Source: Planctomycetota bacterium (GTDB lineage Bacteria; Planctomycetota; Phycisphaerae; WQYP01). From it: a stretch of 37,172 nt of DNA. The notes under the pieces were generated by a model. It was given only the letters and a program-made list of their open reading frames with translations. It was not told the origin of the DNA and made no database searches. Where the stretch lies: assembly GCA_021831565.1 (NCBI GenBank), contig JAKBMM010000030.1, forward strand, positions 1 to 37,172, written 5' to 3'. Shown here in pieces: positions 1 through 37,172 of the stretch (its first letter is position 1; every line of letters starts with the position of its first letter). The translations under genes were made by a program, and so were the position numbers.

Positions 1-714
1 CTGGAGGAATATCTTTCCACCGCGGCGTCTTCATCTGCACGGCTAAGCACGCTGGAGGAAAAGCATCTTTTCCTTCGCTATAACTACGCCCGCCAACGCA
101 CCGCCCGACTGCTGGAGCGTTTTCGCACCCATCCGGGAAAACGCCTGGCGGGCCAGATCGCCCACTGGTACGACCGAGTCCGTCAGACACGCGCTTTGAT
201 CACCGGCGCCAATCTGGCCTTGGTGCTGGCCATGGCCAAACGCGTCCGCATGGTTGATGTTGATTTCGGCGAATTTATTTCCGAAGGCAACATGGCGCTG
301 TTGCACGCCGTGGAGAAGTTTGACACCGCCCGCGGCTTCAAGTTCAGCACCTACGCCTGCGGCGCCATTCTTAAAGCCTACAGCCGCATCGCCGGCAAAG
401 CCGGCCGATACCGAAATATGTTCCCCACCGAATTCGATCCCTCCATGGAGAAATCCCATGAAATGGAGTACCGCCGTCAGACCAGGAGCCGCGACGCCAT
501 AGAGGAAATCCGGTACGTCATCACTAACAACACCGCCAATCTGACCGATGTGGAACGGCGCGTCATTGGGGCGCGTTTTGCTCTTAACCATAACCAGGAC
601 ACGGCGACAATGACTCTTGAAGAAGTCGGCCAAATGATCGGCGTAACCAAGGAGCGTGTCCGGCAGATTCAAAACCAGGCTCTTGAAAAACTCCGCCGGA
701 CGCTGGAGACATAG
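1..714 (+). CDS. Sigma-70 family RNA polymerase sigma factor, 5' end outside window
   Basis: The reading frame is open from base 1 and ends at TAG 712-714, giving 237 visible residues. Region 2 is seen at about residues 70-125: a core-binding helix, then HAVEKFDTARGFKFSTYA, the hallmark of regions 2.1-2.4. Near the C-terminus TLEEVGQMIGVTKERVRQIQ is a region 4.2 helix-turn-helix for -35 recognition. The part between (about 125-185) is short, so region 3 is reduced, unlike a classic RpoD. It directs promoter choice by core RNA polymerase. The start codon and any region 1 lie upstream of the window. Which sigma group it belongs to cannot be settled from this part; a planctomycete-specific group 3-like factor is likely. 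Confidence 0.9.
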   Translation: MEEYLSTAASSSARLSTLEEKHLFLRYNYARQRTARLLERFRTHPGKRLAGQIAHWYDRVRQTRALITGANLALVLAMAKRVRMVDVDFGEFISEGNMALLHAVEKFDTARGFKFSTYACGAILKAYSRIAGKAGRYRNMFPTEFDPSMEKSHEMEYRRQTRSRDAIEEIRYVITNNTANLTDVERRVIGARFALNHNQDTATMTLEEVGQMIGVTKERVRQIQNQALEKLRRTLET

Positions 715-744
715 CGCCGGCGGAATACATTTCGTGCGGTGTAA

Positions 745-804
745 CTCCGGCCGCGTGGCCGGAGATTGTCATCGGCCCAGGCGCGTTTGGTGCGGCGCCT
801 GGGC
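745..804 (+). other. Two adjacent hairpins after the sigma factor gene
   Basis: A perfect 8-bp stem with a 4-base loop (745-764, CTCCGGCC and its complement) is followed by a perfect 10-bp stem (775-784 with 795-804). Neither has a T tract behind it, so they are not standard intrinsic terminators. They may stabilise the sigma mRNA 3' end or shape the leader of the small gene at 835. Confidence 0.5.
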
Positions 805-834
805 TTCGCCACGCCGCGGAAAAGGAGAAATAAC

Positions 835-993
835 ATGACCCCCGTGACACGGCTCGGACGGAGCTTTAAACGATCCCTGATCCCACGAATCGTTTCCCTG
901 CCAATGGCGGCGGCGGCGCCGATTCTGGGGTGGTTGATCTGGATGATGGTTCAATGCGACTGGTGGCCGGACATTCGCAGGCATCGCGCTTGA
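835..993 (+). CDS. Small single-pass membrane protein, unknown function
   Basis: A 52-residue frame starts with ATG 835 behind a good Shine-Dalgarno (AAAGGAG, 822-828, 6 bases away) and is followed 24 bases later by a strong intrinsic terminator. The protein has a basic N-terminus (several Arg/Lys in the first 20 residues), then a hydrophobic stretch at about residues 20-40 (IVSLPMAAAAPILGWLIWMM), then a short Trp/Arg/His-rich tail, so a membrane anchor with the N-terminus inside is likely. I do not recognise a family. The support is the ribosome binding site and the terminator rather than homology; it could also be just the tail of the sigma transcript. Confidence 0.5.
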   Translation: MTPVTRLGRSFKRSLIPRIVSLPMAAAAPILGWLIWMMVQCDWWPDIRRHRA

Positions 994-1017
994 ACGGCCC
1001 GGCCAATATCCACACCG

Positions 1018-1055
1018 ACCCGGCGGGGCGTTACTCTCCCGCTCCGCCGGGTTTT
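1018..1055 (+). terminator. Intrinsic terminator
   Basis: A perfect 9-bp GC-rich stem (ACCCGGCGG 1018-1026 with CCGCCGGGT 1044-1052) is followed by TTTT. It ends the transcript carrying the small gene at 835 and possibly the sigma factor gene. Confidence 0.7.
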
Positions 1056-1218
1056 GTGGAACGGCCGCGTAAGGTTTTCGGGGCTTTCACCGCCGAGACA
1101 TGAAAAGCCTGGGGAATGGAATTGTGGAGAGGAAAAGACGGCAGCCGCATCATTACGATCACCGAAAGCACCGTCGCGGCGGCGGCAATGTATTGAACAA
1201 AATCCGGCATGAACGGTT

Positions 1219-1440
1219 CTAACGTAAATCCAGGTGCAACCGCATGGCCTCATCCACCTCGGCCATCAGGGCTGAATCCAGGTGGCCGCGCAGGGTTCCC
1301 TTAATCCGCTCTTTGGCAATCGTGCGTATCTGCTGGGCCTGGACCTTCGAGTCCCTGGGTAAGCCGGATTTCCCGGCGCACAGTAATACTTCAAAAGGAA
1401 GCTCGCGGACGGGGTGGGTAAACGTTTGGGGGCGATCCAC
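1219..1440 (-). pseudogene. 3' fragment of a MazF/PemK-family toxin gene
   Basis: The 73-residue frame matches the C-terminal two thirds of MazF endoribonucleases: LPFEVLL, then GLPRDSKVQAQQIRTIAKER (the conserved Asp/Gln-Ile-Arg-Thr strand), then a closing helix LMAEVDEAMRLHLDL. The N-terminal part with the catalytic Arg region and the first beta strands of the SH3-like fold is missing. The only start is a GTG at 1440 without a ribosome binding site. Upstream on this strand there is GC-rich repetitive DNA and no antitoxin gene, so this is a decayed toxin-antitoxin locus and not an active toxin. Confidence 0.6.
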
Positions 1441-1610
1441 ATCCCCGCCCGCCTGTCGTCATCGGCATACCCCGGCGCCGCCCGCGCGCGCCGGGCCAGG
1501 CGCGCCGGCCCCGCGGCCAACGGCCGGCAGGCCGGCCGGCTTAGCCACAGGACCGGCCGGTTTAGCCTCCCTAAAATATTTTGCCCCGGTCCAGGAGACC
1601 CTGCGTGCGA
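1441..1610. other. GC-rich gene-free stretch between mazF remnant and acnA
   Basis: This stretch is very GC-rich with overlapping GGCCGG palindromes and no convincing frame on either strand. It separates the mazF remnant from the acnA promoter. I see no further signal in it. Confidence 0.4.
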
Positions 1611-1639
1611 CTGGCAGTGCACGCGCCGCCGTTTATAAT
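1611..1639 (+). promoter_or_regulatory. Promoter of acnA
   Basis: A -35 CTGGCA (1611-1616, 4 of 6 matches) and a perfect -10 TATAAT (1634-1639) are 17 bp apart. Transcription would start near 1646, leaving a leader of about 30 bases with AAGGA in front of ATG 1678. Confidence 0.65.
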
Positions 1640-1677
1640 CCGGTGTTTCCGCCTGGCTCAGTTGAAGGATTGTCAGC

Positions 1678-4446
1678 ATGACCGCGAACAAGGATTTCTT
1701 TTCCGCCCGTTGCACCATGGATACGCCCCTGGGCAAGCGAACCATCTATCGCCTCGACGCCCTGAAAAAGTTCGGATCAATCGAGAATCTTCCCTACAGC
1801 GTCAAGGTGCTCCTGGAAGCGTGTCTGCGCAATTGCGACGGACACATCGTGACGCCCGCGGATGTCCAAGCCGTCGCCCGCTACGACGCCCGTCAATCCC
1901 GACAGGTCGCGGGAGTCGAAATCCCCTTCCTGCCCGGTCGCGTAGTGCTCCAGGATTTCACCGGCGTGCCGGCGGTGGTGGACCTGGCGGCCATGCGTTC
2001 GGCCATGGTGCGCATGGGCGGCGATCCGAAAAAGGTGAACCCCCTGGTCCCCTGCGACCTGGTGATCGACCACAGCGTGCAGGTGGACGCCTTTGCCAGC
2101 GCTAGGGCGTTGCAGATCAACAGCCGGCTCGAGTTCGAGCGCAATCTCGAACGTTACGAGTTTCTCAAATGGGGCCGGCAGGCGTTGGATAACTTCCGCG
2201 TGGTTCCGCCGGCGACCGGCATTGTGCACCAGGTGAATCTGGAATACCTGGCCCGTGTGGTCTGGGAAAAGGACGGCGTATTGTTCCCGGATTCACTCGT
2301 CGGAACCGATTCCCACACCACCATGATCAACGGCCTGGGCGTGGTGGGCTGGGGCGTCGGCGGCATTGAGGCGGAAGCGGTCATGCTCGGCCAGCCCATT
2401 TACATGCTTTTGCCGGAAGTGGTCGGTTTTGAACTTGTCGGAAAACTGCGGGAAGGTTGCACCGCCACGGACCTGGTGCTCAGCGTGACCCAGATGCTCC
2501 GCGAGCACGGCGTCGTGGATAAATTCGTTGAGTTTTACGGTTCGGGCCTGGATCAAATGCCCGTCGCCAACCGCGCCACCATCGCCAACATGGCCCCGGA
2601 ATATGGCGCCACCATCGGGTATTTCCCCATTGATGAGAATGTATTGGCATATCTGCGATTGACCGGACGCGATGAAAAACTCATCCAAACCGTCGCGCAG
2701 TACGCCAAACTCCAGGGTTTGTGGCGCGACGATCAACGCAACATCACTTACGGCGGCACCCTGCGCCTTGATCTGGCGCAGGTGGAACCGTCGCTGGCCG
2801 GTCCGCGCCGGCCGCAGGACCGCATTGCCCTGGGCGCCATGCGGTCGCAGTGGCGGCAGGATTTATCCGTCCTTTACAACAAAACCGCGCCGGTGCGGAC
2901 GGCCACCGTGCAAAGCTGGGAAGACGAAGGCGGCAACGGCAACGCCGCCGCGGGCGGCGACTCACCCGCGAAAGCCGATCCCGGCTTTGATGGCGTGCCG
3001 GTGGAATATGACGGCCAAAATTTCACCCTCAAGCATGGCGCGGTGGTCATCGCCGCCATCACCAGTTGCACCAACACCAGCAATCCCAGCGTGATGATCG
3101 CCGCCGGCCTGGCGGCCCAAAAAGCCGCCGCGCGCGGCCTGACGCGTAAACCCTGGGTGAAAACTTCGCTGGCCCCCGGCTCCAAGGTAGTGGTCGATTA
3201 CCTGGAAAAAGCGGGCTTGATGAAACCCCTGGAGGCCTGCGGGTTTTATCTCGTCGGCTTTGGCTGCACCACCTGCATCGGCAACTCCGGGCCGTTACCG
3301 GAGCCGATCCGCAAGGCCATCCACGAAAACGACCTGGTGGCCGCGGCGGTGCTTTCCGGAAACCGCAACTTCGAAGGCCGCATCAGCCCCGACGTAAAGG
3401 CCAATTACCTGGCCTCGCCGCCGCTGGTGGTCGTGTATGCCCTGGCCGGAACGGTCGACATGGATCTCGAACGCGAGCCGCTCGGTTACGACGGACAAAA
3501 CCGCCCCGTTATGCTCAAGGACATCTGGCCCACCGAGGATGAAATCGAACGTACCGTCGCACAAGCCGTGGTCGGCGAACAGTTTCGCACCCGCTACGCC
3601 AACGTGTTTGAAGGATCCGCCGAATGGAAGGCCATACACACCGGCGCCGGCGACATCTTTGAATGGCCCGACCGGAGCACCTACATCCAGGAACCGCCGT
3701 TCTTTATTAACATGAAGCCGCAGGCGGCGCCGATCCGCCCGATCCAAAACGCCCGCTGCCTGGCCTGGCTGGGCGATTCGATCACCACCGATCACATCAG
3801 CCCGGCCGGTTCCATCCCTGCGAACAGCCCCGCCGGGAAATATCTCCTGGAACACGGCGTGGAATCGAAAATGTTCAACAGTTACGGCTCGCGCCGCGGC
3901 AACGATCGCGTGATGACCCGCGGAACCTTCGCCAACACCCGCGTGAAAAACAAGCTCGCGCCCGGAACCGAAGGCGGCGTGACCACCGATCTGCTGGATG
4001 GCGCGGTCAAATCGATTTACGACGCGGCCATGCACTACCAACAGGCCGGGGTTCCGCTGGTGATTCTTGCCGGCAAAGACTACGGCATGGGTTCCAGCCG
4101 CGACTGGGCCGCCAAGGGAACGTTTCTGCTGGGCGTGAAAGCGGTGCTCGCCCAGAGCTTTGAACGCATCCATCGCAGCAACCTGGTGGGCATGGGGGTG
4201 CTGCCGCTGACGTTCCAGAACGGGCAAACGGCGGCTAGCCTCGGCCTGAGCGGCCGGGAGACTTTCGACATTGAGTTGCCGGCGGACCTTAAACCACGCC
4301 AGAATGTGAAAGTGATCGCCCACGCGGCCGACGGCGGAAAGATTGAATTTCTCACCACCTGCCGCATCGACACGCCCGTGGAAGTGGATTACTACCGCAA
4401 CGGGGGCATTCTGCATACGGTTCTTCGCCGCATGGCGGCGGAATGA
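1678..4446 (+). CDS. acnA: Aconitate hydratase A
   Basis: The 922-residue protein is full length for the AcnA/IRP1 type (E. coli AcnA about 890). It interconverts citrate and isocitrate in the cytoplasmic TCA cycle using a [4Fe-4S] cluster. The three cluster cysteines are in place: Cys464 in SCTNTSNPS, and Cys530 and Cys533 in [11 protein letters not shown]. Other family landmarks are [19 protein letters not shown] (about 214-232), [10 protein letters not shown], the swivel-domain [13 protein letters not shown] and [16 protein letters not shown] near the C-terminus. The start has AAGGA 8 bases upstream. A low-complexity, Gly/Ala/Pro-rich insert at about 415-435 lies before the second cluster domain. 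The gene is alone in its transcript and faces the BMC operon tail-to-tail. Confidence 0.97.
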
Positions 4447-4503
4447 CGGCGGCGATACCACGGTGCGGCGGATTTTCCACACCTGCGGTTATATTAACAA
4501 ATA

Positions 4504-4796
4504 GTAACCGTTCACGGCGGCGCGGAAAACGGCCGCGGGATTGCGATCCTCGCGGCTGCCCCTGGCCGCCCCCCCCCGCAGCCGTGGATGGAAATCCACG
4601 GCCGTCCGTAACCGCAAGGAAAACGGTGTTTAACGGGTCAGCCTGCTGACCGTGTCACCAATAACGCAAAACGGCCGCGGGTTTCCACCACGCGGCGGCG
4701 TGACTGGGCGGCGCGGCGATTGGCGGTCCCGGCACACCGGGAAAACCCATGCCCGCCGGGACGTGCGCCAAAAACATCCGGTGCGTGAACGGTTAC
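4504..4796. repeat. Convergent gap with 13-bp inverted ends and hairpins, possible MITE
   Basis: This lies in the 377-bp gene-free gap between acnA and the DeoR gene. GTAACCGTTCACG at 4504-4516 recurs inverted at 4784-4796, giving 293 bp between outer ends. Inside are three strong hairpins: 4532-4556 (10 bp, one bulge, TGCG loop), 4581-4602 (perfect 9 bp, GGAA loop) and 4636-4651 (6 bp). AAAACGGCCGCGGG is repeated at 4525 and 4669. No target duplication is evident, so a miniature element is only one reading; the hairpins could also serve as the 3' ends of the two converging transcripts. Confidence 0.4.
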
Positions 4797-4823
4797 AAAA
4801 ACGGCCCTAACCGCTGCGGATGT

Positions 4824-5576
4824 TTATATCTCCACTACCTGAAGCCGGTCCCGCAGCAGCGTGCGCCAATGGCGGCTGATGGCACAATCCGTGATGATCA
4901 GGTCCAGATCTTCGACGGAACACACGCGGGAGAGGCCTTTGCGGCCAAATTTGCTCGAATCTTCCAGGAGTACTTTCCGGGCCACTTGGCGCAGGGCGAG
5001 TTTTTCCACCTGCACCATCGGCAAGTTGGAATTGAAGATGTCGTGCTGATAAATACCGGTAACGGAAAAGAACATCAGGTCGGCGTGTATTTCCGCCAGG
5101 GCCTGGGTGGTGATCGGCCCGACCAGCACGCCGGAACGCGGATAGAGCGTCCCGCCGAGCAGAAGCAATTCCACGCGATCGTCATTGGCGAAATGATCGG
5201 CCACCGTCAGGCTGTTGGTGACGACCTGCAGCGGGCGGGCCGTCACCTGCTGGACCGTATAGTGGATGGTCGAACCACCGTCGAAATAGACCGTCATACC
5301 GGGTTCGATCATCGCCGCGGCGGCCTTGCCGATCCCGCGCTTGGCCCGCACCTGTTCCCGCATGCGCTGGTCAAGAGCGAGCGAGCCGGCGCCCCGCCCG
5401 CGAAAAATTACGCCGCCACGGGTGGATTCCACCAAGCCTTGTTCCTGGAGCGTTTCGACATCGCGGCGAACGGTGGAACTGGAAACGTCCAATTCGCCGG
5501 CGAGTTGCTCCAGCGGCGCACTGCGCATCCGCCGCAGGATTTCCAGGAGCTTTTTCTGACGATCAACAATTAACAC
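4824..5576 (-). CDS. DeoR-family transcriptional regulator of the BMC operon
   Basis: The 250-residue protein has the usual DeoR length and plan. The N-terminal winged helix has its HTH at about residues 22-43 (LEQLAGELDVSSSTVRRDVE). It is followed by a sugar-phosphate sensing domain with VYFDGGSTIHYT and the late FGRKG element (SKFGRKGLSRVC). The start is taken as GTG 5576, four bases after the dehydrogenase stop codon, because the frame upstream of it overlaps that gene and does not resemble the family. Translation is probably coupled. It is the last gene of the BMC operon, and DeoR regulators are common in planctomycete PVM-type loci; a phosphorylated deoxysugar or aldol product is the expected effector. 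The direct repeats at 12944-12974 are a candidate target. Confidence 0.9.
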   Translation of the reverse strand: MLIVDRQKKLLEILRRMRSAPLEQLAGELDVSSSTVRRDVETLQEQGLVESTRGGVIFRGRGAGSLALDQRMREQVRAKRGIGKAAAAMIEPGMTVYFDGGSTIHYTVQQVTARPLQVVTNSLTVADHFANDDRVELLLLGGTLYPRSGVLVGPITTQALAEIHADLMFFSVTGIYQHDIFNSNLPMVQVEKLALRQVARKVLLEDSSKFGRKGLSRVCSVEDLDLIITDCAISRHWRTLLRDRLQVVEI

Positions 5577-5580
5577 AATA

Positions 5581-6504
5581 TCACTTGCCGCTGATTTTGT
5601 CCCAGGTTTCCTCCAGCGCCCGCGCGCCGGCTTGAATCCCCGCGATTTCTTTCGGCCAGAGATCCGGTTCCAGGACCGCCTCCACGCCACCGCGGCCAAG
5701 AACCGCCGGCAAGCTCAGGCAGACTTTCTGGAGTCCGTATTGACCGGTCAGCGGAGAGCTCACCGGCAGAATGAGCCGGCGGTCCAGGGCGATCGCCTGA
5801 ATCACCTGGGCGATGCCTAATCCCACCGCGTAGCCGGCGCCGCCTTTGAGCTTGATCACCTGGGCGCCGGCGGTCTGCGTCTGTCTGAAAATTTCCGCCT
5901 GCTGCCGGGGTGCAAGCAACTTCGCCAGCGGCATACCGGCGACGGTGGCGCTGCTCCAGATGGGCGTCATGGCGTCGCCGTGTTCGCCGAGAATCAGGGC
6001 GTCGACCTGTGTGGGCGGCCAATTGCCGGCGTGGGCGATCAGCGAACGAAAGCGGGTGGTGTCCAGCACGGTTCCCAAACCGAGGACCTGGCGGGCCGGC
6101 CAGCCCAGGTATTCCATGTGCAGACGGGTAAGTACGTCCACGGGATTGGAAACCACCAGAAAGATGCAGTGCCTTTTGAGGCTGATCGTCCGGAGCGAAT
6201 CCAGGATGCTCTTGTAAAGCGAAACGTTGCGGTTGATCAGAGCGAGGCGGGATTCATCGGGCTTGCGCCGCAGACCGGCGGTCATGCAGATCAGATCGGA
6301 ATCGGCGGCGCCCTGAATATCGGCGGCGTAGATGCGCTGATCGCCGGCCAGGGCAGAGCCGTGCAAAAGATCGAGCGCCTCTCCGGCGGCCATATCCGCG
6401 TTGGCGTCGATCAGGGCGATTTCCCGCACGATGCCGCCGCACTGGAGCGCGAACGCCGCCTGGGAACCCACCCGACCGCCACCGCCGATTATTGAGACTT
6501 TCAT
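5581..6504 (-). CDS. Lactate/malate dehydrogenase family protein, BMC-linked
   Basis: The 307-residue NAD-dependent 2-hydroxyacid dehydrogenase has a Rossmann start KVSIIGGGGRVGS, NPVDVLTR at 120-127, LGLGTVLDTTRFR, and the catalytic His175 in GEHGD. It interconverts a 2-hydroxy acid and a 2-oxo acid. The substrate-loop residue that is Gln in lactate and Arg in malate dehydrogenases is Arg80 here (RRKPDESR), although the context predicts lactate. The start is ATG 6504 with AAAGGA upstream; an in-frame TTG at 6522 is less likely. In PVM-type loci this enzyme is thought to handle lactate made from L-lactaldehyde or to recycle NAD. No targeting helix is obvious, so its place inside or outside the shell is open. 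Confidence 0.88.
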   Translation of the reverse strand: MKVSIIGGGGRVGSQAAFALQCGGIVREIALIDANADMAAGEALDLLHGSALAGDQRIYAADIQGAADSDLICMTAGLRRKPDESRLALINRNVSLYKSILDSLRTISLKRHCIFLVVSNPVDVLTRLHMEYLGWPARQVLGLGTVLDTTRFRSLIAHAGNWPPTQVDALILGEHGDAMTPIWSSATVAGMPLAKLLAPRQQAEIFRQTQTAGAQVIKLKGGAGYAVGLGIAQVIQAIALDRRLILPVSSPLTGQYGLQKVCLSLPAVLGRGGVEAVLEPDLWPKEIAGIQAGARALEETWDKISGK

Positions 6505-6556
6505 CACGGTTTCCTTTTCCAATTCGTGCCCGCCACCCGTGCGCCGCGGGGTAGTA

Positions 6557-7414
6557 TCAAACCTGGGCGCCAGCCATGATTCGGTCGGTCAATTGCTGAA
6601 CCATGGCCTCAAATTTATCTTCGCTGAGGGCGTCGGAGTCTTTTTCCACGCGGCCATCTTCCCGGCAAGCGCAGGCGGTTTGCGGGCGAATATCGAACGT
6701 GGCCAGAAATGGTTCATTGTCGGTGCCGATGCAGCCTTGGGCGGCGCAGGAGAGGCGCCGGTCGGGCAGACCGAACTTTTCCTTTACTTTGAGCAGATCA
6801 ATCATTTCCTGTTGGGTAAGCTGGTTGATGCGGCCGAGCTGGCGGGTCAAGAGCAGAATGCGGCAATAGGCATCGAGTATTTCCAGCTTGTAATAGGCGG
6901 CCAGGAGCGTGGCGTCGAAACATACGGAACCGTGGTTGCCCAGCATGACGGTATTGGTGTCCTTGTTGATCAGGGCAACGACCGATTCGCCGAGTTCCTT
7001 GTAGCTGGGGGTGGTGTATTTGGCCAGCGGAACCTTGCCCAGAAACACTTCCGCCTCGGGGTGAATGCCTTCCGGAATGGGAATGTTGGCCATGGCGAAG
7101 GCGGTGGCGTGCGGCGGATGCGAATGCACCACGGCGCGAATATCGGGCCGGGCCTTGTAAATCTGCAGATGCAGCAACACTTCGCTGGTGCGTTTCATCT
7201 TGTTGTGCTTGTCAACCTGATGGCCGTCCATATCGACCACGGTGATCTGATCGGGCGTGAGAAATCCCTTGGAAACGCCGGTGGGAGTGCAGAACACGCG
7301 ATCTTCGGCGACGCGCACCGAATGGTTGCCTTCATTACCGGCGCAGTAGCCGCGCAGCCAGATGCGGTGGCCGATATCGCACATTTCCTGTTTTATCTGA
7401 AATAAATTTTGCAT
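6557..7414 (-). CDS. Class II aldolase (fuculose/rhamnulose-1-phosphate type) with BMC-targeting tail
   Basis: The 285-residue protein belongs to the zinc-dependent class II aldolase/adducin family. Key residues are visible: Glu78 in RTSEVLLH as the catalytic acid/base, and the zinc histidines His97, His99 (HSHPPH) and His161 (GNHGS), spaced as in E. coli FucA. It splits fuculose- or rhamnulose-1-phosphate into dihydroxyacetone phosphate and L-lactaldehyde. After the catalytic domain a linker leads to a C-terminal amphipathic helix (LSEDKFEAMVQQLTDRIM), typical of encapsulation peptides and expected for the aldolase of PVM-type compartments. Start ATG 7414 with GGAG 9 bases upstream. It generates the toxic aldehyde that the shell retains. 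Confidence 0.92.
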   Translation of the reverse strand: MQNLFQIKQEMCDIGHRIWLRGYCAGNEGNHSVRVAEDRVFCTPTGVSKGFLTPDQITVVDMDGHQVDKHNKMKRTSEVLLHLQIYKARPDIRAVVHSHPPHATAFAMANIPIPEGIHPEAEVFLGKVPLAKYTTPSYKELGESVVALINKDTNTVMLGNHGSVCFDATLLAAYYKLEILDAYCRILLLTRQLGRINQLTQQEMIDLLKVKEKFGLPDRRLSCAAQGCIGTDNEPFLATFDIRPQTACACREDGRVEKDSDALSEDKFEAMVQQLTDRIMAGAQV

Positions 7415-7457
7415 AGCGGCATCTCCACAAGTCGCTGTCCCGCACGGAAAACCGGCG

Positions 7458-8243
7458 TTACCGGCAGGCCGCCAACTGGGTCAGTTGGCGCTGCAGGGGC
7501 ACCGGCGCCACGCCGGAAGAAATTAAAAAAAGTTCCAGCAATTCCGCCATGGCCAAAAAGCCATGCTGCGGATATTCCAGCACCAGCACGTTGGCGCCGA
7601 GCAAGTCGATTCCTTCCTGCACGGCCCGGCGGCCCGTACCCACGACCGCGCGCAAGTTCGCGCAGCGGTTGGCCAGACAAATCGCCGACGCCGCGGCGGG
7701 AACAAACAGTACGGCCAGCTTTCCCCGGCCCTCGGCAACGATACGGTTAAGCGAGCGAAGCACCGCCGGCAGTTGTTCGCCGGAGGTTCCCTGGATTCCC
7801 TCGAGCAATCGCCCGTGGAACTGCTCAATGACCCGCAGAGCGGAGGGACAATGCCCCTGCATCCAGTAAAGCCAGGGCGATCCGCCAGCGCCGGATTTTT
7901 TCATTTCGTTCGCCGCGATCTCCTGGACCCGCAGCCCGCGTTGTTTGACCATGTCCTGGGCCAATGGAGAAAGCCGGGCGCCGGGGGCCAGGTAAATCGT
8001 TCCCTCCAGACCCGCCAGGCGTTTGGCGGTGACGACGCCGGTCAGCGCCGGACCGGCCGGCAATGCCGGGGCGGCGGCGCCGCACCACGGCGCGGAGGCG
8101 GTGGTTTGCGGAAGCGCTGCGGATTCCGGAGCCAAGCCGCCCCCAGCACCGGGCAAGGAAGCCCGGTCCGGATTTGCCTGCCGGGCAAGCGCCGCGAGCA
8201 CCGCCTTTGTAATCTTTTCAACCAGCTCAGGGGTTGCATCCAC
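7458..8243 (-). CDS. BMC-associated protein of unknown function with N-terminal encapsulation-like helix
   Basis: The 261-residue protein begins with an amphipathic helix (PELVEKITKAVLAALARQ) of the encapsulation-peptide type. A Pro/Ala/Gly-rich linker runs to about residue 65. Next comes a short segment (VVTAKRLAGLEGTIYLAPGA, then LSPLAQDMVKQRGLRV), which resembles small N-terminal domains of some BMC accessory proteins, and a C-terminal alpha/beta domain of about 140 residues. That domain contains an RpiB-like feel: LAVLFVPAAASAICLANRC, then RAVVGTGRRAVQEGIDLLGANVL. The ribose-5-phosphate isomerase B comparison is tentative. Start is GTG 8243 with AAGGAG 8 bases upstream. Its place between two cargo enzymes and its targeting helix make it likely cargo. 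Confidence 0.75.
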   Translation of the reverse strand: MDATPELVEKITKAVLAALARQANPDRASLPGAGGGLAPESAALPQTTASAPWCGAAAPALPAGPALTGVVTAKRLAGLEGTIYLAPGARLSPLAQDMVKQRGLRVQEIAANEMKKSGAGGSPWLYWMQGHCPSALRVIEQFHGRLLEGIQGTSGEQLPAVLRSLNRIVAEGRGKLAVLFVPAAASAICLANRCANLRAVVGTGRRAVQEGIDLLGANVLVLEYPQHGFLAMAELLELFLISSGVAPVPLQRQLTQLAACR

Positions 8244-8256
8244 CGGTAAAACTCCT

Positions 8257-8387
8257 TAGTGCTCTGTCACAGCATAAATTTAGGGTCCACTGATTCATCG
8301 CACATAGCCCCCGGCTTTGCCCGGGGTGGCGTTTCGAGGGTTGCGCGATACGCCCGCACTCTAAATCTTTGCTGTGACAGAGCACTA
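8257..8387. mobile_element. 131-bp MITE-like element with 16-bp perfect terminal inverted repeats and TA duplication
   Basis: GTGCTCTGTCACAGCA at 8259-8274 is matched exactly in inverted orientation at 8370-8385. The match continues imperfectly inward (AAATTTAG against CTAAATCT), and both ends are flanked by TA. This is the structure of a non-coding IS630/Tc1-mariner derivative. It sits between the aldehyde dehydrogenase and the unknown cargo gene, and its right-hand TA forms part of the dehydrogenase stop codon. Transcribed within the operon it would fold into one long hairpin. Confidence 0.75.
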
Positions 8388-9800
8388 GAGCACCCGAAGC
8401 GATCCGCTGACCGACATACGCCGGAAGCGCGTGAACGTAAACGGATTGGTCACGCCCTCTCCGGTGGGCGTGGCGACGGTGTAACTGGGATAACCTTCGC
8501 CGCCGATGCCCAGCGTCGCGGTGCTCGGCCCATTGACCGCATAGAGCGTGGTATTCATCAGACGGCCCATGCGCGTGATATGGTCCAGGTTGTTGGAGTG
8601 GATCATGGCGGTATGCCTGAAACCATGCTCATTCTGGAGAGCCATTTCCAGCGCGTGATCAAAATCGCGGGCGCGAACAAAAGGCACAAACGGCATCATC
8701 TGCTCTTCGGGAACGAAGGGATTTTTTTCATCCGTTTCGCCGAAAAGCAGGTCGGTGTTGGCCGGACAGGTGGTTCCGGCAGCCTCGGCCAGCACACGGC
8801 AATCCTTGCCGAGAAGTTCTTTCTGCACCGCGTAGTGATCATCCTTCCACAGAAAAGCTTTCTTCGTAAGCCGCTCGATCTGGCCGGCATTGAGAAGCGC
8901 CGCGCCGGCCCGGCTCATGGCGTCCAACATGCTCTCGAAAATTTTTTCCACCACGAACACCTCTTTTTCGCCGATGCACAGAAGGTTGTTGTCGAACCCG
9001 CCGCCGCTGATGATCGACCGGGCCGCCCGATCCAGATCGGCGGTTTCATCGACAACCACGGGCGGATTGCCCGGTCCGCCGACCACGGCGCGCTTCTTCT
9101 GGGCCAGAGCGGCGCGGGCCACCGCCGGCCCGCCGGTGATGACCAGCAGGGCGATCGCGCGATGCGCAAAGAGGGCGTTGGCGGATTCGAGCGTGGGCGG
9201 CTCGATTACGCATATAAGATTGTCAATGCCGTAAGTCTCGGCGATGCGGCGGTTGTAGGTCCGCACCGCTTCGGCGGCGCAGCGATGGCCGGAAGGATGG
9301 GCGTTGACCACCAGGGCGTTGCCCGCGGCGATCATGTTGATGGCATTGGCGGAAAGAGTGGGAATGGAATGCGTGACCGGCGTAACGACGCCGATAACTC
9401 CCCAGGAAGCCATTTCATCCAGAGTAACGCCATGGTCGCCGCTGTGGGCGGCGGTGCGAAGGAATTCCACGCCGGGGACTTTGGCCAACAGGTGCAGTTT
9501 GGCGATTTTATGATCGAGGCGTCCGACCCCGGTTTCAGCAAGTTCCAGGCGGCCCCAGCCATCGGCATTCTGCACGGCGATTTTTTTGATGAGCCGGCAA
9601 ATACCGTCGCGCGTTTCCAAGCCGGCCCGGGCGAGTTTCTTCCAAGCCTCTTGCGCGGCGGATACGGCGTCGTGTACGTTTTTGAAAATGCCATGCACCG
9701 CGGCGTCCGGCGCCGTCGTTTCCCCGGGAGCTCCCAGGCTCTGGAGTACTTCGCGAACCACCGATTCAATTAACGTGTTTTGATCCATAGGTTGACTCAC
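8385..9800 (-). CDS. CoA-acylating aldehyde dehydrogenase (PduP/EutE type), BMC cargo
   Basis: The 471-residue aldehyde dehydrogenase converts an aldehyde (here probably L-lactaldehyde) plus CoA and NAD to acyl-CoA. An N-terminal encapsulation helix (NTLIESVVREVLQSLGA) is followed by a linker and the ALDH fold. The catalytic cysteine is Cys275 in NNLLCIGEKEVFVV, the arrangement of PduP/EutE. Start codon: GTG 9800 overlaps the upstream stop by 4 bases, ATG 9788 (467 residues) is an alternative; neither has a strong ribosome binding site, so coupling to the upstream shell gene is likely. The C-terminus ends normally (SGSLRVL) exactly at the edge of a MITE-like insertion, which supplies the stop codon. 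Confidence 0.93.
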   Translation of the reverse strand: MSQPMDQNTLIESVVREVLQSLGAPGETTAPDAAVHGIFKNVHDAVSAAQEAWKKLARAGLETRDGICRLIKKIAVQNADGWGRLELAETGVGRLDHKIAKLHLLAKVPGVEFLRTAAHSGDHGVTLDEMASWGVIGVVTPVTHSIPTLSANAINMIAAGNALVVNAHPSGHRCAAEAVRTYNRRIAETYGIDNLICVIEPPTLESANALFAHRAIALLVITGGPAVARAALAQKKRAVVGGPGNPPVVVDETADLDRAARSIISGGGFDNNLLCIGEKEVFVVEKIFESMLDAMSRAGAALLNAGQIERLTKKAFLWKDDHYAVQKELLGKDCRVLAEAAGTTCPANTDLLFGETDEKNPFVPEEQMMPFVPFVRARDFDHALEMALQNEHGFRHTAMIHSNNLDHITRMGRLMNTTLYAVNGPSTATLGIGGEGYPSYTVATPTGEGVTNPFTFTRFRRMSVSGSLRVL

Positions 9801-10060
9801 AGTTTGACCGTATCCTCATGCGGGCGGGCGATTACCGTCGTGGAGACGACCTGGCCGAGCTTTCCGCCCGCGGCGGCGCCGGCTTCAATCGCCGCCTTCA
9901 CCGCCGAAACGTCGCCGGTGAAAGTGATGGCGACCATTCCATTGCCCACACGGTGCTGGCCGACGTACTGGACGTTGGCCGCCTTGAGCGCGGCGTCGGC
10001 GGCTTCCACCGCGGCGATCAGGCCCTTGGTCTCGATCATTCCGATTGCTTGTTGCGCCAT
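9797..10060 (-). CDS. BMC-H shell protein
   Basis: The 87-residue protein is a single BMC domain (Pf00936 type) forming hexamer tiles of the compartment shell. It starts AIGMIETKGLIAAVEAADAA and has the pore loop VGNGMVAITF, then GDVSAVKAAIEAG and the edge motif IARPHED. ATG 10060 is chosen because AAGGAG lies 7 bases upstream; the ATG two codons earlier is too close to it. The stop codon overlaps the dehydrogenase start. Its pore differs from the other two BMC-H proteins of this operon (GNG against GSG and GGA). Confidence 0.95.
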   Translation of the reverse strand: MAQQAIGMIETKGLIAAVEAADAALKAANVQYVGQHRVGNGMVAITFTGDVSAVKAAIEAGAAAGGKLGQVVSTTVIARPHEDTVKL

Positions 10061-10101
10061 GAGCATGCTCCTTATAAAACGGAAAACCAGCATCTTGTTG
10101 A

Positions 10102-10141
10102 GAATCCCGGCGCGCCGGGATTCGCCGGACAACGGTCCGGC
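10102..10141 (-). other. Tandem hairpins between ackA and the third BMC-H gene
   Basis: A perfect 22-bp palindrome (10102-10123, GAATCCCGGCG and its complement) is directly followed by a perfect 7-bp stem with loop AACG (10124-10141). There is no T tract. Placed between an enzyme gene and a shell gene, they are likely mRNA-stabilising or processing structures. Confidence 0.55.
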
Positions 10142-10148
10142 GGCCATT

Positions 10149-11363
10149 TCAAGTCCGGCCCGCCAGCGCCTGGACGGTCTGCCGGGCGACAATCAATTCT
10201 TCGTTGGTGGGCAGCACCCACACCTGTACGCGGCCGGAGGGCGAATTAATCCGCGCCTCACCGGTGGCGGCGGCATTTTTTGACACGTCCAGCGTAATGC
10301 CGGCGTAATCCAAATCCGTGAGAATCCCGCGGCGAATATCGGCGGCGTGCTGGCCGACGCCACCGGTGAACACGATGGCATCGGCCCCGTTGAGAACCGC
10401 CAGGTAAGCGCCGATGTATTGGCGGGTGGATTCAATAAAAACATCCAGCGCCAGCCGCGCGCGGGTGTGGCCGGCTTGGGCGGCCTTTTCCACTTCGCGA
10501 GAGTCCGAGCTTACGCCGCTGAGGCCCAGGAGTCCGCCCTCTTTCCCCAGTTTTTTCCAGATGGTTTCAAGGCTCAGGCCGCTCTGCAGCAGCTTGATCA
10601 GCGCGAATGCGTCAAAATCGCCGACACGGGAAGCCTGGGGAAGCCCGCTTTGCGCCGTCATGCCGAAACTATTGGCGACACTTTGAGAGTCGCGGATTGC
10701 GCAAACGCTCGAACTTCCGCCGAGGTGACAGGAAATGATTTTTCGCGCCGCGGGAGCGATTTGTTTCATCCGCATCGCAATATAGCGGTGCGAAGCGCCG
10801 TGAAAGCCGTAGCGGCGGATGCCGAACTTTTCAGTCCATTCATAAGGGATCGCGTACATCTGTCGCGCCGGCGGAATGGTCCGGTGGAAGGCGGTTTCAA
10901 AGGCGGCCACCTGCGGAACCTCCGGTAAGCGGGCGGCGAAGGCCCGCATCGCCGCGATGTACGGCGGATTGTGGGCCGGCGCCACATCGGCGAACTGCTG
11001 CATCACCGCGAGCACTTTTTCATCCACGCGCGCCACGTCCAACGAACCTCCATGAACGGCCTTGAATCCAACGGCCTGCACATCGTGGATGCTCCGGAGC
11101 GCGCCGGTGGCGAGGAGTTTTTGCAGATGCAGTTCGATGGCGGCGCCGTGGTCGGCCAGATGGACCGTCCCGGTCATTTTCTCCCGCCCCGCCGGTGAAC
11201 AAGTCCAGGTACCGCAAGCCTGGCCGATGCGATCAGCCGTCCCTTGCGCCAGGACCTTTTCGCCCGCGGCCATATCAAAGAGCTTGTACTTGAAGCTGGT
11301 GCTACCGAGATTGGCGACCAGAACAATCATCCCTTGCGTTCCCATTGGTTGGGCATTTCCCAT
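10149..11363 (-). CDS. ackA: Acetate/propionate kinase family protein of the BMC operon
   Basis: The 404-residue acetokinase family member turns acyl-phosphate plus ADP into acid plus ATP, working after PduL. Visible motifs: VANLGSTSFKYKLF (phosphate-binding start), AVGFKAVHGG, YGFHGASHRYIA, SCHLGGSSSVCAI and FTGGVGQHAADIR. The third and fourth are altered from the housekeeping forms (the usual HLGNGxS is HLGGSSS), as expected of a BMC-dedicated version acting on lactyl or propionyl phosphate. The start is ATG 11363 (GGAAAAG upstream); ATGs at 11345 and 11330 are alternatives, the last matching the family's usual first residues. Substrate specificity is an inference from context. Confidence 0.9.
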   Translation of the reverse strand: MGNAQPMGTQGMIVLVANLGSTSFKYKLFDMAAGEKVLAQGTADRIGQACGTWTCSPAGREKMTGTVHLADHGAAIELHLQKLLATGALRSIHDVQAVGFKAVHGGSLDVARVDEKVLAVMQQFADVAPAHNPPYIAAMRAFAARLPEVPQVAAFETAFHRTIPPARQMYAIPYEWTEKFGIRRYGFHGASHRYIAMRMKQIAPAARKIISCHLGGSSSVCAIRDSQSVANSFGMTAQSGLPQASRVGDFDAFALIKLLQSGLSLETIWKKLGKEGGLLGLSGVSSDSREVEKAAQAGHTRARLALDVFIESTRQYIGAYLAVLNGADAIVFTGGVGQHAADIRRGILTDLDYAGITLDVSKNAAATGEARINSPSGRVQVWVLPTNEELIVARQTVQALAGRT

Positions 11364-11423
11364 ATCGTTACTTTTCCGCGGAGTTGCGTTCCGCGCGCCG
11401 CCGGGCAACCAGGCGACCATCTT

Positions 11424-11476
11424 GCCGCCGTCATTGCGGCGGGCGAAGATGACCCGCACTAAAAATCGACGGCGGC
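11424..11476 (-). other. Nested stem-loop between BMC-H and ackA
   Basis: A 9-bp outer stem (GCCGCCGTC 11424-11432 with 11468-11476) encloses a 5-bp inner stem (11439-11443 with 11453-11457). It lies in the 171-base spacer upstream of ackA. No T tract follows, so attenuation or mRNA protection is more likely than termination. Confidence 0.45.
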
Positions 11477-11534
11477 GACGCCCGTGCGGCAGCTACGAAC
11501 CCGCGTCCGGGCGGTAGGAAGCCCCACCGTCGGC

Positions 11535-11798
11535 TTAGAAGTTTTCGATCAAGCCTTCCGTGGGCCGGGCGATCACGTGCGAAGCGATCAACTCGCCGAC
11601 CCGCTGGGCCGCCGCGGCGCCGGCTTCCACCGCCGCCTTCACGGAGCCGACGTCCCCCCGGACGATTACCGTCACGTAAGCGCCGCCGATCTGAATGCTT
11701 TTGACCAGGCTGACGTTGGCGGCCTTGAGCATGGCGTCGGTGGCTTCGACAAGGCTGGTTTCACCGCGTGTTTCAATGAGTCCGAGTGCTTGTGACAT
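11535..11798 (-). CDS. BMC-H shell protein
   Basis: The 87-residue protein is a single BMC domain: [20 protein letters not shown], the pore segment [18 protein letters not shown], and edge motif HVIARPTEG. It builds shell hexamers. The GGAY pore loop would put a Tyr or Ala near the hexamer centre, unlike its two paralogues. ATG 11798 has AAGGAA 7 bases upstream. It follows the first BMC-H gene after a 93-base spacer with a small GC hairpin (11866-11880). Confidence 0.96.
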
Positions 11799-11891
11799 AA
11801 ACGTAATTCCTTATGCCGGTTGCTCCGGGCGCAACGTCCCGGAAAATGTTGCGGAATTCAAGAAGGCCGGCGCGCCCGGCGGAGTCCCGCC

Positions 11892-12191
11892 TTACTTTTT
11901 CGCTCCGGCGAGAGCCGCTTTGACTTTGGGCAACACGTGGGCCAGGTCTTCATGAGGCCGGGCGATCACGTGCACGGCCAGGACCTCGCCGATTTTGCCG
12001 GCGGCTTCCGCGGCGGCGTCGATGGCGGATTTGACCGCGCCAACGTCGCCGGTGATAAACGTGGTGACCATACCGGAGCCGATCTTGTCCCAGCCGATCA
12101 TCTGGACGCTGGCCGCCTTGAGCGCGGCGTCGCTGGCTTCAATCAGCGACACGAGTCCCTTGGTTTCGATCATTCCCAATGCCTGATCCAT
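11892..12191 (-). CDS. BMC-H shell protein with C-terminal extension
   Basis: The 99-residue protein is a BMC-domain hexamer protein: ALGMIETKGLVSLIEASDAA, pore loop KIGSGMVTTFITGDVGAV, edge motif VIARPHEDL. It then carries a 17-residue Lys/Ala-rich tail absent from the other two (KVKAALAGAKK at the end). ATG 12191 has AGGAG 6 bases upstream; the preceding GTG is less likely. As second gene of the operon it is probably the most abundant shell tile. Confidence 0.96.
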   Translation of the reverse strand: MDQALGMIETKGLVSLIEASDAALKAASVQMIGWDKIGSGMVTTFITGDVGAVKSAIDAAAEAAGKIGEVLAVHVIARPHEDLAHVLPKVKAALAGAKK

Positions 12192-12219
12192 CACGATCTC
12201 CTTGTAAAAGATGCGCCCG

Positions 12220-12909
12220 CTAGCGCTGCAACTCTATGCGCGTGGCGGACTCCAGGTCGCACGCGTTGCCTTCATCGGTGTCTATGTGCGCTTCGAGTCG
12301 CACCCTGGGGTGCGCGCGCACTTGCATGTTGTCAAACACCACGCCGCAGGGGCCGTGCACGCAGAGCTTCATCTGGTCGCCGTCTTTGACGCCGTAATGA
12401 GCCATATCATCCTGGTTCATGTGTACGTGACGCCGGGCGCGAATGACGCCCCGGGACATGGTCAGCGCCCCGTGCGGCCCCACCACCACGATGCCCGGGG
12501 TATCCTGGTGATCGCCGCTGATCCGCAGCGGCAGTTCGAGTCCCAGAAAAACCCCGTCCGTGTAGCTTAGTTCCACCTGGGTGTAATTGCGAACGGGGCC
12601 GAGAATGCGCACGCCGGGAATCATCCGGCTGCGCGGCCCGATCAGGTTCACCACCTGTTCGCCGGCGAACTCGCCCTGCTGGTAGAGATCCCGCAGCTTG
12701 GTGAGTCGGGCGCCGGGACCGAAGAGAATTTCCAGCGATTCCTGCGAAACGTGCAGATGGCGGGCGGAGACATTGACCACCAGTGGATTCGGCCCGCCGT
12801 TGTGCCGGGCGGGTTGGAAGAGCCTTCCTTCATATTCCAGGCGCCGGCGCAGCGTCTGGCGCACCAGATTCTCCACGACCTTGCGATCCAGCACCATGGA
12901 ATCCGCCAT
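12220..12909 (-). CDS. pduL: Phosphate propanoyltransferase PduL
   Basis: The 229-residue PduL-type phosphotransacylase swaps CoA for phosphate on acyl-CoA inside the compartment, regenerating CoA for the aldehyde dehydrogenase and feeding acetate kinase. The metal-binding histidines His51/His53 (HLHVS), His161/His163 (RRHVHMNQDD) and His208 (AHIDTDEGNA) are present. The first 20 residues (LDRKVVENLVRQTLRRRLE) form an amphipathic encapsulation helix. The start is ATG 12909, because AGGAG lies 8 bases before it and a promoter ends just upstream; a longer in-frame extension would run into the neighbouring gene. It is the first gene of the BMC operon. Confidence 0.95.
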   Translation of the reverse strand: MADSMVLDRKVVENLVRQTLRRRLEYEGRLFQPARHNGGPNPLVVNVSARHLHVSQESLEILFGPGARLTKLRDLYQQGEFAGEQVVNLIGPRSRMIPGVRILGPVRNYTQVELSYTDGVFLGLELPLRISGDHQDTPGIVVVGPHGALTMSRGVIRARRHVHMNQDDMAHYGVKDGDQMKLCVHGPCGVVFDNMQVRAHPRVRLEAHIDTDEGNACDLESATRIELQR

Positions 12910-12943
12910 TGCCAAGGCTCCTGCATACGTTATCGGCAAAGCA

Positions 12944-12974
12944 TGAAATATTTTAGTATATTCTGAAACATTTT
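12944..12974 (-). promoter_or_regulatory. Two 11-bp direct repeats over the BMC promoter, candidate DeoR operator
   Basis: On the plus strand TGAAATATTTT (12944-12954) and TGAAACATTTT (12964-12974) differ at one base and start exactly 20 bp apart, two helical turns. They overlap the -10 and the -35. DeoR-family proteins often use repeated short sites, and the only specific regulator of this operon is a DeoR protein. Confidence 0.5.
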
Positions 12975-12978
12975 GCAA
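12950..12978 (-). promoter_or_regulatory. Promoter of the BMC operon
   Basis: On the minus strand a -35 TTGCAA (12978-12973, 4 of 6) and a -10 TAAAAT (12955-12950, 5 of 6) are 17 bp apart in AT-rich DNA. The start would be near 12943, giving a leader of about 34 bases to pduL. The next ten genes have no comparably good promoter. Confidence 0.65.
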
Positions 12979-12992
12979 GACACGGCGAACTT

Positions 12993-13562
12993 CTATAACT
13001 TGAGAAAATTCTCCAGCAGCTTGTAGCCTTCCGGCGTGAGAAAGCTTTCCGGATGGAACTGCACGCCGTGCAGCGGCCAGGTTTTGTGCCGCACGCCCAT
13101 GATTTCCTTTTCCTCGGTCCACGCCGTGACGATGAAATCCGCCGGCAGCGTGCCGGGACGAATGACCAGGCTGTGATACCGCGCCGCTTCAAAAGGATTC
13201 TTCAAACCCGCGAACACGCCCAGATTGTCATGATAAATCGGCGAGGTTTTTCCGTGCATCAGCCGCCAGTTTCGCTCCACCACCGCGCCGAAGGCGTAAC
13301 CGATGCACTGATGGCCCAGGCAAACGCCCAGAATCGGCAGGCGGGCGGAGAAATGCTTGAGCACTTCGTTGCTCACCCCCGCCTGGCGCGGCGTGCAGGG
13401 GCCGGGCGAAATGATGATTCTCCGGGGCTGGAGTTTGTCTATTTCCTCAATGGTGATTTTATCGTTGCGAACGACCCGCATCGACAACTCGGGTGAAATT
13501 TCGCCCAGCCGCTGCACCAGGTTATAGGTAAACGAATCATAGTTGTCGATCAGCAGAATCAT
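12993..13562 (-). CDS. trpG: Anthranilate/aminodeoxychorismate synthase glutamine amidotransferase
   Basis: The 189-residue class I glutamine amidotransferase supplies ammonia from glutamine to the TrpE or PabB partner for anthranilate or 4-amino-4-deoxychorismate synthesis. It starts MILLIDNYDSFTYNLVQ, has the oxyanion motif SPGPCTP, the nucleophile Cys81 in GVCLGHQ, and His170/Glu172 in QFHPES, so the triad is complete. TrpG and PabA cannot be told apart by sequence alone and may be one shared protein. No synthase partner lies nearby. It precedes the BMC operon on the same strand but that operon has its own promoter. There is no Shine-Dalgarno: the message may be leaderless. Confidence 0.95.
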   Translation of the reverse strand: MILLIDNYDSFTYNLVQRLGEISPELSMRVVRNDKITIEEIDKLQPRRIIISPGPCTPRQAGVSNEVLKHFSARLPILGVCLGHQCIGYAFGAVVERNWRLMHGKTSPIYHDNLGVFAGLKNPFEAARYHSLVIRPGTLPADFIVTAWTEEKEIMGVRHKTWPLHGVQFHPESFLTPEGYKLLENFLKL

Positions 13563-13568
13563 GCGGGA

Positions 13569-13574
13569 ATTATA
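13569..13574 (-). promoter_or_regulatory. -10 box placing the trpG transcript start at its ATG
   Basis: A perfect TATAAT ends only 6 bases before ATG 13562. Transcription would begin at or within a base or two of the start codon. No Shine-Dalgarno is present and no clear -35 is seen 16-18 bp upstream. Confidence 0.45.
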
Positions 13575-13677
13575 ATCCGGGACGGGGCGTCCGCGATACC
13601 ATTCTCCCCGGAGAAGGCTTGCTCGACGGGAACGGGCGTGGTAGAGGAAGCGTGGCTACGGCGATGGAGAAGACTAT

Positions 13678-14211
13678 TTGTCAAACCAACCGAAAGAAAC
13701 GCCTTTCTGGCGCATGGAGAACAACCAGATCATCGTGAACCCGCCGGTAATCACCTTCTGGTCGAAATTTCGACTTGTTTTATCGGTGGTCATCGCCATG
13801 GCGGCCGGAGCGCTGGCGGTATTGGTTATCTTTCAGCCGGCATGGTTTGATCTTCCCGATCCGCGGATGGCCTACCTGGGCGCGGGGATGCTGTTTCTCG
13901 CGGCCGTGGCTCAGATGCTGCTCATGGTCACGTCCGTCCTGGGCGCGACGGCGATTGTCCGCGGCGACGGCATCAACGTGCGCGGGCGGCGCTATCCCTG
14001 GTCGCGGATCAAGCGGATCGCTACGGAGCAAACGCCGTTCGATCCGGCCGGCCGGCCGGCGCTGGTGCTGATGGTCAGGAAACGCCGCCGGGAAAAGAAG
14101 ATCACCATCATTCGGGCGGGAATGGTGGGGGAAGGCGAACTGGCCCCGTTGGCGCGGCAGATCGATCAACTGATCCGGCAGTTCGCCGCCAGGAATCTAT
14201 CTGAAAAATAG
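13678..14211 (+). CDS. Two-TM membrane protein with PH-like cytoplasmic domain
   Basis: The 177-residue protein has two hydrophobic segments at about residues 33-52 (LVLSVVIAMAAGALAVLVIF) and 65-90, then a C-terminal domain starting at about 93 (IVRGDGINVRGRRYPWSRIKRI). That domain resembles the bacterial PH/YdbT-type fold attached to paired helices. The start is TTG 13678 because GGAG lies 8 bases upstream; ATG 13714 lacks one and would cut the N-terminal tail. It is divergent from trpG and convergent with the Qmo-like operon. The function is unknown; a stress- or envelope-related role is only a guess. Confidence 0.75.
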   Translation: MSNQPKETPFWRMENNQIIVNPPVITFWSKFRLVLSVVIAMAAGALAVLVIFQPAWFDLPDPRMAYLGAGMLFLAAVAQMLLMVTSVLGATAIVRGDGINVRGRRYPWSRIKRIATEQTPFDPAGRPALVLMVRKRRREKKITIIRAGMVGEGELAPLARQIDQLIRQFAARNLSEK

Positions 14212-14231
14212 TCCGGACGGATGGCGCGTTT

Positions 14232-14789
14232 TTACAGGAATATGACCTGCTTGGATTCGCTGATCAGGTTGATGAACGTGCCCACGCCGACATAATCCAG
14301 ATTCGGATAATTCATCATTTCCCGCGGTTGGAAGCCCATCACATTCATGGACATCTCGCAGATATGGATGCGCACACCCAGTTCGCCCGCTTCCTGGATC
14401 AGTTGCTCGAGTGATTTGACACCGCGCCGTTGCATGACCGCCCGGATCATTTTCGGACCGACACCGGCCATCTGCATTTTGGAAAGCGGCAAGGCCCGCG
14501 AACCGCGGGGCAGCATCATGCCGAACATGCGGTCCAGCAACCCTTTTTTAGGCGACTTCTTCGGGTCGCGCAGGGCGGCAATCGCCCAGAAGGTGAAAAA
14601 CATATCGACTTGGATGTCGTAAGCGACGGCGCCCAGCGCGATGATGAACGCCGCGATGGTGGTATCAAGATCACCCTGCATCAGACCAATGGCCAGCCGG
14701 TCGTTGCCCGCGGATTTCTCGAGCGTATCAACACGCGCCGCCAGCTCCGCCAGTTTTTTATCCAGATCCGAGATTTCCAAAACAGCCAT
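14232..14789 (-). CDS. DsrE2-type sulfur carrier protein
   Basis: The 185-residue protein starts with a coiled coil (about 5-27, LDKKLAELAARVDTLEK) and continues as a DsrE/F-like domain: RLAIGLMQGDLDTTIAAFII, then VDMFFTFWAIAAL, the pattern of DsrE2. The expected sulfur-carrying residue is Cys144 in HICEMSMNVMGF. DsrE2 proteins bind persulfide sulfur and exchange it with TusA, often at the membrane in sulfur oxidation loci. It is the last gene of the operon, with AAAGGAG 6 bases before ATG 14789. The first 41 codons and the leader exist a second time at 24097-24270. Confidence 0.93.
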   Translation of the reverse strand: MAVLEISDLDKKLAELAARVDTLEKSAGNDRLAIGLMQGDLDTTIAAFIIALGAVAYDIQVDMFFTFWAIAALRDPKKSPKKGLLDRMFGMMLPRGSRALPLSKMQMAGVGPKMIRAVMQRRGVKSLEQLIQEAGELGVRIHICEMSMNVMGFQPREMMNYPNLDYVGVGTFINLISESKQVIFL

Positions 14790-14867
14790 GATAAACTCCT
14801 TTATGTATGCCGCTAATACTCAATTTCCCGCCGGCGGCGGATAGCAGCAAATTGCGGCGCCCGCTAC

Positions 14868-16025
14868 TCAGGCGGCCACCGCCGCGGCGGCCTGGCCCGT
14901 GGACTTGCCGGCGGCTGGCGCCGCTGCCCGCTTGACACCGGCGAGATAAATGGCCAGGGGCCGATACATTATGTGCGACCACTTGCCGAACGGCACTTCC
15001 ACCACCAGCATCGGCACCGCAATGGACAAGTGGATGACATAAATCACGTACGTCGCCACAGGCAGACCATTCACACGAAAAATATTCACCATAATTCCGG
15101 TTAACGCCGTGAGAAAAAGCATGACAAGAAATATCCAGTCGCTGGCCGCACTGAATAAATGGATGGGTTCCTTTTTGCGTCCGCGCGAAATCATAAAATC
15201 AGCGGTGGGATACAGAATCGCCAGGGTTGCATAATAACCCCATAAGCGCTGCGGATAGTAGAAGGGATAAATTTTATCGGTCTGAAACCATCGCAGCAGA
15301 ATCAGCACAAGCGTGAGCATACTCAGATAGCCCGAAACCAGCAGCAGGTGTTTGAGCCAGCGAACTCCACCGGGTTCGGATCCACATTTCCGCCAGCGTT
15401 TCTGCGTAAACAAATGTTCGAAAAACACCGGAACCTGCCGGAGATAAAGCAGGGGAGAAATTCGCAGCATCTTTTTTCCTCCCAGAACCCACCAAGCCAT
15501 GCGCAAGGCGTTGGTAAGCAGGAAAAAGGAGAGGACCGCCGCCATGATCCAATCGCCGAATTCAACCCAATGAACCGGTGCGAAGGTATTAAGTTCCACG
15601 CGCTGCAAGACCACCGGTCCATGCAGCGATACAAACAACAGGGTCACGAACAGACCAACGGCCAGGATCGCGACTATTTCGGCTAGCGCGGACTTGTAAA
15701 ATAACCCGGCCAGCCCGGTCCAGTCGTAGCGCGCGGTAAGGTAACGGCGCGCGGCCATCATGGTTTCCGCCGGGTTGGCCCGCCGCGGGCAATTGGTGGT
15801 GCAGTCTCCGCAATAATAGCACAACCAGGGATCAAGACTTTCCATCAGCTTGCTCTCCCGCCCGGTCTGAATCAGGCGTATCACGCGGCGGGGAAAACCG
15901 CCACCGGAGTCTTCCGACAGGGGACAGATGGTGGTGCAGGTTCCGCAGTTCATGCACAGATCAACATCTTTTCCGCCGAATTCGGCGATGGCCAGGCGCC
16001 GGTTGGAATTAAACTTTCCGGCCAT
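14868..16025 (-). CDS. qmoC: QmoC-like membrane-bound Fe-S subunit (HdrC/HdrE fusion)
   Basis: The 385-residue protein has the length and order of QmoC from sulfate reducers. Two [4Fe-4S] motifs come first, Cys24/27/30/34 (CMNCGTCTTICP) and Cys69/72/75/79 (CYYCGDCTTNCP). Six or so membrane helices follow from about residue 110, with His residues (LKHLLL, VIHLS, WSHIMYRP) that could bind heme b as in NarI/HdrE. It passes electrons between cytoplasmic flavoprotein subunits and the quinone pool. The start is ATG 16025 with GAGGTG upstream, as the longer frame overlaps the preceding gene. The C-terminal 25 residues are Ala/Lys-rich. Confidence 0.92.
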   Translation of the reverse strand: MAGKFNSNRRLAIAEFGGKDVDLCMNCGTCTTICPLSEDSGGGFPRRVIRLIQTGRESKLMESLDPWLCYYCGDCTTNCPRRANPAETMMAARRYLTARYDWTGLAGLFYKSALAEIVAILAVGLFVTLLFVSLHGPVVLQRVELNTFAPVHWVEFGDWIMAAVLSFFLLTNALRMAWWVLGGKKMLRISPLLYLRQVPVFFEHLFTQKRWRKCGSEPGGVRWLKHLLLVSGYLSMLTLVLILLRWFQTDKIYPFYYPQRLWGYYATLAILYPTADFMISRGRKKEPIHLFSAASDWIFLVMLFLTALTGIMVNIFRVNGLPVATYVIYVIHLSIAVPMLVVEVPFGKWSHIMYRPLAIYLAGVKRAAAPAAGKSTGQAAAAVAA

Positions 16026-16071
16026 GAGAACACCTCGCATTTCCTTCGGACCGATATCCGTGGCGGGATAT

Positions 16072-16386
16072 TCAGTCCTTTTTTTGCGGCTCTGATGCAA
16101 CCAGACCATAACGGATGTAACCGCCCATCTCGCCAAACTCCCGCACCTGGCCGTATTTGCGCATTGCGGCAATGTGCCATAAAACTTCGCCCGACGGCAA
16201 ATGCAGACTCTCCGCCAGAGAAGGAACAGTATCCGGCTGTTTCTCCAAGGCCTGGCGAATGGCTTGGCGCGCGGAGAGAAATTCTTGGTGGCGTTTTAAT
16301 TTTATTTCGTCGGCTCCGCCGATGCTTTGCCGGAAATCAGCAAGCGATTTTTTCTGTTGGGCGTTAAGAGCTTTCCGGGCCGCCAT
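16072..16386 (-). CDS. Small winged-helix-like protein inside the Qmo-like operon
   Basis: The 104-residue protein has a charged N-terminal helical half (about 1-50). Its C-terminal half reads like a winged helix: VPSLAESLHLPSGEVLWHIA as helix-turn-helix, then MRKYGQVREFGEMGGYIRYG as wing. I cannot name a family. It starts at ATG 16386 with AAAGGA upstream, 16 bases after the QmoB-like gene and 46 before QmoC. Possible roles are regulation or complex assembly; the D. vulgaris qmo operon also carries a small extra gene (qmoD), but I cannot claim homology. Confidence 0.75.
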   Translation of the reverse strand: MAARKALNAQQKKSLADFRQSIGGADEIKLKRHQEFLSARQAIRQALEKQPDTVPSLAESLHLPSGEVLWHIAAMRKYGQVREFGEMGGYIRYGLVASEPQKKD

Positions 16387-16402
16387 GGGAACCCATCCTT
16401 TC

Positions 16403-18253
16403 TCAATTGACCGCGGACGGAGCAATATCCCGCACCAGCCCATCGACCATCGCGTCGTATTGATCCAGGCGCCAGCCGTTGAGGTTGATCGCTCGCGTCG
16501 GGCACACCGCCACACAGGCGCCGCAACCCACGCACAGGCCGGGGTTTACCAGGGCCATGCGCACGGCATGCCCATCCCGCCGTGTCTGAGTCATGGTCAA
16601 GGCGCCGGCATAGTCGCACTGCGCCAGGCAGGCGCCGGATCCTTCGCATAGCCGGGTATCAACCTCGGCCACGTAGGGGTTCAGTTCAACCTGTTCCTTG
16701 CTGAGCATCGCGCGGGCCTTGACGGCCGCCGCACCCGCGGCCGCGAGGGTTTCCTGAATGTTCATGGGCGCCTGCGCCGTGCCGGCCAACAACACGCCGT
16801 TGACTGAAATTTCCACCGGCCGCAATTTGGGATGTATTTCCTGAAGAAACCCATCCTCGCCCCGTGGCAGTTTTAACTGCTCTACAATGGTTTCACAGGG
16901 GCCGGGCGTCATGCCGACCGCCAGCACCACCATGTCCACTTCCATGTTCATTTCCTCCCCCCAGGAGAGATAATCTTTGACGGATACCCGCAACGGCGAT
17001 TTGGCGCCATTCGTTCCAGTCACCCTGGGTGGTTCAGCGGAGTGATAACGGAAGAAGACCACACCAGCCCGCGCGGCATCCGTGTAATATTCCTCATGGC
17101 CGCGGCCATATGTACGAATGTCCTGGTGCAGATCGTATACGCGTGTCCCCGGAAATCTCCGCCGAACCTGCAAAGCCTGATGGAGCACCGTTGTACAGCA
17201 GACACGGGAACCATACGCGTGCAAGCGCCCATCCGGACCGGGCGTATGAACACCATCCACCTGCCGGCTGCCCACACAGTGAATAAAGGCGATGCTGCGG
17301 ATGGGCCGGCCATCAAACATAAGTGTTCCCTCGCCGCAATCCCGCCGGGTCAACAGGTCATTGAAATCCACGGTAGTGACAACCGCGGGATGCCGCCGGT
17401 ACATGAACTCGCCGTCCGCCGGAACATAAGGCCGGTAGCCTGTGGCCATGACCATGACGCCGACCGTGGTCCGGACATCCGTGGTCCGGCCGGAAGGGCC
17501 GAAATCACCGCGAATAGCAACCTCAAAATTACCAATGAAGCCGCTGACTTTGACGACTTGACTTTTAAGCAGAATTTCAACCAGCGGATGGGACATGACT
17601 TGTGATGCAAGCTTGTGGGCCAGTTCCACTGCCGCGTCGGCGGTTGGAAACAGGCGGTTAAGGGTATGCAATTTTCCGCCAAGTCGGTCCGATCTCTCCA
17701 GGAGGAGCACGGGAATACCACAGGCGGCCAAATCCGCAGCCGCTTTCATGCCCGCCGGACCACCGCCGACCACCAGCGCCCGGCGATGATTGGGCAGGCG
17801 TATTTTTTCCAGCGGAACGGATCGGCTGACCTTGCCCACCGCGGCGCTGATCAGCGCGATCGCCTTGGCCGTGGCGCCGTGCGGATCGTGCTTGTGCGCC
17901 CAGGAGCATTGCTCTCGAATATTGACGTGTTCATACAGATATTGATTCATTTTGCCGCGCTGCACCGCGCCGCGGAAAGTCAGTTCATGCAGAAACGGCG
18001 AGCAGGACGCCACCACCACGCGATCAAGATTTTCCCGCCGGATGTCATCGCTGATTGTCTGCTGACCCGGGTCGGAGCACAGGAAGGTGTGAACTTTGGA
18101 AACCGCAACGCCGGGGATCCGCCGGCAAATCCCGGCAACGTGCTCGGTATTGACCACATCGGAAATATTGCCGCCGCAGCGGCAGATATAGACGCCCACC
18201 CGCAACTTTCCGGAATCGCTGGAGTCCGAAATTTTTTCAGGGGAAGTATCCAT
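16403..18253 (-). CDS. HdrA/QmoB-like flavoprotein with N- and C-terminal Fe-S domains
   Basis: The 616-residue protein is a full-length HdrA: an N-terminal cluster domain (VGVYICRCGGNIS with Cys24/26, then FLCSDPGQ, ASCSPFLHE, REQCSW), an FAD-binding domain (RALVVGGGPAGMKAAADLA at about 157-175, RLGGKL), thioredoxin-reductase-like core, and a C-terminal two-cluster ferredoxin. The second ferredoxin motif is complete (Cys574/577/580/584, CVGCGACVAVCP). In the first the second ligand is Ser539 (CEGSGACLAQC; Cys536/542/546) and the usual Pro is Asp. HdrA proteins move electrons between flavin and iron-sulfur partners, sometimes by bifurcation. With the separate MvhD-like protein it would make up what is one QmoB chain in Desulfovibrio. 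ATG 18253, AAGGAG upstream. Confidence 0.9.
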   Translation of the reverse strand: MDTSPEKISDSSDSGKLRVGVYICRCGGNISDVVNTEHVAGICRRIPGVAVSKVHTFLCSDPGQQTISDDIRRENLDRVVVASCSPFLHELTFRGAVQRGKMNQYLYEHVNIREQCSWAHKHDPHGATAKAIALISAAVGKVSRSVPLEKIRLPNHRRALVVGGGPAGMKAAADLAACGIPVLLLERSDRLGGKLHTLNRLFPTADAAVELAHKLASQVMSHPLVEILLKSQVVKVSGFIGNFEVAIRGDFGPSGRTTDVRTTVGVMVMATGYRPYVPADGEFMYRRHPAVVTTVDFNDLLTRRDCGEGTLMFDGRPIRSIAFIHCVGSRQVDGVHTPGPDGRLHAYGSRVCCTTVLHQALQVRRRFPGTRVYDLHQDIRTYGRGHEEYYTDAARAGVVFFRYHSAEPPRVTGTNGAKSPLRVSVKDYLSWGEEMNMEVDMVVLAVGMTPGPCETIVEQLKLPRGEDGFLQEIHPKLRPVEISVNGVLLAGTAQAPMNIQETLAAAGAAAVKARAMLSKEQVELNPYVAEVDTRLCEGSGACLAQCDYAGALTMTQTRRDGHAVRMALVNPGLCVGCGACVAVCPTRAINLNGWRLDQYDAMVDGLVRDIAPSAVN

Positions 18254-18264
18254 CGTCCACTCCT

Positions 18265-19623
18265 TCAGCCGGCTCTATTTCCGGCGACATCCAAGGCGAC
18301 GGTCTGGGGCCGCTTATGCATATCCGCCACATGATGGCGGTACAGATAAGCACCGGCCTCCATGGCCGCCGCGCCGGCCTCGGCAATGCTGTCGGCTATA
18401 TCTTTTGGACCGGCCGCGACGCCGGCGACGAAAATTCCGGGAACATTCGTGGCACATGGCGAGGCGGGATCGGGCGTGACCACAAAGCCGTCGGGCCCGA
18501 GGCGCACCGGTGAAATTTCCGAAGGATTCCATTGGGGAATCATTCCCTGCGCCAGCACAACCAGGTCGTGCCGCTGTTTGCGAAGAAAGTTCTCCGGCTC
18601 CTCCGTCAACTCCACATGCACGAGAAGATCATCATGATCGACCGGATCAATCCGGGATACTTTGCCCCGTATAAAATTAATGCCCATGGCTTTGGCGTTC
18701 TGGTAGAACTGTTCATGCCCCTTGCCAAAGGCGCGGATGTCCATGTAGTAGATGGTGATATCGGCGGTGGGTAGCGCCCCGGAGAGCAGCATGGCCTGTT
18801 TGATGGCGTACATGCAGCACACGCGCGAGCAATAGGGCACGCCTATCGTCTGATCCCGTGATCCCGCACACTGAACAAAGGCGATGGAGCCGGGAATTTT
18901 CCCATCGGATGGCCGCAGGACCCGGCCATAGGGCCCGTGCGGGGCCAGCAGACGTTCCAGCGTAAGCGGCGAAATGACATTCCGGCTTTGGGCCGCACTG
19001 TATTGGGGCTTGAGGGTCAGAGCATTAAGCTCAAATCCGGAGGCGATAAGCACGGCGTCCGCGCGGATTGTTTCCTTACGTGGTTGCTGGTCGAATTCAA
19101 TGGCGTCCGTAGGGCACGCGCGCAGGCACAGTCCGCACGCCAGGCAATAATCCGGATTCAGCAGAGCCTTCTGGGGAATGGCATTGGTAAAGGCCACGGA
19201 AATCGCCCGGGCGGATCCGAGACCTTCCTCCAACGGATCGGGGTATTCCGTAGCGCAGGCATATTCGCACATCCGGCAGCCGATGCATTTATCCGTGTTC
19301 ACATACGTTGGTTTCCGCGTGAGAACAACCATATGCCCGTCCGGGCCGGGTGTCATGGAGTTTACCTCGGTATACGTGAGCAATTCGATGTTTTCATGGT
19401 GTGCCGCAGCGGCCATTTTGGGCGTGGTAATGCAACTGGCGCAATCCAGCGTGGGAAAGACCTTGCTAAGCAAAATCATGCGGCCGCCGATACTGGGCCG
19501 GCGTTCGACCACCAGCACCTGGTATCCCTGATCAGCGAGGTCCAGGGCGGCTTGCAGGCCGCCGATGCCGCCGCCGATGATTAAAACATCGACATGTCGT
19601 TGGGTATTGGCGTTAGCAATCAT
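18265..19623 (-). CDS. qmoA: QmoA-like FAD-dependent oxidoreductase with two [4Fe-4S] motifs
   Basis: The 452-residue HdrA-like flavoprotein is shorter than HdrA and lacks its N-terminal domain, like QmoA. It has VDVLIIGGGIGGLQAALDLA (dinucleotide fold at 11-30), DCASCITTPKM at 60-70, and two inserted [4Fe-4S] motifs, Cys113/116/119/123 (CIGCRMCEYACATEYP) and Cys160/163/166/170 (CLACGLCLRACP). It closes with the FAD-binding IFVAGVAAGPKDIADSIAEAG. ATG 19623 fits the family's short N-terminus; ATG 19641, touching the upstream stop codon, is the alternative. It exchanges electrons with the HdrA-like partner and QmoC. No AprAB, the usual electron partner of QmoA, is encoded here. Confidence 0.92.
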   Translation of the reverse strand: MIANANTQRHVDVLIIGGGIGGLQAALDLADQGYQVLVVERRPSIGGRMILLSKVFPTLDCASCITTPKMAAAAHHENIELLTYTEVNSMTPGPDGHMVVLTRKPTYVNTDKCIGCRMCEYACATEYPDPLEEGLGSARAISVAFTNAIPQKALLNPDYCLACGLCLRACPTDAIEFDQQPRKETIRADAVLIASGFELNALTLKPQYSAAQSRNVISPLTLERLLAPHGPYGRVLRPSDGKIPGSIAFVQCAGSRDQTIGVPYCSRVCCMYAIKQAMLLSGALPTADITIYYMDIRAFGKGHEQFYQNAKAMGINFIRGKVSRIDPVDHDDLLVHVELTEEPENFLRKQRHDLVVLAQGMIPQWNPSEISPVRLGPDGFVVTPDPASPCATNVPGIFVAGVAAGPKDIADSIAEAGAAAMEAGAYLYRHHVADMHKRPQTVALDVAGNRAG

Positions 19624-19641
19624 AACCGCACGCCTTTCCAT

Positions 19642-20130
19642 TCATTTCCCCGCGCCGCCGGCGGCATGATCCTGTTGTACGGGCCGCAGGTCCGCGCGGG
19701 CGGCGAGTTCCAACCGTCCCGCCCCGGCGCGGTTCACCGGTCCCAGCCGGCGCAACGCCTCGTCCAGTTGTCCAACTTCCTTGAGATAAGCCTTGATACA
19801 GACCGTGCATATCGCCGTGAGCCGGAGACGCGCAATTTCCAGCCCACCGACTTTCATTCGACTGGTCAGCCGGTCCATGCGGGCCGCCAGCCGGTCGTAC
19901 GCGCCGCGGTAGGGACAATCCGAACCGCAGGCGGCGATCAAAATGCCGTCAATACCCCGGGCATAGCCGCGCAGGTAGAAATCCTCTGGAAACAGCACCG
20001 GCGAGGGAACCCGGAACACATAAATATTGGCCCCGTATTCGAGATGAGCCTTACCCACCGCGTCGGCTCCCGGGTAAGCGCAAGCCTCCGTGGCCAGAAC
20101 CAGAATTTTTGGCACAAACGAGTCGGCCAT
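19642..20130 (-). CDS. MvhD/FlpD-family iron-sulfur protein
   Basis: The 162-residue protein belongs to the hydrogenase delta subunit (MvhD/FlpD) family. It shows EACAYPGADAVG (Cys17), a strand-rich middle with FRVPSPVL, ACGSDCPYRG (Cys68, Cys72) and ICTVC (Cys108, Cys111), enough for one [2Fe-2S] cluster. MvhD links HdrA to electron donors such as hydrogenase or formate dehydrogenase, and the same domain is the C-terminal part of QmoB in sulfate reducers. Here it is a stand-alone gene just before qmoA. ATG 20130 has GAGGTG upstream. No hydrogenase or formate dehydrogenase gene is near. The last 25 residues are low complexity. Confidence 0.9.
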   Translation of the reverse strand: MADSFVPKILVLATEACAYPGADAVGKAHLEYGANIYVFRVPSPVLFPEDFYLRGYARGIDGILIAACGSDCPYRGAYDRLAARMDRLTSRMKVGGLEIARLRLTAICTVCIKAYLKEVGQLDEALRRLGPVNRAGAGRLELAARADLRPVQQDHAAGGAGK

Positions 20131-20202
20131 ACCGCACCTCACAAGCTGGCCATACCCTTGCCCTACAGGCCCCGCCGGCGGCGCCGCCCGGAGCGCACCT
20201 TG

Positions 20203-20460
20203 TTATTTCTTCCGGCAGACAAAAATTCGATCGTGACCATCCGCCTCAATGAGTCCGAGAAATTCGTGTCCGATCTTGGCGGCCCAGGCTGAAATATCCT
20301 GGCGCGATCCCTGGTCGTTGGATTTCACTTCGATAATCTGGCCGACTGGCACCGCGCCAATGCCCTTTTTGGCCTCCAGCAGCGGGCCGGGGCAGGCGGA
20401 GCCGCGGGCGTCAATGATCTTGGCGGCGGTAAGGGCGGCGAGTTGTTCACTGGACATCAT
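20203..20460 (-). CDS. tusA: TusA-family sulfurtransferase
   Basis: The 85-residue TusA fold protein carries persulfide sulfur on Cys23 of the CPGP motif (DARGSACPGPLLEAKKGIG), and it has the closing strand FLGLIEADGHDRIFVCRKK. TusA proteins pass sulfane sulfur between rhodanese, DsrE and Hdr-type systems. ATG 20460 has AGGAG 9 bases upstream. Genes on both sides belong to the same operon, which pairs TusA at the start with DsrE2 at the end. Confidence 0.95.
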   Translation of the reverse strand: MMSSEQLAALTAAKIIDARGSACPGPLLEAKKGIGAVPVGQIIEVKSNDQGSRQDISAWAAKIGHEFLGLIEADGHDRIFVCRKK

Positions 20461-20485
20461 GGTTGTGTTCTCCTGTCAAAAGTCA

Positions 20486-20884
20486 TTAGGGGACCGCTTT
20501 CTCCGCGGCCAAACCGTTTTTCCCTATCGCGGGCGCTGCGCGGGTGGGGCGCCACGGCGCACCGGCCGCCTGGAGCGCTTTGCGGCGCGTCTGTTGCAAC
20601 AACAATTGCCGTATCAACTCAGCGGCCTGGAGCAAGCGCGCGTCCGCCACGCGGTAAAATACTTGCTGGGCGTGTTTTTCGGCGACCACCGCGCCCTTGT
20701 CCCGCAGCAGGCGCAAATGCTGCGAGGCATTGGGGAGCGACACCTGGGCATAGGCGGCGATCTGGGACACCGTGCGGGGCCGCCGTCGCAGCGCGCAGAA
20801 GATCCGGATACGCACGGGATGCGCAAAGACGGTGAAAAAATCCCCGATCATCTCGCAGACGCGCTCGTTGAAGTTGCGGTCCAT
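20486..20884 (-). CDS. ArsR-family repressor of the Qmo-like operon
   Basis: The 132-residue winged helix protein: dimer/HTH core FFTVFAHPVRIRIFCALRRR, then TVSQIAAYAQVSLPNASQHLRLLRDKGAV (recognition helix) and the wing HAQQVFYRVADARLL. The metal site of ArsR/SmtB (ELCVCDL) is absent. It has two cysteines, Cys10 and Cys30; Cys30 lines up with the first redox cysteine of the persulfide sensors SqrR/BigR, while the second one (after the wing) is missing. ATG 20884 has only a weak ribosome binding site, and the longer frame would translate the operator. It is the first gene of the operon and stands behind a palindrome that is probably its own site. Confidence 0.9.
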   Translation of the reverse strand: MDRNFNERVCEMIGDFFTVFAHPVRIRIFCALRRRPRTVSQIAAYAQVSLPNASQHLRLLRDKGAVVAEKHAQQVFYRVADARLLQAAELIRQLLLQQTRRKALQAAGAPWRPTRAAPAIGKNGLAAEKAVP

Positions 20885-20912
20885 GGCGCACCACCCGGCA
20901 TTGCGTTTATCA

Positions 20913-20936
20913 TTAGTTGCGTAACTTCGCAACTAA
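20913..20936. promoter_or_regulatory. Palindromic operator for the ArsR regulator
   Basis: TTAGTTGCG (20913-20921) and CGCAACTAA (20928-20936) form a perfect 9-bp inverted repeat with a 6-bp spacer, the size and spacing used by ArsR-family dimers. It lies just after the predicted transcription start and before arsR, a place where binding blocks transcription. Confidence 0.7.
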
Positions 20937-20944
20937 CTGATTAC

Positions 20945-20973
20945 ACTTTAGGAGAAGTAGAGACGATTGTCAA
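20945..20973 (-). promoter_or_regulatory. Promoter of the arsR-tusA-qmo-dsrE2 operon
   Basis: A perfect -35 TTGACA (20973-20968) and a -10 TAAAGT (20950-20945, 4 of 6) are exactly 17 bp apart on the minus strand. The start would fall at about 20938, directly against the palindromic operator. Confidence 0.7.
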
Positions 20974-21029
20974 GCGGCCGGCTGGCGGCGGCGGGACTCT
21001 TTTTCGTAACCGTTCACGGGTAACGCCTC

Positions 21030-21345
21030 GGTACTTTTTTGATCGGGTCTTTGCCGCCCTGAAGCCGGCGTCCTTTGAACGCTGTTTTACACGCTGGATC
21101 AGAAGTCTTGTCAAAGCCTCCAAGGGGCGACTGATCGCGGTGGACGGCAAGACGCTGCGGAGAAGTTTTGATCAGGCCGCCAGCCGGTCGGCCATCCACA
21201 TGGTCTCCGCATTTGCCTCGGCCAACCACCTGGTCTTCGGCCAGATCAAGACCGCCGCCAAGGACCTCTCGCGCCTACGCCGCATTGCCTTGAACATACT
21301 CCAACGCGAGATCACCGAAAAACGAAGTATCCGGAGACCCGAAAA
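21030..21345 (+). pseudogene. ISAs1-family transposase remnant with N-terminal loss and in-frame internal deletion
   Basis: The frame reads as the middle of an ISAs1 transposase (FFDRVFAALKPASFERCF, then GRLIAVDGKTLRRSFDQAAS with the first catalytic Asp, then HMVSAFASANHLVFGQIKT). It then jumps in frame to the C-terminal motif LSRLRRIALNILQREITEKR. About 180 codons with the remaining catalytic residues are gone, and so is the N-terminus. GTAACCGTTCACGG at 21006-21019, just upstream, may be part of an element end. Confidence 0.8.
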
Positions 21346-21575
21346 GGTGACATCCACATTTTTCCGCCTCCGCCCCCCGCCTTGCGGCGGGAAAGCTGCG
21401 CCGGAGAAAAGGGTGAATGCGGATATGTGGGCAATAAGTGGCTATTTTGCGATTGGCTTAGCGCGCGATCTGGAATAAAATCGGCGGCATGATTCTGGCG
21501 AGGCCCGCCAATCTGAAGATTGATCTGCCGCTCTCGCGGATTGGGGCGTTATGTCACGCCTTTGGCCCCGCGGGG

Positions 21576-21674
21576 TTGGCCGGAAACGCCCCGGCTGCCG
21601 CGTTCCTCGGGCCGCAAAGACCTGGTGAGGTCGTTTCGGCCCTGTGTCCTTGCGGCCGGGGCGTTTCCAGCCAA
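21576..21674. repeat. 20-bp inverted repeat, possible degenerate element or long hairpin
   Basis: Arms 21576-21595 and 21655-21674 match over 20 bp with one mismatch (core GGAAACGCCCCGGC). The 59-bp centre is GC-rich without a gene. It is the only structure I see between the ISAs1 remnant and the AT-rich leader (about 21739-21775) of the antiporter gene. Confidence 0.45.
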
Positions 21675-21788
21675 GCGCAATCCCGTCCGATATCGCGCTG
21701 TGGTGTTGGAACGCGTTACCGCTGGAAGCGGCAAGATAATTAAGTTTATATATATTTGTTAATAAATATAACCAAGTAAGGTGAACCG

Positions 21789-23957
21789 ATGCTGAACCTG
21801 CTGCTCCAGATCGGGGTAATTATCCTTGTTTCCCGGGTTCTAGCCTGGGTGATGCGATTTTTCGGCCAGCCACAGGTTGTCGGCGAAATGATGGCAGGCA
21901 TTGTGCTTGGCCCCTCCGTTCTCGGGTTGCTCTATCATGGTGTATGGTTTCATATGCTTTTTCCGGCTACCCCCGGACCGGATCCATTCCCATTTCTCAA
22001 CATGCTGGCGCAGATTGGCGTCATGTTCTTCATGTTCCTCGTTGGTCTTGAGTTTGATCTCAACGCGCTTCGCGATCAGGGAAAGCCCATTCTTATCACT
22101 GGTCTGGCCAGTCTCCTGACGCCCATGCTTTGCGGCTTTCTGCTTTCCGGATTTTTGTATCAGGAATTTCATGGGACATCCGGCGGGCTGCCGATATTTG
22201 TTCTTTTCGGTGGTGTGGCGATGTGCATCACCGCCTTTCCCGTTCTGGCCCGAATTATTACCGAGCACAATCTTCAGAAGACCTCAACCGGTGGCGTGGC
22301 GTTGGCGTGCGCCGCGTTCAACGATGCCGCCGGCTGGTGTCTGCTGGCGCTGGTGCTGGCCATCTCCACCGCTGTGGGCTTGGGAAAGCATTCTCCCGAC
22401 CCCATTCTCCACGCGTTGATGACCCTTGTCTGGTCGGTCCTTTTCGCGGCATTCATGTTCACCGTGATGCGGCGTTTTCTCCGTAAACTTCAGGAACTCT
22501 ATTCCACCCGCGGCTATCTGTCGCAAACTGTCATGGCCGGGATATTTCTGTTGATTGTCGCGTGCAGCTTTATCACTCAATGGATTGGTATTCAGGCTAT
22601 ATTTGGGGCGTTCCTGCTTGGTGCGGCGATGCCGGCGGAGGGACGTTTCGTTCGCCATATCTCAGAAAAAATAGAGGACTTTTCCCTGCTGTTCCTGCTG
22701 CCTGTCTTTTTTGCCTATACCGGTCTGCGTACGGAGATAGGCTTGCTCAACACGCCGCATTTATGGATGGTCTGCCTGGTCGTGGTATTGGTGGCGACCG
22801 CGTCAAAATTTGTCGCAAGTACACTGGCGGCGCATTTCACCGGCATGCGCTGGCGGCAGGCCGGTGTGATTGGATCTCTGATGAATGCGCGCGGTCTGGT
22901 GGAATTAATTGTGCTGAATATCGGTCTTTCTCTTCACGTTCTTTCGCCGCAAATGTTTACCATTCTGGTTGTGATGGCACTCCTAACAACCTTCGTGACC
23001 ACACCGCTCATGTACGCCATCTATCCACCCAAGGCTCTGCGGCGCGATGAAGGTCTGGATGTGCCGCAGGCCGGCCCCGAAGAACAACGAGTTCTGGTCA
23101 GCGCCTCTTCGCCGCTTACCGCACGCGGCTTGCTTCAGGCCGGTGTGCTGCTGCTCGGCGGCGAAAGTCGCCAGATTTATGCCCTGCATCTGGAAACACC
23201 GGAAGAGCATGAAGTTCGGCGCAAATCGCTGCGCACCGGCGCCAATCCGCTTGTCATCATGCAAAGACGGGCGGTAAGCCTCGGAATTCCCGTGGAAGCC
23301 GTGCATCATGTCAGCCGCAATATCGCCGATGACATCTGCCGCAATGCACGTCTCTATAGTGTTGATTGGATTGTCCTGGGCGGCCATCGTGGACTGCTGA
23401 CGGCCTCCTCGTCGGTTGGTGGTGTGGTGCAGCAGGTTCTCGAACAGGCGCCAGCCAATGTCGCGATTCTTATTGATAAGGGCATGGACAACGTCCAGCG
23501 AGTGCTTGTGCCCTATCTTGGCGAAGTCCAGGATGCCGGAGCACTGTTAGCGGCGGAAAGAATTGGACGAATATTGGGCGTCCAAATCACTATTTTGCAC
23601 GTCGTCAAGCCGCATCGCGATACCAGTTCGCAACCCCTAGGCGTTCGCGGGTTGGTTGATCAGTACATGCCGGCAACCACCGGCACAGAGCGCGTCCGCA
23701 TGATTGTCACGGAGAGTGATGCTCCGGTCGAGCCGGTTATTGCCGAATCCGCAAACCACGACCTGGTGGTCATTGGTATGGCGCCGCATTGGAATCTTAA
23801 GCAGGGGCTTCTGGGCCGGTCGCAAAGTTCCGTCGCCGAGCGAAGCGCCTGCTCGGTCATGATTGTTCAAACGGTGGGCAAGCCCGTTTCCGGTGAAAGG
23901 CGAATCGCGCCATCCGTTCCCACGCCCCCGGTATCTCCACCCGTCGGACACCCCTAA
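21789..23957 (+). CDS. CPA2-family cation/proton antiporter with tandem Usp domains
   Basis: The 722-residue protein has an N-terminal Na+(K+)/H+ antiporter domain of about 12-13 helices (to about residue 415). It includes the family motif MFFMFLVGLEFDL, the cross-over region GVALACAAFNDAAGWCLLAL, and QAIFGAFLLGAAMP. The cytoplasmic part (about 430-700) has two universal-stress-protein-like repeats: RVLVSASSPLTARGLLQAGV and DWIVLGGHRGLL in the first, RVLVPYLGEVQDAGALLAAE and LVVIGMAPHWNLKQGLLGR with SVMIVQ in the second. Such fusions may gate transport by nucleotide. ATG 21789 has AAGGTG 6 bases upstream. The gene is less GC-rich than its neighbours and lies between transposon remnants, so it may have been acquired. 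Confidence 0.93.
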   Translation: MLNLLLQIGVIILVSRVLAWVMRFFGQPQVVGEMMAGIVLGPSVLGLLYHGVWFHMLFPATPGPDPFPFLNMLAQIGVMFFMFLVGLEFDLNALRDQGKPILITGLASLLTPMLCGFLLSGFLYQEFHGTSGGLPIFVLFGGVAMCITAFPVLARIITEHNLQKTSTGGVALACAAFNDAAGWCLLALVLAISTAVGLGKHSPDPILHALMTLVWSVLFAAFMFTVMRRFLRKLQELYSTRGYLSQTVMAGIFLLIVACSFITQWIGIQAIFGAFLLGAAMPAEGRFVRHISEKIEDFSLLFLLPVFFAYTGLRTEIGLLNTPHLWMVCLVVVLVATASKFVASTLAAHFTGMRWRQAGVIGSLMNARGLVELIVLNIGLSLHVLSPQMFTILVVMALLTTFVTTPLMYAIYPPKALRRDEGLDVPQAGPEEQRVLVSASSPLTARGLLQAGVLLLGGESRQIYALHLETPEEHEVRRKSLRTGANPLVIMQRRAVSLGIPVEAVHHVSRNIADDICRNARLYSVDWIVLGGHRGLLTASSSVGGVVQQVLEQAPANVAILIDKGMDNVQRVLVPYLGEVQDAGALLAAERIGRILGVQITILHVVKPHRDTSSQPLGVRGLVDQYMPATTGTERVRMIVTESDAPVEPVIAESANHDLVVIGMAPHWNLKQGLLGRSQSSVAERSACSVMIVQTVGKPVSGERRIAPSVPTPPVSPPVGHP

Positions 23958-23989
23958 AAATGCCGCGACTTGTGTGATTCAGCTGCTTG

Positions 23990-24063
23990 TTTTTGCGGCT
24001 ATTTCCGCAGTTCAATACATGATAGAGGACGCCGCCCACAGCGGCCCGCGCAATTCGCGGCAT
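23990..24063 (-). pseudogene. N-terminal fragment of a REP-associated tyrosine transposase (RAYT)
   Basis: From ATG 24063 the minus strand encodes MPRIARAAVGGVLYHVLNCG, the typical start of Y1/TnpA_REP proteins (the usual YHVLNRGN reads YHVLNCGN). The similarity stops after about 24 residues; the HUH pair and the catalytic Tyr are absent. It begins 33 bases after the stop codon of the dsrE2 fragment. Confidence 0.65.
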
Positions 24064-24096
24064 GATTGCGAAGCTTAGCGAACTATATCCCATACG

Positions 24097-24270
24097 TTAA
24101 AGATCACCCTGCATCAGACCAATGGCCAGCCGGTCGTTGCCCGCGGATTTCTCGAGCGTATCAACACGCGCCGCCAGCTCCGCCAGTTTTTTATCCAGAT
24201 CCGAGATTTCCAAAACAGCCATGATAAACTCCTTTATGCCGCTGATACTCAATTTCCCGCCGGCGGCGGG
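24097..24270 (-). pseudogene. Duplicated 5' fragment of dsrE2 with its leader
   Basis: Bases 24100-24269 repeat 14667-14840 with only a 4-bp indel (TATG, in the leader) and one substitution. The copy keeps AAAGGAG and ATG 24222 and encodes the first 41 residues of DsrE2 before a TAA at 24099-24097. On its far side it joins a 21-bp sequence (24261-24281) that is also found upstream of the arsR promoter at 20986-21006. It looks like a deletion derivative of a duplicated operon. Confidence 0.85.
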
Positions 24271-24302
24271 ACTCTTTTTCGGGGGGGCACGAGCGCGGAC
24301 GT

Positions 24303-24413
24303 CCCCGTTCGCCGGGAGCCGCCGGAGCCGAAGCCGCGCTCCGGCCGAATCCGTCCCAACAGCGGCGATGGCGCCGCCCCGAAAATGGTCACACCCGCCG
24401 GCGGCGAACGGGG
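24303..24413 (-). repeat. 12-bp inverted repeat after the ABC transporter operon
   Basis: CCCCGTTCGCCG (24303-24314) is matched inverted at 24402-24413, adjacent to the stop codon of the last permease gene. The 87-bp centre is GC-rich. It may form the 3' structure of the transporter mRNA; no T tract is present. Confidence 0.4.
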
Positions 24414-24414
24414 G

Positions 24415-25308
24415 TCATCCCTTGATGCCGGTAGTGGCGATCCCCTCAATGAAGGTCCGCTGGGCCAGAAAAAACAGGACCAATACGGGCAGCATGACCA
24501 GCACGCTGGCCGCCATGAGCATGTTCCACGACGTGCCGCCCAACTGCGACTGGAAACTTTGCAAACCCAGGGCGAGCGTAAACTGATCGGCCCGCTGAAG
24601 ATAGACCAGCGGCCCGATAAAATCGTTCCACACTCCCAGAAAGGAGAACAGCGCCACGACGCTTAACGCCGGCTTGGACAAAGGCAGAATCACGCGGGTG
24701 AAAATGCCGAATTCCGAGCAACCGTCGATGCGGGCCGCCTCGGAAAGTTCATCCGGTATAGTCAGGAAAAACTGCCGCAGAAGGAAAATATTGAATGCCA
24801 CGCCAAACCATGCCGGAACCCACAGCGGTTTGAAAGTTCCCAGCCAAGCCATACCGGTATGATCGCCCAGCCAGCGAAAAATGATGAACAACGAAACCAT
24901 GAGCACGGGAAAGGGGATCATCATGGTGGCGAGCAGCACGGCAAACAGAATGCCGCGACCCCGGAATCTGATTTTGGCGAAACCATAAGCGACAATCGCG
25001 CTGGAAAGAGTCGCGCCCGTCACCACCAGCGCCGCCAGGAACAGCGAATTGCGCGTCCAAAGCAGAAAATGGTATTCGTGGGTGTTGAACAGGTCGAGAT
25101 AATTCTTCCACCGGCAGGGGTGCGGAATCCACTGCGGCGGGTAGGCCACCGCCGCCCGATTGGTTTTCAAACTGGTGGACAACGTCCAGAGAAAAGGAAT
25201 GATCGCCACGGCGCCTATGGTGAGCAGGGCCAGATGCGTGAGCGTTTTTTTCCAATACAACGCCCGGCGTCGCGGGCGGGCTTTCACCTTGAATGTCGAA
25301 GGCCTCAT
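24415..25308 (-). CDS. Sugar ABC transporter permease, MalG-like
   Basis: The 297-residue inner-membrane protein has six predicted helices and the EAA loop EAARIDGCSEFGIFTRVILP at about 190-210, which docks the ATPase. It has the conserved MalG start (IPFLWTLSTSLKTNRAA) and ends TFIEGIATTGIKG. With the MalF-like partner it forms the channel of a CUT1-type oligosaccharide or monosaccharide importer. It starts 3 bases after the preceding stop. No ATP-binding gene is encoded nearby, so a shared MsmX/MalK-type ATPase is needed. Confidence 0.94.
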   Translation of the reverse strand: MRPSTFKVKARPRRRALYWKKTLTHLALLTIGAVAIIPFLWTLSTSLKTNRAAVAYPPQWIPHPCRWKNYLDLFNTHEYHFLLWTRNSLFLAALVVTGATLSSAIVAYGFAKIRFRGRGILFAVLLATMMIPFPVLMVSLFIIFRWLGDHTGMAWLGTFKPLWVPAWFGVAFNIFLLRQFFLTIPDELSEAARIDGCSEFGIFTRVILPLSKPALSVVALFSFLGVWNDFIGPLVYLQRADQFTLALGLQSFQSQLGGTSWNMLMAASVLVMLPVLVLFFLAQRTFIEGIATTGIKG

Positions 25309-25311
25309 GCG

Positions 25312-26202
25312 TTATCCACCCTGGTAATGCACCCAGTGCCGGGCGCTCCAGAACGCCAGGGCGGTCAGGGCCAGAATCAGCAGAAACTGCACCCAGGCCA
25401 TGGCGCTGGCATAGCCCATCCGCAGATACTTAAACGCGCTGTCGTATAAATACATGGTGTAAAAATAAGTCGCCCGTACCGGCCCGCCGCCGGTCATGAT
25501 GAACGGCGCGGTAAAGTTCTGCAGTGTACCGATGATCGCCATCACCAGATTGAAAAAGATCACCGGCGAGATGCACGGCAACGTCACGTGCCGGATTTTG
25601 CGCCACCCGCCGGCCCCATCGATATCCGCGGCTTCGTAGAGTTCCCGGGGCACGTTTTGCAGCCCCGCCAGGTAAATCACCACCGTATTGCCGATCCCCC
25701 AGAAGCTCATGAGCACCAGCGCCGGCATGGCCCAGCGCGGCGAAGAGAGCCAGGCGGGCGGATGCGTCACGCCCAGTTTGCGCAGCGCAAAATTGAGCAG
25801 ACCGAGTTTGGCGTTAAACAACCACAGCCACACCATGGCGGACGCCACCGCCGGCAGCAGCGACGGCAGAAAAACAAGGGTGCGGTACAAGGATAAACCC
25901 CGGACCTTGCTGTTGAGCAGCAAGGCCGCGCCCAGGGCGATGATCATACCCGCCGGCAGCGCCATGGCGGCGTAAGCCAGCGTGTTTTCCAGCGCGGTCC
26001 AGAATACCGGATCATGGATCATGTGCGAATAATTCCGCAGTCCGATGAATAGCGGGGGTTGGAGCAGCGGATAGTTGCAGAAGCTCAAATACAGAGAAAG
26101 GCCGATGGGAATCGCCAGGAACACGGTCAGACCGATCAGCCAGGGGGATAAAAACGCCATTCCTTTGAGAAAATTACGTGTTTCGATTTTTGTATGGACC
26201 AT
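25312..26202 (-). CDS. Sugar ABC transporter permease, MalF-like
   Basis: The 296-residue protein has six helices, an N-terminal FLSPWLIGLTVFLAIPIGLS segment typical of CUT1 permeases, and the EAA loop EAADIDGAGGWRKIRHVTLP at about 200-220. ATG 26202 has GAGGGGGA upstream. It lies 12 bases after the binding-protein gene and 3 before the MalG-like gene, so the three are one transcript. Confidence 0.94.
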   Translation of the reverse strand: MVHTKIETRNFLKGMAFLSPWLIGLTVFLAIPIGLSLYLSFCNYPLLQPPLFIGLRNYSHMIHDPVFWTALENTLAYAAMALPAGMIIALGAALLLNSKVRGLSLYRTLVFLPSLLPAVASAMVWLWLFNAKLGLLNFALRKLGVTHPPAWLSSPRWAMPALVLMSFWGIGNTVVIYLAGLQNVPRELYEAADIDGAGGWRKIRHVTLPCISPVIFFNLVMAIIGTLQNFTAPFIMTGGGPVRATYFYTMYLYDSAFKYLRMGYASAMAWVQFLLILALTALAFWSARHWVHYQGG

Positions 26203-26214
26203 GGAAAATCCCCC

Positions 26215-27702
26215 TCACCGTGGCGCCGTGCCCGGGCGTGCGGGTTTTCCCGCACCGGGGCGTTGGCCTTCCTCCGCCCGCCGCAGCCGCTGGATCGTTT
26301 CGTACCTGTCGTACTGAGCCTGGAGCCGTTTCTGCGCCCGGGCCAGCGCCTGGCGCGGCGCGGCCTCCCGCAGCGCCACACGCTGGGCTACGATATTCAG
26401 TTCGGCGTATACCCGCGGCATAATGGGAATCCGCGGCAGACCGTGGGCGTTGGGACCGCCGGCAAGCTTCTCAAACACGTTGACGTACGGATTCTTGCTG
26501 TGCTCAAGAAAATTGCGGCTTACCCTGGCCAGCGGCGAATTTTTTCCCTGCATCATGCACAAGCGTTCCATGACCTTCTGGCGGTTGACATAGGCGATGA
26601 AGGCGAACGCCTTGCGGGGATGGGGCGCGCCGCGGGGAATGACGAAACAATCAAAGCCGGCGTAGGTCACGTTCTTAAGCCCCGGCACGGCCGAAGGGAA
26701 CGGCGCGAAAGCCCAGGCGTAATTCTTCACTCGTTTCCGCAGCGGCATTTTCAGTTCGAGCTTCTTGGGCCAGCGCCGCGTCGACATGCCCGGCTTGAGG
26801 TGATAGATGTAATTGGCCATCCAGGGTCCTTGCTGTTCCATGACCAGTTGACCGGTCAGGAAAGGATTCTGGGGTGAGTCGAAGTTGCTCAGTCCCGAAT
26901 AGAAACCCATCATCGCGCGCACGCCCAACCATTGGGAATAGCTTTGAATCCAGCGATACGCCTGAATCACCGGTGGACTGGTAAGGGTAAACCGGCGGGT
27001 CCGGCGATTCCATATTCGGCCACCGAACCACAGATAAGTTTCATTGACATACCAACTGGTAATCGGCAGATATCCCGCCCGGAGGAGCCGCCCGTGCGAC
27101 CCGAATTTCGTCAGAACACGGGCATACCGGTTGAGTTGGGCAAGCGTCTTCGGCGGCTGGTTGGGATTCAGACCCGCCGCGCGAAGCTTCGCCGCGTTTC
27201 GCCGGAATATTTGCTTGTTGTAGAGCAACGCCACGGCCATGGGGGTACTCACCAGAGCGTACAGGCGGCCATGGTAATGACACGCCCGCCAGTAGACGGG
27301 TTGATAGGTATGGGCCGTGATGCCGTATTCCCGGGCGTACCGGCCCAGGGGCGTAAGAGCCCCGAGCGAAGCGAACGCGGCCAGGTCCATATCCCAGAGG
27401 CCGGCGATATCCGGTGGAACTCCGGCCGCTGTGGCGATGAGTGTTTTCTGATCGATGTTGCTGGTGGACAGGTAGCGCACGTAAATGCCGCGCCGCCTGC
27501 CGACGGTATGGTTGAACGAGTGGACGATTTTCCGCATCTGCCGCGCTTCGTTCCCCGTCCATTTCTCCCAGTATTCGATCACCACGCGGTGGGGCGGAAT
27601 GACCGCGCCGCCGCGCGGCCCGAACGCCAGCACCGCCAGGACGGACAGAGCCAGCAGAGTCATAAACACATATCGTACATATTTAAATATATTATGTATC
27701 AT
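26215..27702 (-). CDS. Sugar ABC transporter substrate-binding protein (membrane-anchored)
   Basis: The 495-residue extracellular solute-binding protein is of the MalE/UgpB type. An uncleaved N-terminal anchor (about 8-28, VRYVFMTLLALSVLAVLAFG) has no lipobox Cys. The mature part shows IEYWEKWTGNEARQMRKIVH (the FW-type first strand), GVPPDIAGLWDMDLAAFASLGAL-like hinge features and LVMEQQGPWMANYI. The C-terminal 70 residues form a charged helix and a Pro/Gly/Arg tail. ATG 27702 is the first start after the AT-rich region; it has no clear ribosome binding site. The ligand is unknown; a plant-derived sugar fits the neighbourhood. Confidence 0.88.
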   Translation of the reverse strand: MIHNIFKYVRYVFMTLLALSVLAVLAFGPRGGAVIPPHRVVIEYWEKWTGNEARQMRKIVHSFNHTVGRRRGIYVRYLSTSNIDQKTLIATAAGVPPDIAGLWDMDLAAFASLGALTPLGRYAREYGITAHTYQPVYWRACHYHGRLYALVSTPMAVALLYNKQIFRRNAAKLRAAGLNPNQPPKTLAQLNRYARVLTKFGSHGRLLRAGYLPITSWYVNETYLWFGGRIWNRRTRRFTLTSPPVIQAYRWIQSYSQWLGVRAMMGFYSGLSNFDSPQNPFLTGQLVMEQQGPWMANYIYHLKPGMSTRRWPKKLELKMPLRKRVKNYAWAFAPFPSAVPGLKNVTYAGFDCFVIPRGAPHPRKAFAFIAYVNRQKVMERLCMMQGKNSPLARVSRNFLEHSKNPYVNVFEKLAGGPNAHGLPRIPIMPRVYAELNIVAQRVALREAAPRQALARAQKRLQAQYDRYETIQRLRRAEEGQRPGAGKPARPGTAPR

Positions 27703-27842
27703 CGCCGCGTTTTCTGGATTCCGCCTCCATGATGATAACGGATCGGCGGCCGCCCGCCATCGTCGGCGCGCCGGCGAATCCCCGGCAAGCACGGCGCCGG
27801 ACCCGGGAGAGGTCCCGGCGCGACGGGACGAGCGGTTCCGAC

Positions 27843-27985
27843 GCAGACTTGGAAGTCGGCGCTACAAAATCCGCAGCACCGCATCGCGCCTGCCGTCGCG
27901 GCACAGATAGGTTTGCCATGAAATCCGGCCACACCCACGGCCCAGACCGCTGGGGGCGTGTTCTTTGAGCCGGCTGGAAGCCGGC
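27843..27985. repeat. REP-like short palindromes in the gene-free stretch 27703-28005
   Basis: GACTTGGAAGTC (27846-27857), followed by GGCGCTACA, and GCCGGCT-GGA-AGCCGGC (27969-27985) share a TGGAA centre and resemble dispersed palindromes frequent in planctomycete genomes. The rest of this 300-bp stretch between the binding-protein gene and the broken cassette holds no convincing gene. Confidence 0.45.
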
Positions 27986-28008
27986 GATAGAATAGCATTA
28001 TGGCTACC

Positions 28009-28222
28009 ATGAGAAATATTTCGGCGGCCCGCATCGAAGCAGTGGACGAGCAGATGGCGGAAGTCCTGCGGGCCAAGACCGGCGCGGCTCTGCATCTCCC
28101 AAAGCATGTACTCCAGTGCCCGGCGCATGCTGTTAAGTCACCTGCGGGCGGAGCACCCGGATTGGAAGGCGTCAGAGATGCAACGCGAAGCCGCCCGGAG
28201 GCTCTCGCATGGAGCCGTCTGA
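28009..28222 (+). pseudogene. Frameshifted small gene preceding a nucleotidyltransferase
   Basis: From ATG 28009 the frame reads NISAARIEAVDEQMAEVLRA, then loses sense at about 28085-28105. The continuation is found in another frame from ATG 28106 (MYSSARRMLLSHLRAEHPDW, ending RRLSHGAV at TGA 28220). Together they give one small helical protein of about 70 residues that overlaps the next gene by 14 bases. I know this type as the partner of nucleotidyltransferase-fold genes; one frameshift has broken it. Confidence 0.6.
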
Positions 28223-28373
28223 TCTTCTGCGTTACACCACCGACGTCATCAAGAGCCTGGGGCTGCGCTACTTTGTCACCGGATCGACGGTGACGATCTT
28301 CTACGGAGAACCGGCGATTCCACAGGGAAAAACGCACGGGACATTTGCCTGGTTAATGGCTAAAATAGTATGA
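28209..28373 (+). pseudogene. Truncated nucleotidyltransferase-fold gene
   Basis: The 54-residue frame starts DLLRYTTDVIKSLGLRYFVT and continues GSTVTIFYGEP, the first strand and G-S motif of minimal nucleotidyltransferases (AbiEii-like), in which a TRDIDI metal site should follow. The homology stops right after GEP, and 19 unrelated residues run to the stop codon. The metal-binding Asp residues are missing, so it is inactive. The pdhA promoter overlaps its end. Confidence 0.6.
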
Positions 28374-28374
28374 T
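28345..28374 (+). promoter_or_regulatory. Promoter of pdhAB with a long leader
   Basis: A -35 TTGCCT (28345-28350, 4 of 6) and a -10 TATGAT (28369-28374, 5 of 6) are 18 bp apart. The leader of about 150 bases to GTG 28529 contains small stems (GTCGGC/GCCGAC around 28454-28476; GCC/GGC with an AGGA loop near 28440) and could be regulatory. Confidence 0.5.
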
Positions 28375-28528
28375 TCAGGTGACGAGAGGGAACTTAAAAG
28401 AGATCCTAAGCTGTTCCGCGGCGGATAAGAGGAAATGTGCCAGGAGGCATTTGTCGGCATCTGGACCTTACGCCGACGAATTCCGCGGAGAGGAATATTT
28501 CTGCATGGGAAAAACAAAGGAGCGGCAA

Positions 28529-29545
28529 GTGACCACCATGGTTGAACAAAGCCAGAGAATCGAACCATCTCCTTCCCAATTGCTCGACTGGTATCGGCAA
28601 ATGACGCTGATACGCCAGTTCGAGCTGCGTTGCGCCCAATCCTACCAACAGCAGAAAATCGGCGGTTTCTGCCACTTGTACATTGGCCAGGAAGCCGTGG
28701 CCGTGGGGAGTCTGGCGGCGGCGCGGCCCTCTGATTACATCATCACGGCGTACCGCGATCATGGTCATGCCATCGCCCGCGGGACCGATATTTATCCGCT
28801 GTTCGCCGAGCTTTACGGCAAGTCAACCGGCTGTTCGCACGGCAAGGGCGGTTCGATGCACTTTTTCGACCGGGAACGGAATTTCTTCGGCGGGCACGCC
28901 ATCGTCGGGGCACATATTCCGCTGGCGACGGGGCTGGGCTGGGCGATCAAGTATCGGCGGCAAGAGAGCGTCGTGTTCTGCTATTTCGGCGACGGAGCAA
29001 TGAACCAGGGAGCTTTTCACGAGGCGCTGAACCTGGCGGGTCTTTTTAAGCTGCCGATTGTTTTTCTGGCTGAAAACAACTGTTACGGCATGGGAACGCA
29101 CGTGCAACGCGCCTCGGCGGTGACTGATCTGAAGCTGCGCACGGGCGACGCCTACGGCATTCCCGGCAAGGATGTGGACGGCATGGATTGTCCGGCCATG
29201 TACCGGATGAGCCAGGCCGCGGCCGAGTATTGCCGCGGCGGCAATGGCTCCATCTTCCTGGAGGTCAAGACGTATCGCTATCGCGGACACAGCATGTCGG
29301 ATCCGCAAAAATATCGAACCAAGGAGGAACTCGCGCAATACCAACGGTACGACCCGATCGGGCGACTGGAAAAACAGCTCAAGGACCAGGGCCTGTTGGA
29401 TGAGAAAAAAATCGACGCGCTCCACCAGGCAATCCATAAGCAGGTGGAAGAGGCGCATCATCGCGCCGAGCAGGATCCTGACCCGGAGCTGGACGATGTA
29501 TGGCGCGATATTTATGCGAATCCCTTTGGACCGTACCGGTCGTGA
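28529..29545 (+). CDS. pdhA: Pyruvate dehydrogenase E1 component, alpha subunit
   Basis: The 338-residue thiamine diphosphate-dependent E1 alpha decarboxylates pyruvate together with PdhB. It shows the substrate/cofactor entry YIGQEAVAVG, AYRDHGHAIARG, GKGGSMHFF, and the ThDP motif beginning GDGAMNQGAFHEALNLAGLF and ending LAENNCYGMGT, then the phosphorylation-loop-like YRYRGHSMSDP. I chose GTG 28529 because AAAGGAG lies 6 bases before it; ATG 28538 and ATG 28505 are other options. It differs from 2-oxoisovalerate E1 alpha by the short N-terminus and the close match to the bacterial/plastid pyruvate form. No E2 or E3 gene follows pdhB. Confidence 0.93.
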   Translation: MTTMVEQSQRIEPSPSQLLDWYRQMTLIRQFELRCAQSYQQQKIGGFCHLYIGQEAVAVGSLAAARPSDYIITAYRDHGHAIARGTDIYPLFAELYGKSTGCSHGKGGSMHFFDRERNFFGGHAIVGAHIPLATGLGWAIKYRRQESVVFCYFGDGAMNQGAFHEALNLAGLFKLPIVFLAENNCYGMGTHVQRASAVTDLKLRTGDAYGIPGKDVDGMDCPAMYRMSQAAAEYCRGGNGSIFLEVKTYRYRGHSMSDPQKYRTKEELAQYQRYDPIGRLEKQLKDQGLLDEKKIDALHQAIHKQVEEAHHRAEQDPDPELDDVWRDIYANPFGPYRS

Positions 29546-29582
29546 CTCCCTGCAAGATGACTATGTATTGAGGCGAATGTTT

Positions 29583-30569
29583 ATGCCCATGATGCAATTT
29601 CGAGAAGCTCTCAACCAGGCGATGTGCGAAGAGATGCAGCGCGACGCCGACGTCTTTCTCATTGGCGAGGAAGTGGCCGAATACGACGGCGCCTATAAGG
29701 TGTCGCAGGGGATGCTCGCCAAATTCGGTCCGACGCGCGTGGTGGATACGCCGATTTCAGAATGCGGCTTCGCCGGGCTGGGCATCGGCGCCGCCATGGC
29801 GGGTCTGCGCCCGATCGTCGAATTCATGACCTTTTCGTTTTCCCTGGTGGGGTTCGACCAGATTGTAAATAATGCCCCTAAAATCCGCCACATGTCCGGC
29901 GGTCAGTTCAAGATCCCCATTGTTTTCCGCGGCATTTCCGGACCAGGTCAACAACTTGCCGCGACCCATTCATGGACTATCGATGCTCTATTAACCCATG
30001 TGCCGGGACTCAAGGTTGTTGTTCCCAGCACTCCCCACGACGCCAAGGGGCTTCTGAAAACCGCCATACGCGACGACGACCCGGTATTTTTCCTTGAAAA
30101 TGAAGCGATGTATGGCAACCGGGGCGAAGTGCCGGAGCAGGAATATGTATTGCCCCTGGGCAGAGCGGACATCAAGCGCGCGGGAACCGACTGTACCGTC
30201 GTGGCCTGGGGCCACGGCTGCCTGACCGCCCTGGCCGCCGCCGAACGACTCAACCAGCTCCATGGCCTTGCGGTGGAAGTTGTAGATCTGCGCTCGCTAC
30301 GGCCGCTGGATGAAGAAAGCATCATCCAATCGGTCCGCAAGACCGGCTACTGCGTAACGGTGGAAGAAGGTTACCCGACTTGCGGCGTAGGCGCGGAAAT
30401 AGCCGCCCGGGTGCAGGAAAAGTGCCTGGACGATCTGGATAACGCCGTGCTTCGCGTTGCTTCGCTGGATGTACCGATGCCCTACAGCAAACCGCTGCTG
30501 AACCACGTGGTTCCCGGCGTGGAGCGGGTGGCGGAGGCGATCAAGCAGGCCGTCTATTTCCGCGTGTGA
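29583..30569 (+). CDS. pdhB: Pyruvate dehydrogenase E1 component, beta subunit
   Basis: The 328-residue partner of PdhA contains FLIGEEVAEYDGAYKVSQGM with the ThDP-activating Glu, the core TPISECGFAGLGIGAAMAGL, PIVEFMTFSF, and the transketolase C-terminal domain VVDLRSLRPLDEESI. It ends MPYSKPLLNHVVPGVERV. ATG 29583 has GAGG 9 bases upstream; ATG 29577 is possible. The gene starts 37 bases after pdhA. It is followed by a weak terminator-like hairpin and an oppositely oriented gene, so the operon is E1 only. Confidence 0.95.
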   Translation: MPMMQFREALNQAMCEEMQRDADVFLIGEEVAEYDGAYKVSQGMLAKFGPTRVVDTPISECGFAGLGIGAAMAGLRPIVEFMTFSFSLVGFDQIVNNAPKIRHMSGGQFKIPIVFRGISGPGQQLAATHSWTIDALLTHVPGLKVVVPSTPHDAKGLLKTAIRDDDPVFFLENEAMYGNRGEVPEQEYVLPLGRADIKRAGTDCTVVAWGHGCLTALAAAERLNQLHGLAVEVVDLRSLRPLDEESIIQSVRKTGYCVTVEEGYPTCGVGAEIAARVQEKCLDDLDNAVLRVASLDVPMPYSKPLLNHVVPGVERVAEAIKQAVYFRV

Positions 30570-30761
30570 AGCGGCGCCGGGGTCGGAACGATCATGCCGC
30601 CTGTATCCAGCGCCAACGGGGTGAGGATTGACCCATCGCTGTGGTTGCGCAAGTTGGGATTGCCCGCGCTTTTTCCACGTCCATCAGCGGGGCGAGTGCC
30701 TTTATCCGGCCAATCAATCCATCATTACACGGCTGACAGAGACTAGCCGCGCACCGGCGAC

Positions 30762-30777
30762 ACCCGCTGCGGGTTTA
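30762..30777 (+). terminator. Weak terminator-like hairpin after pdhB
   Basis: ACCCG (30762-30766) and CGGGT (30770-30774) form a 5-bp stem with a 3-base loop followed by TTA. It lies in the 212-bp gap between pdhB and the converging LysM gene. The stem is short, so the call is weak. Confidence 0.3.
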
Positions 30778-30781
30778 TGGC

Positions 30782-31792
30782 TCAATGACGAGCGATGCGC
30801 AGGATCATTCCGGGATAGATTTTCCCCGCATGGTGAAGGTGATTGGCTTTCATAAGCCTGCGGATATTGGCCGGTGAACCGGCGCCGAGAAAGCGACGTG
30901 CTATTGCGAATAGCGTATCGCCGCGCTGCACGCGATAAATTACCGCGCCGGCCGAAGCCTTGGACGCCTTGGTATTGCTATTAGGAATTACCCTGGCCGG
31001 CGAATAAACCCGCTGAGGCAAACCACCAACCGCCGGCGCACGGGAATTGGCGCGCCTGGGCGCTACGTGAATCCCCCTGGCCATCGGGACGGGGATTCGC
31101 AGAGTTTCACCGATGCGGATCACGCTGCGGGCGCTGGAGAGCTTGCCGTGATTGGCTTGCACAATTCGTTTGATCGCCGCCGGGCCGGCGTCGTGATAAA
31201 AACGCCATGCGATGCGGTCCAGCGTGTCTCCCCGCCTGATGGTGTAAAGCGTATCTCCGGCGGAAGGGAATGGCCGGGAGACTCTCGGCGAATACGCCGG
31301 CCGGTTGGATAATTGCCGATGCGCAACCGGCACAACCAAGCTTTGAAAAGAATGATTCGCCAGCAATCGCGGGTCGCCCACGAGAGCGACGTGACCAAGG
31401 GTTGGCGCCATCGGTATGGGCGTCACCGCGGCAGCCGTGGTTGGGGTGGAAGTCGCGGTTAACAAGGGCGCCTGGCGCAGCGGCGAAGATGAGAGGTCCC
31501 GAATCGGCAGACGAACCACGGCCGGCGGGAGCGAGGCCGGCGTGGTTGCCGCGAATAGCCGGCTACTGGAATCCCGTTGGCCGGCAGGACCGTTGGCCGG
31601 CGCAGAAACCGGTGGAACAGCGGCGATCCCCGTTGGACTCAGCAGTCTGTTTCGTAACGAACGGCCCAGAGCGCTGTTGGACGCCACCGCAATGGCCCTC
31701 CGCGAACGGCCCAGATAACTCGAGAGCAACGCTCCGACCAGCACGATTAAAGTTAACCCCGTCACCAAGCCGATTTTAGTTTCCCGATTCAT
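30782..31792 (-). CDS. Membrane-anchored protein with two LysM domains, in the ftsL position
   Basis: The 336-residue protein has an N-terminal signal anchor (KIGLVTGLTLIVLVGALLSSYL at about 6-27, shortened here), a Ser/Pro/Ala-rich linker to about 170, and two LysM repeats. These are YTIRRGDTLDRIAWRFYHDA with ETLRIP, and YRVQRGDTLFAIARRFLGAG with ending MILRIARH. LysM domains bind peptidoglycan, so it sits in the inner membrane reaching the wall. ATG 31792 has GGAG 8 bases upstream. It follows rsmH by 63 bases, where ftsL and ftsI stand in most dcw clusters; a cell-division or wall-linked role is an inference. Confidence 0.85.
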   Translation of the reverse strand: MNRETKIGLVTGLTLIVLVGALLSSYLGRSRRAIAVASNSALGRSLRNRLLSPTGIAAVPPVSAPANGPAGQRDSSSRLFAATTPASLPPAVVRLPIRDLSSSPLRQAPLLTATSTPTTAAAVTPIPMAPTLGHVALVGDPRLLANHSFQSLVVPVAHRQLSNRPAYSPRVSRPFPSAGDTLYTIRRGDTLDRIAWRFYHDAGPAAIKRIVQANHGKLSSARSVIRIGETLRIPVPMARGIHVAPRRANSRAPAVGGLPQRVYSPARVIPNSNTKASKASAGAVIYRVQRGDTLFAIARRFLGAGSPANIRRLMKANHLHHAGKIYPGMILRIARH

Positions 31793-31855
31793 GACGCCGA
31801 ATCTCCATGTAATTTATTGTCTGGCGCTTTGCATCCGGCAGAGCGCATTTTTTTC

Positions 31856-32827
31856 TCAGGACGCATGGCGCGCCGGAAAGCCGCCGGGGCAGGCCGGTGC
31901 GGGCGGATCTCCAACCGGTACATTCGCCGGACCCGCAAAGCGAACGGCGCGAAGTTTGGCGCTGCGGCTGCGCGGATTGCGTTGTATCTCCTGGCGGGCC
32001 GGCGTAACCGGATGGGCGGTGAGAATATCGCCGCGATTCTGGTCGTGCCATCGCCGCATGGCCTGCTTTACCAGGCGATCCTCGCCGGAGTGAAAACTGA
32101 TGACTACCGCGACACCGCCGGGATTGAGCAATCGCGGAATCGCCTCCAGCAGCATTTGAAGATTCTCCAACTCCTGGTTGACCGCCATGCGCAGGGCCTG
32201 GAAGGTTCGCGTGGCCGCGTCGATCCGACCGTGGCGAACCGGGCCGGCGGCACGACGCACGATTTGAGCCAGTTGCCTGGTGGTGGCGATCGGCGTGGCG
32301 CGGCGCGCCTGCACTATGAATCGGGCGATCCGACGCGCCTGGCGTTCCTGGGCGTTGTGAAAAATAAGATCGGCCAGTTGCCGCTCGGTGAGCGTGGCGA
32401 CCAGGTCCGCCGCCGTCCGTTTGATTCGCGGGTCCAGCCGCATATCCAGCGGGCCATCCATGGAAAAACTCAGGCCGTAGCGTACCGAGAGCATCTGATT
32501 GGTGGAGACGCCCAGGTCGGCCAAAATCATGTCTACGCCCTCCCGGGATGCGGCGGCGAGCACTTCGGGCAACTCGCAGAAGTTGCCGTGGAAAAGACGG
32601 CACTCGACGGGAATATCGATGAAACGTTTTTGCACATAGGCCAGATTTTCCGGGTCCACATCCACACCGAGCACCAGTCCACGCGGACCAAGGAACCGGG
32701 CGATGGCCGCGGCGTGGGAGCCGCGGCCGATCGTGCAATCCAGTAGAGTTTGACCGGACTGCGGAGCGAGCAGCCTGATAACTTCGTCAAGCAAGACGGG
32801 TTCATGTCCATGTGCCCCGGTGTCCAT
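31856..32827 (-). CDS. rsmH: 16S rRNA (cytosine-1402-N4)-methyltransferase
   Basis: The 323-residue RsmH/MraW methylates C1402 of 16S rRNA with S-adenosylmethionine. It begins HEPVLLDEVIRLL, has the SAM motif LLDCTIGRGSHAAAI (Gly is kept, the usual TLGxGGH is TIGRGSH), VLGVDVDPENL, ADLGVSTNQML with GPLDMRLDP, ATRTFQALRMAVNQEL and VVISFHSGEDRLVKQ. ATG 32827 matches the family's start and has GGAAA upstream; an in-frame 99-residue extension is low complexity and was dropped. The C-terminal 40 residues are Pro/Arg/Ala-rich. Confidence 0.95.
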   Translation of the reverse strand: MDTGAHGHEPVLLDEVIRLLAPQSGQTLLDCTIGRGSHAAAIARFLGPRGLVLGVDVDPENLAYVQKRFIDIPVECRLFHGNFCELPEVLAAASREGVDMILADLGVSTNQMLSVRYGLSFSMDGPLDMRLDPRIKRTAADLVATLTERQLADLIFHNAQERQARRIARFIVQARRATPIATTRQLAQIVRRAAGPVRHGRIDAATRTFQALRMAVNQELENLQMLLEAIPRLLNPGGVAVVISFHSGEDRLVKQAMRRWHDQNRGDILTAHPVTPARQEIQRNPRSRSAKLRAVRFAGPANVPVGDPPAPACPGGFPARHAS

Positions 32828-33295
32828 GGGCGTTTCCGGCGGCCGGCACCGGCGAACGCCGGTGGTAAACCAGGAATCCGCCCCGCCGGGATAGCTTCCA
32901 AACGCGGCTGACGGCAGCGCGCTACGATTATTAAAAGACGCGAGGACACGATTGGCCGATGCGTGTCCCCGCGATTGCCGTCCTTGGCGGGAGCCTGTTC
33001 CCTCCGTTGGAACAGTGCGGCACCGCTGGCTCGCTCCGCAAGCGCCGGCGCCGCTGCTTAATTGGCCGGCTCCCTGCCGGTCGAAAAACTTCATAAGAGT
33101 TCGAGGCCGGCTCGTCCGTTTCATCCTTGAGACGGACGAGCCGCGCTGGCCTCATTCCTGTGCGGTGCGCAAATCCCTTCGCTTGCCGCAACGTAAAATC
33201 CCGGACGCATCCTTGCCTCCGGCACGGCGCCGCTGTTCTTCGCCGATCCCTGGCTTGGCGGCGCCGCCGCTTGTGTCATGATGCTCCCCGGTGAT
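32828..33295 (-). other. 468-bp gap between mraZ and rsmH with three strong hairpins
   Basis: This gap is far longer than usual for adjacent dcw genes. It contains an 11-bp perfect stem with a 12-base loop (33109-33119 with 33132-33142), extended by an outer 6-bp stem (GAGGCC/GGCCTC). It also has a 7-bp stem (32944-32950 with 32962-32968) and a 7-bp stem with GAAC loop (32847-32864) about 20 bases before the rsmH start. I see no convincing gene and no known RNA signature such as RNase P or tmRNA. Confidence 0.5.
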
Positions 33296-33802
33296 CTAGG
33301 CGCCGGGGCCTCCCGCGGGAACGGGGGCCGTACCACGCCTGCCACCCGTGCGCCGCCGGTATTCAATGTATTCCTGGGCGTTCCAAATCTGGATTCGCGT
33401 ACGACTGCCTACCACAAAAACATCCGTTCCAAGCAACCGGGTTCCAAACGGGTCGTCTGTGTTTTCCGGGCGGGCCATGAAACACTCCGGAATCAGGACG
33501 CGGCCTTGCAAGTCCATTTCCAAAGTGGCCGCGTCGGCATACGTCCTGTTGATCAAATCCATTTCACTCTCAGAAAGATTAAGCTTCTTTTCCATACCGG
33601 CACAATCAGAGGCGGTGTCAAACTCGCCAACAGTCAGCAACTCGACATACCGCCTTGTGATTCCATCACTGTCGCTGACAATGGGTCGCGCGACCAACTT
33701 TGTTTTCCCATCCGGCGCGGCCAATTCCTTGCGAAACGCGGAGGGGATGGCTAGCCTGTTTTTCGGATCCACAACGTGGCGATAGGCTCCAAGAAAGTGC
33801 AT
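33296..33802 (-). CDS. mraZ: Transcriptional regulator MraZ
   Basis: The 168-residue MraZ/AbrB-like protein is the first gene of the dcw cluster and represses its own operon in other bacteria. It has the two tandem SpoVT-AbrB-like repeats: FLGAYRHVVDPKNRLAIPSA at the N-terminus and AATLEMDLQGRVLIPECFMA at about 90-110. The start is ATG 33802, matching the family; an in-frame ATG at 33859 falls on the predicted transcription start and would translate the operator. The C-terminal 25 residues are Arg/Gly/Pro-rich and not typical. Confidence 0.92.
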   Translation of the reverse strand: MHFLGAYRHVVDPKNRLAIPSAFRKELAAPDGKTKLVARPIVSDSDGITRRYVELLTVGEFDTASDCAGMEKKLNLSESEMDLINRTYADAATLEMDLQGRVLIPECFMARPENTDDPFGTRLLGTDVFVVGSRTRIQIWNAQEYIEYRRRTGGRRGTAPVPAGGPGA

Positions 33803-33823
33803 CGTAACCAACCGCCCCGTAAA

Positions 33824-33857
33824 CCACAATTCACCACCCTGCTCCACTTCCATCCAC
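33824..33857 (-). promoter_or_regulatory. Four MraZ boxes (GTGG at exact 10-bp spacing)
   Basis: Read on the minus strand, GTGG occurs at 33857-33854, 33847-33844, 33837-33834 and 33827-33824, each exactly 10 bp apart. They lie between the promoter and the mraZ start. MraZ is known to bind TGG-containing direct repeats with 10-bp periodicity, so this is a strong autoregulatory operator candidate. Confidence 0.75.
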
Positions 33858-33865
33858 ATCGGTAT

Positions 33866-33917
33866 GTTTTAGACCAGAGGTTAGGAATTGTCAAGAAAAT
33901 TTTAAAAATTTATTTCC
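33866..33917 (-). promoter_or_regulatory. mraZ (dcw) promoter with UP-like element
   Basis: A perfect -35 TTGACA (33894-33889) and a -10 TAAAAC (33871-33866, 4 of 6) are 17 bp apart on the minus strand. Directly upstream, 33895-33917 is a run of A and T tracts like an UP element. The start would be near 33859, giving a 57-base leader filled by the MraZ boxes. Confidence 0.75.
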
Positions 33918-33931
33918 ACAATCCAGGCAAT

Positions 33932-33959
33932 CCGCCGATAGGCCACAGCTTATTGGCGG
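33932..33959 (-). terminator. Hairpin after the glycosyltransferase gene
   Basis: CCGCCGATA (33932-33940) pairs with TATTGGCGG (33951-33959) over 9 bp with one G-T pair and a 10-base loop. It lies about 50 bases after the glycosyltransferase stop codon and before the mraZ promoter. The T-rich tract follows only about 20 bases later, so termination is plausible, not certain. Confidence 0.4.
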
Positions 33960-34011
33960 TATATACCGTATGATGTAGTTGAGTCTGATAAAACTTCTAT
34001 ATATAGTGGAT

Positions 34012-35130
34012 TTAGCGAGTGGCTGGAAGTGACGAAAAATTTCGCAGAATTTTCTCGTACCCAGCCACCATTTTTTCCGCCGTAAAGTTCTGGACAGTTG
34101 CCCCAGCCCCCACTTTCAACTGCTCACGAAGCGCGGCGTTGTTCAAGATTTGTGCGATTCCCTCGCTGATGGCGTGCGGACTTGCGCCTTGGACCAACCA
34201 GCCATTGGCGCCATGAACGATGATCTCCTCCAGGGCCGGGCTTCGGCACGCCAGCACTGGCACGCCGGCGGCCATGGCCTCGATGATGGTCATGCCGAAA
34301 CCTTCCACGACGGAAGGAAGACACAATACATCGAAACATTTATATAACGTTTCAGGTATATTGGTGGCGCCGCAAAACGCCACGTGGGAGGCGACGCCCA
34401 GGCGCGCCGCGAGCGTCCGCAGGCGTTTTTCCTCCGGACCGTAGCCGACCAGCGCCACATATAAATTTTCCCAGCGGGTGTAATCGCCCACGATCAGCCG
34501 GGCCGCCGCGCGGATCAACAGGTCCAGCCGCTTGACCGGATCAAAGCGGCCGATGTAGCCGACCACGCGCGCGCCGGCGGGCCAGGGGCGCTTTTCCGGA
34601 GGAAGCGCCGCGGCGCGCGTGAACCGTTCCAGATCGATTCCATTCGGCGCCACAAACCCCTGTGCGAACGGACCGAAAGCGGCGATTCTTCGGAGAATGG
34701 CCCGCGACGGCGCGATGATTCCCTCGCACCGGCCGGCGATGAACCCCTGCAATCGCCAATGCCAGCGCGGTTCGGGGGCCAGCGTGTGGATGGATTGCAG
34801 ATAGACGCAGCGCGGCGCCAGGGGAGCGCAGGCGGCGGCCAGCGCGTTGGCGTGGATGAGCACGCTGACCACTACATGCGGACGAATTTCATGCAACAGG
34901 CCGAGCCAGCGACGCGCCGCGCTCCAATCGCGCGGATGATGCGCGTGCAGACCAAACACATCCACACCCTCGTGACGAATCCACCGCCCGACCACCCCCG
35001 GCGACTTGATGCTCACCACCGTGGGCCGCCAGTTTCCGCCCTCGCGCAGGCCGCGACAAATCCGGCGCACAACCAGCGGACTACCACCAAGTTCCAGATC
35101 GGTGATGAGAAAAACGACTTTTTCGGTCAT
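34012..35130 (-). CDS. GT4-family glycosyltransferase
   Basis: The 372-residue protein is a GT-B fold retaining glycosyltransferase. The N-terminal domain starts VVFLITDLELGGSPLVVRRI (glycine-rich acceptor loop). The C-terminal domain has VVGYIGRFDPVKRLDLLIRA, ALVGYGPEEKRL and the E-x7-E motif in PSVVEGFGMTIIEAMAAGVP, which holds the sugar nucleotide. It transfers a hexose or uronic acid from a nucleotide donor to a lipid or glycan acceptor at the cytoplasmic membrane; acceptor and donor cannot be read from sequence. It starts 32 bases after the IspD-like gene and is probably co-transcribed with it. Confidence 0.93.
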   Translation of the reverse strand: MTEKVVFLITDLELGGSPLVVRRICRGLREGGNWRPTVVSIKSPGVVGRWIRHEGVDVFGLHAHHPRDWSAARRWLGLLHEIRPHVVVSVLIHANALAAACAPLAPRCVYLQSIHTLAPEPRWHWRLQGFIAGRCEGIIAPSRAILRRIAAFGPFAQGFVAPNGIDLERFTRAAALPPEKRPWPAGARVVGYIGRFDPVKRLDLLIRAAARLIVGDYTRWENLYVALVGYGPEEKRLRTLAARLGVASHVAFCGATNIPETLYKCFDVLCLPSVVEGFGMTIIEAMAAGVPVLACRSPALEEIIVHGANGWLVQGASPHAISEGIAQILNNAALREQLKVGAGATVQNFTAEKMVAGYEKILRNFSSLPATR

Positions 35131-35162
35131 TCCTTTCCCGCCTGGAACTTATCTTAAGGTTC

Positions 35163-35897
35163 TTACCACTGCGCCTCCTCGAATGGCGAAAGAGGCGCTT
35201 TGCTTCGCGGCTTGGGCAGATGCCTAAGCAGGTCGCCCGCCATCCGCACCATCTCTTCTCCATCCACCCGCAAGTTTAACCGCCAACCTGGAACGGCGGT
35301 GATTTTTCCGCCGCAGGCGCCAACCAGCGCGGCATCGTCGGCTAAGCCGTCGCCCAGATGGGAGCGCCGGGCGTAGGCCGCAAGCAGCACGTCTTTTTGA
35401 AATGCCTGCGGCGACTGAATCACACGGACGAGCGTGGAATCGACCCCTTCGCTTATCTGCTGTTGATCGTTGATTTTCACCAGCGCCATACCGGTGGATG
35501 TGAGGGGAACCGCGGCGCCGTATTTTGCCGCGGCTTGTTCGAGAGCGTCCAAAACGCCGTACGGCACCGCCGGACAGCAGGCATCATGAATGATCACCAG
35601 GTCAATCTCCGGCTTGAGCTTTTCCAGGCCGCGGGCAACCGCGGCGAACCAGTCGGGGCCGCCGGTGGCCAGGGATACTCCCTGGAAACCCAGATGGGCC
35701 GCATATTTCTGCTGGATGCGCGTCAAATCATCGGGCAATACGCAGAGAATTCGCTGCAGGATTCGCTCGCGATTGGCGTAAAGTTCGATGGTGCGCATGA
35801 AGATTTCGCGGTTATCAATCTTGGAAAAAGGCTTCGCCGCCCCCTGGTCCGCCCAGGGTGGAGAAACCATCACGAACATAACGGCAATGCCTGCCAT
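35163..35897 (-). CDS. IspD-like cytidylyltransferase family protein with altered active site
   Basis: The 244-residue protein aligns along its length with IspD (2-C-methyl-D-erythritol 4-phosphate cytidylyltransferase): KPFSKIDNREIF, GGPDWFAAVARGLEKL, IIHDACCPAVP, EGVDSTLVRVIQSPQAFQKD, and LNLRVD near the end. But the nucleotide-binding AAGxGxR loop is SPPWADQ, the Arg of HDAARP is Cys, the Arg of VDR is lost and the Lys of NIKVT is Arg. Only the Lys of KPF and the Asp of HDA remain. It is therefore either a non-catalytic paralogue or acts on other substrates. ATG 35897 has GGAG 7 bases upstream. Confidence 0.75.
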   Translation of the reverse strand: MAGIAVMFVMVSPPWADQGAAKPFSKIDNREIFMRTIELYANRERILQRILCVLPDDLTRIQQKYAAHLGFQGVSLATGGPDWFAAVARGLEKLKPEIDLVIIHDACCPAVPYGVLDALEQAAAKYGAAVPLTSTGMALVKINDQQQISEGVDSTLVRVIQSPQAFQKDVLLAAYARRSHLGDGLADDAALVGACGGKITAVPGWRLNLRVDGEEMVRMAGDLLRHLPKPRSKAPLSPFEEAQW

Positions 35898-36113
35898 AAA
35901 ACATCTCCAACAATTTCGGCGCCGCCAACGCCACCCCATAGATATTAGAGCCTGCGTTGGAAGATAGCGAGAGCCGCGATATACCTCCATTTTTTCTTTG
36001 GGAATTAATTTGCTTTTTTTGTTTTTTGGGGGGGGTATACTTCACCCGTGGTCAGGCTTGTCGTGAGTCTGACTGGCCGGAAGGCCGTGAATGGTTACAA
36101 GAAAGGCGCCTAT
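35898..36113. other. Divergent spacer between the IspD-like and GH27 genes
   Basis: This 216-bp spacer holds an 8-G run (36028-36035) after a T-rich tract, a TATACT box (36036-36041) without a clear -35, a small GGCC-GGAA-GGCC hairpin (36074-36085) and CCGTGAATGGTTAC (36085-36098), one mismatch away from the motif at 4784 and 21006. Presumably it contains both promoters. Confidence 0.4.
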
Positions 36114-37047
36114 GCAACTAAAGACTAAAGAAACGTTTATCACAACCACGCGGCGTGAATTCATCGGTGCCATGGCGGCTGCCGCCGCCGCTGTGGCTGG
36201 GCTTGACGAGATGGCCGCGGCGAAGCCCTCACACGCATCTGAACCCATCATTGCCCACGGCGATGGTCCGGAACCAGCGTTTCATGGAACGCGCGTTGTG
36301 GGCTGCACGCCGGGTAAACCCTTTTTGTTCAAGGTGCCGTTTACCGGTAAAGGCTCGGTGACACTGAGTGTAAACAACCTGCCGGAAGGCTTGCGGATGA
36401 CCGAAGACGGCATCATCACGGGAAGCGTACCATACGCTGGGGAATATTGTGTTGAATTAAGTGCATCCAATGCGCATGGCAAAGCCGCACGGATACTGAA
36501 AATTATCAGCGGTGAACATAAATTGGCTCTGACCCCCCAAATGGGGTGGAATTCCTGGAATGCCTACGGCATGGACAATGATGCCAAGCGTACCTGTGCC
36601 GCCGCCGATGCCATGGTGAAAAGCGGTCTGGCGGCGAAAGGGTTCATGTACATTAACATCGATGACGGCTGGCAGAATGGCCGCACCGCCGACGGAGAGA
36701 TTAAGACGACTGATAAATTCGGCGATATGAAAGAAATTGTGGACTACGTACACAGCAAAGGTCTGCGGTTTGGTCTGTATTCATCGCCCGGCCCCATTAC
36801 CTGCGGCGGCCATACCGGCAGCTTTGGCCACGTATCACAGGATGCCCGCACCTACGCACGCTGGGGAGTGGATTATCTGAAATATGACTGGTGCAGCTAC
36901 GGCGAAAAAGTGCCGAAGCATCCCGATCTGGAGCAATACATCAAACCCTACGCCATCATGGGCGAGGCGCTGCGCAAGTCAAGCCGCGATATTTTTTTCA
37001 GCCTGTGCCAATATGGTATGGGCCATGTATGGACCTGGGGCGGTAAG
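36114..37047 (+). pseudogene. GH27 alpha-galactosidase with Tat signal and Ig-like domain, interrupted
   Basis: From ATG 36114 (GGCGCC-rich leader, AAGAAAGG upstream) the frame encodes a twin-arginine signal (TTTRREFIGA with Arg14-Arg15, then an Ala-rich core). It is followed by a putative Ig-like domain (about 60-133, with LPEGLRMTEDGIITGSVP) and a GH27 catalytic domain from about 137 (LALTPQMGWNSWNAYG). The nucleophile is Asp259 in YLKYDWCSYG; IDDGWQNGR and YGMGHVWTWG are also family motifs. It would cleave terminal alpha-galactose (or alpha-N-acetylgalactosamine, or beta-L-arabinopyranose) outside the cytoplasm. After WGGK (37047) the expected VGGNxWRTTGDI is replaced by unrelated sequence, and the general acid Asp is therefore missing in the visible part. 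Confidence 0.75.
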
Positions 37048-37172
37048 GAGCCTCCGCAAAATAACTTGAACAAATTGCCACGGGATGTTAGATTGAATGC
37101 ATGGTTCGTGAAGCAGGATATCGGGAGCGGTTGTTGGCGTTGTTGCCGCACCTCAATGAGCGGCAACAGCGG
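37048..37172 (+). mobile_element. Left end of an insertion sequence with transposase start
   Basis: At 37048 the GH27 homology ends and a new sequence starts with GAGCCTCCGCAAAATAAC. At ATG 37101 a frame begins VREAGYRERLLALLPHLNER and runs off the window. The phrase with LNERQQR resembles the N-terminus of ISAzo13-family transposases. The right end and any target duplication lie outside, so the family is tentative. Confidence 0.5.

Follow-up and report, generated by a model that had tools for sequence, protein, structure and literature searches.

A short dsrE2 repeat at the border of an insert of nested mobile elements in a planctomycetal genome: a candidate templated repair patch

The start of dsrE2 occurs twice on contig JAKBMM010000030.1 of a Planctomycetota bacterium (GCA_021831565.1), once in the live gene and once as a truncated copy, here called the scar. 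The question raised by this locus is how the second copy arose. The window is the whole stretch of DNA analysed (37,172 nucleotides). An earlier note on it had taken the scar for the remnant of a duplicated 6-kb qmo operon, collapsed by a deletion between 9-bp repeats. The live dsrE2 (14232 to 14789, minus strand) encodes 185 amino acids (Pfam DrsE_2, 5.2e-42). Its leader and first 41 codons (14667 to 14840) recur about 9 kb away at 24100 to 24269 on the minus strand, where the junction itself creates a TAA that closes the reading frame. A base-by-base comparison within the window confirmed the repeat: 24100 to 24238 equals 14667 to 14805 at 139 of 139 bases, and 14806 to 14840 matches 24235 to 24269 at 34 of 35 bases, with one SNP. 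Between the two matched tracts lies a 4-bp indel, TATGTATG in the live copy and TATG in the scar. The 2.81-Mb draft genome contains the fragment at these two sites only, and in other members of the family the dsrE2 start was not found a second time.

The scar runs into a 21-bp tract (24261 to 24281, plus strand), which is identical to 20986 to 21006 at 21 of 21 bases, as previously described. Sequence comparison splits the tract into 9 bp shared with dsrE2, CGGCGGCGG, the 3 bp GAC, and another 9 bp, TCTTTTTCG, equal to a presumed IS66 target duplication plus one G. CGGCGGCGG is common to positions 14832, 20986 and 24261. The dsrE2-derived and the arsR-side tracts meet there, and both the 9-bp microhomology junction and the dsrE2 origin of the fragment hold. 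For random position pairs in this window, the frequency of a 9-bp match spanning the junction is about 1.2e-4. Nine bp of microhomology at the CGGCGGCGG junction is the pattern of a template-switch insertion; at the other end of the scar, 24099/24100, the microhomology is 0 bp and this pattern is missing. The source segments identified all fall within a 10-kb span and share one orientation. A search for the exact junction in viral contigs returned none.

The left copy of the 21-bp tract had been placed just upstream of the arsR operon promoter. A distance of 13 bp separates its start from the -35 box of a promoter-like site (20945 to 20973, minus strand; TTGACA, 17 nt, TAAAGT; a consensus match only), and the position is thereby confirmed. 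It is more than promoter-flank DNA, the tract being the edge of a mobile repeat with an IS66-type target site. The earlier note had named a common repeat as a finding that would speak against its reading. The exact tract is no such repeat: in the whole 2.81-Mb draft genome, GGGACTCTTTTTCG at up to one mismatch was found at these two sites only. Its core, however, is a diverged member of a repeat family with 5-7 places in the genome.

The rest of the operon comprises genes for a qmoC-like protein, two HdrA/QmoA-B-like flavoproteins, an MvhD-like and a TusA-like protein, and arsR (14868 to 20932, minus strand), and is collinear in the sister species G016. The QmoC and DsrE2 models both scored under the curated NCBIfam cut-offs (for QmoC, 177.8 bits against 300), so the label 'qmo operon' is not certain. 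It appears reasonable by the resemblance of the genes to QmoC, HdrA-like flavoproteins, MvhD, TusA and DsrE2. The qmo-arsR-antiporter segment is flanked by the 139-bp perfect direct repeats (14667 to 14805 and 24100 to 24238). Homologous recombination between them could excise this 9.4-kb segment as a circle.

G016, the only other genome of the genus, shares 92-94% DNA identity with the window; the comparison covered one genome per species. It is collinear with positions 9137 to 25876 on one contig, except for 20975 to 24404. In place of the latter, G016 has 18 bp between the arsR upstream region and the region of an ABC sugar-transporter permease (24415 to 25308, minus strand), which follows arsR directly. 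This comparison identifies the scar as the right edge of an insert of 3.4 kb that separates arsR from the permease here and is absent in G016. We infer a gain in the lineage of the window rather than a loss in G016, because nested mobile elements lie inside the insert.

The outgroup also dates the scar. Scar and live dsrE2 differ by one SNP and the 4-bp indel, while either differs from G016 at 15-16 positions in 170 bp. By these counts the scar is much younger than the split from G016, in agreement with the recent origin claimed before. G016 carries the state of the scar at the SNP and the indel alike, which would most simply assign both changes to the live dsrE2 leader after copying.

The insert is built from several mobile elements. 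Repeat element 1 (24265 to 24395, family ends GTGTGACAATTTTTCGGGG) has relatives of 76-81% identity at 5-7 places in the genome. Terminal inverted repeats, a length of about 130 bp and several copies characterize it as MITE-like. The left copy of the tract (20986 to 21005, plus strand) consists, by sequence comparison, of 4 bp of flank (CGGC) and the left tip of this element. Its last 8 bp (20998 to 21005) are TCTTTTTC, the presumed IS66 target duplication. Adjacent to it lies an IS66-type left terminal inverted repeat, GTAACCGTTCACGGG, which starts with GTAA (21006 to 21020, plus strand) and has 0 mismatches to the genome family. This IS66-type tip later interrupted repeat element 1 at 21006. 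IS66 elements are known for 8-bp direct repeats and a GTAA tip (PMC11946415). GTAACCGTTCACGGG occurs genome-wide at 119 sites at up to 2 mismatches, bounding elements of 152-154 bp and more, and 8-bp target duplications flank five distinct other IS66-type copies. An autonomous IS66-type copy, L097, has an open reading frame beside the same tip (DDE_Tnp_IS66, PF03050, 9.9e-38) and is the probable source of activity for the MITEs. In L097 (G000:C16:111700-113434) the transposase lies beside a GTAACCGTTCACGGG end, and the element runs off the contig. Elsewhere in the window, positions 4504 to 4794 are occupied by a MITE-like, IS66-derived element of about 293 bp that has GTAACCGTTCACGG ends; roughly 119 such ends occur in the genome. 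A 131-bp MITE candidate at 8257 to 8387 has 30-nt inverted ends (TAGTGCTCTGTCACAG..., 90% complementary).

The right end of the IS66-type element was sought in 21007 to 24300, and none with fewer than 5 mismatches was found. TCTTTTTC recurs at 24273, where the right-hand MITE resumes, but it is preceded by CGGCGGCGGGAC. The block 21006 to 24099 was considered as a complete IS66 transposon and rejected: no terminal repeat lies at its right end, where the best ungapped match has 5 mismatches, and 38% of random stretches give a gapped match of equal quality. The element at 21006 is a left-tip remnant, not a whole element. The locus resembles IS66 insertion sequences and derived MITEs in its GTAA tip, with the 8-bp target duplication and transposase present in other genome copies; unlike these, it keeps the left tip only, followed by ISAs1 and other scraps. 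The ISAs1-family transposase fragment (21040 to 21345, plus strand; NCBIfam NF033564, 2.3e-24) is truncated to profile positions 48-121 of 314. A REP-associated (Y1) transposase is truncated to its first 24 codons (23995 to 24066, minus strand), 18 of 24 being identical to the start of the transposase on G000:C65. A near-palindrome of about 99 bp with 23-nt arms (21576 to 21674) is found between the ISAs1 fragment and the antiporter gene.

This Na+/H+ antiporter (21789 to 23957, plus strand; PF00999, 3.5e-60) carries a C-terminal universal-stress domain (PF00582, 3.5e-17), and its gene is absent from the locus in G016. The closest relative, with 81% amino acid identity, was found in G010, a member of another genus of the family. 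A scan of genome contigs for the antiporter returned only the G010-like record and distant relatives. A donor locus with the antiporter beside dsrE2 was rejected, as the region downstream in G010 contains neither the dsrE2 fragment nor the repeat.

With moderate confidence, the best reading of the scar is a patch of templated repair on the right-hand border of an insertion of nested mobile elements. Where G016 passes from arsR to the permease after 18 bp, the window has the MITE-like repeat, its left end broken by the IS66-type tip. The right end of that insertion would have been lost or never properly joined, and transposase scraps and the antiporter gene would have come into the block. The free right-hand end (TCTTTTTCGGGG...) may then have primed on the left copy of TCTTTTTCG and copied GAC and CGGCGGCGG. 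At the 9-bp CGGCGGCGG microhomology, synthesis would have switched to the dsrE2 leader 6.2 kb away and copied about 165 bp. Finally, the end of the patch would have been attached to the block by a homology-independent join at 24099/24100. A narrower version reduces the events to a single IS66 insertion whose right end was joined wrongly and then repaired by serial template switching, the target duplication serving as the first microhomology step; it is rather doubtful.

Template switching of the MMBIR/FoSTeS type is best documented in eukaryotes. The scar shares with it a short patch whose source lies close by in the same orientation, 9 bp of microhomology at one junction, and a step 21 bp back onto the original template. 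Unlike such events, the other junction of the scar has no microhomology, and the process is known here from its product alone. The scar would work like a microhomology-mediated template-switch event, a likeness by analogy and not a claim of membership. Homology-facilitated or double illegitimate recombination in the transformable bacterium Acinetobacter baylyi integrates short segments at ectopic sites (cited in PMC8116780). As far as that secondary citation goes, the scar is similar in placing a short DNA segment at an ectopic site and differs in the intragenomic origin of the segment and in its position on the border of a mobile-element insert.

The repair patch shares its breakpoints with the main competing explanation. 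In the latter, 14667 to 21006 was duplicated so that the antiporter block came to lie at the junction, and the second copy then lost 6154 bp between the CGGCGGCGG repeats. This course of events is possible but carries a rather low probability, as does the additional proposal that the loss stabilised the insert against removal by homologous recombination. This model accounts for the same three breakpoints, and the right-hand copy of the 21-bp tract passes naturally into an intact repeat element followed by the ancestral flank of the permease. Given the instability of long tandem duplications, an almost complete collapse could be favoured by selection. A 9-bp direct repeat at the junction is shared with deletions between short direct repeats in tandem duplications; unlike collapsed duplications, the scar lacks an independent trace of the duplication. 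No operon gene remnant exists beyond the first 41 codons of dsrE2, and neither this genome nor the family contained a second qmo operon, full or partial, besides the scar. An extra full-length intermediate is needed, and the IS66 insertion must have struck one of the two repeat copies and not the other. The unit contains 159 direct-repeat pairs of at least 9 bp, of which only one, the one used, is spaced by at least 6100 bp; longer pairs (13 bp) at other spacings went unused. Since only this pair gives a near-complete loss, the deletion route is less likely unless selection favoured such a loss. The collapsed 6-kb operon of the earlier note is therefore retained for its fitting breakpoints, but not as the simplest reading. 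In the simplest reading, a short patch of 170 bp is the direct outcome of repair, whereas deletion requires one particular pair of 159 and leaves 186 of 6340 bp. The repair patch is favoured over duplication and deletion, which needs more steps. Against the patch stand the breakpoint at 24099/24100 without microhomology and the missing IS66 right end, which leaves the target duplication at this locus presumed only.

An assembly artefact, in which either the perfect 139-bp repeat or the 21-bp repeat caused a wrong join in the contig, is unlikely. The draft genome consists of 86 contigs and is probably metagenome-assembled, the 139-bp exact repeat exceeds common k-mer sizes, and the join at 24099/24100, beyond the identical stretch, is less well protected. 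However, both outer flanks are neighbours in G016, and the repeat edges match real element tips. At two positions, both no more than about 30 bp from the CGGCGGCGG junction, the scar also has the older allele: it lacks the TATG duplication and has G at the SNP; hence this side was not built from reads of the live copy, although a strain variant could account for it.

A functional scar, with read-through from the ABC-transporter operon yielding a 41-residue DsrE2 N-terminal peptide or a junction hairpin ending the antiporter transcript, is very improbable: the ribosome-binding site, ATG and 41 codons are intact and closed by the junction-made stop, and a terminator-like hairpin with a T run, made by the junction, lies downstream of the antiporter gene (24255 to 24281, plus strand), but conservation outside this genome is lacking, the fold is not significantly better than shuffles (z-score -1.4), and youth explains the near identity. 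An Rfam search for a known RNA family gave no match, and no evidence of a function was seen.

The scar is a well-dated, ordinary genome scar, and it cautions against taking a short gene-fragment repeat for a collapsed operon duplication. If the single IS66 insertion with serial template switching were true, the locus would be an unusual base-resolved record, in a bacterium, of how aberrant transposition and templated repair can be coupled. Beside a sulfur-metabolism operon, the stacking of mobile-element insertion, gene gain and error-prone repair can be read base by base, with an outgroup at hand.
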